From the NCBI RefSeq assembly GCF_005869855.1, contig NZ_SZNH01000003.1:1-64000 (forward strand): a DNA stretch of 64,000 bases, in the 5' to 3' direction. The first letter of the stretch is position 1, and each line of letters begins with the position of its first letter. The position numbers and the translations under genes were made by a program. Of the stretch, positions 1-64,000 are shown piece after piece. Under the pieces are notes generated by a model, which made no database searches, was not told where the DNA came from, and worked only from the letters and a program-made list of their open reading frames with translations. The stretch is from Nostoc sp. PA-18-2419. Its GTDB lineage: Bacteria; Cyanobacteriota; Cyanobacteriia; Cyanobacteriales; Nostocaceae.

Positions 1-192
1 GGGTAGTAGTAAAAATCTTTGAATACTCCTTCGCCGACTTTCAAATCTTATGGGTTGCGGAAATACTGTTGCTAGCTTCTCAATTGTCACAGTTTTATGA
101 AATTGCAATAGCATCAGCAAGATTTCTAGCATCTTGTACTGCGTAGGTGTCAGTACATTTTCAAAGCAAGTTTGGTAGAATTTAGGTAACAT
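1..192 (-). mobile_element. IS4-like transposase, N-terminal part (runs off left edge)
   Basis: An uninterrupted leftward reading frame of 64 codons starts at an ATG and continues past the window edge. Its residues resemble the N-terminus of cyanobacterial IS4-family transposases: it opens MLPKFYQTCF, has a leucine-rich helix (residues 21-30), then a helix-turn-helix-like stretch with EKLATVFPQP followed by RFESRRRSIQRFL. The DDE catalytic core would lie outside the window, so it cannot be judged whether the copy is intact. The terminal inverted repeat should lie between this ATG and the glycosyltransferase on the right, but I cannot define it. Family assignment is from recall of the N-terminal pattern. 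Confidence 0.7.
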
Positions 193-200
193 TATCATTT

Positions 201-231
201 GATAGGTCTTGTTGAGAATACCTGACCTATC
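201..231. other. Hairpin upstream of the transposase start
   Basis: GATAGGT pairs exactly with ACCTATC across a 17-base loop; on the + strand seven T follow. It lies between the transposase ATG and the neighbouring gene. It could terminate + strand transcripts, or fold in leftward read-through RNA just ahead of the transposase start, as leader structures of several insertion sequences do to limit expression. Function is inferred. Confidence 0.4.
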
Positions 232-315
232 TTTTTTTACCTCAAAACGGTCACGCTCTTTTATTTGCTTTGTTTCAGCCCCTTTGTCACCCCTTCAGAC
301 CAAAATTATTAATTT

Positions 316-1395
316 TTATAAACAATAACGATATACATCTGCTGTCATCTTAGCAATGTGTTTCCAATTATACTCTTCAGCTAACTGGAGGTTATGCCGT
401 CCCATAATAAATAGTTCATGGTGCTTATCTAAAGCAGAATTCATAGCTTTCGTTAAGCCATTTTCATCATCCATCTCATATAAAAATGCCCCTGCATTGT
501 CAAGTACATCTCCAATGCAACCTTCGCGTGGTGCTATACAGGCTTTACCGAAGGACATTGCTAAAAGTACTGCACCTGATGTCAAAATCTCTCGGTAAGG
601 AAAAATAACTACATCACAAGCATTCATGTAAAGTTGAACTTCATCATTTGGAACGAAGCCTGGAAAAAACTTGATTCTTTGATCGTTGACAATCTTCTGC
701 CTAAGTATATCTGTGATTTCCTGACTATCGTTGTGAACTCTGCCAGCAATGACTAGTTGGATTGTGTCACTATCTAGTTGATTGAATGTATCTATAAGTT
801 CAAATACTCCTTTGTAGGGACGAATCGAACCAAGGAAGAGAAAAACAAGATTAGAGTCTTTTAAACCTAATTTTTCTCGGGCAGTTGCCTTTTCAATTTT
901 ATTTTCGTAAAAGTCTATGTAATTACCATGTGGAACAACAAAGACTTTCTGTTTATTCCTGATATAAAACTCTTTTACAACCTGTTCTTTTGCTACTTGA
1001 CAATGAGTAATAATAGCATTAGATAATTCACCTATCACAATACTATATATCCGATCATAAATAAAGTTTATGCTTTCATGATTCTTAAGATTATGTACAG
1101 TCCAAACAATTTTTATCCCAAATAATTTTAGTAAAACTAGCTGAAATACAACTATTAATAATTTAAGTAGATTAAATTGATTTGGGTATGTGAAGAATGG
1201 ATCTAACCAATGCAAATGTACAAAATCTGCCTTCTCACGTAAAAATACTAAGGGGAAAAAGAAGGTTGTTGAAGATGAAAGGCTTGGGAGTGCCAATTCA
1301 ATACCTACTGTTTCTAAATTATTAGTTAGCTGTGTTATGTAGGGGTTTCCCTCGACAAATGCTTTAGGTAGAAAAATCGATTTTATATTTTCCAT
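316..1395 (-). CDS. Glycosyltransferase, GT4 family (GT-B fold)
   Basis: This is a 359-residue retaining glycosyltransferase, probably cytoplasmic and loosely membrane-associated, that moves a sugar from a nucleotide donor to a polysaccharide or lipid acceptor. The C-terminal donor domain shows the GT4 pattern: LFLGSIRPYKG near residue 190, then FFPGFVPNDEV and the segment YREILTSGAVLLAMSFGK, equivalent to the nucleotide-sugar-binding loop. The N-terminal half carries the acceptor domain with a hydrophobic helix (residues about 75-95). Its reading frame is opposite to the later polysaccharide locus, and it lies downstream of the flippase on the same strand, separated by 544 bases that include a 115-base duplication. 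The donor and acceptor cannot be predicted. Confidence 0.85.
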   Translation of the reverse strand: MENIKSIFLPKAFVEGNPYITQLTNNLETVGIELALPSLSSSTTFFFPLVFLREKADFVHLHWLDPFFTYPNQFNLLKLLIVVFQLVLLKLFGIKIVWTVHNLKNHESINFIYDRIYSIVIGELSNAIITHCQVAKEQVVKEFYIRNKQKVFVVPHGNYIDFYENKIEKATAREKLGLKDSNLVFLFLGSIRPYKGVFELIDTFNQLDSDTIQLVIAGRVHNDSQEITDILRQKIVNDQRIKFFPGFVPNDEVQLYMNACDVVIFPYREILTSGAVLLAMSFGKACIAPREGCIGDVLDNAGAFLYEMDDENGLTKAMNSALDKHHELFIMGRHNLQLAEEYNWKHIAKMTADVYRYCL

Positions 1396-1422
1396 TTTTC
1401 ATTTCACATTTTATAAGTCGTT

Positions 1423-1652
1423 TAAACTCTACATAAGTAATTTGTCAATGTTGTGTCAAGAAGATGTAAACTTTACGACTGGTTATAAATTAAAAGTCAA
1501 CAGTTATAAGAAGTTTTTTCACCATACTTAAAGTTGCTAAACCATACATAAATAATTTGTCAATGTTGTGTCAAAAAGATGTAAATTTTGTGACTGTTTG
1601 TAAATTAAAAGTCAAGAGTTATAAGAAGTTTTTTTACCATACTTAAAGCTGC
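1423..1652. repeat. Imperfect 115-base tandem duplication
   Basis: Two copies lie next to each other (about 1423-1536 and 1538-1652) with only scattered substitutions and one extra T. Both contain TTGTCAATGTTGTGTCAA near the start and AGTTATAAGAAGTTTTTT near the end. The first copy ends about 30 bases upstream of the GT4 start codon, so the duplication covers its probable promoter. No coding frame runs through it. The rest of the 1396-1939 gap holds a short stretch (near 1737-1765) resembling dispersed Nostoc intergenic repeats and a strong hairpin. Confidence 0.85.
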
Positions 1653-1815
1653 AACTCAATGTCAGTTCTTTGTTTGACTTGTTGCTACTGGTGCTTTTTT
1701 TGTAGGCGAGCGCTAACAAATTACGCCAGTATAATAGGACTTACACATCAGCTACAAAACCTAAAGGCAATATCCTCTGGTCAGCCGTTTTGGATAAAAA
1801 ACTTCTGTTAAACGG

Positions 1816-1851
1816 AAGCTCTGTCTCCAGTCGAATCAGGAGGCAGAGCTT
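1816..1851. terminator. Strong 13-bp hairpin 3' of the flippase gene
   Basis: AAGCTCTGTCTCC (1816-1828) pairs with GGAGGCAGAGCTT (1839-1851) with one T-G wobble and a 10-base loop. It lies about 90 bases beyond the stop of the leftward flippase gene. The T-rich run (TTGTTT) is on the + strand side, so polarity is ambiguous; it may serve as a terminator or as an RNA-stabilising end. Confidence 0.5.
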
Positions 1852-1939
1852 TGTTTATCGCATTACTAACTTTTCAGGGCAGCAGTTTTGGGTTAACTGT
1901 TAGCTGAGCATGAAGCTTACAAATCCTATATTTGCTGCC

Positions 1940-3391
1940 TTAACGGGCAATATTTACTACCTGCCAAAATAGTTTTGGTGCAATCAGGAAAATTGACAAT
2001 ACGTATACTATAATACCTACAAAAATACAAAGAACTAGTAGCGCAGAAGAACTGATTAATGTACTCAAAAAATATTTAACAATAAAAATAGCAATCAGCA
2101 TAATTATTGTTCCTACTAGAGGGATAGAACCTTGGCGCAGATAAGTTCGTACATCAATGTGAATCAACTTCCAAACTACCCAAATATCGAGGGGTGCCAT
2201 TAAATAACTTCTGAGAACGTAAGCTGCTGCAACAGCAACAATTCCCCATTTAACTGAGAGAGCGAAGACAATAACATTACAGACGGCTTGTACAAAATCT
2301 AAAGCCAATTTCCAAAAAGGTTTTCCAACAGCCATGATTACAGGGGCATTGAAATAAAAATAAGCATAAATAATACCCATAAGATTCAAAACTTGCATTA
2401 CTGGAATACTTGGTGACCACTTTTCTCCAAAGATAACCAATACTATTTCAGGCGCTAATATTACCGTGCCCATGAACCCAGGGAAAGTAATTAAACTTGT
2501 AAGTTGGATTCCTTTATAAAGTGCGCTACGTAATCTTTCGGGTTCTTCTTGTAATTTTGAAAATGTAGTAAGAGAAACTTTTGAAACAATAACAGTTAGT
2601 AATTGTGTTAAATTCAGCAGCAAACGATAGGCAACACTGTAATACCCTAATGCAGTAGAACCCAGAAAATAGCCGATTAAAAAATCGTCAGAACGGCGGT
2701 TTAAAAAGTTAAATAAATTCATCCCCATTACATTCACTCCAAAGGCAAATAATTCTTTGAAGTGTTGTGAGGAAAATCTGAATCCTGGACGCCAGTCACT
2801 TACCCACCAAAGTACTAAAACTTGTGCAAAGCTATTGGTTAATTGCTGACCGACAAGGCTCCAAACTCCAAATCCCATAAACGCCATAGTTACACCGACT
2901 ATTCCGCCAATAATTACTGCTACCAATGAGCGTATAGCAAGGGATTTGAAAGCTAATTTTCGTTGAAAAATTGCTTCTTGAACACTACTAAAACCACTGA
3001 TTAAAAAGCCTAGAGATAAATAGCGGATTATTGGCGTAATCTGTGGCTCTTTGAATAAATCACCAATCAATCCAGCACAAGCAATACTTAATATTGCTGC
3101 CAGTCCACTAACTCCTAAATTAGTCCAAAAGGCAGTATCTAAATGTTCTTTTTCTATCTCTTGACGTTGCACAATTGCTTGGGACAGACCTTGATCAAGA
3201 AAAATTTGCAAAAAATTCAAAAATATGGTAGATAGAGCAACTAGACCAAAAGTTTCTGGTCCTAGCAAGCGTGCCAATATGAAGAAAATACCAAGGGCAA
3301 TAACTTGACGTCCCCAACTGTCTAGAGCAGACCAAAATACTCCCTTAACAGCTTTTTGTCGTAAATTTGATGAATCTTTACCTGATTGCAT
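1940..3391 (-). CDS. Polysaccharide flippase, MOP superfamily (Wzx/PST type)
   Basis: A 483-residue polytopic membrane protein that probably moves undecaprenyl-linked oligosaccharide across the inner membrane. It opens with a short cytoplasmic tail and AVKGVFWSALDSWGRQV, a typical first-helix entry in polysaccharide transporters, followed by LLGPETFGLVALSTIF, the hallmark GxxxFG segment after helix 1. The length fits twelve to fourteen helices. The gene is leftward, upstream of the GT4 gene, and is one of two flippases in this window; the other lies inside the main polysaccharide locus, suggesting a second export route. The substrate cannot be told from the sequence. Confidence 0.88.
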   Translation of the reverse strand: MQSGKDSSNLRQKAVKGVFWSALDSWGRQVIALGIFFILARLLGPETFGLVALSTIFLNFLQIFLDQGLSQAIVQRQEIEKEHLDTAFWTNLGVSGLAAILSIACAGLIGDLFKEPQITPIIRYLSLGFLISGFSSVQEAIFQRKLAFKSLAIRSLVAVIIGGIVGVTMAFMGFGVWSLVGQQLTNSFAQVLVLWWVSDWRPGFRFSSQHFKELFAFGVNVMGMNLFNFLNRRSDDFLIGYFLGSTALGYYSVAYRLLLNLTQLLTVIVSKVSLTTFSKLQEEPERLRSALYKGIQLTSLITFPGFMGTVILAPEIVLVIFGEKWSPSIPVMQVLNLMGIIYAYFYFNAPVIMAVGKPFWKLALDFVQAVCNVIVFALSVKWGIVAVAAAYVLRSYLMAPLDIWVVWKLIHIDVRTYLRQGSIPLVGTIIMLIAIFIVKYFLSTLISSSALLVLCIFVGIIVYVLSIFLIAPKLFWQVVNIAR

Positions 3392-3805
3392 TACAGAGTT
3401 AACCCCTGAGATAAGCTATTATAATGAATGTAGCTTTTTGTGTATGTTTAAATCGTCTGTTTGGTTTGCAACTATACTTCGATGCTCTTGTGATATAACT
3501 AAATTTTTCTATATTGTGTTAGTTATTATCCAAATTTTTTAATCCAAAAACGAGAAAGTAAAATATTATTAGTTAAGTGATTGATGTAATCTTCAGAAAA
3601 ATAGTTTTTTAAATTTAAGTATATATTCTTTAAAGATTATACTACCTTTTGTAAATTTGTAGGTATTGAATAAACTTTACTAATCTATTGCGAACTTTCT
3701 CAAAATTATAGAAACTGGTGTGGAAACCTTTAAACCAGATTGCCTTGTGTTGAGGTAAAAGTCAAGATTGGTTAAAAAGTTTGACTTTTGGAGAGACTTA
3801 TAGTT
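3392..3805. other. Divergent intergenic region
   Basis: An AT-rich gap of 414 bases separates the leftward flippase from the rightward DUF3153 gene and must hold promoters for both. I see no gene, repeat array or convincing operator in it. Confidence 0.6.
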
Positions 3806-4684
3806 ATGAATTCTTCCATTTTCAGACAGATTTTCTTGTGGTTAATCAGACCATTTAGTTTTTTATTGACACTGAATGGTCGAAATCGAATGAACCGCGT
3901 CTTTCCCATACGAAATCCTATTCTCTGGCTAGTGCTGTTAACATCCCTATTATTGACTGGCTGTGTTAAATACGATGTAGGGCTTAACTTTGACAACTCA
4001 AATAGTGGCGAACTAGTACAACATATTAAGTTAGGAGAGCAGCTAACCAGTTTTAGTGGCGATTCTGTATACGAATGGTTAAACAGCATAGAGCGCCGTG
4101 CCCGGAAACTTGAGGGAAAAGCACAACGAGTTTCTCAAGAAGAAATCATTGTGACAATTCCTTTTAGCAATGGTAGGGAATTGCAAGAAAAGTTCAACGA
4201 ATTTTTTAACTCTCATGCTAATCAATCTGCTGAGCCTGTGCAAAACCAATCTGACTCCGAACTACCAAAAATTGAATCAAACGTAATTTTGGAGCAGAAC
4301 AATTTTTTACTGTTAATACAAAATCGGTTGATTTATGATTTGGATTTGCGATCGCTGTCTCTAATTTCCAATAAAGGTAATGTCCTAGCTAACGCTGGTT
4401 CAATTCTGGATTTAGAATTCGCCTTAAAAACTCCTTGGGGAGCGAAAAATATTTCCCAAACTGAAACTGCGATCGAGCCAGAAAAGATTGGCAATCAACT
4501 GCTCTGGAAACTTAAAACTGGTCAGTTAAATCATATAGAAGCTGTTTTTTGGCTTCCTAGTCCTCTGGGGATCGGTGCATTATTAATTATCTTGTTTGTT
4601 TGGGGAGGATTGTACTTAAGATACAATTTTATGCCAGACCCTAGGATTCAGTTTTCTCCTAAAGCAGCAGCGATCCAAGAGTAG
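3806..4684 (+). CDS. DUF3153-type lipoprotein with C-terminal membrane anchor
   Basis: The chosen ATG gives 292 residues; an in-frame TTG 18 bases upstream is possible, but GGAGAG lies about 10 bases before the ATG. After a positively charged N-terminus there is a hydrophobic stretch ending LLLTGC, a lipobox, so the mature protein probably starts at that cysteine. The outer part begins VKYDVGLNFDNSNSGELVQ, matching cyanobacterial DUF3153 proteins. A second membrane helix (LGIGALLIILFVWGGLYL) sits near the C-terminus. The function is unknown. It is followed closely by a clear terminator, so it is probably monocistronic. Confidence 0.75.
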   Translation: MNSSIFRQIFLWLIRPFSFLLTLNGRNRMNRVFPIRNPILWLVLLTSLLLTGCVKYDVGLNFDNSNSGELVQHIKLGEQLTSFSGDSVYEWLNSIERRARKLEGKAQRVSQEEIIVTIPFSNGRELQEKFNEFFNSHANQSAEPVQNQSDSELPKIESNVILEQNNFLLLIQNRLIYDLDLRSLSLISNKGNVLANAGSILDLEFALKTPWGAKNISQTETAIEPEKIGNQLLWKLKTGQLNHIEAVFWLPSPLGIGALLIILFVWGGLYLRYNFMPDPRIQFSPKAAAIQE

Positions 4685-4716
4685 TAGATAACTCATCTAT
4701 TTAATACTGTGAGTTT

Positions 4717-4745
4717 AGCCGATGGAGAATACATCGGCTTTTTTA
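4717..4745 (+). terminator. Rho-independent terminator of the DUF3153 gene
   Basis: AGCCGATG and CATCGGCT form a perfect 8-bp stem with a 7-base loop, followed directly by a run of T. It lies 33 bases after the stop codon. The remaining gap to the azoreductase (340 bases in all) is AT-rich without other recognisable signals. Confidence 0.88.
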
Positions 4746-5024
4746 CTAATACTAATTTTTTGATAAATATATATTGTCAAAAATGTAGATATAGTAAATG
4801 ATTTTGATTTTCCAACTTATACAAGTAGTATAGATGGGCTACAAGGAGTAAAGAATCAGTCTTTTCCTGTTGAGGGCAAGTTTTTTGACGCAATCAAATA
4901 AAAGTCCTATAGTTACTTTTTAGAAACTACTTTATTTTAGTAATTAATTACTTTTAGTATCTGAAGTAATGGTTTGAAATTTAGCCTCAAAAGTAGTAAA
5001 TCCCAGGCAACAAGGAGATATTTT

Positions 5025-5648
5025 GTGGTAAACATCTTACATATTGATTCCAGTCCCCGTACTGAAAGATCACACTCCAGAGAACTATCTAAGCAATTCA
5101 TCAGTGCTTGGAAAGCGGGGCATCCTGAAGATGTGATCGCCTATCGAGATTTAGGGCATCACCCAGTTCCTCACGTTGATGAACCTTGGATTGCAGCTGC
5201 ATTTTCACCACCAGAAAGCCACACTCCAGAATTAGCTGAAGCGATTCAGATTTCAGACGACTTAGTTGATGAGTTTTTAGCTGCGGATCGCTACGTCTTT
5301 GGAGTGCCAATGTACAACTTTAATGTACCTTCCACTTTTAAGGCTTACATCGACCAAATCGTTCGCCCTAACAGAACTTTTGCTGTAGATGCTCAAGGCA
5401 GTTATAAAGGCTTAGTCGAGGGTAAAAAGGCAGTCTTCATCACTGCTCGCGGCGGTGACTTTAGCGCTACATCTCCTTTAGTTGCCTATGACTTCCAAGA
5501 ACCATACCTGCGGGCAATTTTTGCCTTTATTGGAGTTACTGACATTCTATTTATTAACGCTAATAGTTTAGATGAGGGTGATGATAGCCGTACCCAATCT
5601 CTATCACAAGCACGAGCAGTGATTCAAGATTTAATCACTCAGTGGTAA
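5025..5648 (+). CDS. azoR: FMN-dependent NADH-azoreductase
   Basis: A flavodoxin-fold oxidoreductase that reduces quinones or azo compounds by NAD(P)H with FMN, acting as a cytosolic homodimer. I place the start at a GTG preceded by AAGGAG at 5012-5017; this gives 207 residues beginning (f)MVNILHIDSSPR, the usual family start, whereas an ATG 51 bases upstream lacks a good ribosome site and would add a non-conserved tail. The phosphate-binding loop is SSPRTERSHS, the FMN-contact segment PMYNFNVPSTFKAYIDQI, and the C-terminal TARGGDF is also typical. The gene stands alone, convergent with pdxH. Confidence 0.9.
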   Translation: MVNILHIDSSPRTERSHSRELSKQFISAWKAGHPEDVIAYRDLGHHPVPHVDEPWIAAAFSPPESHTPELAEAIQISDDLVDEFLAADRYVFGVPMYNFNVPSTFKAYIDQIVRPNRTFAVDAQGSYKGLVEGKKAVFITARGGDFSATSPLVAYDFQEPYLRAIFAFIGVTDILFINANSLDEGDDSRTQSLSQARAVIQDLITQW

Positions 5649-5656
5649 GTAAAAGG

Positions 5657-5722
5657 GACACGGGGACACTCTGACACAAAGACACATCAGAAATTCTCAC
5701 CCCCTCACTCCATCCCCGTGTC
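5657..5722. terminator. Long-loop inverted repeat between convergent genes
   Basis: GACACGGGGA (5657-5666) is exactly complementary to TCCCCGTGTC (5713-5722). It sits between the convergent azoreductase and pdxH genes and could end transcripts from both sides. The loop is long (46 bases) and no clear T-run follows, so its activity is uncertain. Confidence 0.45.
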
Positions 5723-5750
5723 TCCCATTCCCGGCGTCAGTGCGTCTTTT

Positions 5751-6395
5751 TTATGGCGATAACCGCTCAATTTTCCAAGTGCCATTATTTAAATGGGTAT
5801 AGAGTAAGCGATCGTGAAGACGGCTAGGACGCCCTTGCCAAAATTCAATTTCTGTAGGGATCACTCGTAAGCCTCCCCAATGAGGTGGCCGGGGGATCTG
5901 TTGATTTTCATATTGGTTCTTAAACTCTTGGAAGCGCCGCTCAAGAATTTCTCGACTTTCAATCGCTTCGCTTTGATTAGATACCCACGCACCCAAGCGA
6001 CTGTTAACAGGACGACTCTGAAAATACAAATCAGACTCGGTTTCAGAAACTTTCTCCACATAGCCACTAATCCGCACTTGACGTTGCAGTTCTGCCCACC
6101 AGAAAACTAAAGCCGCCTGCGGATTTTCAGCCAGTTCTTGTCCTTTGTGACTGTTATAGTTGGTGAAGAAGGTAAAGCCCCGTTGGTCGAAATCTTTGAG
6201 CAGCACCATTCTAGCTGAAGGCTTACCATCTGGCGTGGCAGTGGCAACGGTCATGGCATTGGCTTCGGGAAGTTGCGCTGATAGTGCTTGATCAAACCAC
6301 TTTTTAAATTGAATAAAAGGATTGAGGTCAACTTCGAGTTCGCTTAAACCTTGTAAGGTATAATCCTTGCGAAGGTCGCCTATGGTTTTGTCCAT
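5751..6395 (-). CDS. pdxH: Pyridoxamine/pyridoxine 5'-phosphate oxidase
   Basis: FMN-dependent enzyme that oxidises pyridoxamine or pyridoxine 5'-phosphate to pyridoxal 5'-phosphate, the last step of vitamin B6 salvage. The 214-residue protein carries the family motifs in order: RMVLLKDFD, FFTNYNSHKG (FMN phosphate contact), RPVNSRLGAWVSNQS, the PRPPHWGG turn, FWQGRPSRLHDR and the C-terminal WKIERLSP. The length equals that of E. coli PdxH. It is transcribed away from the AI-2E-type permease gene, with a 127-base shared promoter region. Confidence 0.96.
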   Translation of the reverse strand: MDKTIGDLRKDYTLQGLSELEVDLNPFIQFKKWFDQALSAQLPEANAMTVATATPDGKPSARMVLLKDFDQRGFTFFTNYNSHKGQELAENPQAALVFWWAELQRQVRISGYVEKVSETESDLYFQSRPVNSRLGAWVSNQSEAIESREILERRFQEFKNQYENQQIPRPPHWGGLRVIPTEIEFWQGRPSRLHDRLLYTHLNNGTWKIERLSP

Positions 6396-6522
6396 TCTAA
6401 TTTGCCTCCTAGCTATCAGATAGGCTAATAAATATCTTTGTTAAAAATATCTACGATCGCGATCGGCATCAACACTAGTTTTACAATTTATCTCTAGAAG
6501 TCTTGAAAGCAGATTGCATTAG

Positions 6523-7608
6523 ATGCGCCGTTCCGCTTCCCTTAAACGTGTCTTAATCTATGGTTTGAGCGGTCCGCTGATCGCTCTCAATATCTGGTTG
6601 CTGTCCGTGTTTTTTCAATATTTCCAGCATCCAATTAGCATTTTGAGTATTGCAGCAATTTTGGCTTTTTTACTAAATTACGCGGTTAAGTTCTTTGAAC
6701 GCGCTCTGATTACTCGCACTCAGGCGGTAATTGTTGTCCTGCTTGCCACTTTGACCATTTTGGTAATCCTGGGGGTAACATTAGTACCGATGCTGATTGA
6801 CCAAACGATCCAATTATTAAACAAGATTCCCGATTGGTTAACTGCCAGTCAAACAAACCTAGAGCAGTTTGAAGCACTTGCCAAACAAAGACGTTTGCCA
6901 ATTGATTTGAGGGTTGTGAGCAATCAAATTAATGCCAACATTCAGAATTTAGTGCAACAGCTAGCTTCTGGTGCAGTAGGATTTGCAGGGACGCTTTTGT
7001 CAGGATTACTTGACCTAGTACTAATAGTAGTGCTGGCCTTTTATATGCTTTTATATGGCGAGCGCGTCTGGTATGGTCTGGTGAATCTTTTGCCCTCTAG
7101 TATAGGAGATCCCCTGACTACATCCTTGCGGCTAAATTTCCAAAACTTCTTCCTCAGCCAGTTGTTGTTGGGACTATTCATGATAGTAACCTTAACGCCA
7201 ATTTTCTTAATCATAAAGGTGCCTTTTGCTCTGTTGTTTGCCATATTAATTGGAATCTCAGAACTGATTCCCTTTATTGGAGCCTCTCTGGGCATCGGTC
7301 TAGTGACAATTTTGGTATTATTGCAAAATTGGTGGTTAGCAGTTCAAGTTGCTTTAGCTGCAATTGTTATGCAGCAGCTTAAAGATAATCTATTGGCTCC
7401 TAGATTACTCGGCAACTTTATCGGACTGAATCCTATTTGGATTTTTGTTGCTATTTTAATGGGGTATGATATTGCCGGATTATTCGGGACAGTTGTTGCT
7501 GTTCCAATTGCTGGTACCATTAAAGGCACTTTTGATGCTATCAAAAGCGGCAAATCTGCTGAAGTTGGATCGACAGTGACTATTCCTTATAAGTCGCCGC
7601 TTGATTAA
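6523..7608 (+). CDS. AI-2E family (DUF20/PF01594) membrane transporter
   Basis: A 361-residue inner-membrane permease. Hydrophobic helices pair at residues about 12-30 and 35-55, then 65-90, followed by a soluble segment (about 95-140) and four to five C-terminal helices. Family signatures include the closing GLFGTVVAVPIAGTIK and the PLLG-like stretch PRLLGNFIGLNPIWI. The family name comes from E. coli TqsA, but members also move sodium/protons or other solutes, so export of the AI-2 signal should not be assumed here. No neighbouring signal-synthesis gene is present. Confidence 0.88.
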   Translation: MRRSASLKRVLIYGLSGPLIALNIWLLSVFFQYFQHPISILSIAAILAFLLNYAVKFFERALITRTQAVIVVLLATLTILVILGVTLVPMLIDQTIQLLNKIPDWLTASQTNLEQFEALAKQRRLPIDLRVVSNQINANIQNLVQQLASGAVGFAGTLLSGLLDLVLIVVLAFYMLLYGERVWYGLVNLLPSSIGDPLTTSLRLNFQNFFLSQLLLGLFMIVTLTPIFLIIKVPFALLFAILIGISELIPFIGASLGIGLVTILVLLQNWWLAVQVALAAIVMQQLKDNLLAPRLLGNFIGLNPIWIFVAILMGYDIAGLFGTVVAVPIAGTIKGTFDAIKSGKSAEVGSTVTIPYKSPLD

Positions 7609-7779
7609 ATCTTGACAATGCACGCCAATACCGTTGGTTTGGTGTTAGTCGGTACGCAGACAGAATAATTACACTAAATTTACAACGTTAATTTAAGAAT
7701 TGTGGCGTGCTTATTGTAACTTTGTTCTCAAGGTATTTAATAGTCAAGCAATGACAATAATTTATTAGGAGAATAGAAA

Positions 7780-7944
7780 ATGCAAAAGTATATATGTACT
7801 GTTTGCGGCTATCTATACGATCCAGAACAAGGTGACGAAGACAGCGGTATATCAGCAGGAACACCTTTTGAAGATATATCAAATGATTGGTCATGTCCCA
7901 CTTGTGGTGCCCAAAAATCAGACTTTGAACCTTATGATGAGTAG
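7780..7944 (+). CDS. Rubredoxin, 54 residues
   Basis: A small non-haem iron protein that carries single electrons. Four cysteines in two CxxC knuckles, YICTVCGY (residues 4-11) and WSCPTCGA (37-44), bind one iron; YDPEQGD, GTPFEDI and DWSCP are the standard rubredoxin surroundings. AGGAGAATAG lies just before the ATG as ribosome-binding site. Unlike the rubredoxin-like RubA linked to photosystem II assembly, there is no C-terminal membrane helix, so this is a free soluble form. The next gene, an FAD oxidoreductase, starts 46 bases downstream and may be co-transcribed; a functional pairing is inference. Confidence 0.95.
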
Positions 7945-7990
7945 AAGATAACAGCTAGCCTAGAGAGTAGATGCTCAAAAAGAGATATTT

Positions 7991-9244
7991 TTGAAATTGC
8001 TACCGTTACAAATTGTAGTTATTGGCGGTGGGGCAGCGGGTTTTTTTGGTGCGATCGCTTGTGCTAAAGTCAATCCCGATGCCCAAGTTACTTTACTCGA
8101 AGCTAGTCGCCAACCCCTAGCAAAAGTGCTAATTTCTGGTGGCGGACGCTGTAACGTTACTCACGCTTGCTTCGATCCTGGGGAATTAGTACAAAATTAC
8201 CCCAGAGGTGCAAAAGCCTTGCGGGGTGCTTTTACTCGGTTTCAACCTCAAGATACAGTAGCTTGGTTTGCTAACCACGGAGTTTATTTAAAAACTGAAG
8301 CCGATGGCCGGATATTTCCTGTTACCAATACTTCAGAAACGATTGTGGAATGTCTGATTAAAGCGGCAGCGACATCTGGAGTCAAACTTCGTATCGCTAC
8401 ACCTGTAACTTCGGTGAAACACACTTCCCAAGACGGGGGATTTAATATCCTGCTGAAGTCGGGAGAGATAATTAAATGCGATCGTTTACTTCTTGCTAGT
8501 GGCAGTAACTTGGTAGGTTATAAAATTGCTAGAGAGTTAGGGCATAAAATTGAGCCACCCGTTCCTTCTTTATTTACCTTTAACATTCTCGACCAAAAGC
8601 TGAGAGATCTGGCTGGAATTAGTGTTGACTCCGTACAATTGCGGCTATCTATAGGTACAAAATCCCAATTACAACAAACTGGCCCATTACTAATTACCCA
8701 TTGGGGTTTGAGTGGCCCCGCTGTTTTGAAGCTTTCTGCTTGGGGTGCAAGAATTCTCCACGAAAGTCGCTATCAAGCAACATTATTAATTAATTGGCTG
8801 CCTCATTTGCCACAAGAACAAGTACGACAACAAATTTTAGCAATCAAGAATGAATGGGCAAAAAAAGCGATTGCATTGCATCGTGGTGTTGACCTACCCC
8901 ATCGTCTTTGGCAATATATCATTGCCCGTGCAGGCATTAGCATAGAAGACCGTTGGGCAGGAATATCTAATAAAACTTTAAATCAGTTGGTGCAAGAACT
9001 CACTCAGGGAGAATATTTAATCAGTGGTAAAGGAGTTTTCAAAGAAGAATTTGTTACTTGTGGCGGTGTTAATCTCAAAGAACTAAACTTTAAAACAATG
9101 GAAAGTAAATTAGTTCCCGGTCTTTATTTTGCTGGAGAAGTTTTAGATATTGATGGTGTAACTGGTGGTTTTAACTTTCAAAGTGCTTGGACAACTGCGT
9201 ATTTAGCTGGTAACTCGATAGGAACTAAGTATTACTCCAGTTGA
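7991..9244 (+). CDS. HI0933/YhiN-family FAD-dependent oxidoreductase
   Basis: A 417-residue flavoprotein of the BaiN/HI0933 group. The N-terminal Rossmann motif IVVIGGGAAGFFGAIACAK binds FAD, followed by LISGGGRCNVTH, characteristic of the family, a middle insertion domain, and the C-terminal FAD motif GLYFAGEVLDIDGVTGGFNFQ. No ATG fits; the start is a TTG (or a second TTG two codons later), preceded by AAAAGAGA. Some relatives reduce steroid intermediates, but the physiological substrate in cyanobacteria is unknown. It lies directly behind the rubredoxin gene on the same strand. Confidence 0.88.
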   Translation: MKLLPLQIVVIGGGAAGFFGAIACAKVNPDAQVTLLEASRQPLAKVLISGGGRCNVTHACFDPGELVQNYPRGAKALRGAFTRFQPQDTVAWFANHGVYLKTEADGRIFPVTNTSETIVECLIKAAATSGVKLRIATPVTSVKHTSQDGGFNILLKSGEIIKCDRLLLASGSNLVGYKIARELGHKIEPPVPSLFTFNILDQKLRDLAGISVDSVQLRLSIGTKSQLQQTGPLLITHWGLSGPAVLKLSAWGARILHESRYQATLLINWLPHLPQEQVRQQILAIKNEWAKKAIALHRGVDLPHRLWQYIIARAGISIEDRWAGISNKTLNQLVQELTQGEYLISGKGVFKEEFVTCGGVNLKELNFKTMESKLVPGLYFAGEVLDIDGVTGGFNFQSAWTTAYLAGNSIGTKYYSS

Positions 9245-9521
9245 AAATTAATCGATCCTCTCAGAGATGATTTACAAAGTAAAAATTAAATTACCGTAAG
9301 GTGTGTTAGGCGCATATTTTTAGATAATTTGTCACCAAAAAGATGATAAAGCAGCTTACGCACCATGTAAATAGTGGTGGATAATAGCATTAGCCTTGCC
9401 ACACTATTACCTTAAGATTTAGTTTATAAATAGTTAGTTTCTGATACAGAGATATTTTGATCTTAATTGACTATTACACAATAAGCCTCTAAAAATCTTT
9501 TGGTTGCTAAATTTTAAAAGA

Positions 9522-9546
9522 GTTTAGCAATGCTAAACCCTTTTTT
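9522..9546 (+). terminator. Terminator-like hairpin after the FAD oxidoreductase
   Basis: GTTTAGCA pairs with TGCTAAAC and is followed by CCTTTTTT. It lies about 280 bases past the oxidoreductase stop within a 449-base gap. The gap also contains a segment near 9297-9365 resembling dispersed cyanobacterial intergenic repeats (GTAAGGTGTGTTAGGCGC), and no further gene. Confidence 0.65.
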
Positions 9547-9670
9547 CCAATTTTCAAGACAGTCGCTCGTGAGAAAATTCCACAGCGTAGTATAAAAAAG
9601 GAATATATCTTACTCTCTTTTTCATACTAGTATTGCCACGATGAAGAGATACTGACTAAATGTCAAATCC

Positions 9671-9688
9671 AAGAGCAAAATTGCTCTT
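9671..9688 (-). terminator. Hairpin 3' of rpsU
   Basis: A nearly perfect palindrome, AAGAGCAAAATTGCTCTT, lies six bases beyond the rpsU stop codon. The T content after it in the transcript direction is modest, so it may terminate weakly or act as a 3' end stabiliser. Confidence 0.55.
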
Positions 9689-9693
9689 CATTC

Positions 9694-9888
9694 TTATCTA
9701 AAACGAGAATTTTGTTTACGACGTTGCTTGTGCCTAGCAATTGCTTTACGTTTTTCTTTTTCTATTGGCGTCTCGAAGTGACGTTTCTTTCTCATATCTT
9801 GGAAAATTCCTGCTTTAGAAACTTCCCGTTTAAATCTCCGTAAGGCCGATTCAATACCTTCATTCTCCCCTAGGACTACTTGTGTCAT
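9694..9888 (-). CDS. rpsU: 30S ribosomal protein bS21
   Basis: A 64-residue basic protein of the small ribosomal subunit involved in initiation on mRNA. It begins [27 protein letters not shown] and has the arginine/lysine-rich tail [14 protein letters not shown], both standard for bS21. AGGAGG lies seven bases ahead of the ATG, a strong ribosome site. It is the second gene of a pair with the upstream RRM protein, 120 bases apart with an attenuator-like hairpin between. This rbp-rpsU order is well known from Anabaena. Confidence 0.97.
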
Positions 9889-9945
9889 TCTGATTCCTCC
9901 TGAATGTGGATAAATAATTCGGAACTAGATACAAAATAAAATATT

Positions 9946-9979
9946 CCAGCAGAGTTGAGCCTTTGGCTTTTTCTGCTGG
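9946..9979 (-). terminator. Terminator/attenuator hairpin between rbp and rpsU
   Basis: CCAGCAGA and TCTGCTGG form an 8-bp outer stem, with an inner AGCC/GGCT stem inside the loop; in the transcript a U-rich stretch (AATATTTTATTTTG) follows. It sits 30 bases past the rbp stop and 58 bases before the rpsU start, so it probably makes most transcripts end after rbp and lowers rpsU expression. Confidence 0.7.
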
Positions 9980-10008
9980 AGACTCTAGATGTGATTTTAG
10001 GAATCGAT

Positions 10009-10317
10009 TTAGTAGTTTCGGTTGCGACGGGCATTGCCGCCACCCCAGCTACCACGAGGGGAATTGTTTCTTTCCTCACGAGGTTTAGCTTTGTTTACTC
10101 TCAAATCACGTCCCATCCATTCAGCACCATCAAGTGCGTCAATCGCAGCTTGTTCTTCTGCATCTGTTTTCATTTCCACAAAAGCGAACCCACGCGGCTT
10201 ACCCGTTTCTCTATCTGTGGGTAATTGAACACGCGCTACTGTTCCGTATTCTGCAAAAGCCTGTTTTAGGTCTTCTTCCGTAACCTGATAGGACAGGTTA
10301 CCAATGTAAATTGACAT
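10009..10317 (-). CDS. Cold-type RNA-binding protein, single RRM
   Basis: A 102-residue protein with one RNA-recognition motif and a short glycine/arginine/asparagine-rich tail. RNP2 is IYIGNL (residues 3-8) and RNP1 is RGFAFVEM, with the usual aromatic residues. The ATG chosen opens MSIYIGNLSYQV, the standard start of cyanobacterial Rbp proteins; a longer in-frame extension would run through the leader hairpin. The composition and the rpsU neighbour match Anabaena rbpA-type genes, whose products accumulate in the cold and bind RNA. The gene is preceded by a strong leader hairpin that covers the ribosome site. Which rbp paralogue this is cannot be decided here. Confidence 0.93.
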   Translation of the reverse strand: MSIYIGNLSYQVTEEDLKQAFAEYGTVARVQLPTDRETGKPRGFAFVEMKTDAEEQAAIDALDGAEWMGRDLRVNKAKPREERNNSPRGSWGGGNARRNRNY

Positions 10318-10361
10318 AAGAGTCTCCGAATTTAGGGAGTGTAGAGAGTTAAATTCGGAGA
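10318..10361 (-). promoter_or_regulatory. rbp 5'-leader hairpin masking the Shine-Dalgarno
   Basis: In the leader, TCTCCGAATTTA (5' arm) pairs perfectly with TAAATTCGGAGA (3' arm) around a 15-base loop. The 3' arm contains GGAGA, the only good ribosome site, ending five bases before the ATG. The fold should block initiation unless opened by a factor, temperature or competing structure. The 5' leader of Anabaena rbpA1 is reported to matter for cold regulation, which fits; the mechanism here is inference. The rest of the upstream gap to 10705 holds no gene. Confidence 0.8.
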
Positions 10362-10705
10362 GACGCTTTTTAGAAATCAAAACGAGTTACTCAACCGAAC
10401 ATAATCCTTATATGGATAAGTGTAGCACAGCCTTTGAATATGGACTCGTGCTGAATTTTATTTCCAATAAAAGCTTTGGGGCAAGCTTGCAGCCCTTCAA
10501 ATAAAATGCTTTTGTTGCTTTCACTATGATAGTTTCAATCTGAAAAATCAATCAGTATAAACTGGCGATCGCTCAAATAACTCAGTCTTTTAGATATTCA
10601 GATATGCACTATGCCTTAACGATTATTTACTAGTGGAGTTAATTTTACCATAAATAACTGTGTTAGGAATTAGAAAATATTTATTTTCAAATACCCTAAG
10701 CAGTT

Positions 10706-11566
10706 TTAGCTATCTTTGAATTGGGCTAAAATCCTTTCGGCTTGCGTACATAGGACATGGTGATATTCACTGTTACTAGCCAGCAAACCTCCCCACTGAT
10801 TAATATCATCAGTGTTGTATTCCAAAGCTGTACCATCAAAGTGAGTAAATTTACCTCCAGCTTCGGTTAAAATCAGTTCTGGGGCTGCGATATCCCAGTC
10901 TTTGGGAGCAGATTTGCCGGAGAGAGAAATGTAGATTTCTGCCTGTTGTTCGACAATTGTGGCAATTTTACATCCGACACTGCCAACAGCTTTTTGATTT
11001 TGACACGGCAAGTTTTGCAGTAAATAATTTAAACGTTGGTTACGGTGAGAACGACTCACAACCAAGGTTAAATCCTCAACTGGTTTATCTGAGGACACTT
11101 GTAAACGAACACAACTATCACGCGTTTCTCTAAATGTACCCCCGCCTTTTGTGGCATAATACAACTTTTGTGCTTCTGGGACTGCCACCACTGCTAATAC
11201 TGGGCGTGTTTCCTTGACTAAAGCAATGTGAATGGCATACTCCCCAGTTTTTTCGATAAAGCCCCGTGTACCATCCAAAGGGTCAATAATCCATACCCAA
11301 GGAGTAGACGGCTGTGCAGACTTACTTAAGGCTTGATAAGTTTCTTCGCTGATGTAGATAAAATCTTCATCACCCAAATTTGCTTGCAGCTTTTCTAAAA
11401 TATATTGGCTGACAGCTACATCGGCAATAGTAACAGGTTCATCTTGTTTGTACTGTACTGCTAAATTAGAATCTTTACCAGTGCCGTGATAATACGATCG
11501 CAGTATATCAGCTGCTTCCCAACCTACCTGACGAGCGATCGCTAATATTTCTTGTAAGTCTTTCAT
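10706..11566 (-). CDS. cysQ: 3'(2'),5'-bisphosphate nucleotidase, CysQ-like (inositol monophosphatase fold)
   Basis: A 286-residue Mg-dependent, lithium-sensitive type phosphatase. Metal and phosphate motifs are visible: DEDFIYISEE (the glutamates), WIIDPLDGTRGFI (the DPxDGT signature) and DWDIAAPELILTEAGG near residue 235. The family removes phosphate from 3'-phosphoadenosine 5'-phosphate left by sulfate assimilation, or from inositol phosphates; the FIEKTGEYAIHIALV stretch after the signature is of CysQ/HAL2 kind. It is followed on the same strand, upstream, by a PfkB kinase gene, 62 bases away. Confidence 0.85.
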   Translation of the reverse strand: MKDLQEILAIARQVGWEAADILRSYYHGTGKDSNLAVQYKQDEPVTIADVAVSQYILEKLQANLGDEDFIYISEETYQALSKSAQPSTPWVWIIDPLDGTRGFIEKTGEYAIHIALVKETRPVLAVVAVPEAQKLYYATKGGGTFRETRDSCVRLQVSSDKPVEDLTLVVSRSHRNQRLNYLLQNLPCQNQKAVGSVGCKIATIVEQQAEIYISLSGKSAPKDWDIAAPELILTEAGGKFTHFDGTALEYNTDDINQWGGLLASNSEYHHVLCTQAERILAQFKDS

Positions 11567-11628
11567 TAATTTAGCCTGGTCTAATTTAAAACATGTAACC
11601 TGAGTAGGGTCAGACTAGCTGCGCGTCT

Positions 11629-12495
11629 CTACGTAAAATCCATCCAGCGTCGAGTACCAAAAAATTGACAGGAATCAGCAGCGATATTTGCTGCTAGTAC
11701 CAGTGCATCGATAAAACTTTCCCTTAAAATGTAATGACACAAGCCACCATGAAAAATATCTCCAGCGGCTAAGGTATCAACGGCTTGAATTTGGGGCACA
11801 TCCACAATACCAGTTTTATTGCAACTTAAGTATTCAATTGGTTTTTCTCCGTGAGTAACGGCGATATGAGAAATATCAAATTTGCTCAAATAAGCAAAAA
11901 CCTCTTCTAAATTCTGACAGTTAGGAGGATAAAAATTAGCCGAACAGATGGCGTAATCTACAAATGGTAGAATTTGTTCAAATCCAGGTTTCCAACTACC
12001 GCCATCGATAACTACTGGAATATTCTGCGCTTTTGCCATTCGGGCTATGGAGTAACCAACCGCCATCTGATGTCCATCAATTAGTACTATGGCAACATTT
12101 TCTAAAATGTTAGCTGGGATAGATCCGCTACTGGCTTGAGTTTTCACAGCATTGATTGAAACCACTGCTCGTTGCCCTGTGGTTTGGGTGACAATAATCG
12201 AAGAAACAGGCGGTGCTAAATCGGTGGTAGGCTCTAAATCGGCGATCGCTACTTGATAATTTGCCAAATCACCTCGAATTAGTTGTGTCATCGGATGAGA
12301 ACCCACCACACCTAAAACTGTAGCCTGATTACCTAAATAGCTGAAAGTTACAGCTGCGTTTGTAGCTGGCCCGCCTGCTGCGACACTATAGTCACAAGCA
12401 ACAATTTTTTGATTATTCTTCGGGGGAGAGTCAGCCAGATAAATCAAATCCAAGGTTACTAAACCTACAAATAACCCACGATATAGATTAGTCAT
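11629..12495 (-). CDS. PfkB-family carbohydrate kinase
   Basis: A 288-residue ribokinase-fold kinase that phosphorylates a sugar or nucleoside from ATP. The N-terminal substrate motif is AAGGPATNAAVTFSYLG and the C-terminal catalytic motif is DTLAAGDIFHGGLCHYIL, with the general-base aspartate of the DTxxAGD pattern. The protein is slightly short for the family and ends soon after the motif, at RRWMDFT. The substrate is unknown. The gene is probably in one unit with the cysQ-like gene downstream. Confidence 0.85.
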   Translation of the reverse strand: MTNLYRGLFVGLVTLDLIYLADSPPKNNQKIVACDYSVAAGGPATNAAVTFSYLGNQATVLGVVGSHPMTQLIRGDLANYQVAIADLEPTTDLAPPVSSIIVTQTTGQRAVVSINAVKTQASSGSIPANILENVAIVLIDGHQMAVGYSIARMAKAQNIPVVIDGGSWKPGFEQILPFVDYAICSANFYPPNCQNLEEVFAYLSKFDISHIAVTHGEKPIEYLSCNKTGIVDVPQIQAVDTLAAGDIFHGGLCHYILRESFIDALVLAANIAADSCQFFGTRRWMDFT

Positions 12496-12546
12496 TTGTG
12501 TTCGTAGTAGTGTATGAATTATTTGTCCTAACTTCTAACTATTAAC

Positions 12547-12566
12547 AGACGCGATTAATCGCGTCT
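12547..12566. repeat. Perfect 20-base palindrome (dispersed Nostoc-type element)
   Basis: AGACGCGATTAATCGCGTCT is its own reverse complement. Sequences of this kind (with flanking GTAGAG/CTCTAC) are recurrent between genes in Nostoc, so it is most likely a small dispersed palindromic repeat. Part of the pattern (GCGTCTCTACGTA) also appears at 11623 near the end of the PfkB gene. Confidence 0.75.
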
Positions 12567-12600
12567 CTACTACTAACTCTAAATTTCTAACTTTTTGCTC

Positions 12601-13467
12601 ATGCAAACCGATCCCAAACCAGGAACACTTTACGTCGTCGGCACACCAATTGGCAACTTAGAAGATATGACCTTTCGGGCTGTGCGAATTTTACAAACTG
12701 TGGATCTGATTGCTGCGGAAGACACGCGTCACACAGGGAAATTGCTACAGTATTTTGAAATTAAGACACCCCAAGTAAGTTACCATGAACATAATCGTAC
12801 CAGTCGGATTCCAGAATTATTAGAATATTTGGCTAATAATAAAGCGATCGCACTGGTCAGTGATGCTGGAATGCCAGGAATATCCGATCCTGGATATGAA
12901 TTGGTGAAAGCCTGTATTGCCGCAAAGATTCCTGTAGTGCCGATTCCTGGCGCTAGTGCCGCAATAACCGCTTTGAGTGCAGCTGGACTACCAACGGATC
13001 GATTTGTGTTTGAAGGTTTTCTCCCCGCAAAAAGTCAACAGCGACGAGAATATTTAGAATCTCTGCAAACAGAATCTCGCACATTGATTTTCTACGAATC
13101 GCCCCACCGCTTGCGAGACACTTTACAAGACTTAGCAGAGGTTTTGGGAAGCGATCGCCAAATCGTGCTAGGACGTGAGTTAACTAAATTGTATGAGGAA
13201 TTTTGGCGGGGAACAACTGCCGAGGCGATCATGGATTACAGCCAACGAGAACCCCAAGGTGAATATACCTTAATTGTTGCAGGAATTTTACCAAGTCAGC
13301 CCCAACTAACACAAGAGGAATTAAAAGCTGAATTGAAACAATTAATTAATCAAGGAATATCGCGATCGCAAGCTAGCCGTCAATTAGCAAAAGTTACTTC
13401 TCTTCCCCGCCGCCAACTCTATCAATTAGCTCTTTCTTTAATCGTAGACTTGGATTCTAATATTTAA
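12601..13467 (+). CDS. rsmI: 16S rRNA (cytidine-1402-2'-O)-methyltransferase
   Basis: A 288-residue S-adenosylmethionine-dependent enzyme of the tetrapyrrole-methylase fold that methylates the ribose of C1402 in the decoding centre. The ATG gives MQTDPKPGTLYVVGTPIGNLEDMTFRA. GTPIGNL, LIAAEDTRHTGKLL, VSDAGMPGISDPGYELV and PGASAAITALSAAGL follow, all RsmI hallmarks. The C-terminal region is a three-helix cap. It is divergent from the PfkB gene and precedes the membrane glycosyltransferases. Confidence 0.96.
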   Translation: MQTDPKPGTLYVVGTPIGNLEDMTFRAVRILQTVDLIAAEDTRHTGKLLQYFEIKTPQVSYHEHNRTSRIPELLEYLANNKAIALVSDAGMPGISDPGYELVKACIAAKIPVVPIPGASAAITALSAAGLPTDRFVFEGFLPAKSQQRREYLESLQTESRTLIFYESPHRLRDTLQDLAEVLGSDRQIVLGRELTKLYEEFWRGTTAEAIMDYSQREPQGEYTLIVAGILPSQPQLTQEELKAELKQLINQGISRSQASRQLAKVTSLPRRQLYQLALSLIVDLDSNI

Positions 13468-13548
13468 ATATATAAAAAAGGTAATATCATATATGCGAAA
13501 TAGTACCATTATCAATCAAGTGTTCGGGCTTTAATTGCCAAATTTCAC

Positions 13549-14856
13549 ATGAAAAGCTTATTTTCTTTTTCATTTTTGAAGCAAATTCTTCTTGCTCTCC
13601 TGTTTTATGTTGTTTGCAGTAGTATAGGTATCCTGCTTTCACCGAATGGAATTGCAAAATTAGCAGTACAAGAGGGAAAAGAGTTTCAATATTGGGATGC
13701 AATTCATTACGTCAATCTGGGTTTAAATCCTCGTTGTCAAGCCTTCTATCCACTTTGGTCTCAAATAAATCATTTATTTGCTCCAGATAATCCCGTCGTT
13801 GGCCTTCGGTATGCTTTTATCCTCTGTAACATCCTCTTTGTTTTATCACTGCCTATCATTTTATTTGTTTTACGAAAAGTAATTAAATCAGAAAGCCTGA
13901 GCTTTATCATTCTCATACTTTACGTTCTTAATCCTAATTCTATTTTCCATAGTATTGGCTACACTGAAAGCTTATTCTCGCTTTGGGCAATTATTAGTGT
14001 AGTAGCTCTGTTATTTCCAACTTCTGTGCTTTGGAATAGCATTTTAGCCATATCCGTGATTTTAATGTCTGTGTCTCGACCGAGTTTAGTACAACTTCTG
14101 TTTGCTTCATTTTCTGCACTCCTTTGCGTAGTTTTAGGAAGTCATTTAAAATTTGAAACTTCTTCCCAAATTAGGCAGTGGAAAAAATATATTATCCCAA
14201 CTGGATTAATTGCTATATGTGCTGTCGTAGGTTATTCGATTTATGGCATTTATTGTTTATTATCAACAGGCAACTTTTTGGCTCCCTTTCAAGCTCAGAT
14301 AGAGTGGGGAAGAACTCTTCAGCTACGACCATTATTTCTGCTGTTTCCCAGATCCCTGTTAAATGATTTACACGGCCTGTACTTTCCATTTCTTGTATTA
14401 TTCCTAGCAATTATCCTTATTTACTTTCATGCCAAACGCAAGGAATTTTTGCTATATACACCTAAACATCCTCTATTATGGATAACCCTTTTTTATCCTC
14501 CCATAGCGATTTTGATTTATTTTATTCGTTCTTGGCAGTTAGCCAAAGCTGGTAAAATTACTCCTCAATCTGTAACTCAAACTATTGTCCAACTACAAAC
14601 AAATTATGTATTCTTTTTTTGCTTATTCATTTGTATAGCTAATGCAGCTATTGGATTTTTAGCGGCTTCGGGTTATCTCTACAGCTTAGCAAGATTTGTT
14701 TTTGCAACGCCTTTCTTTTTTATTGCTTTTGGTATGATGGCAGACCACCTTGATACTCCAAAAACACGAGAATTTCTTTACGGATGTATCTTAGTTTCTA
14801 GCTTAGGATTAGTCGAACAATGGTATCGTTGGGGCAATAACCATTGGGTAGGATAA
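13549..14856 (+). CDS. Membrane mannosyltransferase-like protein (PIG-V/GPI-MT2 family)
   Basis: A 435-residue multi-pass membrane protein, hydrophobic through most of its length (about ten helices). The first periplasmic loop carries YWDAIHYVNLG (residues 48-58) and AFYPLW, and a later segment reads SIFHSIGYTESLF; these are the conserved motifs of the PIG-V group, which transfers mannose from dolichyl or polyprenyl phosphate. In bacteria, family members are uncharacterised glycosyltransferases of the GT-C type. It is followed by a second GT-C protein 74 bases later on the same strand. Donor specificity is unproven. Confidence 0.72.
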   Translation: MKSLFSFSFLKQILLALLFYVVCSSIGILLSPNGIAKLAVQEGKEFQYWDAIHYVNLGLNPRCQAFYPLWSQINHLFAPDNPVVGLRYAFILCNILFVLSLPIILFVLRKVIKSESLSFIILILYVLNPNSIFHSIGYTESLFSLWAIISVVALLFPTSVLWNSILAISVILMSVSRPSLVQLLFASFSALLCVVLGSHLKFETSSQIRQWKKYIIPTGLIAICAVVGYSIYGIYCLLSTGNFLAPFQAQIEWGRTLQLRPLFLLFPRSLLNDLHGLYFPFLVLFLAIILIYFHAKRKEFLLYTPKHPLLWITLFYPPIAILIYFIRSWQLAKAGKITPQSVTQTIVQLQTNYVFFFCLFICIANAAIGFLAASGYLYSLARFVFATPFFFIAFGMMADHLDTPKTREFLYGCILVSSLGLVEQWYRWGNNHWVG

Positions 14857-14930
14857 TTGAAGAAAAGGCATTGTAATTTTTTTAAAATCTATTTTTAGTT
14901 AGGATTGAGGATATTACTTGATATAAATAT

Positions 14931-16418
14931 ATGCAAATTAATATTATTAAAAACAAATCTCAAGACTTGCCTATACTTTTCTTAATAATTTTAGCTATAG
15001 TTCTCAGAATTTACAATATTAATTCGCCAATTATCGGTATTCATTCATGGCGTCAGTCAGACACAGCAGCGATAGCTAGAAATTTTTATGAGAATGGTTT
15101 TAACTTCTTTTATCCTCAAATTGATTGGGGAGGTAATTCACTAGGTTATTGCGAAACAGAGTTTCCAATTTATTCATTTATCGTCGCTCTTATTTATAAA
15201 ATTTTTGGAGTTTCAGAATTTTGGGGAAGATTAACATCAATTATTTGTTTTTTAGTAGCTCTTTACTTCCTCTATCAACTAGTTATTAAAATATTAAATA
15301 AAAAAGTTGCATTTTGGTCTTGCTTATTTTTTATAAGTTTACCTTTGAATGTTTATTATAGTAGAACTTTTCAGCCAGAAGCGATGCTTTTAATGTGTTC
15401 AATTATTGGTATTTACTATTTTATTCATTGGTTGGACTCAGAAGAATGGAAAGAATTAATTATATCAGGAATCTTTGTAGCCTTGGCTTGCCTAATCAAA
15501 GTTTTACCAATAATATATTTAGGAATTCCAATTTTTTACTTAGCATGGACTAAATTTGGTATTAAAGTTTTTCTTCAAATATCTCTATGGATTTATAGCA
15601 TATTAATATTAGTATCTCTAGTTATATGGTACTACCATGCTCACCAGCTACTTTTAGAGTATGGTAATACTTTCGGTTTTTGGTCAGGCTCAACAAATAG
15701 ATATAACTACAATATTGTACTAACTTTACATTTTTGGACAGAAATATTATTTAGAACTGCTATTAGACATTTTGCTATTTTTGGCTTTGTCATCTTTTTA
15801 TTAGGATTGTTCATTTCTAGAAAAACTAGACGAGAATATGTTTTAGATGTTTGGTTATTTTCAGTAATATTAACTTGGATTTTAGTACCTATTACTAGTT
15901 TAGTTCATGAATATTATCAACTCCAATTTATGCTTCCTGGAGTAATATTCATGGGAAAAGCTTGTAATCAATACTTGGATAAAACTATTAAGCAAGTGAA
16001 TTATAAAAAAGCTATAATATTGTGCTTATACCTAACTTTAGCTGCTAGTTGTACTATTTATACTATTGATTATATGTTAAAAGAAAGAATAGATAAATCG
16101 GCTGTTTTTCAACTAGCACAACAAGTAAAACAAAATACTGAATCTGAGTCACTAATAATTGCCACTACTGGTAGTGACCCCACATTACTTTATTTGTCAC
16201 ATCGAAAAGGTTGGCTAATTAATCATAGCGATGTGACTGAGAAATTTATCTTATCTAGAACCAACTTAGGAGCTAAATATCTGGTGGGAAGTTTAAATTT
16301 TGTGGAGAGTTATAATTTTTTTGTAGATGATGATCAAAAACGAAAAGTCCATAATTTTCTCAATCAACATCCGAATCTTCTCAAAGATAGTATGAACTTT
16401 ATTGCTAAATTATCATGA
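14931..16418 (+). CDS. GT-C glycosyltransferase, ArnT/PMT-like (GT39-type)
   Basis: A 495-residue membrane glycosyltransferase. The first outside loop has HSWRQSDTAAIARNFY with the acidic residue typical of the GT-C active site, followed by the ETEFPIYSF segment. Some ten hydrophobic helices precede a soluble C-terminal tail (from about residue 385). Relatives transfer sugars from polyprenyl phosphate to lipid A, proteins or glycans on the outer side of the inner membrane. Its AT content is higher than that of the housekeeping genes to the left. It probably forms an operon with the PIG-V-like gene before it, and is convergent with the NRPS. Confidence 0.78.
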   Translation: MQINIIKNKSQDLPILFLIILAIVLRIYNINSPIIGIHSWRQSDTAAIARNFYENGFNFFYPQIDWGGNSLGYCETEFPIYSFIVALIYKIFGVSEFWGRLTSIICFLVALYFLYQLVIKILNKKVAFWSCLFFISLPLNVYYSRTFQPEAMLLMCSIIGIYYFIHWLDSEEWKELIISGIFVALACLIKVLPIIYLGIPIFYLAWTKFGIKVFLQISLWIYSILILVSLVIWYYHAHQLLLEYGNTFGFWSGSTNRYNYNIVLTLHFWTEILFRTAIRHFAIFGFVIFLLGLFISRKTRREYVLDVWLFSVILTWILVPITSLVHEYYQLQFMLPGVIFMGKACNQYLDKTIKQVNYKKAIILCLYLTLAASCTIYTIDYMLKERIDKSAVFQLAQQVKQNTESESLIIATTGSDPTLLYLSHRKGWLINHSDVTEKFILSRTNLGAKYLVGSLNFVESYNFFVDDDQKRKVHNFLNQHPNLLKDSMNFIAKLS

Positions 16419-16536
16419 GTTCGATAATTTAAAAAAGTTAAAAAGCTGAAACTGTAATTATATTAAAAAAGGCTGTCTCAGCGTTATTATTTGAGGTTTG
16501 TTAACTAGTGATGTTGACAGTCAGCAGGTAATAAAC

Positions 16537-19500
16537 TTAATTTTTTGGAGACTGCGCTTGAATTAAGCAATTTTTCAATATCTCGGCTAACACCTGTACG
16601 TGGGGTTCACCAAATAGAGAAAGGTGAGATCCAGGAACGTAATGAATATCTAATCCTCCAGCAAATAAGTCACCCCAACCGAATTGAGGATCGTATTGTG
16701 TACCTATAGCTTCGTCTCGATTCCGATCCTCAGTTCGCAAGAGGATAGCTCGACCAGAATAAATTGGGTAAATATATTTACTAATAGCTTGAGTGTTACT
16801 ATCTATAATCTCTAAATGTTTGTCAGTTTCAGGTAAATTAAGTGCTACTTCTAAGTAACGTTTATATTTATTTTGGAAACGTGACTTCTTCCAATAGCTC
16901 CATCTCATGACCGTTTGCCAAAGGTACATAGGCCCTTGTTGAGCTATTTTATTTAAATGCAAGAACATTCGTTTGAAAAATGGCGATCGCTTGCTATAAC
17001 CAGGACGACAACTATCAAGGATAATTAAAATACCAATTTCTTCACCTTGTTCGTGGAGCTGTCGAGCCATCTCGAAGGCAACTGCACCTCCAAAAGAATA
17101 ACCTCCGAGAAAATAAGGGCCATTCGGTTGAAGGGTCTTAATTTCTTGAATGTAGTGTGCAGCCATATCTTCAACACTAGTATCGAGAGGGTGTTTTCCA
17201 TCCAGCCCCCGTGGTTGTAGTCCGTAAAATGGTTGTTCTAAGCCGAGATGTAGTGCCAATTCACGAAAACACAAGACTTCTCCACCTAGTCCGTGAATAC
17301 AGAAAAAAGGTGGCTTGGAACCATTGGGTTGAATTGCTACCAGGGATGACCAAGTAGTTGTTGATTTATCCTCTACTGAACCCATCTTTGTTGCTAAATC
17401 TTCTTGTTGGCAAATTATTTTGGCCAAAGCCTCTACAGTACTTGACTGGAAAAGAATGGCAAGCGGTAGATTTTTATTAAATGTCTTCTCAATTTGCCAA
17501 AATAGTTTTACTGCTAGTAGAGAGTGTCCTCCTAGTTCAAAAAAGTTATCTTGAACGCCAATCGGCTGGACGCCTAAAAGTTGTTCCCAAATTTCTGTTA
17601 GCTGACATTCCACTTGATTGCGGGGAGCAACAAAAGTTCCTTCTGGCTCTTGCCTTGATAAATCAGGTGCAGGTAGAGCGCGGCGGTTTACCTTGCCGTT
17701 AGGAGTTAGGGGCATGGTGTCCAGCAAGACGAAAGCTGAAGGTAGCATGTACTGTGGCAGCTTTGTCGAGAGGAAGCGCCGGATTTCACTAATTGTAGTT
17801 ACTGAGTCTTGATTTGGGATAATGTAAGCTACTAAACGTTGATCGCCAGGAACATCTTCACGGGCAACTACTACAGTCTGAAGTACATTTGGGTGTTGGG
17901 CTAATACCGTCTCAATTTCTCCTGGTTCAATGCGTATCCCACGGATTTTGACTTGATAATCTTGGCGACCGAGAATTTCTAGAAAACCATCTGGACGATA
18001 GCTACCGCGATCGCCTGTATAATAAATCCAATCTTGTTCGTTATTCCCAAAGGGATTTTGAACAAACCGAGAACGGTTTTCTTGCTGGGCATTGATGTAG
18101 CCCAAACTCCGGAATGGAGTTCGGATAACAATTTCCCCTGGTTCACCAATGCCACACAGTTGATGATTTGGTGTGAAAACCAGTGCTTGGGTTTGTGGTA
18201 ATGGCGATCCTACTGGCTGTACCCCAGGTGTACACTCAACAGGTACTCGGTAATAACATTTGGCTAAAGTTGTCTCTGTCGGGCCATAAAGATTCACAAT
18301 CTCTCCTGATTCTGGGAAAGCATCTCGCCACCGAAGTACAAGTGTTTCTTTAAGAGGTTCTCCAGCAAAAAATAACCAGCGTAAGTTACGTAGAAAAACT
18401 CCTGAGGGTACATTACCTAACCAAGATTGTGCCAAGGAAGGAACTGTGTGCAGCACAGAAATTTGCTCGTGTTCTAAGTAAGGCAAAATTCTACTCGGTT
18501 CTAAATTATCCCCTTCCTCTGGTAAACACAGGGTTGCACCACTAATCAAAGGTAAGAAAATATCTCTCAGGACGACATCAAAGGAAAGATTTGTTAATTG
18601 GGCAACACGGTCTTGCTGACCAATTTTAAATGTCTGTCGTTGCCAGTTAAGAAAATGTGCCATTCCTTTGTGACATCCCAGCACTCCTTTTGGTACACCT
18701 GTGGTGCCGGAAGTAAAGAAAATATAAGCTGCATCCTCACCAGTGATTTGGGGTAAGTTGACGGTTTGATTATTGCCCTTAGATGAATTTAAAATTTCTC
18801 CTGTATCTGGATTTACACAAATACAGATTAAAGATTCAGCTATACCCCTATCTGCTTGATCCTGACTATCTATATATAATATGTATTTAGCTTTAGCTTC
18901 TTGTAGCATAAGTTGGTGGCGCTCGCTAGGTAGTTTCGGATCGAGTGTCAACAGCACACCGCCACTCAAAAGTACGCTCACCATACTTGCAATCAGCCCA
19001 AAGCTTCGCGTCCCAAACACGGCTACCACATCTCCCTGTTGGACTCCCTGGGATAATAAAACCTGTGCTAAGGCTTGAGCTATTTTGGCTAATTCCTCAT
19101 AATTCCAACTGCGAGATCCTTGACCAACTGCTGAATGTTCTGGAATCGAGTTTACCCAAGAGGTAAACATTGTTGTTACCAATTCGTACTCTGGTTCTGG
19201 CAACACTGCACTTGGTTCTGGCAGCAAAAATCGGGCTTGTGGTGTGACAAGAGAATACAAATTGATTTGTCTGTCTGGAGCAGCAACAATCTGCTTGAGC
19301 AAATAATGGAATTGTTCGAGCATTTCCATCATCCGCTCTCGAGTAAATAAATCGGTATTGTAGACTAAATCAAGTTTGATTCCTTGGTTTTGCTCTGTAA
19401 CATACAAAGTTAAGTCAAACTTAGAAGCTGTTTCTAACATTGACACTGGTTCTACAGCCACTCCAGGTATTTCCAATTGGATGTCCTTTAAGTTGAGCAT

Positions 19501-22500
19501 ATTGAACCATACTTGAAATAGTGGGTTGCGGCTGGTATCTCGTTCTGGTTGCAGTTCTTCCACCAGTTTTTCAAAGGGCATATCTTGATGGGCATAAGCA
19601 CCCAATGCCATCTGGCGGACTCGACTCAGCACTGAACGAAAACTAGGGCTGCCAGAAAAATCAGTCCTTAAAACCACAGTGTTAATAAAAAATCCAATCA
19701 ATCCTTCAATTTCAGAACGGTTACGTCCAGCAATCGGAGAACCAATGAGAATATCTTCTTGCCCACTGTAGCGATGCAGTATTGCTCCAAAGGCTGCCAG
19801 CAAGGTCATGAATAAAGTGACACCTTCCTGACGGGAGAGTTCTGTCAGAGACGCACTCAAGCTTTGGGGTAGCATTAAAGATTGAGCCGCCCCTTGGTAA
19901 GTTTGGATTGGTGGCCGTGGTCGGTCAGTGGGCAATTCCAGTACAGTATTAGCACCTGCTAACTGGGTTTTCCAGTAGTTGATTTGGCTTAAGAGGACTT
20001 CACCCGATAACCATTGACGCTGCCAAACAGCAAAATCGGGATACTGAATCGGTAATTTTGCTAACGGGGATGGCTTGCCGTTTAAAAAAGCTTCATAAAC
20101 TGCTGCTAATTGCTGCCAGAGAATGCCCATCGACCAGCCATCTGAGGCAATGTGGTGCATGACCAACAAAAGTATTTGCTCTGTTTGGTTTATTTGCAGC
20201 AAGCTAGCTCGCAGCATCAAGTCAGATTCTAAGTTGAAGGGGCTTTGCGCTTCTTGATTGAGGAGACATTGCGCTTGCTCCTGTGTGAGTTTAATAATCT
20301 TGAGTTCGACTGGTCGAGGTGTAGCGATTACTTGTATGGGGCTACCATCAACTGATTTAATAAAGTTTGTTCGCAGTGCTTGGTGATGAACAACGATCGC
20401 ATCTAGTGCCTGTTGCAATACACCGATATTTAATTCACCAGTCAAGCGCTGTGCATCCGAGATAATATATGCTCGGCTATTGGGTTCCAACTGCTGCAAA
20501 AACCAGACTCGCTGCTGAGCAAAAGATAATGGGGCTGATTTTTGGCTGGCTATTTCGGGAATGATTTGGTTTTGGGGATTATTTTCTAAAATTTGGTTTT
20601 GAGCGAGCGCTTGAGCTAAGTTAGCGATCGTGGGATTCTCAAACAAAAGTTGCAAAGGTATTTCTATCCCGAAAGCTTGGCGAACTCGAGACATGACTTG
20701 AGTAGCCAGCAGTGAATGCCCTCCTAATTCAAAAAAATTGTTGTGGATACCTATTTGTTCCAGACGCAGAACTTTTGCCCAGATGTTAGCTAAAACTTTT
20801 TCTGTAGGATTCTGAGGTAGAACAAAGTTAGTCGATAAATCAAGATCGGATATATCTGGTGCAGGTAAAGCGCGACGGTCTATTTTCCCATTGGGGTTTA
20901 ATGGTAAGGTGTCCAAAAGTACAAAGTAGCTAGGTATCATGTATTCTGGCAGCCGACCTTGCAAAAACTGTCGTAATTCAACCTGAGTCGGAATTTGCTC
21001 TGAACTAGCAACGATATATGCCACAAGTCCTTTGTCGCCAGGAACATCCTCTCTGACGATGACTAAAGTCTGCGTCAATGCTGGATGTTGACTGAGTACA
21101 GCTTCAATTTCTCCCAATTCAATCCGAAAGCCGCGAATCTTTACCTGGTGGTCAATGCGACCAAGGAACTCGATATTACCATCGCTGTTGTAACGTGCTA
21201 AGTCTCCCGTTTTATAAAGGCGGGCTGATTTTAAATTTTGAAATTTGTTTTCAGATTCAATATTTTTACAAGATTCTAAATCCTCACCAGTATTGCCTAA
21301 CAAAAAGTTGAAGGGGTTGGGTATAAACTTCTGTTTAGTTAGTTCTGGACGGTTAAGATAACCCCGCGCTAGACCAATACCACCAATATACAGTTCACCT
21401 GATTCACCAACAAGCACAGGCTGTAAGTTTTCATCAAGGATGTAAACTAGTGCATTAGCAATAGGGTGACCAATGGGAGCAATGATATAATTAGTTTCAC
21501 GCTGGCAAGTCCAGAAAGTGGTATCAATGGAAGCTTCTGTCGGTCCATAACAATTGTGTAGAACATTATCTAAATTCAATTGGGCAAAGAACCGCTGTAT
21601 TAGTTCGCCAGGTAAAGCTTCACCACCGCAGGTAACGTGCCTGAGAAATTGGCAATTTTCAATTCCCTTTTCTTCTAATAAAACACGCAGTATTGAGGGT
21701 ACTAAGGCTAAAACAGTGATTTGCTGCTCGGTAATCACTTTTACAAGATAAGCAGCGTCTTGATGTCCACCAGGGCGAGCCATAATTAATTGCCCCCCAA
21801 AGCACAATGGCCAGAATATCTGCCACACTGAGGGGTCAAAACTAAAAGAAATTGTTAATAAAACTTTGTCTGTCTGAGTTAAACCAAAGGTTGTTTGCCG
21901 CCAATACAATTGATTGCAGATTCCAGAGTGAGGAATCGTTACACCCTTGGGCTGTCCTGTAGAACCAGATGTGTAAATTACGTAGATTAGATTATCAAGT
22001 GTTGTCTGGTTTACAGGATTATCTTGATTATTTTCAGCGTTTTCCTCCAAAAACAAGTCTAGACAAATTATTTGCGCTTGATGCAGTGGTAGGTTCTTAA
22101 TCAATTTCTCTTGGGTTAACAACACTGGTGTTTGTGTATCTTCCAAGATGAAAGCTAAACGCTCTTTTGGATATGATGGATCTAAAGGCACATAAGCGCC
22201 TCCAGCTTTGAGAATTCCCAACAGTCCTACAATCATCTCCAAGGAGCGCTCTAGACAAATACCCACAAGTACTTCCGGTCCAACGCCTAAAGTACGTAGA
22301 TAGTACGCTAGCTGATTTGCCTGTTGATTCAACTGTTGATATGTAAGTTGTATGTCTTCAAATACTACAGCAATTGCTTGGGGCGATCGGTCTACTTGCA
22401 TTTCAAACATTTGATGAATGCATAGATTCTGAGCAAATGGCTGAATATTACTCGATTCATATGCAACTTCAGTGCCAAGGATGTGAGTTAAGCTATCTAA

Positions 22501-22545
22501 TGGAATATTTTCTTTATATTCTGAAGTATTACTATTTATTTGCAT
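16537..22545 (-). CDS. Dimodular non-ribosomal peptide synthetase (A-PCP-C-A-PCP-TE)
   Basis: A 2002-residue NRPS. Domain order: adenylation 1 (about 40-560; YTSGSTGQPKG, NCYGPTEAS, PNGKIDRR), carrier 1 (LGGHSL, Ser611), condensation (about 670-1110; HHIASDG at 797-803), adenylation 2 (about 1125-1625; FTSGTTGVPKG, NLYGPTETT, PNGKVNRR), carrier 2 (Ser1675) and thioesterase (GYSFGG with Ser1817; Asp1844 and His1974 as likely partners). Having no leading condensation domain, module 1 should start the chain; the product would be a two-unit peptide released by hydrolysis or cyclisation. Read by eye, the pocket residues of adenylation 1 are D,P,W,S,V,C,C,I,D,K and of adenylation 2 D,V,R,S,F,A,L,L,A,K; I recognise neither as a known code. 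There is no phosphopantetheinyl transferase nearby. Confidence 0.95.
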   Translation of the reverse strand: MQINSNTSEYKENIPLDSLTHILGTEVAYESSNIQPFAQNLCIHQMFEMQVDRSPQAIAVVFEDIQLTYQQLNQQANQLAYYLRTLGVGPEVLVGICLERSLEMIVGLLGILKAGGAYVPLDPSYPKERLAFILEDTQTPVLLTQEKLIKNLPLHQAQIICLDLFLEENAENNQDNPVNQTTLDNLIYVIYTSGSTGQPKGVTIPHSGICNQLYWRQTTFGLTQTDKVLLTISFSFDPSVWQIFWPLCFGGQLIMARPGGHQDAAYLVKVITEQQITVLALVPSILRVLLEEKGIENCQFLRHVTCGGEALPGELIQRFFAQLNLDNVLHNCYGPTEASIDTTFWTCQRETNYIIAPIGHPIANALVYILDENLQPVLVGESGELYIGGIGLARGYLNRPELTKQKFIPNPFNFLLGNTGEDLESCKNIESENKFQNLKSARLYKTGDLARYNSDGNIEFLGRIDHQVKIRGFRIELGEIEAVLSQHPALTQTLVIVREDVPGDKGLVAYIVASSEQIPTQVELRQFLQGRLPEYMIPSYFVLLDTLPLNPNGKIDRRALPAPDISDLDLSTNFVLPQNPTEKVLANIWAKVLRLEQIGIHNNFFELGGHSLLATQVMSRVRQAFGIEIPLQLLFENPTIANLAQALAQNQILENNPQNQIIPEIASQKSAPLSFAQQRVWFLQQLEPNSRAYIISDAQRLTGELNIGVLQQALDAIVVHHQALRTNFIKSVDGSPIQVIATPRPVELKIIKLTQEQAQCLLNQEAQSPFNLESDLMLRASLLQINQTEQILLLVMHHIASDGWSMGILWQQLAAVYEAFLNGKPSPLAKLPIQYPDFAVWQRQWLSGEVLLSQINYWKTQLAGANTVLELPTDRPRPPIQTYQGAAQSLMLPQSLSASLTELSRQEGVTLFMTLLAAFGAILHRYSGQEDILIGSPIAGRNRSEIEGLIGFFINTVVLRTDFSGSPSFRSVLSRVRQMALGAYAHQDMPFEKLVEELQPERDTSRNPLFQVWFNMLNLKDIQLEIPGVAVEPVSMLETASKFDLTLYVTEQNQGIKLDLVYNTDLFTRERMMEMLEQFHYLLKQIVAAPDRQINLYSLVTPQARFLLPEPSAVLPEPEYELVTTMFTSWVNSIPEHSAVGQGSRSWNYEELAKIAQALAQVLLSQGVQQGDVVAVFGTRSFGLIASMVSVLLSGGVLLTLDPKLPSERHQLMLQEAKAKYILYIDSQDQADRGIAESLICICVNPDTGEILNSSKGNNQTVNLPQITGEDAAYIFFTSGTTGVPKGVLGCHKGMAHFLNWQRQTFKIGQQDRVAQLTNLSFDVVLRDIFLPLISGATLCLPEEGDNLEPSRILPYLEHEQISVLHTVPSLAQSWLGNVPSGVFLRNLRWLFFAGEPLKETLVLRWRDAFPESGEIVNLYGPTETTLAKCYYRVPVECTPGVQPVGSPLPQTQALVFTPNHQLCGIGEPGEIVIRTPFRSLGYINAQQENRSRFVQNPFGNNEQDWIYYTGDRGSYRPDGFLEILGRQDYQVKIRGIRIEPGEIETVLAQHPNVLQTVVVAREDVPGDQRLVAYIIPNQDSVTTISEIRRFLSTKLPQYMLPSAFVLLDTMPLTPNGKVNRRALPAPDLSRQEPEGTFVAPRNQVECQLTEIWEQLLGVQPIGVQDNFFELGGHSLLAVKLFWQIEKTFNKNLPLAILFQSSTVEALAKIICQQEDLATKMGSVEDKSTTTWSSLVAIQPNGSKPPFFCIHGLGGEVLCFRELALHLGLEQPFYGLQPRGLDGKHPLDTSVEDMAAHYIQEIKTLQPNGPYFLGGYSFGGAVAFEMARQLHEQGEEIGILIILDSCRPGYSKRSPFFKRMFLHLNKIAQQGPMYLWQTVMRWSYWKKSRFQNKYKRYLEVALNLPETDKHLEIIDSNTQAISKYIYPIYSGRAILLRTEDRNRDEAIGTQYDPQFGWGDLFAGGLDIHYVPGSHLSLFGEPHVQVLAEILKNCLIQAQSPKN

Positions 22546-23435
22546 TTTCTATATATCAATAACTCACTAAAGTCTGTGGTTCCACTTGATCTTTCTGCTA
22601 AAGCCAATGTTTGCTGAGGATTTTTTAACTTTCTTTTATCTGTAAATTTATCATCAAAGCACTTTAAGTAAGCTTCTATATAGCTTATCCAGACTCTCAT
22701 GAAGGCGAAAACGGCTTTAGCGATCGCTTGAATCAGCAGCAATGGTGTATAATTGCTGAGTGATCGAAAGTTTTGCTTATCTAGCCCAGAATTCTTTTTA
22801 TACTTTTTTACTAAAAATTACATATTTTTATATTTCACATCAATTACATTATATTAATGTGTAAATTATTAGAATTTCACCTTATTACTTAAAATTTATA
22901 ATCAGATTAATAATTAAATAAATTCAATAGACTAAGTATAAACAAGTGCTTTACTTCTTAGTTAGTAAATTAATATTTGCTTTTTTCTATTATGGCAAAT
23001 ATCTCAATATTTATTTTATATAAATTTGCAGAGACAAAAAATAATTATTACCGAATCTTCATCGTATTTATTTATATGTAAAATTACTGTAAAGTATTGA
23101 TATCAATCGTTGCCTTCACTACGCAAAATAAGTAGAATTTTTGAAAATAGATTTCATAGCGTAAGCCCGTAGTTTATCATAAATGAAATTAAATTCAGTC
23201 TAGAGTCCAGTCGGAACAAAAAAAATTGTAAAAATAGTTGAGTCTCTAAGTAAAGGAGCAAAAATCTCTGTCATATAAATATAAAAATATCTATAAATTT
23301 CAAGTATCTTTTTTACAACTCGAAGGGATTAAAAATAATTTTTAGATCTGTATGTTTGCAGAATAATTTTATTATTTTTGTAATACAGGCGTATTGCTTG
23401 ATGTATTTAGCCTGAGAAAACGCTCATTTCATAAT

Positions 23436-23476
23436 AGTTATTTCTTAGTCCAAGGTTACTCGATTAAGAAATAACT
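23436..23476. repeat. 12-bp perfect inverted repeat, 17-base loop
   Basis: AGTTATTTCTTA (23436-23447) and TAAGAAATAACT (23465-23476) are exactly complementary. There is no T-run on either side, so it is more likely an operator or an RNA fold than a terminator. It lies about 620 bases before the sugar-transferase start. Confidence 0.6.
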
Positions 23477-23653
23477 CTAGGAGCAATTTTGTACTTAAGA
23501 TGTCCAAAAACTATTGTTATTGTAACAAAATTTTCCAAAAAATGTAAATTTTTGTAAAAAAAAATAACATTTTTGACGTATTTTGTTATATGTTGTGTCT
23601 GTAACTTTTTTTAACTTACTATAAATGACGCGTGAAAAAACGGAGAAGCTTTT

Positions 23654-23706
23654 TAGCAAAACTAAATTAGTTTAGCTAGACATGCTACAGTAACTCCGGA
23701 AGGAGT
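23654..23706 (+). promoter_or_regulatory. Tandem hairpins, possible structured leader
   Basis: Hairpin 1 (23654-23678) pairs TAGC/GCTA and AAACT/AGTTT. Hairpin 2 (23693-23706) is ACTCC-GGAA-GGAGT with a GNRA-type tetraloop and is followed by ATCATTTTT. Together they could form an attenuator in a long leader of the polysaccharide locus. No known riboswitch consensus was recognised. Confidence 0.4.
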
Positions 23707-24091
23707 ATCATTTTTCTGCAAGGACACCTCTCCAATTGAACTGTAAGGATTCAGTCCATAAATTACGTACGTTACAAATTCTAATATCTTTATCCGGTTT
23801 CTCTAAAATTATTAACAGCAAGAACTCTAATTAAGTCAACAACAAATTCTTTGCTTCACATCAAAGCTCAAAGTTTGCAGATCAAACTAGACGAAAGTTT
23901 GTAATAAATGCTAACTATTTGCCTAATACTTATACTTAGACCCTTTAATATATTTTTGATACAGAGTCAGCCTTACTTATAAATAATGAGTAACAGTCAA
24001 ATATAAAGGTTACCTTTGTATAACAAAATGTGAGATACTCTACTTGACATAGTTCCAAGAAAAATTTTAAAAACACCAAGTGTTACTAACT

Positions 24092-25531
24092 ATGAGTAAT
24101 CAAAGTATTGAAACAAATAAATTAAGTGAAATACCTTTGGATCTACGTGCATCTGCATATGTGAGAGTACGCAAAGGTTCGTGGTGGCTGAGATTAACAA
24201 CATTATTTCTAGTAGACTGTACTCTTTTATCCTTTGCTTGGGTTTTAGCTGGATATCAATCTTCTTACGGAAATTTTACTTGGCATACATTGAATGATTA
24301 TTTACCTGTTTTAATCAGTATTGCAATTCAAATAGGATCGTTAGCTATTGAAGGTATTTATCGAGAAGGTCAAAAACGCTATGACTATCTAAATATTATA
24401 AAATCGCTTACTTTTGCTCATGGATTAATACTACTTATTTGTTTTTTATATCAGCCATTCGTAGATATTACACGTTCAAGGTTATTATTATCTTGGTTGT
24501 TCAGTACATTGTTTATTTGTAGTGGTAGGTATGCTGTAAATATTATTCTTGAATATCTGCGTAAACAAAAGAAAATAGTCCGTTCTTCTGTATTCATTAT
24601 TTGCGATCCTCAAGACCACGAGCAGATTGCTAGCTTTGTGAAAAAGGAGAAGCACTATATTGTATCTGGAACGGCGAATGCTAATTCATTAGACAGATAT
24701 CAACGTCAACAAACATTAGATCAACTTAATCAGCTAGGTGTAACAGAAGTTTTTATATCTTGGGATGCTCTCAAAAATAGAATGTTTTTGTGCTGGTTAT
24801 TTCAAGCATCAGGTATCCAAGTACACATTATACCGATGGAGTTAAAACCAATTTATAGAAACGTCGAATTTAATAAAGTAGGAGGAATGCCTTGCATAAG
24901 TTTAGATTGTCCAATAATTACAGGTAAAGATTTTTGGATAAAGCGTATTTGTGATTTTTGTTTCGCCGCTTTATTCGTAATGTTAACATTCCCTATCTAT
25001 GTAGTTATAGCTATAGCTATCAAATTAGACTCTCCAGGCACTGTATTCTACAAACAAACTCGTATAGGTCTACATGGAAAACAGTTTAAAGTATGGAAAT
25101 TCAGAACCATGAGATCTGATGCAGACAAATTACAGAAAGAATTAGAAGCCTTAAATGAGGCTAAAGATGGGATTATTTTCAAAATCAAGGACGATCCCCG
25201 CATTACTAATGTCGGAAAATTTCTCCGTCGATACAGTTTAGATGAGTTACCGCAACTCTTTAATGTGATTTTTGGAGAAATGAGTATAGTCGGACCTCGT
25301 CCTTTACCAACTAGAGATGTAGATAAGTTTTCTGAACATCATTTTATTCGACATGAAGTTTTACCTGGTGTTACTGGTCTTTGGCAAGTTTCAGGTCGCT
25401 CAGATATTTTAGATTTTGAACAAGTAATAGCTCTAGATATGAACTATATCGAAAATTGGTCACTTAGTTTAGACTTTGAAATTCTACTCAAAACAATTAT
25501 GGTTGTTTTGAAAAAAGAAGGTGCATATTAA
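24092..25531 (+). CDS. Polyprenyl glycosylphosphotransferase (priming sugar transferase)
   Basis: A 479-residue inner-membrane enzyme of the WbaP/CpsE type that transfers a sugar 1-phosphate to undecaprenyl phosphate, the first step in building exopolysaccharide repeat units. Four N-terminal helices (about 30-150), a Rossmann-like middle domain, one helix near 300-320, and a C-terminal catalytic domain with KQTRIGLHGKQFKVWKFRTM, DELPQLFNVIFGEMSIVGPRP and LPGVTGLWQVSGRS, the signature of PF02397. The ATG chosen (MSNQSIETN) lies four codons after a GTG that also fits. It opens the polysaccharide locus. Whether the sugar is glucose or galactose is not readable. Confidence 0.93.
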   Translation: MSNQSIETNKLSEIPLDLRASAYVRVRKGSWWLRLTTLFLVDCTLLSFAWVLAGYQSSYGNFTWHTLNDYLPVLISIAIQIGSLAIEGIYREGQKRYDYLNIIKSLTFAHGLILLICFLYQPFVDITRSRLLLSWLFSTLFICSGRYAVNIILEYLRKQKKIVRSSVFIICDPQDHEQIASFVKKEKHYIVSGTANANSLDRYQRQQTLDQLNQLGVTEVFISWDALKNRMFLCWLFQASGIQVHIIPMELKPIYRNVEFNKVGGMPCISLDCPIITGKDFWIKRICDFCFAALFVMLTFPIYVVIAIAIKLDSPGTVFYKQTRIGLHGKQFKVWKFRTMRSDADKLQKELEALNEAKDGIIFKIKDDPRITNVGKFLRRYSLDELPQLFNVIFGEMSIVGPRPLPTRDVDKFSEHHFIRHEVLPGVTGLWQVSGRSDILDFEQVIALDMNYIENWSLSLDFEILLKTIMVVLKKEGAY

Positions 25532-25912
25532 ATTTATAAGGAAAAATACTCTGCTATCCTTAAGTCTGAAAATTTTTACAAAAATGTATGCAATAACTTA
25601 ATGTAGCATACTTTCTTTTTTAGCTAAGGCCGTATTATTTTGACCGTTCGTGTCTGAGGAACGAGGAACTTTCTGAATGAAGCAAACTGGATATTTAATT
25701 TTGTAGTACCAAGCAAATATTTTCTTAAAAAAGAACACTATAAAAAATTAACTGAATTTAATGTTTGGTATATCTAATAATATTAATAAAATAAGGCAGA
25801 AATGACGCTTTGTAGAAATCAGAAATATATCATTGAAACGTTATTAAGAGCTTTGTATAAAAAACAACATAAATCATGGCATAAAAATTATCAAAATTAA
25901 GTTTATTACTAT
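25532..25912 (+). other. Intergenic gap in the polysaccharide locus
   Basis: 381 AT-rich bases between the priming enzyme and flippase. A weak imperfect inverted repeat (GTTCG...GAAC near 25645) is the only structure noticed; no gene or clear terminator is visible, so an additional promoter for the downstream genes is possible but unproven. Confidence 0.5.
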
Positions 25913-27343
25913 ATGGGAAAAAACCGAAAGTTAATAAGTAATTCCCTTTCAATGGTAGTTAATCGATTAGCGCAAAGCATTACAACCTTTGTTTTAACTG
26001 CATCTATTGCTCGCATCTTAGGAGCTGAAGCTTTAGGTCAATATCTACTGGCATTTACATATTATTTTATATTTGTAAGTATTGCCTCACAAGGATTAAA
26101 GACTTTATTTACCAGAGAAATAGCACGTTATCCAGAAAAAACACCACTTTATTTAATAAGTGGAACTTGGTTGCAGTTAATTTTCAGTTTGCTGAGTTAT
26201 GTAGTTCTAGTAATCTTAGTTTTTTTACTACCCTATACTTCCGAAACCTCGACTGCTTGCTACATCATGGGTTTAACCATCATTCCGTTTTCACTTTCCA
26301 ATATTACTGAGGCCATTTTTCAAGCTAAAGAAAAAATGCATCTAATTGCCATTGCTACAGTTCCAGTGTATGTAATACGTTTATTCCTCATGCTCTGGGC
26401 AATGCAAATGAATTACGGAATCGATTATATTGCAGGAATTCTAGTTTTTTCAGAATCGTTAATTCTGGTAATTGAGTGGATTTTAATTAATAAACTAGTT
26501 AAAGCAAAATGGAAAATTGATAAAGATTTTATTTACAGTATAATCAAAAATGCACGTACATTCTTTGCTATTGAAGCACTAGCTGTAGTCAATGGTAGAA
26601 TTCAAATTTTAATTCTTTCATTATCAGGGAGTGAGTTTATAATTGGTATATATGGTGGAATAACACAATTGTTCCAGCCCTTTTTTATTATTGCTAATAG
26701 TATATGCATAGCAATGTTTCCAGGATTATCAAAAGCAGTAACTAAAGGACGCGAAAGTCAGCGAAAAATTATCTCAAATTGTATTGAGATGTTATTAATC
26801 ATTGCATTACCTTTATCTATTGGTATGCTGTTTCTTAGTAAAAATTTACTGACTTTTGTCTATAATCCTAGCTTTGCTCAAGGAAGTTTAGCTCTAAGTG
26901 TCATTGCTGTATCATTAATTTTTATACCTTTTAATCAGTCATTATCTTTTTTACTTGTAGCAAATGGTTTTGAGATTGTAAACCTTCGTCAGGTAGCTGT
27001 TAACACTACCTTAGGAAGTTTGGCAGGTGTGATACTAGTTTCACAATATAACTTATTAGGTGCAGCAATAATGGCTTTTTTAATGAGTTTTATTGCTTTT
27101 AGCCAATATATTTACTTCACCTCTACTCTTATATTTCCATTAAATTACTGGCAAATTATGCGATCACCTTTATTAATTAGCATTTTGATGTCAATGGTAT
27201 TTTTTATACTAAAAAAAATTGAGTTAGACTTTTTATTGACCATAGCAATTGCGACTTTTTGCTATATTCTATTTGTGAGCTTATTGATGATTCATACTTT
27301 AGGTGGAATCCATGTTGCATGGCAAAAAATTGTAAAAAAATAA
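25913..27343 (+). CDS. Oligosaccharide flippase, MOP superfamily (Wzx)
   Basis: A 476-residue polytopic protein that should flip the lipid-linked repeat unit made by the neighbouring enzymes. It begins SNSLSMVVNRLAQSITTFVL and then has RILGAEALGQYLLAFTYYF, the typical first-loop pattern; the length suits about twelve to fourteen helices. It is the second flippase in the window, and only distantly similar to the one at the left end, so two different export routes are likely. It is located between the priming enzyme and a GT2 gene, the usual place for Wzx. Confidence 0.9.
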   Translation: MGKNRKLISNSLSMVVNRLAQSITTFVLTASIARILGAEALGQYLLAFTYYFIFVSIASQGLKTLFTREIARYPEKTPLYLISGTWLQLIFSLLSYVVLVILVFLLPYTSETSTACYIMGLTIIPFSLSNITEAIFQAKEKMHLIAIATVPVYVIRLFLMLWAMQMNYGIDYIAGILVFSESLILVIEWILINKLVKAKWKIDKDFIYSIIKNARTFFAIEALAVVNGRIQILILSLSGSEFIIGIYGGITQLFQPFFIIANSICIAMFPGLSKAVTKGRESQRKIISNCIEMLLIIALPLSIGMLFLSKNLLTFVYNPSFAQGSLALSVIAVSLIFIPFNQSLSFLLVANGFEIVNLRQVAVNTTLGSLAGVILVSQYNLLGAAIMAFLMSFIAFSQYIYFTSTLIFPLNYWQIMRSPLLISILMSMVFFILKKIELDFLLTIAIATFCYILFVSLLMIHTLGGIHVAWQKIVKK

Positions 27344-27415
27344 AAATATTGAATTAAGATTATCAACCTAATTTTTTACTTAATTTACAAAATAAAAGTA
27401 GCTAAAGCAAGGAAT

Positions 27416-28405
27416 ATGGAATTTATTCAATCAGGAAGAAAAACTCAAAGTTTAGCAATGGTAAATGAGAGTTCTCAACCAGTAATCAGTGTTGTGATTC
27501 CTACACGCAACAGACCACAAATTGTTGTCAGAGGAGTAAAAAGTGCGTTAAGTCAGACATTGCAATCAATTGAAGTGATTGTAATAATAGACGGCCCAGA
27601 CCAGGAAACAGTCAATGCACTATGTAAAATAGGTGATCCAAGACTGAGAGTGATAGAACTATTAAAAAATATTGGACCATCAGGGGCTAGAAATACTGGG
27701 GTTAGGGAAGCAAAAGGTACTTGGATAGCTTTTTTAGATGATGATGATGAATGGCTCCCTCAAAAATTACAACTTCAACTAGAAGTAGCAAATAATTCTA
27801 ATTATGATTTTCCAGTAGTTGCTAGTCGTTTCATTTCTCTAACTCCAAAAGGGGAATTTATTTGTCCAAGAAGGCTACCAAAACTCTCTGAGCCTTTAAG
27901 CGAATATCTTTTTGTTCGTAACTCCTTTTTTAAAGGAGAAGGATGCATACAAACCTCCACTATTTTTGTGAAAAAAGAGATGATGGAAAAAATGCCTTTG
28001 GAAGAAAAATTTTATAGACATGAGGATTGGGAGTGGTTGCTTCGAGTTAGTGCAATTAAAGGTGTAGGAGTAGAGTTTGTACCTGAAGCTATGGCAATCT
28101 GGCATTCAGAAATGGGAATCAAGCGCTTAAGCAACGTCAATGACTGGAAATATTCCTTAGATTGGATTCGTTCAATCCGTAATTTAGTTACACGGAAAGC
28201 TTATTCTGGCTTTATTGCAACAATTGTTAGTCATTCTGCGTCATTAGTAGGTGACTGGAGAGCTTTCTTTCCTTTATTGTGGGAAGCTATTCGTTGGGGC
28301 AAGCCTCGACCAATAGATATATGCTTATACTTAACAATCTGGTTGATTCCTCAGAATATTAGACAGCAAATTCGTTCTGTTTTGAATAAAAATCCCATAA
28401 CATGA
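27416..28405 (+). CDS. Glycosyltransferase, GT2 family (GT-A fold)
   Basis: A 329-residue inverting glycosyltransferase acting in the cytoplasm on the growing lipid-linked sugar. ISVVIPTRNRPQIVVRGVKSALSQT starts the nucleotide-binding domain, IGPSGARNTGVREAKG follows, and WIAFLDDDDEWLP carries the metal-binding DxD motif. Later REDWEWLLR-like HEDWEWLLR contains the probable catalytic acid region. The gene is 72 bases from the flippase and on the same strand. The donor sugar is not predictable. Confidence 0.9.
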   Translation: MEFIQSGRKTQSLAMVNESSQPVISVVIPTRNRPQIVVRGVKSALSQTLQSIEVIVIIDGPDQETVNALCKIGDPRLRVIELLKNIGPSGARNTGVREAKGTWIAFLDDDDEWLPQKLQLQLEVANNSNYDFPVVASRFISLTPKGEFICPRRLPKLSEPLSEYLFVRNSFFKGEGCIQTSTIFVKKEMMEKMPLEEKFYRHEDWEWLLRVSAIKGVGVEFVPEAMAIWHSEMGIKRLSNVNDWKYSLDWIRSIRNLVTRKAYSGFIATIVSHSASLVGDWRAFFPLLWEAIRWGKPRPIDICLYLTIWLIPQNIRQQIRSVLNKNPIT

Positions 28406-28688
28406 AAGGCTGTTTACATAGAAAATGTTAACCCTGAAGTGAGTTTATTAAGTTAGATAGTGAGGTACAAAAAAGATGTGTTGTCAGTTCAGCAGGGTAA
28501 TGAGCATGACTAACTGGCAACTTATGTAAACTTTGATAGTGGCTTCCTACCAGCAATACTTAAAATCGCTCAAACATTTGATGTTTATCAAAAATCCAAA
28601 AACTGAGACATTGATACAAACGTATTTATATAGCAATTTACAGAATTAAATTATCAATTTAGTTTTTATAGCCTACACCCATAATGAT

Positions 28689-29765
28689 ATGAATAAAAAA
28701 TTAAATTTATTACAAGTTTATCGTGGTGTTGCTGCTATTCTGGTAGTTTTATGCCACGCCAATCATATACTTACTCGTGAATTTAATAAAAATACTTTAT
28801 TGCAAATATTTCATTTTGGCTGGATAGGTGTTGATTTTTTTTTCGTACTGAGTGGATTTATCATATTTTACATTCATCAATATGATATAGGTAAACCAAA
28901 TAAATTAAAATCTTTCATTGTGAAAAGATTCATTCGTATATATCCATTATATTGGATTATATTAGCTAGCAAAATTTTAGTTTCTATATTTACTATTAGT
29001 AAAAATGCAATTTATCAGCCAGGTGCAGACGAAATCATTAAAGCTTTTTTGTTACTACCACAAGACAGATCCATTCTAGAGAATAATTTTATTGGTGTTA
29101 GTTGGACGCTTAGTTATGAAATTTTTTTTTACTGCCTATTTGCCTTACTAATATTGTTCAACACAAAAATTTTTCAGCCAATAATTTTTATTTGGATTGT
29201 TGGTATTATTATCAGTTTTTTAAATGGTTTACCAGGAGAAAATTTGATATTAATGTTTATATTTGACGAACATAATTTAGAATTTGTTCTTGGTTGCTTA
29301 GCTGCATATATTATTTCTAAATTTAGATTTAAGTTTAAAAAATTATTAATTTACACTTCTATTTTTATTTTAATATTATCAGTTATAAATACAAAGTATG
29401 GAGAGTATGATGTCTCAGGTATTTCCTCATTAATAGCTTATGGCATTCCTTTTACATTTCTTATTATTGGATCTGTATATTTAGAAATGTCGAGTAAGAT
29501 AAATATACCATTAATTTTAATTTATATAGGAAATGCATCCTATTCTATATACTTAACACACGGTTTCTTCTTAAATAATATAAGTAAATTTACTAGTAAA
29601 CTTACTAAATATAATGTTTTATCTAATTATACAAGTGACAATATAATTGCACTTGTAACAGTCATAATGGCAATAGTTATGGGGTGTTTTGTCCATACTT
29701 ATTTGGAAAAGCCATTAATTGCAAATTTAAAAAACAAAGTATTTGCTCAAATTCATGAAAAATAG
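28689..29765 (+). CDS. Membrane acyltransferase, family 3 (OafA/NodX type)
   Basis: A 358-residue inner-membrane protein with about ten helices that adds acetyl or other acyl groups to carbohydrate. Its N-terminus, LLQVYRGVAAILVVLCHANH, holds the conserved R and H of the family; WIGVDFFFVLSGFIIF and the positively charged loop IVKRFIRIYPLYW follow. Later YSIYLTHGF is a typical near-C-terminal motif. Its location among glycosyltransferases argues for O-acetylation of the exopolysaccharide. The gene is very AT-rich. Confidence 0.92.
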   Translation: MNKKLNLLQVYRGVAAILVVLCHANHILTREFNKNTLLQIFHFGWIGVDFFFVLSGFIIFYIHQYDIGKPNKLKSFIVKRFIRIYPLYWIILASKILVSIFTISKNAIYQPGADEIIKAFLLLPQDRSILENNFIGVSWTLSYEIFFYCLFALLILFNTKIFQPIIFIWIVGIIISFLNGLPGENLILMFIFDEHNLEFVLGCLAAYIISKFRFKFKKLLIYTSIFILILSVINTKYGEYDVSGISSLIAYGIPFTFLIIGSVYLEMSSKINIPLILIYIGNASYSIYLTHGFFLNNISKFTSKLTKYNVLSNYTSDNIIALVTVIMAIVMGCFVHTYLEKPLIANLKNKVFAQIHEK

Positions 29766-29828
29766 CAATCAACGATTGGCTACCTATTTACTTATTGTCT
29801 ATCTACACAATGATAAACATTATATAAA

Positions 29829-31067
29829 ATGAGGAAACTTTTAATTTCTGCCGAACAATTAATTACAATTACTTGTTTAATAATTTATTCAGGAACTCCA
29901 TTAGATCCATTTTTAACTAATGGCTTTACTGTAAAAGAAGGTGATAGAACTATATTTCGATTACTTTACACTTTTACATATATAGTCATCTTTTTATTAA
30001 TCGCTCTACGCTGGAAGAAGGTTATCCGTGTTATTGGCAGAGATAAACTTGTTTGGGTCTTAATTGGAGTTTGTGCACTTTCTAGTTTTTGGTCTTTAGA
30101 TTCAGATACTACTATACGTAGGGTTTTTGGTCTCATAGGAACAACGTTATTTGGAGTTTATTTAGCTTCACGTTATACCTTAAAAGAACAATTGAAGTTA
30201 TGTACCTACATGCTTGGTATTTCAGCAGTAGCGTGTTTTTTAATTGTTTTGTTGATGCCACAGTATGGTCTTGGAGTGGAGGAACATGCACGTGCTTGGC
30301 GAGGAATATACTCACAGAAGAATATTTTAGGTAGGAGATTTGTACTTAGTGGAGCAATATTTTTCTTCGTTGCTATGACTACTCGACAAAATCGCTGGGT
30401 TTCATGGCTTGGCTATATTGCTTCAGGAATACTTGTATTCTTCTCAAGCTCAACAACATCTTTAGGGAATTTGCTCATACTTACAGCGGCTTTCCCCATA
30501 TATCACAAAATTTTACGCTTCAAGTATACAACGTTAATACCTACTTTGACATTCATCAGCGCTGCAAGCATAGCTTTTTATGCCTGGTTCATAACGTATG
30601 CGGATCAAATTTTGGGAAGTGTCGGTAAGGATACAACACTCACTGGACGCTCAGAGATCTGGCCTGCTGTGTTAGATCTGATTGCAAAAAAACCGTGGTT
30701 AGGGTATGGCTATGGAGCATTCTGGTACGGCTCTGATACCTCAGGCGCGGCTTATGTACAAGCAGCAGCAGGATGGCCGGCTCCTAGTGCTCACAATGGA
30801 TTTCTGGATCTCTGGCTAGCCTTGGGTTTATTAGGAGTTTTGGTTTTTTTAATGGGATTGTTAGTAAATTTCTTCAGAGGGATATATTTAATTAGGCTGA
30901 ATAAAATGCCTGAAAATAATGTATGGTTATTAATTTATCTAACCTTTACAATTGTTTCAAACTTTACTGAAACCATATTACTAGAACAGAATTCTATTGA
31001 ATGGACACTTTATGTATCAGCTATATTATCAAGTCAAATATCTCTTCCTTCCAAAACAAAGTTATAA
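29829..31067 (+). CDS. O-antigen ligase/polymerase family protein (Wzy/ExoQ-like)
   Basis: A 412-residue membrane protein with about eleven helices. The outside loop reads TGRSEIWPAVLDLIAKKPWLGYGYGAFW, followed by PSAHNGFLDLWLALGLLGV, the arginine- and histidine-containing core of the Wzy_C domain. This group joins repeat units into polymer (ExoQ, Wzy) or transfers glycans to lipid A. Given the adjacent flippase and kinase genes, polymerase is the best reading. It starts 63 bases after the acyltransferase. Confidence 0.88.
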   Translation: MRKLLISAEQLITITCLIIYSGTPLDPFLTNGFTVKEGDRTIFRLLYTFTYIVIFLLIALRWKKVIRVIGRDKLVWVLIGVCALSSFWSLDSDTTIRRVFGLIGTTLFGVYLASRYTLKEQLKLCTYMLGISAVACFLIVLLMPQYGLGVEEHARAWRGIYSQKNILGRRFVLSGAIFFFVAMTTRQNRWVSWLGYIASGILVFFSSSTTSLGNLLILTAAFPIYHKILRFKYTTLIPTLTFISAASIAFYAWFITYADQILGSVGKDTTLTGRSEIWPAVLDLIAKKPWLGYGYGAFWYGSDTSGAAYVQAAAGWPAPSAHNGFLDLWLALGLLGVLVFLMGLLVNFFRGIYLIRLNKMPENNVWLLIYLTFTIVSNFTETILLEQNSIEWTLYVSAILSSQISLPSKTKL

Positions 31068-31163
31068 ATATCTAATTAATACACATACTGAATACGTTTA
31101 AAATTTCCTAAGAATGGATTGTTATATTATTAACTGCTTATAAAATTTTACAAAATTAAAGTT

Positions 31164-32240
31164 ATGTATAAAAGTCATGCTATAAAAATTATTATGTTAG
31201 GTCCTAGTTTGCTTCAACAGGGTGGAATTTCTGGTTACGAAAAGCTTTTTTTAGAATATGCTCCTCCAGAAGTTGAAATATGCCATATTATTACTCATCA
31301 AGAAGGAAATTTAGCAATCAAAATCATAATATTTTTGAAAGCTATATGGAAATTAGTATGGATATTACTCAAGCAAGAAGTTGATCTTGTTCAACTTCAG
31401 ATATCACAGCGTGGTAGTATTTTACGACAAGCAATTATGATAATTTTAGCTTGGGTATTTCAGAAACCAATAATAATACATGCTCATGGTAGTCAATTTC
31501 ATATATTTTTTGCTGGGCTTCCAAAATATTTCCAGCAATTGTTAAGTTGGATATTTGGCAAGTGTCAAAAATTAATTGTTTTATCTGAAAGTTGGAAAAA
31601 CTTTTATATAAAAAACCTTGGTCTTAAACCAGAACAAGTAGTAGTTTTATATAATCCAGTAAAAGTTCCTGTGGAAGTTCCACCTCGTTCAGATTCCGAA
31701 AAAGTAAATTTACTTTTCTTAGGACGAATTGGGCAACGCAAAGGAGCATTTGATTTGATCAAAGCCTTTTCTCTTCTACCTATTGAATATAGAAATAGAG
31801 CTAATTTAATTATGGCAGGTGACGGAGATTTAGAGCAAGCAGACAATTTAATTAAGACTTTAAATCTAGAGAATTATATCAAACTGCCTGGTTGGATAGG
31901 GTCAGATGAACGTGATATTCTTCTAACTCAGGCAGATGTTTTTGTATTGCCTTCTTACAATGAAGGTCTTCCATTAGCAATGTTGGAAGCAATGGCTTGG
32001 GAACTACCAGTCATAGTAACACCAGTAGGAGGTATACCTGAAATAGTAACTCAATCTCAAAATGGATTAATCGTTAATCCAGGTAATATTGAAGAATTAT
32101 CAAGTGCTGTTAAGTCTTTGATTGAAAATGAAATTTTGAGGCTTTCTCTTGGAGAAAAAGCTAGAATAAGTGTTTTTCCTCTAGATATCAAAAAACATTG
32201 GATTTCTTTTATAAATCTATATCAGTCAGTGTTAAATTAG
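31164..32240 (+). CDS. Glycosyltransferase, GT4 family
   Basis: A 358-residue GT-B enzyme. The N-terminal domain has a glycine-rich loop in LGPSLLQQGGISGYEKLF; the donor domain has LLFLGRIGQRKGAFDLIKAF and the E-x7-E-type segment PSYNEGLPLAMLEAMAWELP, followed by VTPVGGIPEIV, all standard for GT4. It probably extends the lipid-linked repeat unit on the cytoplasmic side. It lies between the polymerase-like gene and the nucleotide-sugar dehydrogenase. Confidence 0.92.
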   Translation: MYKSHAIKIIMLGPSLLQQGGISGYEKLFLEYAPPEVEICHIITHQEGNLAIKIIIFLKAIWKLVWILLKQEVDLVQLQISQRGSILRQAIMIILAWVFQKPIIIHAHGSQFHIFFAGLPKYFQQLLSWIFGKCQKLIVLSESWKNFYIKNLGLKPEQVVVLYNPVKVPVEVPPRSDSEKVNLLFLGRIGQRKGAFDLIKAFSLLPIEYRNRANLIMAGDGDLEQADNLIKTLNLENYIKLPGWIGSDERDILLTQADVFVLPSYNEGLPLAMLEAMAWELPVIVTPVGGIPEIVTQSQNGLIVNPGNIEELSSAVKSLIENEILRLSLGEKARISVFPLDIKKHWISFINLYQSVLN

Positions 32241-32308
32241 GATGCTAGAGAAGGCCACTCTTAGGGCTTGAGTGTTTTGTACTGTATGAAAGCATAACAA
32301 CCATAGAT

Positions 32309-33610
32309 ATGAAAATTAGCATTTTTGGTTTGGGATATGTTGGTGCTGTAACAGCAGCTTGCTTGGCACGAGACGGACATGAAGTCATTGGCGTAGATGT
32401 CAACCCCGAAAAAGTAGATTTGATCGCCAAGGGAGAATCGCCAATTGTAGAGCCAGGGTTGAGTCAGTTGTTAGTAGACGGAGTGGCGGCTAACTTAATC
32501 ACAGCTACTACTGATACTGAAGCAGCAGTGCTAGGATCAGATGTCTCGCTCATTAGTGTTGGCACACCTCCAACAGAGAGGGGAGAACCCGATCTTAGTT
32601 ACGTTTGGAGTGTCTGCAAGCAAATTGGGAAAGCTGCTAGCCATAAGAGTGAAAACCATGTAGTTGTGTTGCGTAGCACTGTCCCTCCAGGAACATTAGA
32701 AAAGTGTCAAAATCTGATAGAGAGTATTACAGGTAATAGCTCTATCCATCTAGCATTTAACCCAGAGTTTTTACGGGAAGGTTCAGCTATCAAAGATTAC
32801 GATCAACCACCTTATACTATTATCGGTACTGAATCTCCCATAGCAGAAGCAGCAGTGCGGCAGATGTACGCCACTGTAGATGCACCCTTCACGATAGTCA
32901 AACCATCTGTGGCAGAAATGGTTAAATATGTAGCTAATTGCTGGCACGCTGCCAAAGTAGGCTTTGCTAATGAAATCGGACGGGTTGCCAAAGCTTTTGG
33001 TGTAGATGGACGAGAAGTAATGAACATCATCATACAAGACACAAAATTAAATATTTCCCCTGTTTATATGCGTCCTGGATTTGCCTATGGTGGTTCCTGT
33101 CTGCCCAAAGATTTGAGTGCTTTGCTTTACTACGCACGTAGCATGGATATACCAGTACCTTTACTAAACGCCCTTCCGACTACTAACACCCTCCAAGTTG
33201 ATTTGGCGGCCCAGCAGGTATTACGCCTTGGGGTAAGAAAGATTGCTGTTTTAGGATTAGCATTCAAACCAGGTACAGATGACTTGAGAGAAAGTCCAGC
33301 AGTGTTGTTAGTTAAGCGATTGATTGGGGAAGGATGTCAGGTAAAAATATATGACCAAGCTGTCTATGAAGCTCGATTAATGGGAACCAATTTAGCTTAT
33401 ATCCAAAATAACCTCCCTCATTTTGAGGATCTATTAGTTGCAGAACCCCAACAAGCTCTGGAGGATGCAGAAGTCGTAATAGTTACCTATGCTAGTCCAG
33501 AGTTTCGGCAGATATTACACGAAGCGGTCAAAGAAAAACAAATTTTTGATCTGGCTGGTGTCTTTAGTGAACCGATTAAAGAGTTAAATTATTCTGGTAT
33601 TGCTTGGTAA
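32309..33610 (+). CDS. Nucleotide-sugar 6-dehydrogenase, GDP-mannose (AlgD)-like
   Basis: A 433-residue NAD-dependent enzyme that oxidises C6 of a nucleotide sugar twice to give the uronic acid. N-terminal Rossmann domain MKISIFGLGYVGAVTAACLA, then SPIVEPGL and NPEFLREGSAIKDYDQPPYT, and the catalytic cysteine in FAYGGSCLPKD (Cys264). SPIVEPGL, AIKDYDxPP and the short G-rich C-terminal domain resemble AlgD (GDP-mannose) more than the UDP-glucose enzymes, but the split is not certain without a tree. It would supply GDP-mannuronate or UDP-glucuronate for the polymer. Confidence 0.85.
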   Translation: MKISIFGLGYVGAVTAACLARDGHEVIGVDVNPEKVDLIAKGESPIVEPGLSQLLVDGVAANLITATTDTEAAVLGSDVSLISVGTPPTERGEPDLSYVWSVCKQIGKAASHKSENHVVVLRSTVPPGTLEKCQNLIESITGNSSIHLAFNPEFLREGSAIKDYDQPPYTIIGTESPIAEAAVRQMYATVDAPFTIVKPSVAEMVKYVANCWHAAKVGFANEIGRVAKAFGVDGREVMNIIIQDTKLNISPVYMRPGFAYGGSCLPKDLSALLYYARSMDIPVPLLNALPTTNTLQVDLAAQQVLRLGVRKIAVLGLAFKPGTDDLRESPAVLLVKRLIGEGCQVKIYDQAVYEARLMGTNLAYIQNNLPHFEDLLVAEPQQALEDAEVVIVTYASPEFRQILHEAVKEKQIFDLAGVFSEPIKELNYSGIAW

Positions 33611-34458
33611 ACAAAGAAATAATTAATGAAATAACTTAACTATTTTCTGGATATACAGGGTGTCAGTATTATGTAAATAAAAAGATTTTATGTTCAATAA
33701 GCTCAAGTTATTGTCACAAATTTAGCCTAGACACTCTGAAGCTTGTTATAAGCATCGCTTTAAGTCTAGAAAACTAAACCAAACGACAAATCATAATTTT
33801 TGCCTTATTTTTTAACTTTGGTTGCTAACGCTATCATTAAAGTGAAAAATCTTGCATTCAGGATCACTGAATGTACAAAATTTTAAGCGATCGCCTTCAG
33901 AGTTGGAAAATCAATCAAAGGATAAATCCTATTTTTTGTTTATACATTAAATAGGTCTTTTATCAAGAAGAATTTAGATGCGCTTACCTAATGTTTTCAG
34001 GAGTCAAAACAATTCAAAATAAGAGCGTGCTTAATTCTTAGGCAAAAGGTAAAATCCAGATCAGATGGATAAAATAGTATCATTTATTGAGACAGAAACC
34101 ATACAGGATTTTAGTAACTCAGTTTTTTGACTTTTACTAAAAAAGGGTGTATTCTCGTAAGTTTATCTATGTCAATACTCGTAAATTGACGTGAATCCGA
34201 CGTATTTAAAAATACTCTGCTAACCTTTCCTAGTAAAGGAAAGAGTCTTTAAAAACTTGATTTTTCCTTAAAATTAAAGAAATTTAAGCCCCTCTGTGAG
34301 GTGGGCAAGGGATTCATCGAACTCCTAAAAAAACGCAGTTTTCTTTCGCCGTTCCCGTAGGTGTACTTTCGTTAAAGACTCAGGTTAAGTTGCCGAAGGT
34401 ATTGTAAACCTAGCAAAATAAATTAAAAATGAGAAGCTAATTTAAAGGGGAATGAGAC
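33611..34458 (+). other. 848-base non-coding gap within the locus
   Basis: No gene is recognisable. Two short hairpins occur: CATTCAG/CTGAATG (33855-33873) and CTTTCCT/AGGAAAG (34225-34243). AAAGGGGAATG lies just before the next start codon as a ribosome site. The size suggests a separate promoter for the genes to the right. Confidence 0.5.
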
Positions 34459-35682
34459 ATGTCTAATAAAGTATTAATAATTGTAGAAAACCTGCCTGTT
34501 CCCTTTGATCGGCGTGTATGGATGGAAGCTAATACCCTAACAAAAGCTGGGTATGAAGTTTCAGTAATTTGTCCCAAAGGTAAAGGCTTTGAAGAAGAAT
34601 ACGAGGTGATCGATGGCGTTCACATTTATCGCCACTCAATGCCACCTGATATTAGTTCGGTCTCTGGTTATCTACGGGAGTACGGTACAGCACTTTATTG
34701 GGAGTTTCGCCTCGCTCATCGAGTGTGGCAAGAGCGCGGTTTTGATATTGTTCACATTTGTAATCCTCCAGATTTACTATTTTTGATAGCAGGGTGGTTC
34801 AAGTTATTCAAAGGTGTAAAAGTCATATTTGATCATCATGATATCAATCTAGAGATGTACGAAGCTAAGTATGGACGACGAGACATATTCTACTATGGAC
34901 TCTCCTTGGTTGAAAGACTGACTTTTGCCACAGCTGACGTAGTTATATCGACTAATGAGTCTTACCTCTCGGTAGCACTTACCCGTGGACGCAAAAGTCC
35001 AGAAGATGTCTTTGTTGTTCGCAGCGGACCTGATCTTTCCCGCTTTCAACCCCTACCCCCCAACCCAGTTTACCGTAAAGGACGAAACTATTTGGTGGGA
35101 TATGTTGGTGTCATGGGAGAACCAGAGGGAATCGATTATCTACTCCAATCAGTGCGCTACATTATCTATGAAAAAAATCGCCACGACATTCAGTTTATGC
35201 TCATCGGTAGTGGACCGATGTTTGAAAAGCTTCAAGAATTATCTCAAGAGTTAGAAGTAAATGAATATGTAGAATTTACAGGTCGTATTCCTGATAATGA
35301 ACTTTTAGAAAGACTTTCCAGCTGTGATATATGTGCTAATCCTGATAAAAAAATGCCCTACAATGACCGTTCGACGATGAACAAGATTATGGAGTATATG
35401 GCAATGGGAAAACCCATTGTTCAGTTTGACCTTTTGGAAGGAAGGCGATCAGCAGAAGCAGCATCTGTTTATGCAAAAGGTAACGACGTGGTGGATTTTG
35501 CTGAGAACATTCTTGAACTTCTAGAGGATACTCAGCGGCGACAGCAGATGGGAGAGCTAGGTAGACAAAGAATGGTGGACAAACTAGAGTGGCGACATCA
35601 AGTACCTAAGCTGTTAGAGGCTTACAACAAAGCTTGGCAAGGTAAGAAAGATTCCAGCCCTGAATCCAGAAAGCAACTTTAA
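34459..35682 (+). CDS. Glycosyltransferase, GT4 family
   Basis: A 407-residue GT-B enzyme. Opening KVLIIVENLPVPFDRRVWMEANTL is characteristic of the group often annotated with WcaI/colanic-acid-type and Pel-type GT4 enzymes; the donor domain shows VGYVGVMGEPEGIDYLLQS and a nucleotide-sugar loop ending KIMEYMAMGKPIVQFDLLEG. The E7E-type pattern is altered, lying in DRSTMNKIMEYMAMG. It sits between long non-coding gaps and just before the tyrosine-kinase gene. Confidence 0.9.
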   Translation: MSNKVLIIVENLPVPFDRRVWMEANTLTKAGYEVSVICPKGKGFEEEYEVIDGVHIYRHSMPPDISSVSGYLREYGTALYWEFRLAHRVWQERGFDIVHICNPPDLLFLIAGWFKLFKGVKVIFDHHDINLEMYEAKYGRRDIFYYGLSLVERLTFATADVVISTNESYLSVALTRGRKSPEDVFVVRSGPDLSRFQPLPPNPVYRKGRNYLVGYVGVMGEPEGIDYLLQSVRYIIYEKNRHDIQFMLIGSGPMFEKLQELSQELEVNEYVEFTGRIPDNELLERLSSCDICANPDKKMPYNDRSTMNKIMEYMAMGKPIVQFDLLEGRRSAEAASVYAKGNDVVDFAENILELLEDTQRRQQMGELGRQRMVDKLEWRHQVPKLLEAYNKAWQGKKDSSPESRKQL

Positions 35683-36166
35683 CACTACGCTCAAAATTTT
35701 TGAAAGAACTTGCTGCTTCTAAATAATTGATTTATGATGCGGCAAGTCATTGATAACAATCTTGTCTGAAATTTAGAATTCTCAGGTAGTTTTTGCTCAA
35801 AAGCAAACCAGCGATCCCTGTTGTGAATACAGGATTAAGTGATCGCTATACTTGCTTGCTGTGATTCCAACCCTGGTGATGATGCTACATTAAGACCTTG
35901 TATCACTCAATGGTAACCGCAAGCTAAATCAACTTCAACTAGCATTGCATTTTACTTTTAATAACGCTCCTCAAGATTAATAAATGTTGGCTTTAGATCG
36001 ATAAAACCAAAGCCTGTAGATTATTTGAGCGCTTTATTACTTAAATAGTTTATACTATGTGTCATATTGTAAAATAACGTTAGTTTTACTAATAGCTGTG
36101 CATTGTATCTAGTTTAGATAAAGACCGATATTGAATTGCTCGCTTAAAACCCTACTTTTGACCATT
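35683..36166 (+). other. 484-base gap before the Wzc-like gene
   Basis: A bulged hairpin occurs at 35810-35847: an outer AGCGATC/GATCGCT stem and inner CCTGT/ACAGG stem, with a 7-base bulge. The outer arms are HIP1-related. The rest is AT-rich; no gene or clear terminator can be supported. Confidence 0.5.
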
Positions 36167-38395
36167 ATGTTAGAAAAATCTACCGAATCTAGAGAATCTA
36201 TTGATTTAGACCTTAGTCGTTACTTATCGACATTGAAACGGTACTGGCTTCCTGGTGCAGCTGTATTCTTAGCTACAGTCGCACTGAGTGCGGTAGCTAC
36301 ACGATTTATGAGGCCATCCTATGAAGCAGAAGGAAAACTCTTGTTTAAAATTCCCTCTTATCAAGTATTAGGATCTAATCTTTTGCCGACAACCACTGAA
36401 GGAGAATCTCCTGGAGATTTAAAATCTCTATTAGCCACTCAAAATCCTATAAATACTCAAATAGAAGTTATTTCTTCCCCTGCTTTATTGCAGAAGACAA
36501 TAGATAAATTAAAACTCCAAGACGATGACGGCGAACCTTTGACAGCAAAAGATCTACTAAAATCACTGGTACTAAAAATTGTCCCCGGAACAGATGTGGT
36601 GAGAATTACTTATTCCAGCCATAATCCTGAAGAAGCCGCAGCAATTGTCAATACAGTGATGAATAATTATCTAGAAAACGATATAAGTACAAATCGCTCA
36701 GAGGCATCACTAACTCGTCAGTTTATTGCTAAGCAGATTCCGAAAACTCAAGAGGCTGTTGATAAAGCAGAACGAGAGCTACGTATATTTAAACAGAAAA
36801 ACCGCATTACAGATTTATCAGAAGAAACAAGGTCAGCAGTTGGGATTATTGGAAATTTAAACAACGATATTAATACTGTTCAGGCTCAATTAAATGAGGT
36901 CAACGCTCAAACCAATGAACTGCGGCAGAAAGTAAATTTAAATTCCCAAAACGCCCTTGCTGTAAGCAGTCTTAGTCAGTCACCTGCTGTACAGGGAATC
37001 CTGACACAACTTCAAGATACTGACCGACAGTTAGCTACTGAGCGTAGCCGCTTCCAAGATAATAACCCAACAATTATTAATCTGGAAGCAAAAAAAGCTA
37101 ACTTAAGAGCTTTGCTACAGCAGCAAATTTCTCAGACTGTTGGTAACAACACACAAGTTCCTCAGAATTTATTGCAAATTGGAGAACTCAGACAAACCCT
37201 CATCCAAAATTTTCTACAAGCAGAAGTCCAACGTTTTGGCTTAAGCCAAAGACTCGCCTCTTTGTATAATTCCCGCTCTAATTATGAACAGCGCGTGAAA
37301 GTTATACCACAGCTAATACAGAATCAGCGTGAGTTAGAGCGGAAAGTTGAAGTTGCAGAATCAACATATCAAACTGTGTTGAAAAAGGTTCAAGAATTAC
37401 AGTTAGTTGAGAATACAAATACGCCCAGTTCCCGAATTATTGTTCAAGCTATAGTGCCTACTGACCCCCTAATAATTAAAAAAATTATCGTTTTGCTGCT
37501 AGGAGTAATGTTTGGTTTATTCTTGGCTGCTACAACTGTTATGTTGTTAGGTATGAGAGATAGATCTCTAAAAACGCTTAAGGAAGTCAGAGATATATTT
37601 AGATATACTTTACTGGGAATTGTACCTTTATCTGTTAAAAAGCTTCGTTCTCGTTATTCAAGTGCAGAATCAATAACTCAAAAGATTGCTGTCCGAGATA
37701 CACCTTACTCCTTAACGAGTGAAATGTATCGGATGATTCAAGCTAATCTAAAATTCTTGAGTTCAGATAAAGTACTCAAAACGATTGTAGTAACTAGCGC
37801 AGTTCCTAAAGAAGGTAAATCTACAGTTTCAGCTAATTTGGCAGCAGCGATCGCTCAGTTAGGACGTAAAGTTTTATTAATTGATGCAGATATGCGAGTT
37901 CCTTCTCAGCATCATCTGTGGCAACTAACAAATGCAGTTGGTTTAAGTGAGGTTCTTGTCGGTCAAGCTGAATTTAATGTAGCTGTATCCAAAGTAATGG
38001 ATAATCTTGATGTCTTAAGTGCTGGAGTTAGACCTCCTAACCCACTTGCTCTGCTTGACTCAAAACGCATGGCATCATTAATTGACAATTTCTCATCTCA
38101 GTATAACTATGATTTTGTAATTATTGATGCTCCTCCGCTTCTTTTAGCAGCTGATGCTTTGACTTTAAGCCAAATGACTGATGGGATTTTATTAGTGGCT
38201 CGACCTGGTGTAATTGATTCTAACAGTGCTAATGCTGCTCAAGAAATGTTAGAGAGATCTAACTATAATGTATTAGGTTTAGTGGTCAATGGAATCATTG
38301 ACAAAAATGAATCTAGTACTTATTTGTATCATGGTCACGAATATTTTCAACCAAGAGAGTTGAAAAAAGAGCTTAAGGGACTTGCAAAAAAATAA
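36167..38395 (+). CDS. Polysaccharide co-polymerase with BY-kinase domain (Wzc-like)
   Basis: A 742-residue inner-membrane protein that controls chain length and export. The ATG is chosen because codons upstream begin with TTG and lack a ribosome site. An N-terminal Wzz domain (helix near residues 25-45), a long coiled-coil region in the periplasm (about 180-400), a second helix near 440-460 and a C-terminal cytoplasmic kinase with Walker A PKEGKST (Lys551), LLIDADMRVP and IIDAPP. The tail has only a few tyrosines (SSTYLYHGHEYF), so the autophosphorylation cluster is short. It completes the Wzx/Wzy set. Confidence 0.94.
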   Translation: MLEKSTESRESIDLDLSRYLSTLKRYWLPGAAVFLATVALSAVATRFMRPSYEAEGKLLFKIPSYQVLGSNLLPTTTEGESPGDLKSLLATQNPINTQIEVISSPALLQKTIDKLKLQDDDGEPLTAKDLLKSLVLKIVPGTDVVRITYSSHNPEEAAAIVNTVMNNYLENDISTNRSEASLTRQFIAKQIPKTQEAVDKAERELRIFKQKNRITDLSEETRSAVGIIGNLNNDINTVQAQLNEVNAQTNELRQKVNLNSQNALAVSSLSQSPAVQGILTQLQDTDRQLATERSRFQDNNPTIINLEAKKANLRALLQQQISQTVGNNTQVPQNLLQIGELRQTLIQNFLQAEVQRFGLSQRLASLYNSRSNYEQRVKVIPQLIQNQRELERKVEVAESTYQTVLKKVQELQLVENTNTPSSRIIVQAIVPTDPLIIKKIIVLLLGVMFGLFLAATTVMLLGMRDRSLKTLKEVRDIFRYTLLGIVPLSVKKLRSRYSSAESITQKIAVRDTPYSLTSEMYRMIQANLKFLSSDKVLKTIVVTSAVPKEGKSTVSANLAAAIAQLGRKVLLIDADMRVPSQHHLWQLTNAVGLSEVLVGQAEFNVAVSKVMDNLDVLSAGVRPPNPLALLDSKRMASLIDNFSSQYNYDFVIIDAPPLLLAADALTLSQMTDGILLVARPGVIDSNSANAAQEMLERSNYNVLGLVVNGIIDKNESSTYLYHGHEYFQPRELKKELKGLAKK

Positions 38396-38969
38396 AAACT
38401 TTTAGAGTTTATCTTGACTTGTACCAATTCCTTTATATGACAAGGCAAAATAAGCGGAGCTTTCCTAGCTCCGCTTATGGGCAAGGTTTAATAGTACAAG
38501 ATGATTGTAATAATGGTCTGATTATGATTTATTGCCAAATCATCAGTTATAGGAATTGTGAGTGAAACGACATAATCGCAATGTTTTCTAGATTACTTAA
38601 CATCAGGTTGCAATAAGATTATTTGAGTGGACATGAGATCAAGGAATAAAAGGTAAAAATCATGTATACACACAAATATTACGCTATTTGATTATTTTTA
38701 GCCATCTTTAGCACCCACTGATTTCTACGAGGGACTACCTACGTATAGGCCAAGCCAGCAAATAAATCAGGGTTATATAAAGTGCCTGAAACAACCAAAT
38801 CCAGGAACACACTTTATAATTAACTTGTATAATGGGTAAGTTCTAAAAGCGATCGCATCACCAAAATAGCCCATTTCCCATTCATTTATAAATTACAAAA
38901 CAGGTTGTAGACAAAAACTCTGTAGAAATCAGAATTTCGTCATACAACCCAATACTATGCTATTGATTA
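38396..38969. other. Convergent gap between Wzc-like and beta-helix genes
   Basis: 574 bases with no gene. It holds the strong terminator hairpin at 38450-38478 and a second hairpin at 38776-38818, where TATAAAGTG pairs with CACTTTATA and, inside, CCTG with CAGG. Confidence 0.6.
38450..38478. terminator. 12-bp bidirectional terminator hairpin
   Basis: ATAAGCGGAGCT pairs perfectly with AGCTCCGCTTAT around a 5-base loop. It lies 55 bases after the Wzc-like stop. In the leftward direction it is followed by TTTTG; rightward there is no T-run, so it is a better terminator for the beta-helix transcript but is placed to end both. Confidence 0.75.
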
Positions 38970-40367
38970 CTACTGCATTTCGTATGCTCCTCTATCGGGT
39001 CCTGAACCCCTTACACGAGGGTTGCCTAAAATATCGGTTGTCAAATAACTAAATCTAGAACCACTATTGATTGCTCGACTGGTTGATTTAAGTCTAAAAT
39101 CACCTCCGGATGCATTAATAAACTGTGGATCTGCGATAATATCATTCGGTCCACTACCACTTGCATCATAACCGTTATCGTTGTAAAGGTTATAGTTAAA
39201 AGTAGTATTGGTATTTTTGCTGCTGTCCACGTTTATCGGTGCGCCACTCCGAGAATAAAGGATGTTATTGAGAACATTGGCATTCCTAACATCATTCAGG
39301 GAGACATTTCCATATGGAATTCCTGGAGACTGGTTATTTAGATAAGAAGTGTTATGGATAATATCGAGCTTGTCACTTCTGAATGAATGAATGCCGCCAC
39401 CACCATTTAGGTATACGACATTGTTCGCAACCAAACTACTGCCTTGATATCCAGATTCTCTTAAGCGATCAAAAATTATTCCGTTACCATCTTGGATTTT
39501 GCCGTTAAAAATCCAGGGAACATACATTTGATTTCTGTAGACCTTGTTCCTTGTTATGATATTTCTATACTTCTGGCTATTGTCATTGCCATAGTTCCAA
39601 TTTCTGAGCATCGAAATCCCACTACCCCCAAACGGTGAATACCAGGCATTATTGAATACTTCGTTCCCATCCACTGTCAGATAGTCAGTTTCAATTGCGG
39701 AAATGCCTCCCGCTCCACAATCATGTAGTTTGCTGTTGAGAATACGTACATGATGAGGATGAGATTTGGTTCGTCCATCTACAGTGATACAGCTTCCACT
39801 TGTTAGCGGGTTGTTAGTGTTCTTTTTTTGGCTCAGGGCATAACTAAGACTTATATTACGATTGTTTCCCTCAATTTCCAGATCGTTTACTTCGATATAG
39901 GAAGCTCCGTCTTTAATCCAAATTCCATGCCATCCATTGAACTGAATTTTCGGCGAATGTCCAGGATATGCTTTATATACAATCCATGCATTTGCCGAAC
40001 CAGATCGTGTAATATCTATTCCTGACCCATTTGGGTTTGAATTCGTGTATACTCCGTTCATCAGGAGTACTGTATCACCAGGTTGGGTAAGGTTTGCCGC
40101 CCTTTGAGGTGTTCTAAAGGGAGATGATGCAGTGAGTCCGCTATTTGTATCTTTTCCACTACCGCTAACATAGTATGTTGTTGTAGCAGCCGTAGTAGCA
40201 CTAATTAGGTTACGGTTAGGTAGTTTCTTTTCCTGAACAGTAGATGATTGAGGAACATCTGTAACTACAGACTCTCTTATTTTCTGCCCTTGAAGCATAC
40301 CAGTCAATGCCCAGGGAAGTACAGCAGATGCACTCAAACTGAGAAAACTCAAACCATGAATCATCAT
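38970..40367 (-). CDS. Secreted right-handed beta-helix protein (lyase/epimerase-like)
   Basis: With the ATG chosen, 465 residues; an in-frame TTG gives 13 more. The N-terminus MMIHGLSFLSLSASAVLPW is a probable signal peptide. After TTYYVSGSGKDTNSGLTASSPF, repeated coils follow with N-rich turns such as YIEVNDLEIEGN, HVRILNSKLHD, YLTVDGNEVFNN and NVVYLNGGGGIHSF: the parallel beta-helix of pectate/alginate lyases and epimerases. The C-terminal NPRVRGSGPDRGAYE is common in these secreted proteins. The location beside export genes suggests it trims or modifies the polymer. The catalytic residues cannot be set from sequence alone. Confidence 0.82.
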   Translation of the reverse strand: MMIHGLSFLSLSASAVLPWALTGMLQGQKIRESVVTDVPQSSTVQEKKLPNRNLISATTAATTTYYVSGSGKDTNSGLTASSPFRTPQRAANLTQPGDTVLLMNGVYTNSNPNGSGIDITRSGSANAWIVYKAYPGHSPKIQFNGWHGIWIKDGASYIEVNDLEIEGNNRNISLSYALSQKKNTNNPLTSGSCITVDGRTKSHPHHVRILNSKLHDCGAGGISAIETDYLTVDGNEVFNNAWYSPFGGSGISMLRNWNYGNDNSQKYRNIITRNKVYRNQMYVPWIFNGKIQDGNGIIFDRLRESGYQGSSLVANNVVYLNGGGGIHSFRSDKLDIIHNTSYLNNQSPGIPYGNVSLNDVRNANVLNNILYSRSGAPINVDSSKNTNTTFNYNLYNDNGYDASGSGPNDIIADPQFINASGGDFRLKSTSRAINSGSRFSYLTTDILGNPRVRGSGPDRGAYEMQ

Positions 40368-41204
40368 AGGGAAAAAAAGGTTATGTTGCAAAAACTGAAC
40401 TGTCAACGGTTACTAACTCTAGCCTTAGTAAGTAACTCAGCGTTCAATACGAGCGTATAACTGCCGTTTGTAAGTTTATACACGTTTTTTTAGGTTTTCA
40501 CCTGCGAATTTCCGCGTAAATCATTGTGCAAATGCTTTTTGAGATTGTGTTTCAAAAATTGGTAAAGCTGTATGAAAAATACTGAAAATAGATTATCAGT
40601 ATTCACAATTACCTTTTTAATGGACACCAAGCACCCGTACAAATGGCGTCATTTCTAATTGGACATCATTCTACTGTGTATATGTGGGATCTGTAATTAA
40701 GATCGTGTATATCTCATCAATCAGTTAATTTACTTAAATAATACTTATATTAATAAGAATCATCATATGGGTAAAAACAAGACACAGACTAGTATTGCTC
40801 ACCTTAGGTTCTAAAATATTCTCATTATCAGAAGAATTTAGAGTAACTATAATAAACTTTTAAAAAGACTATGAATGCAGTGTAAAAATTTTGGCTAAGC
40901 TTAGAGAATATATAATATTTGTCAATAAGTAATAGTACTCAACAAGATGTAAAATCTTTGTTTTATACTCAAATTTTATTTTTAAGTAGGCGATAACCTA
41001 AGGACAGCCTATTGTATAACCTACTCTTGTTTTGCATCATTTAGTGTATAGTTGTTTTGTGTTTATCTTAAACTATTGAACCTTAACTGATAGCTTGATT
41101 TATTGTGAAGCACTTGCTTTTCTACGAGTATGGATGTAATGATCATAAGATTATGGGGACAGGAAAAGTTAACCAAAGCCCCCAATTTAAATTTCAATGT
41201 TAAA
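40368..41204 (-). other. 837-base promoter region of the beta-helix gene
   Basis: The stretch, AT-rich, lies between two leftward genes. An 8-bp hairpin AATACTGA/TCAGTATT (40578-40603) is visible. There is no gene, repeat array or recognised operator. Confidence 0.5.
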
Positions 41205-42674
41205 CTAAAGTCCGAACAGCCTCAAAACACTGAAAATAAGACCTAGAGGTGAAGCAACAAGGCCTGCAGTATCGCCGACTTTTGCTCCTCCAGAGCGGCT
41301 GACTACTACAACATCATTGTTGCGGAGTATGGGATTAGTTTGCTCGTTAATCCCAGCGGAGAAATCGACTTTTACTACACGTTTAGTGACAGAACCATTA
41401 GGATTAAGACGAATCAAATCAACAGCATCATCACTAGCTCTGGCATCGTTAAATCCGCCAGCAGCTAGGATAGCTTGATTTAAAGAGCTATTCGGCTGAA
41501 TTTGCGTTAATCCTGGTTTTTTAACTTCCCCAACTACACCAACTTGAATGTTTGCAGGCGACAAAGTAGTTGTAGCTAGTTGAGTAGCTTCTGCTGGATT
41601 GATTTCAGTTGCTGTTGGAATAATAATTGTATCTCCGTCTTGGACGATGATATCTTGATTGGCATCACCACTCTGCAACAATTGCCAAAGATTGATATCT
41701 ATGGCTTGTTCTGAGCCAGTTCTTGTAAGTCGGCGTAGTTTAAGATTACGAATATCTGCCTGTGCTGTAATTCCACCAGCTAGTTGAATTACTCGTGTGA
41801 CATTTGGTAAACCAGTGGGAGTAGCTGTACCACTGTTAGGAGTTGCACCTCCCTGATCGTTTAGGCTACCAGGGGTGACTAGATAGGAACCTGGACGGTT
41901 AACTTCACCAATAATTGTTACTGTGCGGGGTGTGGTTTGACTGGCGGCAAAGTTAGCTGCAAATAAATTGCGAGATTCTGCTACGTCAAAGTTATTTGCT
42001 GTTGGCACAACTATTGTGTCTCCATCCCGCAAGGTAATATCTTGTGATAATGTACCCGTTTGGATAAGTTGCTTCAAGTTTAGGGTGACGACTTGCTCTG
42101 AAGAACGTCCGAATTTACGCCGTAATTGAACTTGAGTTACATCCGCAGCCAGTGTCACTCCTTGGGCTGTTGTCAATGCAGCTAATACAGTAGGATATTG
42201 TACGCCTGGATTGTCTCCAGCGCCTCCACTCAAGCTCAATGTATAAGCTCCTGGACGTGTTACCTCTCCAGCTACAAAAACATTAATCGGACGAGGCGAT
42301 AATAAATTGACTGAGATCAAAGGACGTTTGAGGAAGCGAGCATATCTTCTGGCTATTTCATCAGAGGCCTGTTCAGTTGTTAATCCAAGAACTGGAACAC
42401 TGCCAATTAAAGGTAAGTTAATCGCTCCTCCTGGGGGAATTTGATATTCACCTGTATATTCAGGTACTTCAAATACATTTACACGTATGCGATCGCCCCC
42501 TCCTAATAAATAATTAGTATCTAATTGTGTTTGTGTATTTGCTGTTTCTGTAGCTGGTGATGCTGGTTGTCCCTGAGCTAAGCTAGCAAAAGGTGTCGCA
42601 GCATTGACAGTAGTTAATAAAGCCGCACCCACAAGTGATTGAGTAAGTAATTTAAACAAATTTGTGTTAAGCAT
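41205..42674 (-). CDS. Polysaccharide export protein with SLBB domains (Wza-like)
   Basis: A 489-residue secreted protein of the outer-membrane polysaccharide exporter family. A signal peptide (about residues 1-35, cleavage near ASLAQG) precedes LGGGDRIRVNVFEVPEYTGEYQIPPGG, the Poly_export entry motif, then SLBB-type units at about 130-170, 245-310 and 370-420 (VFVAGEVTRPGAYTL, VTIIGEVNRPGSYLV, VGVVGEVKKPGLTQI). There is no lipobox cysteine, unlike E. coli Wza. It probably forms the export channel for the polymer made by the adjacent locus, although transcribed in the opposite direction. Confidence 0.92.
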   Translation of the reverse strand: MLNTNLFKLLTQSLVGAALLTTVNAATPFASLAQGQPASPATETANTQTQLDTNYLLGGGDRIRVNVFEVPEYTGEYQIPPGGAINLPLIGSVPVLGLTTEQASDEIARRYARFLKRPLISVNLLSPRPINVFVAGEVTRPGAYTLSLSGGAGDNPGVQYPTVLAALTTAQGVTLAADVTQVQLRRKFGRSSEQVVTLNLKQLIQTGTLSQDITLRDGDTIVVPTANNFDVAESRNLFAANFAASQTTPRTVTIIGEVNRPGSYLVTPGSLNDQGGATPNSGTATPTGLPNVTRVIQLAGGITAQADIRNLKLRRLTRTGSEQAIDINLWQLLQSGDANQDIIVQDGDTIIIPTATEINPAEATQLATTTLSPANIQVGVVGEVKKPGLTQIQPNSSLNQAILAAGGFNDARASDDAVDLIRLNPNGSVTKRVVKVDFSAGINEQTNPILRNNDVVVVSRSGGAKVGDTAGLVASPLGLIFSVLRLFGL

Positions 42675-43077
42675 ATTTCACTGAGATTCTCAAATTACGA
42701 TTAATAAAGTACTGTCTAAACATTTTTATTTTGACTATACCTAATTATTCAAGTTCCCCAACACTCTTATTTTCCTTTATCAGTGTGATTTTCCGGATAA
42801 AATTTGTTGTGAACATTTGAATTTTTAGTGAATTTAATTGAAAGTTTATTTTGTTGCAATACAAAAATCATCAAATATAATATCTTGATAACTTAATGTA
42901 TAAAATACATTAAGTTATCTGTAAATCAGATGAGTTAATTACTAATATGTTTTTTGTTTTAGAAAAAATTACATAATAGTTGAATTATGATTTCAATTTG
43001 GCTCATAATAACAGTGATTGCCAAAATTATCATTGGCACTATTAAGTTTTAAGATAGAGAATTATTTGGCAATCAGC
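42675..43077 (-). other. 403-base gap with hairpins
   Basis: The gap lies between two leftward genes. It contains a 14-bp hairpin (42887-42919), listed separately, and an inverted repeat of GATTGCCAAA (43016-43025) and TTTGGCAATC (43065-43074) right after the ABC gene. No gene can be supported. Confidence 0.6.
42887..42919. terminator. 14-bp perfect hairpin between ABC and export genes
   Basis: GATAACTTAATGTA pairs exactly with TACATTAAGTTATC around TAAAA. There is no following T-run in the leftward direction. It may end transcripts from the ABC gene or serve as an operator for the export gene, about 210 bases ahead of its ATG. Confidence 0.5.
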
Positions 43078-44061
43078 TTAATTAAGTGAGTTATTTTTTA
43101 TTTGGATTTGTTGAATAAAAAACTCCTCTAAAGACTGGCGGGACAAGCTCATGGCAATGATTTTACCCTCCATTAAACGGACACTAGCGAGAAAATCATA
43201 GTAATCATCTTGTAGTGTACCTTGCCAGGAACCATCAGGCTCAAATATAAAAGTGGGTAGCCATTTTTTAAGAATTTCCCAGTCACCTCCTTGACCTTTA
43301 ACCTGATATGTGTTGTTTGTACCTAAAAGTTCATTCAGGGAACCAGAGCAAATTAATTCACCTTGAGCGAGGATCGCAATGCGATCGCAAATCTGTTCTA
43401 CTTCACTGAGAATGTGGCTGTTAAAAAAAATCGTCTTGCCAGCGGCTTTTAGCGCTAAGATGATTTCCCGCATTTGGTAACGTCCCACCGGATCGAGACC
43501 AGACATTGGTTCATCTAGAAAAACCAAGTCTGGCTCGTTAATTAGCGCTTGTGCCATACCAACACGCTGTAACATTCCTTTGGAGTAGCGGCGCAGTAGC
43601 TTTTTGCGGGCATCAGCTTGGGATAAACCTACTAGTTCCAGCAGTTGGGGAATGCGTCGGCGTTGTATATTCTCAGGAATTTGGAATAGCCCCGCTGCTA
43701 ACTGTAAAAACTCCCAGCCAGTGAGATAATCATACAAATAAGGATTTTCTGGTAAGTAGCCAATATGTTGCTTAACATTGCGATCGCCAAGTGGCTTACC
43801 TAACAATAATCCCCGTCCACCAGTCGGACGAATAATCCCCAATAAAAGTTTTAAAAGGGTAGTTTTACCAGCACCATTTTGCCCTAGCAACCCAAAGGTT
43901 TCACCTTTGTAAACTTTTAAAGAACAGCTTTTAAGAGATACGACTTTTTGATTTAACCAAAAACCAGTACGATATACTTTTGCTAACTCAGAAGTTAGAA
44001 CTACTGGCGGCATGTTTGTCATATTCAGTTGAGAATCGGGGTCATCTGCAATAGACTTCAT
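43078..44061 (-). CDS. ABC transporter ATP-binding protein
   Basis: A 327-residue ATPase. Walker A is GLLGQNGAGKTTLLKLLLG (about 57-75), the signature is RYSKGMLQRVGMAQAL, Walker B LVFLDEPMSGLDP, and the switch histidine is in FFNSHILSE. The C-terminal extension (about 235-327) is like those of the ABC-2/NatA-type exporters. No permease gene is adjacent, so the partner must be elsewhere. It could belong to a general or polysaccharide-related exporter; the substrate is unknown. The start may be a few codons later at MTNMPPVV. Confidence 0.92.
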   Translation of the reverse strand: MKSIADDPDSQLNMTNMPPVVLTSELAKVYRTGFWLNQKVVSLKSCSLKVYKGETFGLLGQNGAGKTTLLKLLLGIIRPTGGRGLLLGKPLGDRNVKQHIGYLPENPYLYDYLTGWEFLQLAAGLFQIPENIQRRRIPQLLELVGLSQADARKKLLRRYSKGMLQRVGMAQALINEPDLVFLDEPMSGLDPVGRYQMREIILALKAAGKTIFFNSHILSEVEQICDRIAILAQGELICSGSLNELLGTNNTYQVKGQGGDWEILKKWLPTFIFEPDGSWQGTLQDDYYDFLASVRLMEGKIIAMSLSRQSLEEFFIQQIQIKNNSLN

Positions 44062-44303
44062 CTCGGTTCAATCACCAATTAGCAGCTTGATATTAATTAC
44101 AAGTTACCCGGTAGACTGATAATAATCACTACCTAGTTTGATAATTATCCCAAACAGGGGGCTGGAGACCAGGGAGATGTCACAGATAAGGGAGTGGGGA
44201 GATTGCGGGAGTGTAGGAAAATTAAAAAACCTTCCTATCCTTATCACACTCCCTCTTTGACCCATGCCTCATGCCCAATACCTTATAGCGCATTTGACTG
44301 CTC

Positions 44304-44939
44304 TCATAAAACGCCTTTAGAACTGGGAATTAAACCAGCACGACGAGGATCGATTTCCACTGCTAAGCGTGTTGCCCTTGCAAAGGCTTTAAATGTTGCC
44401 TCAATAATATGATGAGAATTAATGCCATCCAGTTGCCGAATGTGTAGTGTCATTTGGCTATGGTTCACCAATCCCACAAAGAATTCGCGTACCAGTTGGG
44501 TGTCATAAGTTCCCACCCGCTGAGTAGGAATTTGTAAACCGTAGCTCAGGTGAGGGCGACCGGAAAAGTCCAGCGCTATCTGAACTAAAGCTTCATCCAA
44601 TGGGGCAAGGAAATTACCAAAGCGGACAATGCCTTTTTTGTCACCTAATGCTTGGTTGAGAGCTTGTCCTAAGGTAATGCCTACATCTTCGTTGGTGTGG
44701 TGGTCGTCAATTTCCCAGTCTCCCCTAGCTTGGACATCTAAGTCAATCAACCCGTGGGAAGCTATTTGATGCAACATATGATCCAAGAACGGAATACCTG
44801 TTGCTGCTGTGCATTTTCCTGTGCCATCAAGGTTGATAGTGATTTGGACATCAGTTTCTCCAGTAATGCGATGAACAGTGGCAATCCGAGGGGTTCTAGT
44901 TAACTGATCGGAGTTTGAATTAACTTTGGTAATTTGCAT
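44304..44939 (-). CDS. hisB: Imidazoleglycerol-phosphate dehydratase
   Basis: A 211-residue manganese enzyme in histidine synthesis that dehydrates imidazole-glycerol phosphate. Characteristic metal motifs: [13 protein letters not shown] and [14 protein letters not shown] in the first half, and [10 protein letters not shown] and [16 protein letters not shown] in the second; the two halves are the known internal repeat. It is monofunctional, as in cyanobacteria, without a phosphatase domain. The gene lies downstream of fabI on the same strand with an STRR-type repeat between; hisF is 17 kb away. Confidence 0.97.
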
Positions 44940-44943
44940 AAGG

Positions 44944-45056
44944 ATTGGGGAATGGAGAATGGGGACTAAGGACTAGGGACTGGGGACTGGGCAATAAGAA
45001 CTGGGGATTAAAGACTCAATTTTTTTAATACCCAGTACCTAATCCCCAGTCCCTAA
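44944..45056. repeat. STRR-type heptamer repeats and inverted repeat between fabI and hisB
   Basis: Units GGGGACT, AAGGACT, AGGGACT, GGGGACT, GGGCAAT follow one another at 44961-44995. Beyond them CTGGGGATTA (45001-45010) is complementary to TAATCCCCAG (45040-45049). Degenerate 7-base tandem repeats of this kind are typical of heterocystous cyanobacteria. The folding may also end fabI transcripts. Confidence 0.8.
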
Positions 45057-45833
45057 TTACATTCCCATAATTTCATATCCTGCATCTACATACAGAACTT
45101 GTCCGGTAATGCCGCTAGACAAATCACTACACAAAAAAGCTGCAGTGTTGCCAACTTCAAGCTGAGTGACTGTACGTCGTAAGGGAGCTACTTGCTCTAC
45201 ATGATGAATCATATCTAAAATTCCACCGACTGCTGAAGATGCCAAAGTGCGGATGGGACCTGCGGAGATGGCATTAACGCGGATATTTTGGGGCCCTAAT
45301 TCAGCGGCCAGGTAACGCACACTCATTTCTAACCCCGCTTTGGCAACTCCCATAACGTTATAGTTAGGAATTGCCCTGACACCACCTAAATATGTCAGAG
45401 TGACGATACTACCTCCCTGTGTCATTAATGGTTTAGCTGCACCGCTTAACTGCACTAGCGAGTAAGTACTAATCTCTAAAGCAGTTTTGAAGCCAGAACG
45501 AGAAGTTTGGCTAAAATCTCCACTCAAATCTTCTTTGTTGGCAAAAGCAAGACAATGAATCAAGATGTCTAGCTTTCCCCACTTATCATGTACTGTCTTG
45601 AAAGTAGATTGAATTTGTTCGTCATTTTGGACATTACAAGGAATAAATAAGCTGGGGTTCAGGGGTTGTACTAATTCGGCAACTTTTGTCTCCATTTTGC
45701 CGCGTTCATCGGGCATGTAGGTAATTCCGAGATTTGCTCCAGCTTTGTGTAGTTGTTGGGCAATGCCCCAGGCGATGGAGCGGTTATTAGCAATACCTGT
45801 AACCAGAGCATTTTTTCCAGTCAGATTCAGCAT
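45057..45833 (-). CDS. fabI: Enoyl-[acyl-carrier-protein] reductase (NADH)
   Basis: A 258-residue short-chain-dehydrogenase-fold enzyme for the last step of fatty-acid elongation. The ATG gives MLNLTGKNALVTGIANNRSIAWGIA, the usual FabI start; a TTG seven codons upstream is less likely. It shows the divergent nucleotide motif GIANNRSIAWG, and the YNVMGVAK pattern (Tyr and Lys separated by six residues) within the catalytic stretch TYLGGVRAIPNYNVMGVAKA. The gene is divergent from ntcA. Confidence 0.97.
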   Translation of the reverse strand: MLNLTGKNALVTGIANNRSIAWGIAQQLHKAGANLGITYMPDERGKMETKVAELVQPLNPSLFIPCNVQNDEQIQSTFKTVHDKWGKLDILIHCLAFANKEDLSGDFSQTSRSGFKTALEISTYSLVQLSGAAKPLMTQGGSIVTLTYLGGVRAIPNYNVMGVAKAGLEMSVRYLAAELGPQNIRVNAISAGPIRTLASSAVGGILDMIHHVEQVAPLRRTVTQLEVGNTAAFLCSDLSSGITGQVLYVDAGYEIMGM

Positions 45834-46212
45834 AGAAATTGTTAATGCGATCAATGATTAGGAGCATACTAGAATCTGAGGCTACTTTGTCTTTGTTTTA
45901 CACAGGATTTGCAAAAATGAATTATTGATCGGGATGTTTATGATCATAAAATTCTTGATTTTTTCTAAAGATATTCTCAAACTGTCTTTATCTATTATTA
46001 AAAAAACTTTTTAATACAGCTAATTGGAAGCGTTTATCAATAATTTATAACTGAATAGATCGACAATTATGTATCATTATAAACAAAGAGCTAGGAAGCA
46101 ATTAGTTGAAGTATAGGAAAGTACAGAAAGATTGACGGTGCTTTATTGAATTTTCAGGTGTATTCTTAGGTAATCAGTTTTTGTTTTTCCGGCATTGGGT
46201 AGGGGAAGGGAG
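45834..46212. other. Shared promoter region of fabI and ntcA
   Basis: 379 bases between divergent genes. It holds a 14-base palindrome TTTATGATCATAAA (45937-45950) and the NtcA-type site at 46111-46124. No gene is present. Confidence 0.7.
46111..46124 (+). promoter_or_regulatory. NtcA-type binding site upstream of ntcA
   Basis: GTATAGGAAAGTAC matches the GTA-N8-TAC consensus exactly. It lies 89 bases before the ntcA ATG, so a transcript starting about 41 bases past its centre would have a leader of some 55 bases. The -10 region there (TTTATTGAAT) is a poor fit to TAN3T. Positive autoregulation of ntcA is known in Anabaena, which supports a real site. Confidence 0.7.
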
Positions 46213-46884
46213 ATGATCGTGGCACAAGATAAAGCCCTAGCAAATGTTTTTCGTCAGATGGCGACCGGGGCGTTTCCACCAGTTGTGGAAACGTTTGAAC
46301 GCAATAAAACGATCTTTTTTCCTGGCGATCCTGCCGAACGAGTTTATTTTCTTTTAAAAGGTGCTGTTAAACTTTCCAGGGTGTACGAGGCAGGAGAGGA
46401 AATAACGGTAGCACTGCTGCGGGAAAATAGTGTTTTTGGTGTATTGTCATTGCTGACAGGAAATAAATCGGATAGGTTTTACCATGCGGTTGCATTTACG
46501 CCTGTGGAATTACTGTCGGCACCAATCGAACAAGTCGAGCAAGCACTAAAGGAAAATCCAGAATTATCAATGTTAATGTTGCGGGGTCTGTCTTCGCGAA
46601 TTTTACAAACAGAGATGATGATTGAAACTCTTGCTCACCGAGACATGGGTTCTAGGTTAGTGAGTTTTTTATTAATTCTTTGTCGTGATTTTGGAGTTCC
46701 CTGTGCAGATGGAATCACAATTGATTTGAAATTGTCTCATCAAGCGATCGCTGAGGCAATTGGTTCGACTCGTGTTACAGTTACTAGGTTACTTGGTGAT
46801 TTGCGTGAAAAGAAGATGATTTCTATCCACAAGAAGAAGATTACTGTGCATAAACCCGTTACTTTAAGTAGGCAGTTCACATAA
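46213..46884 (+). CDS. ntcA: Global nitrogen regulator NtcA
   Basis: A 223-residue CRP/FNR-family regulator that senses 2-oxoglutarate and activates nitrogen-assimilation and heterocyst genes. The N-terminal cyclic-nucleotide-like domain contains [21 protein letters not shown]; the recognition helix is in [32 protein letters not shown] precedes the ATG, and the first residues [21 protein letters not shown] match other NtcA proteins closely. An upstream TTG-type extension is ruled out by the family start. It is divergent from fabI. Confidence 0.98.
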
Positions 46885-47052
46885 AAACAATTGGAGTTAG
46901 CGGAGTCGGCGCGTGTTGTGTTTTTCAAGGTCGCACTAATAGCTAAAGGAAAATCTAAAATTGAGTAATTTCAGCTATTGCCAACCTCCACTTCTCCACA
47001 GACAATGGTTAAAAGTAGTAGGCTGTATCTGGAAGGATTTCGGTAGCTAAAC

Positions 47053-48543
47053 ATGACCACCGGATACATCCTCATCGCAGCAATTTTAATTTTGGGAGGC
47101 GTAATTGCAACCGTGGGCGATCGCATCGGCACACGGGTTGGTAAAGCGCGCCTCTCACTTTTTAACCTTCGTCCCAAAAATACCGCAGTACTAGTAACTA
47201 TCTTTACTGGTGGCCTGATTTCAGCATCAACCTTAGGGATTTTATTCACTGCCGATGATAAATTACGGCAGGGAGTATTTGAGTTAGAAGATATTCAAAC
47301 AGACCTCAGGCAAAAGCGGGAACAGCTAAAAACCGCAGAAACCCAGAAAAGTCAGGTAGAGAGTGAGCTAAATCAAGCAAGAATTGCCCAAGCAAAGGCA
47401 CAACAAGACTTGCAAGCAATTAATCAATCTTTGCAGGCAGTGAATGCCAAGCAAAGAGAAACCCAGGCCCAGCTCAACCGCACCATTAGCCAACAAGCTC
47501 AAACTCAAACTCAACTTCAACGCACTCAAGGGCAACTAGATCAAGTTGTCAGTCAGTACCAAAAAGCTATAGCAGAACTGCAAAGCGTTTACAATCAGAG
47601 AAAGGAACTACAGGCAGCAGTTGAACTACTAAAGACAGAACGTCAGCGACTGTATGCTGAGGCCAAAAAAGCGATTGATGAAGCCAAAACAGCTATACAA
47701 AAACGTGATCAAGAACTTGCTAACCGCCAAGAAGCCATAGAACAGCGCGATCGCAAAATAGCCCAACTCGATCAATTGATTCAAAAGCGTAATCTAGAAA
47801 TTACAGTTCGAGAACAAGTGATTGCTAAACGGGAATCTCGCCTCAAAGAATTGGAAGGACAACAGGAGCAACTAGAACAAGAAGTTGCAAGGTTAGAAAA
47901 ATATTATCAGTCTTACCAAGACCTGCGTCTGGGTAAACTGGCCTTGGTTCGCGGTCAAGTTTTGGCTGCTGGTGTCGTTCGGGTTACCCAACCTGCTGCG
48001 GCTCGTGAGGCGGTGGTACAACTTTTACAACAAGCTAATCGCAATGCCAATCTAGAATTAAGTGAACCTGGGACAAATTCTGCAAATGTAGAGCTTGTGC
48101 GCGTGACTCAAGAGAGAGTTGAGCAATTGAGCAAGCAAATTGAGGATGGTAGAGACTACGTAGTGCGAATTTTCTCTGCGGGTAATTACGTTAGAGGAGA
48201 AAAGCAAATAGAATTTTTTACTGATATAGCTCGCAATGAACTAGTTTTTTCTGGAGGCACTCAGCTAGCCACAACTACTGCTGACCCCAGAACCATGACA
48301 TCCTATCAGTTACAACAGCGATTGGAACTACTGATTTCTGCTTCCCAATTTCGTGCGCGTAACGCCGGAATTGTCGAAAATGTGCAGATAGATGGCACTT
48401 TTCTGCGTTTTGTCACCCAATTAAGGCAGTACAATCAAGCATTGGAAATTAAAGCGATCGCCGCAGAGGACACTTATACGGCCGGCCCTTTGAGAGTGAA
48501 ATTAGTTGCAGTAGCCAACGGACAAATTATTTTTAGTACTTAA
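47053..48543 (+). CDS. DUF3084 membrane-anchored coiled-coil protein
   Basis: A 496-residue protein. Two helices lie at residues about 3-22 and 48-70 with a basic cytoplasmic link (RIGTRVGKARLSLFNLRPK), followed by a long coiled coil (about 75-290) rich in Q, E and K, and a compact C-terminal domain. This architecture is that of DUF3084, common in cyanobacteria; function unknown. The coiled coil is likely extracytoplasmic. It follows ntcA on the same strand and precedes the RuvC-fold gene; I recall the same order in Anabaena, suggesting conserved linkage. Confidence 0.85.
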   Translation: MTTGYILIAAILILGGVIATVGDRIGTRVGKARLSLFNLRPKNTAVLVTIFTGGLISASTLGILFTADDKLRQGVFELEDIQTDLRQKREQLKTAETQKSQVESELNQARIAQAKAQQDLQAINQSLQAVNAKQRETQAQLNRTISQQAQTQTQLQRTQGQLDQVVSQYQKAIAELQSVYNQRKELQAAVELLKTERQRLYAEAKKAIDEAKTAIQKRDQELANRQEAIEQRDRKIAQLDQLIQKRNLEITVREQVIAKRESRLKELEGQQEQLEQEVARLEKYYQSYQDLRLGKLALVRGQVLAAGVVRVTQPAAAREAVVQLLQQANRNANLELSEPGTNSANVELVRVTQERVEQLSKQIEDGRDYVVRIFSAGNYVRGEKQIEFFTDIARNELVFSGGTQLATTTADPRTMTSYQLQQRLELLISASQFRARNAGIVENVQIDGTFLRFVTQLRQYNQALEIKAIAAEDTYTAGPLRVKLVAVANGQIIFST

Positions 48544-48769
48544 AAAAGAATTCACAACTATAGAATTCAGGAGTTAGAAGTCAGAATACAATTAGTGGAA
48601 GATTCAGCAAAAAGTCACCATTAACAGCTACCCCTTTTGGTTCTCCGTTCAGGTAGCGTCTGGTAAATTTGGACTACCGCTATAGACGCACTGCTTCACC
48701 AGTCGCACAGAATTCCCTGAATTATAGCTCCTGAGTTCTAAATTTTTTCTTGTTAATTTTAAATTACTT
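48544..48769 (+). repeat. Inter-gene STRR-like sequences
   Basis: Short units such as CAGGAGT/CAGAAGT-like (GAATTCAGGAGTTAGAAGTC near 48563) and a partly inverted counterpart (AGCTCCTGAGTTCT near 48726) flank about 180 bases. It looks like a degenerate repeat typical of Nostoc; no gene is present. Confidence 0.45.
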
Positions 48770-49213
48770 ATGACTTTCCGTGAATTTTTACCGACACAGC
48801 CAGCGATTTTGGGTTTTGATCCAGGTCGAGATAAGTGTGGTTTAGCGGTGATGGGGCTGGATAGGCAACTACATTATCATCAAGTTGTGCTGGCAAAAGA
48901 GGCGATAGTTAGCATTGAGACACTATGTCAGAGATTTCCCATTTCCTTGATGGTGATGGGCAACCAAACTACAGCTAATCAGTGGAAACAGCAAATATCT
49001 CAAGAATTACCAGAACCGCTGAATATCATTTTAGTAGATGAGCGTTACACAAGCTTAGAAGCACGCGATCGCTATTGGCAAATGTATCCACCCAAAGGGC
49101 TTATAAAACTACTGCCACAGGGAATGCGACAGCCTCCAAGACCGATAGATGACATTGTTGCCATTCTGTTAATCGAAAGATACTTAAATCGCCTCACTGA
49201 ATCCAAAATTTAA
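48770..49213 (+). CDS. RuvC-fold nuclease-like protein (YqgF-related)
   Basis: A 147-residue protein of the RNase H/RuvC fold. FDPGRDKCGLAV (Asp17), the second strand MVMGNQTT, VDERYTSLEARDRYW (Glu91) and the C-terminal RPIDDIVAILL (Asp127/128) preserve the acidic active-site pattern. Relatives process pre-16S rRNA ends (YqgF/RuvX) or resolve DNA junctions, but this cyanobacterial branch is separate from the main RuvX enzyme, and its substrate is unknown. The stop codon is inside a hairpin. Confidence 0.82.
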   Translation: MTFREFLPTQPAILGFDPGRDKCGLAVMGLDRQLHYHQVVLAKEAIVSIETLCQRFPISLMVMGNQTTANQWKQQISQELPEPLNIILVDERYTSLEARDRYWQMYPPKGLIKLLPQGMRQPPRPIDDIVAILLIERYLNRLTESKI

Positions 49214-49230
49214 AATCTTAAATTTTGGAT
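49201..49230 (+). terminator. 13-bp hairpin overlapping the stop codon of the RuvC-fold gene
   Basis: ATCCAAAATTTAA and TTAAATTTTGGAT pair perfectly with a 4-base loop. The TAA stop lies in the 5' arm. There is no strong T-run behind it; it may be a terminator or 3' end protector. The 49214-49520 gap also contains CCAGCGTC/GACGCTGG (49448-49476). Confidence 0.55.
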
Positions 49231-49447
49231 TTAAGGATAAATTTTAAATCTCAAATCTGTCTTGGAAAGTGATGCTCCTCTGTGACAAAGTTTCAATCTG
49301 ATAGCGCAGCTTAGCCGAGTCTTTTGTGTGACACCCTCTTGTGTTCTAGTGTCGGAAGCCTCTGTTACCTACTCTTAAGGAGTACAGATGGTGACTTTGC
49401 CCTGCGTTGAACAGAGCTACGCTAACAATATCTGACGACAAGCCGAC

Positions 49448-49476
49448 CCAGCGTCTGTGCCAAAAGCTGACGCTGG
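49448..49476. terminator. 8-bp hairpin between convergent genes
   Basis: CCAGCGTC pairs with GACGCTGG around a 13-base loop. It lies between the convergent RuvC-fold and DUF3146 genes, so it may end transcripts from one of them. No T-run is close. Confidence 0.4.
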
Positions 49477-49520
49477 TGATGTGCAAAATCTAAAATCCAA
49501 AATTTAATGGCTGCTAACTC

Positions 49521-49784
49521 TTAGAATTCTGCCCGAATAGTAAAAGCATAGTCTCCTCCAGGCTCTAACTGATAATCCTGTTTCTCTAAAAATCGACCGA
49601 GGGGTTCTTTGATTAAAGCGCGACCTTGGGAAGGCTTGACGGCAAGTTCTCCCCTACGAAAATGCCACTGGAAATGCCACTCAAACTCACCTGCACTCAC
49701 TTCACCTTCAAGGAAGCCGTGTTGCCAGGATTGGCGGGTAATTTTGACATGGGCAATGGTTTCTGGCAAACGTTTGGCACTCAC
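49521..49784 (-). CDS. DUF3146-type small protein
   Basis: An 87-residue soluble protein without signal or membrane helix. The pattern VKITRQSWQHGFLEGEVSAG, then WHFQWHFRRGELAVKPSQGRAL and a C-terminal YAFTIRAEF agrees with the cyanobacterial DUF3146 family. No function is known. It is leftward, convergent with the RuvC-fold gene, and part of the conserved ntcA neighbourhood. Confidence 0.72.
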   Translation of the reverse strand: MSAKRLPETIAHVKITRQSWQHGFLEGEVSAGEFEWHFQWHFRRGELAVKPSQGRALIKEPLGRFLEKQDYQLEPGGDYAFTIRAEF

Positions 49785-50317
49785 AATGCTTTATGTCAAG
49801 TGTAGAATAACAGCCAATTTTGTCGGCTATTTATTTTATTTACCAAACATATCTGAAATAGACAAACTGACAAAATAGGTATTTGTAGTTGAGGAGGTAA
49901 TGTTAATCATCCGCAAGACTGAGGATCGGGAAGTTGCAGCTATTATCCAGGCGGATTTAATAACCTAAAGGAACTCCAAGAAATAAAAACAATCACTTGA
50001 AGTTGCTGACTGATGAGAGCCACTTGCTTGACTGTCGGCAGAGCCGCCCAACACACTGGCTCCTGTTGACTGTTTAGTATGAGCAAGGGGATATTTTTAT
50101 TCGTTATTTCCTAAGAGGTCAATGCTTTAGCTGCAAGATAGTACGGGTTTCCTCTACAATTTTCATCGGTAAATGTGTATATAATAGTTAAATATTGAGT
50201 AAGTATTTTGTCGTAGTTTTTTTATTACTTATTCTCGAGTCTAAGTACTAGGGAGGATTTCTGATGAATCGCTACAAAATCTGTGACTAGCTGATTCATA
50301 ATTGGGGGCAGAAAGCT
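49785..50317. other. 533-base gap before the aldo/keto reductase
   Basis: Mostly AT-rich with some structured parts: CGGC/GCCG (50036-50046) within an outer GAGCCA/TGGCTC (50017-50062). A 22-codon frame at 49900 is discussed as rejected. No gene is supported. Confidence 0.5.
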
Positions 50318-51196
50318 ATGACTAAAAGCATGGAAACCAAACAGCTAGGAAAAACTGGTATCTTTGTGGGTGCGATCGGTTTGGGTGGTATGCCAATGTC
50401 AATCTCTAATCGCCCTCCCGAATCAGAATCAATCCAAGTGATTCATCGTGCCTTAGATGTTGGTATTACTTTTATTGACACTGCTGACTCGTACTGCAAA
50501 GATGAGTCAGATAAGCATCACAACGAGCGGCTAATTCACAAGGCACTTGCTAGTTACAAAGGCGATATTAGCCAAGTGATTGTCGCAACTAAAGGCGGTT
50601 TAATGCGTCCCGATGGTAACTGGACACGCAATGGTAACCCAGAACACTTGCGTCAAACAATTAGAGTCAGCTTTGAAGCTTTGGGTGGCGCTAAACCTAT
50701 TGATGTCTGGCAGTACCATTCCCCAGATAATAATTACACTATTAAAGAATCCCTTACAGCAGTCAAAGAAGCAGTAGAAGCAGGTTTGATTCGGTTTGTA
50801 GGAGTTTCTAACTTCTCGGTTGAACAAATTAAGCGGGCGCAGGATGTGGTAGATATTGTCTCAGTACAGAATCAATACAGTCCTTGGGAACGACAGCCAG
50901 AAATTGACGGCGTATTGGAGTATTGCGAACAGCAAGGATTGACCTTTTTACCTTGGAGTCCCTTTGGCGGTAAGCGTCGTCATCAGGACTTGGAAGATAT
51001 CCCAGCGATCGCTCAGTTAGCTAAAGAAAAAGGCGTATCAGTGTATAATATTGTTTTGGCGTGGTTGCGTTCAAAGTCGCCTGCTATTTTGCCTATTCCT
51101 GGCGCTAGTAAAATTTCCAGCATTGAAGATTCAGCAAAAGCTATCAATGTAAAACTATCTGATGAAGAAGTGCAAAAAATTGATCAGGCAACTTAA
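50318..51196 (+). CDS. Aldo/keto reductase
   Basis: A 292-residue NADPH-dependent oxidoreductase with a TIM-barrel fold. Catalytic residues are visible as Asp54 and Tyr59 (FIDTADSYC), Lys92 (VIVATKGG) and His134 (DVWQYHSPD); the cofactor site is at the C-terminal PIPGASKISSIEDSAKA. It resembles the YajO/PLR-like group, whose substrates are small aldehydes and ketones; specificity is unknown. It ends in a clear terminator. Confidence 0.93.
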   Translation: MTKSMETKQLGKTGIFVGAIGLGGMPMSISNRPPESESIQVIHRALDVGITFIDTADSYCKDESDKHHNERLIHKALASYKGDISQVIVATKGGLMRPDGNWTRNGNPEHLRQTIRVSFEALGGAKPIDVWQYHSPDNNYTIKESLTAVKEAVEAGLIRFVGVSNFSVEQIKRAQDVVDIVSVQNQYSPWERQPEIDGVLEYCEQQGLTFLPWSPFGGKRRHQDLEDIPAIAQLAKEKGVSVYNIVLAWLRSKSPAILPIPGASKISSIEDSAKAINVKLSDEEVQKIDQAT

Positions 51197-51235
51197 TCAA
51201 TATTCCAAATAAACATACTTATAAAATAGTTTATT

Positions 51236-51266
51236 AACCCGGTTTTTTAATAAATCGGGTTTTTTA
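51236..51266 (+). terminator. Terminator of the aldo/keto reductase gene
   Basis: AACCCG pairs with CGGGTT, followed by TTTTTAT; it lies 40 bases past the stop codon. Confidence 0.82.
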
Positions 51267-51333
51267 TCAAGTAGACTATCCATTAAATTAAACTTGGCAT
51301 GGCACTATCATTCCAGTAATTAAACTAAAATTT

Positions 51334-52176
51334 ATGCAACCAATTTCTATAATCAATAGGTTAAAGCAGATGGTGAAAGTATTTTTTCTACTACTTTCCC
51401 TCTTTTACTACCAAAATCCAGTAGAGGCACAACCACAGCCAACTACCAAGCTTCTACCATTTTTTGATAATGTAGATAATCCAGTTACTGTTCATTTTCC
51501 TTTAGGACAAAAAGTCGATATTACACCACCACCACCGCAGCTAAATTCTTTTGACGAATCTGTATTAAAAATTTGTGGAACCATTGGTACAAGAGTAAGT
51601 GCTAACAATTTTCAAAAATTATTATCTTTTTATCCAAATGTGTTACAAAAAGTTCAACAAGCTAGCGGCGGTGAGCTGCGTCAGGGGCGTAAGAATAAAG
51701 CACAATTTATTGAAGATTTAACTAATATTTGGTTCAAACGTCACGGTTTTGAACATATATTTTGCGGCGAAATCTATAATGCTAATGATATTGGTGGCTT
51801 ACATTTTTATGACAGATATTTACAGTTACAAAATGACGGTATAGGAGGACGTCTACCAAATAATCAAGGGCGAGAGGAAGTTATTCCTGGGATTATTTAT
51901 ACTATGGGTGTAGTGATTAAGCAAAAAAATCATACAGTCACAGATGTTATCAAAGGCTATGGCTATCTTAGTAATGCTGAAGAAATACTTTTAGATGCCA
52001 CCAAAATATTTAAACTTCAAGGAAACAATGAGGGAACGTGTATTTATGATGTACGCGATCGCCAAACTGGTAAATCCTTTCCTACAGTTTTTATCAGAGA
52101 AGAAAAAGCAATTATGACCTATTATCCTGACGCTACTCCTCAAGGTGCAAAATGTATAAGTCCAACGGGAGATTAG
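51334..52176 (+). CDS. Secreted protein with EndoU-like domain
   Basis: A 280-residue protein with a signal peptide (MVKVFFLLLSLFYYQ, cleavage near VEAQ). After a proline-rich link, the C-terminal domain contains KRHGFEHIFCGEIY (His141) and DIGGLHFYDRYLQ (His157). In XendoU/EndoU ribonucleases the equivalent pair (GFEHVFxGE, then GxHNW) forms two of three catalytic residues; the third is a lysine, possibly Lys207 in VIKGYGYLS. Being secreted, it may be a toxin, a nutrient RNase or a non-enzymatic relative. There is no obvious immunity gene next to it, although a small acetyltransferase follows. Confidence 0.72.
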   Translation: MQPISIINRLKQMVKVFFLLLSLFYYQNPVEAQPQPTTKLLPFFDNVDNPVTVHFPLGQKVDITPPPPQLNSFDESVLKICGTIGTRVSANNFQKLLSFYPNVLQKVQQASGGELRQGRKNKAQFIEDLTNIWFKRHGFEHIFCGEIYNANDIGGLHFYDRYLQLQNDGIGGRLPNNQGREEVIPGIIYTMGVVIKQKNHTVTDVIKGYGYLSNAEEILLDATKIFKLQGNNEGTCIYDVRDRQTGKSFPTVFIREEKAIMTYYPDATPQGAKCISPTGD

Positions 52177-52262
52177 AGATTGAAGAGGATCATAAAAATT
52201 AAGCAAATAATTTCCTCTTTTAATATTTATTAATAGCCTGTGCTAAGCAGATAAAAAAAGAA

Positions 52263-52799
52263 ATGAAATTAGAAACAAGCCACTTGCTAATACGTGAGTT
52301 TGTCGAGGCAGATTTGCAAGCAATTTTTGCTTATCAATCTGACCCTTTATATTTGCTTTATAGTAACTGGATGCATCGTACACAGAAAGATACCTGTGAG
52401 TTTGTTCAAATGTTTATTAATCAACAAAAAGAGCTGCCACGAACAAAGTTTCAGTTAGCTGTTATTCTCAAACAAGAAAATCAACTCATTGGTAATTGTG
52501 GTATCCGTGTTAACGACTTAGAACTGAGAGAAGCAAACATCGGTTATGAACTAAACCCTGAGTATTGGGGACAAGGTTATGCAACAGAAGCAGCAGAGGC
52601 CATTTTAAAGTTCGGCTTTGAAGAATTACAAATGCATCGTATTTGGTCTTGGTGTGTTGCAGAAAATATCGCTTCTTTTAAGGTACTAGAAAAAATTGGT
52701 ATGCGTCGTGAAGGTCATCTGCAAGAAAAAGAGTTAATTAAAGGTAAATGGTACGACAATTTTCTTTACGCTATCCTTGATCGCGAGTGGAAGAAATAG
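52263..52799 (+). CDS. GNAT-family N-acetyltransferase (RimJ/RimL type)
   Basis: A 178-residue acetyltransferase using acetyl-CoA. LETSHLLIREFVEADLQAIF begins the fold; IGYELNPEYWGQGYATEAAEAIL is the pyrophosphate-binding loop; VAENIASFKVLEKIGMRREG completes the family pattern. Members modify the N-terminus of ribosomal proteins or antibiotics. The substrate is not known. It starts 86 bases after the EndoU-like gene. Confidence 0.9.
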   Translation: MKLETSHLLIREFVEADLQAIFAYQSDPLYLLYSNWMHRTQKDTCEFVQMFINQQKELPRTKFQLAVILKQENQLIGNCGIRVNDLELREANIGYELNPEYWGQGYATEAAEAILKFGFEELQMHRIWSWCVAENIASFKVLEKIGMRREGHLQEKELIKGKWYDNFLYAILDREWKK

Positions 52800-52837
52800 C
52801 AGCTATCTGTCTATTTTTAAAGTAGTTTGAGATTGAG

Positions 52838-52984
52838 TTAAGTACACATACTCAGTGTTTCCGATTTATCTATAGCATCAAGTGAATAGTATACTAGTAC
52901 TATTTTGTATTTGGGATCAATAGCTAAGACTTGTTGATAAGGAGTTAGTGCCTGGTCGAACTGCTGCTGCTGGTAGTTAACTGC
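52838..52984 (-). pseudogene. Decayed TPR-protein fragment downstream of the amidase gene
   Basis: A leftward frame between an in-frame TAA at 52985-52987 and one at 52838-52840 reads as TPR-like: NYQQQQFDQALTPYQQ, then LAIDPKYKIVLVYYSLD. The frame upstream of the stop codon continues for some codons with SLNAAQLFA, also compatible. No start codon or ribosome site is present. It looks like the remnant of a larger repeat protein disrupted by a stop and a truncated N-terminus. Confidence 0.65.
52885..52904. terminator. AT-rich hairpin between GNAT and amidase genes
   Basis: AATAGTA pairs with TACTATT with a 6-base loop. It overlaps the TPR remnant, so it may be incidental. Confidence 0.3.
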
Positions 52985-53037
52985 TTAGGCAAATAACTGG
53001 GCAGCATTGAGGGATTGCTGCCTGTTGGGAAGCTGCT

Positions 53038-54435
53038 TTATATTACCAAGGCTGGACGATGGTGAATCCAAGGTTTAGCCGCTTCTATTTGTGCTGCTAG
53101 GCTGATGAGTGTAGCTTCAGCTGTTGGCTTGCCAATTAGCTGCACACTGATGGGTAAACCCTTACTATCAAATCCTACAGGAATTGCGATCGCTGGTTGT
53201 CCAGTTGCATTTGCTGGCGGACAAGGGGCAACCCATCGAATAATATTTTGGAATGTTTCTTCTGGACTCAAATTTGCCCATTCTCCAACCCGGATGGGTG
53301 AATGTAAATAAACTGGCAATACCAGCACATCTACGGTATCGAAAAACGCTACAATTTGCCGTGCCACTACTTGCATTTTGGCAACTGCTTGTAGATATTC
53401 AGCCACAGAACCTGTGCGAGCAAATAGCCAGCGATTCAGCGGCTGCAAGGCTTCAACTGGAAGTCCAGACGCCGCTACCCCAGCTTGCCAGACAATTTGA
53501 AATGGTTCAACCAAACCGCTAAAATCTGGAGATTTCTGTTCAACTTGATAACCGAGTTGTTCTAACAACTCGACTGTTTCTCGCACACCTTGCTGACAGT
53601 TGGCGTCAGCTTCTCCCAAAGGAAAAATGCTAGTGTCAAAAGCTATTCGCAAAGCGCCAGGTTTTGTTTGGCTGGCGGCGAGAAATGATGTTTCGGGATC
53701 TGGTAACCAGTAAGGATCGCCTGTAACATAGCCAGATATGGTATCCAGAAGCGCAGCAGCATCAGCTACAGTCCTAGCTATTGGGCCGTTGGTGGCAATT
53801 CCGGCGAGGCGTTCGCCGACGGGTGCTTTACTCACCCTACCCCGCGATGGTTTGAGTCCCACTAAACCACAACAAGCCGCAGGACCGCGAATCGAACCGC
53901 CACCATCAGAACCTTGAGCGATGGTGCATAATCCTGCTGCTACCCCCGCCGCCGCACCACCACTGGAACCGCCAGCAGTGTATTCTAAATTCCAAGGATT
54001 TCTGGCTGGGGGAAAACCCGTAGGTTCGCTGTAAGGGAATGAACCTAATTCAGAAGTGGCTGTTTTTCCGAGAATAGTAAAACCAGCTTGTTTAATTCGT
54101 GTTACAACTCCATCATCATAGTTAGCGATATTATTGATTAATGCCGGATTTCCATAGGTACACGTAACACCTACTACAGAATTCAGGTCTTTAATCGAAA
54201 TTGGCACACCGAAAAATGGCGGTAGTTCTAAGGTAGTTGTCAGTAATTCTGTTTTGGCTTTGGCATCTGCGATCGCCATTTCCGCCGTGACTGTAAAATA
54301 ACTTCCTAATTGGGGATTCAACCGCTCAATCCGTTCTAAATATATTTCTACCAACTCTAGCGGTGATACTTCCTGGCGACGGATTAATTGCGCTAACTCT
54401 AGTGCTGGAGTAAATGCTAAATCAACTTCATTCAT
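53038..54435 (-). CDS. Amidase (amidase-signature family)
   Basis: A 465-residue hydrolase of the GatA-like fold. The Ser-cisSer-Lys triad is visible: VPISIKDLNSV holds the lysine, GGSSGGAAAGVAAG the cis-serine, and QGSDGGGSIRGPAACC the nucleophile serine. It hydrolyses amides of unknown identity. Because it has no GatB/GatC neighbour and no GatA-specific features that I could see, it is probably not the glutamyl-tRNA amidotransferase. The gene is alone on its strand. Confidence 0.9.
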   Translation of the reverse strand: MNEVDLAFTPALELAQLIRRQEVSPLELVEIYLERIERLNPQLGSYFTVTAEMAIADAKAKTELLTTTLELPPFFGVPISIKDLNSVVGVTCTYGNPALINNIANYDDGVVTRIKQAGFTILGKTATSELGSFPYSEPTGFPPARNPWNLEYTAGGSSGGAAAGVAAGLCTIAQGSDGGGSIRGPAACCGLVGLKPSRGRVSKAPVGERLAGIATNGPIARTVADAAALLDTISGYVTGDPYWLPDPETSFLAASQTKPGALRIAFDTSIFPLGEADANCQQGVRETVELLEQLGYQVEQKSPDFSGLVEPFQIVWQAGVAASGLPVEALQPLNRWLFARTGSVAEYLQAVAKMQVVARQIVAFFDTVDVLVLPVYLHSPIRVGEWANLSPEETFQNIIRWVAPCPPANATGQPAIAIPVGFDSKGLPISVQLIGKPTAEATLISLAAQIEAAKPWIHHRPALVI

Positions 54436-54643
54436 ACGTTAGTGAATTGGTAATTTTGCCTTTGTCTGGGACTTTTAAACTGAAATTGTTACTTTAGTAG
54501 GATTTTCGGGAACTATAAATTCTATAGTTCTTGAAATTTGTCATTCATTTAGGATGTTCAGATGCAATAGGCGGGGTTATGTTCTTACTCCAGTCATTCT
54601 AATTGTTTGGCAGATATTTTCGAAAAATCCCTAAGGGGTATTT

Positions 54644-56095
54644 ATGGCTAACTTAGAATTACTTGTTAATGAACTACCAAAATTGATTCAAAGTCTGAAG
54701 CTGACTATTGGCAATTCTCGTGAAATCATGCAACAAATTATTCCAATAAATAATGCTCACGAACAACTCAAGAATATTCAAAAGTTAATTGCTCAAGAGT
54801 TAAATTTTAACAATATCAAAAGTTCGTCTGTTACACTTCCTCGAACTGGTACAGTCACTAGTTTATTTATGCCAAATATTGAATTAGTAAATCTAGGTAT
54901 AGCTGCAAACTTTGGTAATTTAGAAACTAAACTTTCATTAACTGATTTACAAAAAAAAATTGAAGTTTGGATTGAATGGGGTTATTTTTTACAAGCTTTA
55001 GCTGCTGATATTCTCAGTGATGTTCAGTTGGTGAATCAACTTAATTTTGATAGCCAGCATCTTAGTTTGCCAAATAGATTTAAAGCAATTGCTGAAAACT
55101 TACAAATTAACTTAATTGACAACTATAATAATTTGCAGTGTCAACTTCAAAAAATCAGCAATTATCAAAAAGAATTATTACAATTACAACAAAAAATAAA
55201 TGATATTTATAATGCTATAAAAAATAGTCATAGTTTATTAGATATATTATTAGGAGTTTCCGCTTTTTGTGGAAAATCTGGATTTACTTTAGAGTGGCTA
55301 GATGATGACCATGAACTAATTATCTCAAGTGATGGCAAAGTTCAAGAATTGACTTATATTTTGAATGATTGTGATATTTTTAAAGAGCAAATTGCTACTT
55401 TAATTATCCAGGCTGACATTTTAAGGGAACAAGCAGAAAATGCTCTGAAAAAGATTGAACAGCAAAGTACTAAAAAAATAATTATTCATAAATGGTTAGA
55501 AAATTTAACAACTTTTTTTATACAAGAAATAGCAGGTTCAGTTTTTATTTTAATCTCAATTTTATTATTTAGTTTTAATTTTTCGCAAAGGCAAGACCAA
55601 AACTCGCAATTACAAAGTATAAGCTTAACTCAAGAGCAAAAAGCGATCGCTAATTTTCAATCTGCTCAACAACTCGCTATGCAGGCTGCTTCTCTTGTTC
55701 AAAAACCGCCACATTCTCTCCCAGTCTGGCTAGAAGCAGAAACTAAATGGTATCAGGCAATCTACTTATTAGATAATATTCCCGCTCAAACATCAGTTGA
55801 TCAGCAAGCAAAAAATAAATTAGCTGATTATCGAATTAACTATAATGCTATCAGCCAAAGAGTCTTAACTGAAAAAAAAGCAGTCACTAACTTCAAACAA
55901 GCCCAAAAACTAGCAATAGAAGCAACTTTATTTGTACAAAATTCGCCTTATTCACTAAGAATTCGCCAGCAAGCAAAAAATAAATGGAAGCAAGCAATTA
56001 ATATACTAGAAGCTATTCCAGAGAATAGCTCTGTCTCTATACAAGCTAAAGAAACGCTTCCTATTTATAAAGCTAACTATGCTGCTATTAAATAA
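54644..56095 (+). CDS. Unrecognised membrane protein with duplicated C-terminal unit
   Basis: A 483-residue protein I do not recognise. Residues 1-285 are mainly helical with an E/Q/K-rich part (about 160-195). One membrane helix is at about 296-314 (AGSVFILISILLFSFNF). The C-terminal part contains two units of about 79 residues: 333-406 (NFQSAQQLAMQAASLVQKPP) and 412-483 (NFKQAQKLAIEATLFVQNSP), with later shared elements such as KW.QAI..L..IP and SVQ. They are clearly homologous tandem copies, presumably helical hairpins. The helical C-terminal part would be extracytoplasmic or periplasmic. High AT content. It stands alone. Confidence 0.85.
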   Translation: MANLELLVNELPKLIQSLKLTIGNSREIMQQIIPINNAHEQLKNIQKLIAQELNFNNIKSSSVTLPRTGTVTSLFMPNIELVNLGIAANFGNLETKLSLTDLQKKIEVWIEWGYFLQALAADILSDVQLVNQLNFDSQHLSLPNRFKAIAENLQINLIDNYNNLQCQLQKISNYQKELLQLQQKINDIYNAIKNSHSLLDILLGVSAFCGKSGFTLEWLDDDHELIISSDGKVQELTYILNDCDIFKEQIATLIIQADILREQAENALKKIEQQSTKKIIIHKWLENLTTFFIQEIAGSVFILISILLFSFNFSQRQDQNSQLQSISLTQEQKAIANFQSAQQLAMQAASLVQKPPHSLPVWLEAETKWYQAIYLLDNIPAQTSVDQQAKNKLADYRINYNAISQRVLTEKKAVTNFKQAQKLAIEATLFVQNSPYSLRIRQQAKNKWKQAINILEAIPENSSVSIQAKETLPIYKANYAAIK

Positions 56096-56619
56096 TTTAA
56101 AACTAAGTAGACGAGCGGCAAAATTTCTCCTTGGCATAAGGCAGAAGGCAAAAAGGTTTGAACCTTATTCATCTCTCTTTACGTGGTTAGGCTTATTTGT
56201 GCCTACCTACTTCAGAAAATTTTAGATTTTGCAAAAAGTCTTTTGCTAGGTTTGCTTTGTTGGCGCAGCTCGCCGCAGCCAAAAGTGTCAGCTTTTACTT
56301 TATTTTTCAAGCTAGGTAGTTGCTAGTTCGGAATTTCGATACTCATCGAATGACTAACGATTGAGAATTAAATACAGTGATTCTACTAAATTTAATATTT
56401 TATTTATTTTCTGTGGTACTTTACGTAGCGATCGCTCAAACACTGGTAGATTAGGCTTTTTTGATAACTTGTTTGTATTTAACGTGTAATATTATACATC
56501 AAAAATGAGCTTTATAATACTTTTCTTTTCAAATAAAAACTATATATTTTGCACATCTAGCACAGTAGGAAACGCCGAGGGGGAGATTGGGTAAAAGGTA
56601 TAAGGTAAAAGGTACAAAA

Positions 56620-56757
56620 TTATTAAGGTAAATTTCCTTCTTCATTTTTGCTCACTTTCTATCCTTATGGCGCAAGCATTTTCCCTGCTCCATCTTGGCG
56701 TTTTAATTTTTCCTTCATCCGTTGCAGCAAGCTCACAACAGCTGCGACGGATTTTTG
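56620..56757 (+). ncRNA. Candidate small RNA ending in terminator-like hairpins
   Basis: A C/T-rich stretch, with TTTCCTTCTTC and TTTTTGCTCACTTTC (56631-56660), suited to pairing with ribosome sites, is followed by two terminator-like folds. The first pairs CGCAAG (56671-56676) with CTTGGCG (56694-56700, one bulge), then TTTTAATTTTT. The second pairs ATCCGTTGCAGC (56717-56728) with GCTGCGACGGAT (56741-56752), then TTTT. No gene lies within 500 bases upstream, so these signals must end a non-coding transcript. The start is estimated, and the family is not recognised with certainty. Confidence 0.5.
56717..56757 (+). terminator. Strong terminator of the candidate small RNA
   Basis: A 12-bp stem (one T-G wobble) with a 12-base loop, followed by a T-run. 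It is well formed for a Rho-independent terminator on the + strand. Confidence 0.8.
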
Positions 56758-57067
56758 CTTTCTTTAGTTTCTGCTATATAAATGCTAAATAAATCTAGAC
56801 ATTTATTTCTTAGTTTATAGGTAGCATGAGAGCGGCTACCCTTGAATAAGCTTTCACGCTTTAGCCAAACGCAATAAATTAATTAACTCCAACTTTAGTT
56901 CTTGTAAACCTTGTTGGTATTTAAGTAAATAACTTTGATTTAATAGTTTGTCAAGATGTTTGTAACATTTTTTTATCAAAAGAGAATAAACTCGTCAGTT
57001 ATCAGAACTCATACTAAGTTGCGTTCACAACGAGCGATTGAACTATGCAACTTAAAAGTGCATCAGC

Positions 57068-58351
57068 TTACTCTTGTGCTCCAGCCTTTTGCAGACTTCG
57101 CACTACATTTTGATAACCATTAAATTCTGCAATCATCAAAGCAGTGTAACCGCCGCAGTTTTTCAAATTTACATCTGCTCCAGCTTGGACTAATAACCGC
57201 ACAATCTCTCCATAACCCGCCGAACCAGCCCACATCAATGCTGTTGCTCGCGCTGAGTCTTGAAAATTCACATCTGCTCCCTTTGCTAAAAGCATTTGTA
57301 TCACCTGTGCGTGCCGGCGTTCGGTTGCCTTAATCAAAGCACTTTTGCCATCATCTGCTGAAATATTGGCATCAGCACCATAATCTAGCAGTACTTTCAC
57401 TGTTTGGCTGTGCCCTTGTGATGCAGCCAGCGTCAAAGGTACTTCACCGAGGTTTTTGCCATTGATATTTCCTCCAGAACGCAGCAGTGCTTCGACAATT
57501 TGGCTGTGTCCCTGTAACGCTGCTACCAGCAATGGGGTATCACCCAGGTGGTTTCTAATTTGGACATCTGCACCCTTGTTGAGTAAGACTTGCACCACAT
57601 CAACGTAGCCTTCGACAACGGCAAGGTGTAAGGCAGTTTCACCATCTCGATCTTGAAGATTAATCTCGGCACCTCGATCTAGTAAAGCAGATGCGATCGC
57701 ACTATACCCTGCTGCTACCGCCACCGACAACGCAGTTGTACCATCGGCGTTTTTCACCCTCACATCACCACCTGCCGCCAACAGTGCTTGGACAACTTCT
57801 AAATGTCCCAAGTCAGCCGCTAACATCAAGGATGTTTCACCTTCCTCATCTAAGACGTTGACATCTACATTGGTTTGGAGGATTGCTTTGATAACTTCTA
57901 GGTGTGCGTGCTTAACTGCCAGCTTCAAAGCCGTATCATCATCTTTGTCAGCGATGTCCACCTTTGCACCGCCAGCCAATAAAACTCTTACTACATCCAG
58001 ATTACCTTTGAGTACTGCTGCCATTAAAGCTGTGCTGCCATCTTCATTAATGGCATTGACATCAGCACCTTTGGATACTAAAAGTTGCACAATGTCAAGC
58101 TGTTTGGCGCTAGCTGCTAACATCAAAGCTGTCAAACCATAAAGTTTTCTTTTCAAATTGATATTTGCCCCAGCATCAAGCAGCGATCGCACAATTTCTG
58201 TGTAGCCTAGATTGGCAGCAAACATTAATGCCGTAGTGCCTTGGCGATCGCAGGCGTCTACCCTCGCACCAGCAGCCAGTAGCGCACATAGCCCCTTGAT
58301 ATCCCCACTTTTAGCAGCCTTCAGTAGCAAACTGTCGTTGTTTTCAGTCAT
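57068..58351 (-). CDS. Ankyrin-repeat protein, 13 repeats
   Basis: A 427-residue protein made almost wholly of ankyrin repeats of about 33 residues. Consensus elements such as GTTALMFAANLGYTEIV, GADVN and GETALHLAVVEGY recur thirteen times. There is no signal peptide or membrane segment. Such proteins mediate protein-protein contacts, and the partner is unknown. The repeats are well conserved but diverged at individual positions, so recent expansion is not obvious. The gene is leftward, divergent from the DUF4079 gene. Confidence 0.95.
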   Translation of the reverse strand: MTENNDSLLLKAAKSGDIKGLCALLAAGARVDACDRQGTTALMFAANLGYTEIVRSLLDAGANINLKRKLYGLTALMLAASAKQLDIVQLLVSKGADVNAINEDGSTALMAAVLKGNLDVVRVLLAGGAKVDIADKDDDTALKLAVKHAHLEVIKAILQTNVDVNVLDEEGETSLMLAADLGHLEVVQALLAAGGDVRVKNADGTTALSVAVAAGYSAIASALLDRGAEINLQDRDGETALHLAVVEGYVDVVQVLLNKGADVQIRNHLGDTPLLVAALQGHSQIVEALLRSGGNINGKNLGEVPLTLAASQGHSQTVKVLLDYGADANISADDGKSALIKATERRHAQVIQMLLAKGADVNFQDSARATALMWAGSAGYGEIVRLLVQAGADVNLKNCGGYTALMIAEFNGYQNVVRSLQKAGAQE

Positions 58352-58558
58352 CGATCAGATCCCACACAGGGAAGTTTGATTCGTCTATCCTCAAAATTCA
58401 GCTTAAGCCAAAATATGTCCAAACGACTGTCTCGATTTTCTGCTCAACTCTAATCAATTGCACTCTCACTTCTTCTTCAATTTGTGCAACTTCAACTACA
58501 GAAAATAGAGTTATGCTAATTTTTATGAAGATTTCTTTAATAATTGGACGAGGACACG

Positions 58559-59029
58559 ATGAGTCTGGAACTTTCTCCGTCGGTAAAATATTGGCTGAAC
58601 TTCATTCATCCGGTGATTATGTGGGCGCTACTAGCACTCTCAATTTATGCTGCCTATTTAGGGTTGCAAGTACAGCGTACTAGAAATGCTCAGGGGGAAG
58701 AAAAGAAAGAGCTGATAAAAGGTAGATATAACATCAAACATTACCAAATAGGGTCTATAATCCTAGCTTTTATGGTGACAGGTGCAATTGCAGCGATGGC
58801 TGTCACTTACATCAATAATGGCAAGTTGTTTGTAGGACCTCACCTACTAGCAGGATTGGGGATGATGATTCTAATTGCATTTTCTGCGGCTATGTCTCCC
58901 TATATGCAAAAAGGAGCAAATTGGGCACGTGCAACTCACATTGTGCTGAATTTCACGCTTTTAGGACTTTTTGCTTGGCAGGCTCTCACTGGGGTACAAA
59001 TTGTCCAAAAACTTCTCACTCAAGCATAG
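58559..59029 (+). CDS. DUF4079 membrane protein
   Basis: A 156-residue protein with four hydrophobic helices (about 10-35, 62-85, 92-112, 125-150) and an arginine/lysine loop after the first. It matches the DUF4079 family, cytochrome b561-like in outline with histidines such as HP.IMW, GPHLLAG and THI, perhaps haem ligands. Function is unknown. A TTG five codons upstream was passed over for the ATG. It is the only gene in its unit. Confidence 0.8.
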   Translation: MSLELSPSVKYWLNFIHPVIMWALLALSIYAAYLGLQVQRTRNAQGEEKKELIKGRYNIKHYQIGSIILAFMVTGAIAAMAVTYINNGKLFVGPHLLAGLGMMILIAFSAAMSPYMQKGANWARATHIVLNFTLLGLFAWQALTGVQIVQKLLTQA

Positions 59030-59276
59030 TTCAGTAGTTATTTGTCTTTTGTTACAAAGTGACGATTCTGTCTTGAAAAGTTCAGATGGGCAAAAGCCGC
59101 CGCTCCGACTTTTCGCTGCGTCGCTAACGCTTCGCTAACTGATGCCTCCGGCAAGCCGCCCTTTGGGCGTCTACGCCGGAAGTCGGCGCACACTGCAAGA
59201 AGCCGCAGAAGCGTCTACAGACTTCGCGCTTTGTTCTTTGTCATCAACAAATGACAAAGGACAAAGAACTGTTAAC
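59030..59276. repeat. GC-rich Nostoc-type repeat and convergent terminator
   Basis: A GC-rich patch (59090-59225) with inverted modules such as GCCTCCGGCAAGCCGCC and GGCGTCTACGCCGG, unlike the surrounding AT-rich DNA, is typical of dispersed Nostoc repeats. CTTTGTCAT/ATGACAAAG (59236-59259) forms a hairpin between the two convergent genes. Confidence 0.65.
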
Positions 59277-59924
59277 TCAGCGCTTTTTTTTAGAATCAAG
59301 AGGAAAGGGTATTTGCAAAAATTTATGAAAATCTTGTTGGACTTTGCGAGTTAAGCGGCGGGAGACTTGGCGAACAATTTGATTAAGTAAGCGATCGCCT
59401 GTAGATTGAATTAAAGATTTGGGTAATCGCTCAATAAATCTGGGAAAGTGTAAATAAACTATTAAATCTAACTCCCATTCAACTGTTGTAACCTCTCCTA
59501 TATCAGTAGAAACATCACTTGCTACATTTTCTATTAACTTGAGAGATGCCCGATAATCTACGTCATAACCAGGCGGGTGGTAGTCGGGAATGGGAATTGT
59601 GCGGATGCGGTAAATACCTTCCTCTGGAGGTAATAATTCCAAACCAATTTTCGGTTCTACTTCGTAACCAAAAGAACCAAAACGACCAATTACTAGAGCA
59701 TAGCCATTTTCTCCCAACGGTTGCACCTTCATCGGTTCAGCGCAGCGCGAAAACCATGAACTGTGAGAATTGAGATACTCAGCAACCTTCACGGCTGGGG
59801 CAAACATTTCCATACAGTCTTGATAACGACCGTAAAACTTTGTTAGCGTCGCTACATTTGCTGGGGTTAATGTGTCGTCCGCTTCTATTTCTAAGGATTG
59901 ATACTCGCCGTTTCTTAAAAGCAT
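59277..59924 (-). CDS. DUF1997 family protein
   Basis: A 215-residue soluble protein with the pattern expected of the cyanobacterial/plastid DUF1997 family: RGSFGYE-like IGRFGSFGYEVEPKIGLEL, PIPDYHPPGYDVDYRASLKL and a basic C-terminus. The length is standard. Function unknown; family members are linked to chloroplasts and cyanobacteria by distribution. It is convergent with DUF4079. Confidence 0.82.
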   Translation of the reverse strand: MLLRNGEYQSLEIEADDTLTPANVATLTKFYGRYQDCMEMFAPAVKVAEYLNSHSSWFSRCAEPMKVQPLGENGYALVIGRFGSFGYEVEPKIGLELLPPEEGIYRIRTIPIPDYHPPGYDVDYRASLKLIENVASDVSTDIGEVTTVEWELDLIVYLHFPRFIERLPKSLIQSTGDRLLNQIVRQVSRRLTRKVQQDFHKFLQIPFPLDSKKKR

Positions 59925-60102
59925 AAATGCATTAGGTATATCTTTGGCGTTTGTCTATATTAATAATTCCCCGCTGACTTGAGTCGTTTCGCACAAATAT
60001 CCTATTTTGACAGAAACCTCAATAATCTGCCATCAAGTCCATAGAATCACTAAAATAAAGAACTAAACAAGCACACAATAGTTTCCCAGGATAGCATTTC
60101 TT

Positions 60103-60759
60103 ATGAAAGCATTTGTAGCAGGGGCAACGGGTGAAACAGGTCGCCGAATAGTGCAAGAATTGGTAGCGCGGAATATTCCTGTCCGAGCCTTAGTCCGGGA
60201 TATAGAAAAAGCTAAGGGTATTGTGTCTCCTGAAGCCGAATTGGTAGTAGGCGACGTGTTACAACCAGAAACTTTGGTTGCTGCGTTAGGAGATAGCACA
60301 GTTGTGTTGGTTGCTACTGGAGCAAAACCTAGCTTTGACCCTACTGGCCCCTATAAAGTAGATTTTGAAGGTACGAAAAATTTAGTTGATGCTGCTAAAG
60401 CAAAGGGAATTGGGCAGTTTGTTTTTGTTTCTTCTTTGTGTACGTCCCAGTTGTTCCATCCACTTAACTTGTTTTGGCTGATTTTGGTGTGGAAAAAGCA
60501 AGCTGAAGAATACATCCAGAAAAGTGGTCTTACCTATACAATTGTCCGACCTGGTGGATTAAAGAACGAAGATAATAGTGACTTGATTGTGATGCAGGGT
60601 GCCGATACCCTGTTTGACGGTAGCATTCCTCGGCAAAAAGTTGCCCAAGTTAGCGTCGAGGCACTGTTAGAACCAGCTGCACGTAATAAAGTTGTCGAAA
60701 TTGTTGCCAAGCCACAAGCCGCCTCAAAAACTTTTGCAGAGCTATTTCAACAGTGTTGA
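60103..60759 (+). CDS. NAD(P)-binding atypical short-chain dehydrogenase-like protein
   Basis: A 218-residue Rossmann-fold protein. AFVAGATGETGRRIVQELV has the GxxGxxG motif (residues 8-14), followed by VRALVRD, typical of NADP-preferring atypical SDRs and NmrA-like proteins. FVFVSSLCTS takes the place of the catalytic SxnY, and the tyrosine-x3-lysine motif is not evident, so it may be a redox sensor or assembly factor rather than an enzyme. It ends in a hairpin. Confidence 0.86.
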   Translation: MKAFVAGATGETGRRIVQELVARNIPVRALVRDIEKAKGIVSPEAELVVGDVLQPETLVAALGDSTVVLVATGAKPSFDPTGPYKVDFEGTKNLVDAAKAKGIGQFVFVSSLCTSQLFHPLNLFWLILVWKKQAEEYIQKSGLTYTIVRPGGLKNEDNSDLIVMQGADTLFDGSIPRQKVAQVSVEALLEPAARNKVVEIVAKPQAASKTFAELFQQC

Positions 60760-60821
60760 TCGCAATCTGCACATCTTAACTTTCACTTTGCCAAGAGTAG
60801 GGAGTAGTGTAAATTACAGTT

Positions 60822-60857
60822 AAAGCGATCGCTTTTAGACAAAACAGTGATCGCTTT
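60822..60857 (+). terminator. HIP1-containing hairpin after the SDR gene
   Basis: AAAGCGATC pairs with GATCGCTTT, the 5' arm being part of a 14-base HIP1 palindrome. TCATAATTC follows. It lies about 60 bases past the stop, so is the likely transcript end. Confidence 0.6.
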
Positions 60858-61031
60858 TCATAATTCTTATATCCTGAGAATTAAATAAAAAATACGTGTG
60901 TTATAGAGCGTGATATAATCCAGGATATTTTGACTGGATATAACCCAAGTTTTTTGGCGATGTAAATGACTTTAGGCAACAAATACTTGTTGTCACCAAA
61001 ATTTAAACACACAACGAATATTTCTCAAAAA

Positions 61032-61104
61032 TGGAGCTAAGCGGATTCGAACCGCTGACCCCCTCAATGCCATTGAGGTGCTCTACCAACTGAGCTATAA
61101 CCCC
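61032..61104 (-). tRNA. tRNA-Ala (GGC)
   Basis: A 73-base cloverleaf on the leftward strand: acceptor GGGGTTA/TAGCTCC plus A73, a D-arm containing AGCTCAGTTGGTAGAGC, anticodon stem CCTCA/TGAGG with loop ATGGCAT (anticodon GGC), variable loop, and T-arm GCGGTTCGAATCCGC. The 3' CCA is not encoded, as usual in cyanobacteria. Confidence 0.97.
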
Positions 61105-61197
61105 TTACAATGCGTTCCACACATTAACCTATTTCTCGCTGCTTTGTCAAGCTTTTGCTAAGAGACTTAAATTATCTCTCATATTATTTAGCCCCTT

Positions 61198-61389
61198 TTA
61201 GGACACTTGCAACAAATAGGTCATACAGTGACCCATTAAAAAGTAGACTACTAACATAGCAGCAGCCGCCAAAGCAACCAATGTACCAGCCAGCATCAGA
61301 GAGAATTCCTTATTCTCGTAGGCTCTTTCCATTAGGTGCAGCGACCATGCCACTAAGGCAACATCAAAAAGTAAAATAGGAAGCAACAT
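61198..61389 (-). CDS. Small two-helix membrane protein
   Basis: A 63-residue hydrophobic protein with two likely membrane helices (about 2-19 and 29-52) joined by a charged loop MERAYENKEF. I do not recognise a named family; the composition is compatible with a real small membrane protein. It lies between the tRNA and hisF, leftward. Without homologues to compare, the function cannot be given. Confidence 0.65.
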   Translation of the reverse strand: MLLPILLFDVALVAWSLHLMERAYENKEFSLMLAGTLVALAAAAMLVVYFLMGHCMTYLLQVS

Positions 61390-61488
61390 ATTTATTAATA
61401 TTTATTAATACATGTAAACCAATCTTAACATCCTTTTGATTAAGTGTGTCTAACCTAAGATAGATGCGATGAATTCATAAACAATGAA

Positions 61489-62262
61489 TTAGGAACACAA
61501 GCGTACAGGTAGATGCCGATCAGACAAATAATTTTTGATTTGGGCGACACTTAATTGACCGTAATGTAAGAGCGATGCCAGTAATGCTGCTTCAGCTTTG
61601 CCTTCTGTTAAAGCTTCGTATATATGCTGGCAATTACCCGCCCCGCCAGAAGCAATAACTGGAATTTCTACAGCTTCTGCGATTGCCCGTGTTAACTCTA
61701 GGTCATATCCAGCTTGGGTTCCATCAGCATCCATACTTGTAATTAGTAGTTCTCCGGCCCCCCGTTTTTCAACTTCTTCTGCCCACAGTAGAGCATCTAA
61801 GCCTGTATTTTCCCTGCCACCACGTACATATACATCCCAACCCGGATTTTTCGGGCTGACTCTGCGTCTAGCATCAATAGCAACAACTATACATTGATTC
61901 CCGAAGCGATCGCTTGCCCGATTAATTAAGTCTGGTTCGCGTACTGCCGCAGAATTAATACTAACCTTGTCTGCCCCAGCTCGTAACAAAGCTTTAACAT
62001 TTTCTAAGGATTGGATACCGCCACCTACTGTCAATGGAATGAAGACTTGTTCAGCAGTGCGGTAAACAACATCTAAGATAATACCTCGGTCTTCATGAGT
62101 GGCTGTAATATCCAGAAATACTAACTCATCGGCACCGGCTTGGTTGTAAACCTTTGCTAGTTCTACCGGATCGCCTGCATCTTGCAAGTTGACAAAATTA
62201 ACTCCTTTTACAACCCGCCCCGCCTTCACATCTAAGCACGGTAAGATTCTTTTAGATAACAT
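61489..62262 (-). CDS. hisF: Imidazole glycerol phosphate synthase, cyclase subunit
   Basis: A 257-residue TIM-barrel enzyme that, with HisH, makes imidazole-glycerol phosphate and AICAR from [28 protein letters not shown] carries the first catalytic aspartate (Asp11), VVAIDARR the second, and [12 protein letters not shown] and IASGGAGNC the phosphate-binding loops. It is a single gene; hisH is not in the window and hisB is 17 kb to the left, so the pathway is dispersed. Confidence 0.98.
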
Positions 62263-62444
62263 AGTAATTTTTGTACTTCTAGGTAATTGGCCGGAATTTA
62301 AATTTTAAATTGGCGCGGGTATGCACAAACGAAAATTTTCACAGATATAGAGTATGGGGCATTGTGCATTGGTTATTTCTCCCCCTGCTTCCCCTGCTCC
62401 CCCTGCTCCTCCACCCAGTCCCCTAAAAAGTAGATAGCTGAATT

Positions 62445-63545
62445 ATGGCGATAATCTCCTCGAAAAAACAGCCTCCAGAACCCAATGGAGAACCAAAACA
62501 GCGTCGGGAATCGGCGAAAGCAGCATCCACGAACAATATTTTGCAAGCTGAAGCTGCTATTGATGAACAAGACAGACAGGAAGAAAGTATTCGACCGCAG
62601 CGATTTGCCGATTACATTGGGCAAAAAGATTTAAAGGATGTACTAGACATTGCCATCAAAGCAGCTAAGTCTCGTGGTGAAGTGCTGGATCACTTGCTGC
62701 TATATGGACCGCCAGGATTGGGTAAAACCACAATGGCAATGATTTTAGCATCGGAAATGGAGGTAAATTACAAAATTACCAGTGCCCCAGCGCTGGAACG
62801 TCCCCGAGATATTGTCGGGCTACTGGTCAACATGAAACCAGGGGATATCTTATTCGTGGACGAAATTCATCGCCTCTCGCGGATGACAGAAGAAATTCTC
62901 TATCCGGCGATGGAAGATTATCGGTTAGATATTACTATTGGTAAGGGTTCAAGCGCTCGGATTAGAAGTTTGCCGTTGTCAAAGTTTACCTTAGTAGGAG
63001 CTACAACCAGGGTAGGTGCTTTAACTTCACCACTGCGCGATCGCTTTGGCTTAGTTCAGAAGCTGCGATTTTATGAAGTTGATGAACTGAGTAAAATTGT
63101 ACTGCGAAGCGCTGAATTACTTAAAACCCCCGTTACAGAAGATGGTGCAGCAGAAATAGCGCGGCGCTCGCGTGGAACACCACGAATTGCTAATAGATTA
63201 CTTAAACGAGTACGTGATTATGCACAAGTAAAATTATCTGGAGAAATTACTGAAAGTGTTGCATCGGAGGCATTGCAACTATTCCAAGTAGACCCGTGTG
63301 GCTTAGATTGGACAGATCGGCAGATGCTCAGTGTAATTATTGAACAATTTAACGGTGGCCCAGTGGGATTAGAAACAATGGCAGCTGCAACAGGTGAAGA
63401 TACCCAAACAATTGAAGAGGTATACGAACCTTACCTGATGCAAATTGGCTATTTAACTAGGACTCCACGTGGGAGGATGGCGACAAAAGCAGCATACAAG
63501 CATTTAGGATTTACGCCGCCTAGCGAACAATTGTCGTTATTGTAA
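62445..63545 (+). CDS. ruvB: Holliday junction branch-migration helicase RuvB
   Basis: A 366-residue AAA+ motor that drives branch migration with Ruv[14 protein letters not shown] is Walker [13 protein letters not shown] Walker B, followed by [18 protein letters not shown] (sensor/arginine-finger region) and the winged-helix C-terminus with [16 protein letters not shown]. The N-terminus has a ~30-residue polar extension typical of cyanobacterial RuvB. It is divergent from hisF. Confidence 0.98.
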
Positions 63546-63705
63546 TTAGGGAAAATTGGGCAAAGAGGGAGTGCTGATTGTTGAGTGTTGACTGTTGAGC
63601 CTCACCAAAGACCTTCTGTTGCTCAAATCAGGAGTTAACAACTAAAAGTTATTCTCCCCCTACCTCCTTATTTCCCCACTCCCCACTCACTTACGGTAAA
63701 CCCAG

Positions 63706-64000
63706 ATGATGAAGTTGATTGGTATTTTTCTCAGTTTGTTACTTGTATTTGGCTGGGGTACACCAGTGATGGCACAATCTCAATTGCCAAACTTTAGTCC
63801 AGAGCAATTAAAACAAGGTGATGAGTGGGCAAATCAGGCTTTTGTCGCTACAAATAAGGGTGATTTTGCCACGGCCGAAACTTACTGGACAAAGATTATT
63901 GAGCAATTTCCCACGAATGCGGGGGCGTGGAGTAACCGAGGAAATTCGCGGGTGAGTCAGAACAAATTACAAGCGGCGCTGGGAGATTACAACAAAGCCA
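63706..64000 (+). CDS. TPR protein with signal peptide (runs off right edge)
   Basis: The first 98 codons of a frame that continues past the edge. MMKLIGIFLSLLLVFGWGTPVMAQ is a signal peptide; then GDEWANQAFVATNKGDFATAETYWTK and TNAGAWSNRGNSRVSQNKLQAALGDYNKA match TPR consensus helices. It is probably a thylakoid-lumen or periplasmic TPR protein. Function unknown. Confidence 0.85.
   Translation, partial: MMKLIGIFLSLLLVFGWGTPVMAQSQLPNFSPEQLKQGDEWANQAFVATNKGDFATAETYWTKIIEQFPTNAGAWSNRGNSRVSQNKLQAALGDYNKA

Follow-up and report, generated by a model that had tools for sequence, protein, structure and literature searches.

In Dlt-type D-alanylation of surface polymers, adenylation and a carrier protein serve the polymer, and adenylation-core exchange occurs in cyanobacterial nonribosomal peptide synthetases (NRPSs) such as those of microcystin and anabaenopeptin, where the core is replaced and the flanking parts are kept. 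MysE, the NRPS of the pathway for shinorine, a mycosporine-like amino acid (MAA), is of A-PCP-TE build and adds an amino acid (Ser) to an acceptor (PMC11378024). The DUF6875 family, also called 'cytochrome P422' heme enzymes and including ZigI of a terpenoid pathway, has been reported to oxidize tryptophan and to bind heme (PMC13307353, citing a preprint by Ma et al.). The Nostoc NRPS described here is probably the source of an amino-acid product destined for the slime coat, as suggested by its linkage to slime genes, the repeated swapping of its second adenylation domain, and its likely partner, a separate heme enzyme.

Architecture of the NRPS and its described relatives

The gene lies in the window, the 64,000-nucleotide stretch of Nostoc DNA that was analyzed, and has the parts given below, with pocket codes read at the specificity positions of GrsA.

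16537..22545, minus strand: NRPS, A1-PCP1-C-A2-PCP2-TE, 2002 aa, ATG start (ORF call, Pfam, motif scan); its allele type has 27 members in the genus, counting the window, among the matches listed
20830..22455, minus strand: A1 domain, aa 31-572, pocket DPWAVCCIDK; DPWA[VI]CCIDK in 39/41 genus orthologs, and this code or a close one in A-PCP-TE relatives from the class
20581..20829, minus strand: PCP1, aa 573-655, LGGHS at 607 (Pfam and motif); LGGHS in 39/41 orthologs (others: one LGGNS, one FGGHS)
19222..20580, minus strand: condensation domain, aa 656-1108, HHIASDG at 797 (Pfam); motif in 41/41 orthologs
17626..19221, minus strand: A2 domain, aa 1109-1640, pocket DVRHLFLLAK (Pfam and pocket reading)
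18016..19164, minus strand: core of A2, aa 1128-1510, where the exchange took place (identity comparison with Gly and Ser alleles)
17356..17625, minus strand: PCP2, aa 1641-1730, LGGHS at 1671 (Pfam and motif)
16540..17355, minus strand: thioesterase (TE) domain, aa 1731-2002, with GYSFG, Asp, and His kept (Pfam, motif, alignment)

Pfam found two AMP-binding, one Condensation, two PP-binding, and one Thioesterase domain and two AMP-binding_C stretches, every family scoring above its cut-off. The motifs LGGHS (twice), HHIASDG, and GYSFG are intact, as are TSG[ST]TG.PKG, YGPTE, and NGK in both A domains, and the TE catalytic Ser, Asp, and His aligned across ten sequences. The A-PCP-C-A-PCP-TE order that the initial annotation read in one protein is thus borne out by domains and motifs, and the loss of catalytic residues that it named as a counterargument did not occur. 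With all the parts and catalytic motifs of a dimodular type I NRPS present, and dN/dS medians of 0.10-0.21 indicating purifying selection, the gene is, as judged from its sequence, an intact and probably working NRPS.

Among the best 25 of 112 NCBIfam families, no NRPS equivalog scored above cut-off; the top PDB match (best 60 of 307), confined to domains that the two have in common, was linear gramicidin synthase A; and the open-licence literature, in the excerpts available, contained nothing on this gene or on NRPS-EPS (exopolysaccharide) linkage in Nostoc. None of these sources gave the close match to a characterized NRPS of known product that would speak against the initial annotation. The likeness to Dlt systems would lie in adenylation plus a carrier protein for a surface polymer, but no DltB or DltD occurs among the genes scanned around the NRPS. 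A DltA-like reading of A2 from NCBIfam was dropped because the DltA subfamily exceeded its cut-off only when the scores of the two A domains were added together. Membership in a mycosporine pathway was also rejected: the locus has EPS and other genes in place of mysA, mysB, and mysC, and neither window pocket (DPWAVCCIDK in A1, DVRHLFLLAK in A2) is of Ser type, so that MysE is retained solely as a mechanistic precedent. The MysE-like protein of L343 is an A-PCP-TE enzyme encoded in a mysA-B-C-type operon, together with DHQ synthase, an O-methyltransferase, and an ATP-grasp protein. Three A-PCP-TE relatives (L303, L037, and L184) match it at 48-50% identity along almost their whole length, and PCP2-TE of the window is 37% identical to it. 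The L343 pocket is the Ser-like DVWHVCLIDK, whereas the present NRPS family, which goes with DUF6875, has DPWA[VI]C[CV]IDK with few exceptions.

Retention in Nostoc and linkage to an exopolysaccharide operon

Some form of the NRPS is present in at least 50 of 53 Nostoc genomes among the matches listed, with 8 candidates scored per genome: 41 are dimodular (the one in G326 truncated where its contig stops), 7 are intact A-PCP-TE forms, and 2 are broken or partial. In seven species the A-PCP-TE form stands alone at the same locus. The copy in G293 is broken while DUF6875 persists, and the match in G302 has a stop marked inside. Among the matches listed, no NRPS was found in G296, G333, and G330 (72%, 85%, and 99% complete). 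A joint loss of NRPS and DUF6875 is likely in G330: this genome still has EPS genes next to AKR393 but lacks the NRPS, and a search of it for DUF6875 found none.

As the initial annotation had stated, the window NRPS lies between membrane glycosyltransferases and an EPS locus.

13549-16418: PMT_2 and PIG-V membrane glycosyltransferases (Pfam)
23014..23110, no strand: conserved non-coding block 1 of the NRPS-EPS intergenic region, candidate divergent control region; 47/49 loci, 75-92% identity
23543..23900, no strand: conserved non-coding block 2 of the same region; 47/49 loci, 66-82% identity
24080..25531, plus strand: WcaJ-type polyprenyl-phosphate sugar transferase, opening the divergent EPS operon (Pfam, NCBIfam); first recognized EPS gene in 39/45 other testable loci
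25913..27343, plus strand: Wzx-type flippase (homology search)
27416..28405, plus strand: GT2 glycosyltransferase
28689..29765, plus strand: Acyl_transf_3 membrane acyltransferase, not constant; recognized in 3/49 other fetched stretches
29829..31067, plus strand: Wzy-type polymerase
31164..32240, plus strand: GT1 glycosyltransferase
32309..33610, plus strand: UDP-sugar dehydrogenase
34459..35682, plus strand: GT1 glycosyltransferase
36131..38395, plus strand: Wzc-type chain-length/tyrosine-kinase protein
41205..42674, minus strand: Wza-type export protein

With an initiating transferase, Wzx, Wzy, Wzc, and Wza, this is a Wzx/Wzy EPS locus, and an Rfam search of the NRPS-EPS intergenic region gave no match up to E = 1. 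The NRPS is divergent from the WcaJ/Wzx/Wzy/Wzc operon in all 46 testable loci (the window and 45 of 49 others, the remaining 4 contigs ending too early), yet in G330 the EPS genes persist without it. At other NRPS loci EPS adjacency was seen in 0 of 27 (11 stretches of the source genome on 8 contigs, some overlapping or adjoining, and 16 other multi-module loci), EPS genes being recognized by BLAST with window and L037 proteins, which distant ones may escape; these controls omit the C12 paralog, a member of the same family that does adjoin Wzx and Wzc. The genome's own paralog, L037, has a polysaccharide context (Acyl_transf_3, Wzx, and Wzc), and L028/L029 carry an A2-like module in another such context. 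L182 and L184/L185 were not counted as EPS linked, because only glycosyltransferases were recognized there (plus Acyl_transf_3 in L182). As a general transferase Acyl_transf_3 looked attractive, since the window has it and so do L028 and L037, but it was set aside as not a constant part: of the 49 other stretches, which mostly reach some 11 kb into the EPS side with later genes out of view, it was recognized in L090, L091, and L092 alone. The label 'orphan' in the initial annotation does not fit a gene that adjoins the EPS operon at every testable locus and whose family usually lies next to DUF6875. Retention in most of the genus and the tie to a sheath locus would shift this 'cryptic orphan cluster' into cell-surface biology.

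Pocket codes and exchange of the second adenylation core

The pocket of module 1 is near-constant across the genus. The nearest relatives of A1 outside its own type read mostly DVWHVCL[IV]DK and DAWQ[IV]CLIDK, which are Ser-like and Gln-like; a tryptophan-derived substrate is therefore not readable from the pocket, for which known codes would permit an aromatic, Arg-like, or derived Ser/Gln type.

Module 2 occurs as three alleles: DVRHL.LLAK (X, the allele of the window), Gly-like, and Ser-like. Relatives of A2 read D[VA]R[HN].F[LF][LM][AV]K. The A2 core has a mean identity of 28-30% to the Gly and Ser alleles, compared with 81% for PCP2 and 75-77% for the TE, a pattern showing, at the level of sequence, that the alleles arose by repeated exchange of the adenylation core. 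Unlike the exchanges in microcystin and anabaenopeptin synthetases, those in Nostoc have left three alleles at one EPS-linked locus across the genus, a natural series with a constant first module that is useful for NRPS engineering.

The likely DUF6875 partner and the probable product

DUF6875 was found in 20 of 388 genomes of the class, 4 of them Nostoc, with PF21780 above cut-off and E values of 1e-51 or better. Such an NRPS adjoins it in 15 of the 16 genomes of other genera (an intact one 9-727 bp away in 14, a fragment 1084 bp away in the other), and 16 of 21 further non-EPS loci (two from the same genomes again) have DUF6875 within 9-802 bp. The partnership is not universal: there is no DUF6875 in G556, none beside L182 or L187, each with more than 8 kb of upstream DNA (L188, L200, and L201 offer too little to judge), and G476 has a short DUF6875 without such an NRPS. 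In Nostoc the gene sits away from the NRPS, about 400 kb off on the same contig in the source genome, and a remnant lies beside the window NRPS.

22593..22805, minus strand: DUF6875 remnant directly upstream of the NRPS, matching only aa 139-215 of 227, at 44%

Such remnants occur in 6 of 51 EPS-locus sequences (the window and 5 more; the search found none at 45), and 20 shuffled queries gave 0 hits. The earlier statement that the NRPS has no tailoring enzyme or transporter beside it holds for transporters, none occurring among the scanned neighbors apart from the EPS export system, but misleads on tailoring, since the family usually adjoins DUF6875 and the likely partner is on the same contig.

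The predicted DUF6875 model (pLDDT 91) had significant Foldseek matches to five AglA entries only (TM-score 0.42-0.45). Structural alignment to AglA gave Z values of 9.5-9.8, the next row reaching 6.8 and the VIA-align rows besides AglA spanning single helices or parts; a PDB profile search gave nothing significant. A Z near 10 with a TM-score under 0.5 is moderate evidence for DUF6875-AglA resemblance. Cys46 is invariant (37/37), and the heme ligand of AglA, a YqcI/YcgG heme arginine hydroxylase, is Cys44 (PMC12866846), making Cys46 a putative heme ligand by analogy. The two share the predicted fold and this Cys position, but are 7-9% identical, and AglA acts on arginine derivatives; ZigI shares PF21780 and the invariant Cys, but belongs to a terpenoid pathway, whereas the gene here is paired with an NRPS. 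DUF6875 is probably a thiolate-heme amino-acid hydroxylase that partners the NRPS, which would bring a newly recognized family of heme enzymes into cyanobacterial peptide synthesis.

We tentatively favor, at not quite an even chance, the reading that the NRPS functionally belongs with the Nostoc Wzx/Wzy EPS locus. DUF6875 would hydroxylate an amino acid, which according to the published family assignment would be tryptophan, and A1 would load it; module 2, in most species, would extend it by Gly, by Ser, or, where the code is DVRHL.LLAK, by a third residue; and the TE would transfer the resulting aminoacyl or dipeptidyl moiety to a nucleophile other than water, just as MysE joins Ser to its acceptor. 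The acceptor, the least certain step, would be EPS, its lipid-linked repeat unit, or a sheath-kept metabolite. Against this reading, no constant transferase was found, Acyl_transf_3 being recognized, besides the window, in 3 of the 49 stretches.

That gap would be accommodated if the product of the NRPS and DUF6875 were a small metabolite derived from amino acids, free or conjugated (a sunscreen-like compound, a signal, or an inhibitor), secreted or sheath-kept, with the EPS genes as neighbors for shared regulation and nothing attached to the polymer, a serious possibility although well under an even chance. A TE is normally a release domain, the two intergenic blocks conserved in 47/49 loci fit shared control, and MAAs, themselves small molecules, have been reported in EPS extracts (PMC11378024). 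Moreover, none of the 16 stretches L312-L327 or the 21 non-EPS loci has a recognized WcaJ, Wzx, Wzy, Wzc, or Wza homolog, and therefore the NRPS chemistry does not need EPS. The A-PCP-TE forms, however, need an acceptor or dimerization, the paralog and L028/L029 stand in other polysaccharide contexts, and EPS export is the only transport system among the scanned neighbors. A plain free dipeptide released by hydrolysis is unlikely: the full architecture and intact triad agree with the 'complete assembly line' of the initial annotation, but its dipeptide-like product is doubtful in free form because a TE that did no more than hydrolyze would leave the monomodular A-PCP-TE orthologs, which occupy the same locus, in a futile cycle. 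More unlikely still is inherited hitch-hiking without a functional tie, for although EPS-locus enzymes group together in the tree (48 rows, support 91, under the 95 mark), so that the landing beside EPS genes in a Nostoc ancestor may be one event, and G330 keeps EPS genes alone, the 3' flank of the NRPS varies between species while the EPS side is constant in 45/45 other testable loci, the local DUF6875 decayed while the NRPS stayed, and other polysaccharide contexts recur.

The EPS reading has a more specific and somewhat unlikely form, in which the sheath polysaccharide would be decorated with an NRPS-made, heme-hydroxylated (perhaps tryptophan-derived) aminoacyl or dipeptidyl group and A2 exchange would yield Gly, Ser, and X coat chemotypes, serotype-like; the NRPS would then act as a polysaccharide-modifying enzyme. 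Whether Nostoc EPS bears NRPS-made groups thereby becomes testable. By identity to the window Wzy, the Wzy homologs form two classes, high (at least 62%) and low (at most 42%), and the high/low counts are 14/9 for X, 3/2 for Gly, and 0/7 for Ser, leaving out L024, L025, L104, L105, and L116 (too little contig), L124 (no A2), the A-PCP-TE loci, and the broken L310 and L311. Because the Fisher value for Ser against X plus Gly (0.008) is uncorrected for relatedness, the association of A2 allele with EPS (Wzy) type is suggestive at most. At the A-PCP-TE loci, L309 being without data, the Wzy class is high in four and low in two.

The NRPS and its exopolysaccharide neighborhood

The initial annotation had placed the architecture A-PCP-C-A-PCP-TE in one protein, and this was borne out by the following ORF, in which the core motifs are intact and the TE triad is intact in the alignment.

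16537-22545, minus strand: NRPS ORF, 2002 aa, A1-PCP1-C-A2-PCP2-TE

The GC content of the ORF is 42% (38% for the window), and median dN/dS values by domain are 0.10 to 0.21 (40 sampled pairs of genes carrying X, the window's A2 allele). Judged from its sequence, the ORF is a real NRPS and apparently a functional one. Its flanks match the description given by the same annotation: membrane glycosyltransferases lie 3' to the ORF, and a divergent Wzx/Wzy exopolysaccharide (EPS) locus lies 1.5 kb away, 5' to it. The EPS genes run in the order WcaJ-type transferase, Wzx, GT2, Acyl_transf_3, Wzy, GT1, UDP-sugar dehydrogenase, GT1, and Wzc, with Wza beyond.

A dimodular ortholog is present in 41 of the 53 genomes of the genus, which named relatives point to as Nostoc. 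Twenty-seven, counting the window, are of the window type (≥82% identity), and the remaining 14 match at 76 to 81% over the first ~1,100 residues and then diverge, one being cut by a contig end. When the other 12 genomes were searched using an A-PCP-TE form as the query, seven had an intact A-PCP-TE enzyme, the G320 copy was partial, lying at a contig end, and G293 had a copy interrupted by a stop (L310), with a DUF6875 gene elsewhere in the genome; no NRPS of either form was found by this query in G296, G330, or G333. We fetched 49 neighborhoods besides the window, of which 45 had contigs long enough to judge; L104, L105, L116, and L309 had <2.5 kb on the 5' side and were left outside the linkage count. 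The NRPS had been called an orphan, a description that does not survive this comparison: a divergent EPS operon is the first recognized 5' block in all 45 judgeable loci, opening with WcaJ in 39 and Wzx in 6, across a gap of 1.0 to 3.3 kb. None of 27 control NRPS stretches (11 from the window's own genome and 16 others, partly adjoining and some as short as the 4.8 kb of L339, with the C12 paralog left out) had a recognized WcaJ, Wzx, Wzy, Wzc, or Wza homolog. The 3' flank is variable, with PIGV-PMT in the window's nearest relatives and an AKR-CNNM-Mfd order in many others. Two noncoding blocks between the NRPS and the EPS operon (window positions 23014-23110 and 23543-23900) are conserved in 47 of 49 loci, and an Rfam search of these blocks gave no match. 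In G330, which is 99% complete, WcaJ and Wzx are kept next to AKR393, a 3'-flank gene, and the NRPS is missing between them (L331, contig G330:C68).

Alleles of the second module and likeness to MysE

Pocket residues were read off the alignment at what we take to be the GrsA positions. The A1 code is DPWA[VI]CCIDK in 39 of 41 orthologs, the fourth place being T in one and G in another. A2 occurs as three alleles, DVRHL[FLC]LLAK (X; n = 27, counting the window), DILQI[CS]LVWK (n = 5), and DVWHVCLIDK (n = 8); one sequence has no A2. We take DILQ..L.WK to be glycine-like and DVWH..LIDK to be serine-like. Mean percent identity of the Gly/Ser alleles to the window is 85/83 in A1, 71/70 in C, 28/30 in the A2 core, 65/63 in the A2 subdomain, 81/81 in PCP2, and 75/77 in TE, and, compared with each other, these two alleles are 87% identical in C and 89% in the A2 subdomain but 47% in the A2 core. 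At the sequence level, the alleles represent exchange of the adenylation core, extending into the end of C for the X allele. A quick tree of A1-PCP1 (86 rows, SH-aLRT support only) puts the EPS-locus enzymes together (48 rows; support of 91, short of the 95 mark) and all 41 dimodular enzymes in one group (support of 100), with the A-PCP-TE forms as basal branches. Given its starred branches, at least three changes are required for each of the Gly and X alleles. Among named species, Nostoc flagelliforme and Desmonostoc muscorum have A-PCP-TE at the EPS locus.

One compared stretch carries a likely MysE, as judged from its code and operon (DHQ synthase, O-methyltransferase, and ATP-grasp genes plus A-PCP-TE).

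L343, 7156-13436: mysA-B-C-type genes and A-PCP-TE with a Ser-like code

Over nearly its full length, this enzyme is 48 to 50% identical to three A-PCP-TE relatives; its identity to the window protein is 54% in A1-PCP1 and 37% in PCP2-TE. According to PMC11378024, MysE attaches Ser to mycosporine-glycine. An NRPS with MysE-like release is of an already known kind; what sets this one apart is its EPS linkage, its DUF6875 partnering, and its allelic second module, and the context of the window NRPS is of greater interest than its architecture.

DUF6875, a candidate heme-enzyme partner

Relatives off the EPS locus usually adjoin a gene of 218 to 291 aa encoding DUF6875 (PF21780). A passage in a 2026 paper citing a preprint (PMC13307353) describes DUF6875 proteins as heme-binding, L-tryptophan-oxidizing enzymes. 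For the DUF6875 protein of the window genome, the AlphaFold model (pLDDT of 91) had Foldseek matches under an E value of 0.001 to five AglA entries only (6e-5 to 7e-4; TM-score, 0.42 to 0.45), and VIA-align gave Z scores of 9.5 to 9.8 over ~150 residues for AglA, the next row being 6.8 over 49 residues. This likeness of the predicted fold lends independent, moderate support to the heme-enzyme reading. AglA is described as a thiolate-heme arginine hydroxylase with Cys44 as the ligand (PMC12866846); Cys46 of DUF6875 is invariant (37/37 sequences).

DUF6875 occurs in 20 of 388 genomes of the class survey. Of 16 such genomes outside the genus, 15 have it beside such an NRPS-type enzyme: 14 enzymes are intact, with the SFDPSVW pocket motif, at 9 to 727 bp, and one is a contig-end fragment at 1,084 bp in which the pocket was not seen. 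G476 has a 184-aa DUF6875 with no such enzyme found nearby, and G556 has the enzyme with no DUF6875 found. The association (19/1/1/367; Fisher test, 5e-30) counts the fragment as positive and ignores relatedness, absence of the enzyme meaning below search thresholds with only part of the matches coded. Among 21 further loci off the EPS locus, two of which (L190 and L196) come from genomes already in the survey, 16 have DUF6875 within 9 to 802 bp. No copy lies in the >8 kb upstream of L182 or of L187, and the upstream DNA of L188, L200, and L201 is too short to judge; some of the 21 come from records named Nostoc (FACHB-152, MG11, and B(2019)), by name alone and maybe not of the survey's genus.

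Within the genus survey, 51 of 53 genomes have DUF6875 (G000:C46:421594 in the window genome); it was not found in G296, which is incomplete, or in G330, also without the NRPS, and the G333 copy is a contig-edge piece. No DUF6875 gene was shown at the EPS locus in any of the 49 stretches. In the window a remnant lies directly upstream of the NRPS, its match confined to the last third of the protein.

22593-22805, minus strand: DUF6875 remnant

DUF6875 remnants occur at this place in 6 of 51 sequences (the window, L087, L088, L089, L113, and L307), and 20 shuffled queries gave no match. The EPS locus therefore probably once carried a DUF6875-NRPS operon, of which the local DUF6875 copy has since decayed.

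Proposed pathway and acceptor

The most likely scheme combines DUF6875 with loading, extension, and transfer. DUF6875 would hydroxylate an amino acid, A1 would load it, module 2 of dimodular species would add Gly, Ser, or a third residue, and the TE would hand the group to an acceptor. The existence of A-PCP-TE orthologs and the MysE precedent suggest that the TE transfers instead of hydrolyzing. We infer EPS as the acceptor from the NRPS-EPS linkage and from other polysaccharide contexts, among them a paralog in the window's own genome.

L037, 9074-11746 (G000:C12): 890-aa A-PCP-TE, A1 pocket DPWAICCIDK

Its pocket type is that of the window A1, and it adjoins Acyl_transf_3, an FkbM methyltransferase, Wzx, and Wzc. 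Against EPS as the acceptor stand the lack of a constant transferase, the lack of recognized core EPS genes at L312 to L327 and at the 21 further off-locus loci, and G330, with EPS genes and no NRPS. L037-type loci are largely kept in L193, L197, and L199, with no recognized Acyl_transf_3 in the latter two. Further polysaccharide contexts are the EPS-like operons at L028:8494-19998 and L029:8168-20000, which carry C-A-PCP and C-A-PCP-TE with A2 of the window's type; these modules adjoin an Acyl_transf_3-like gene, and L028 adds a PKS-type protein with an aminotransferase.
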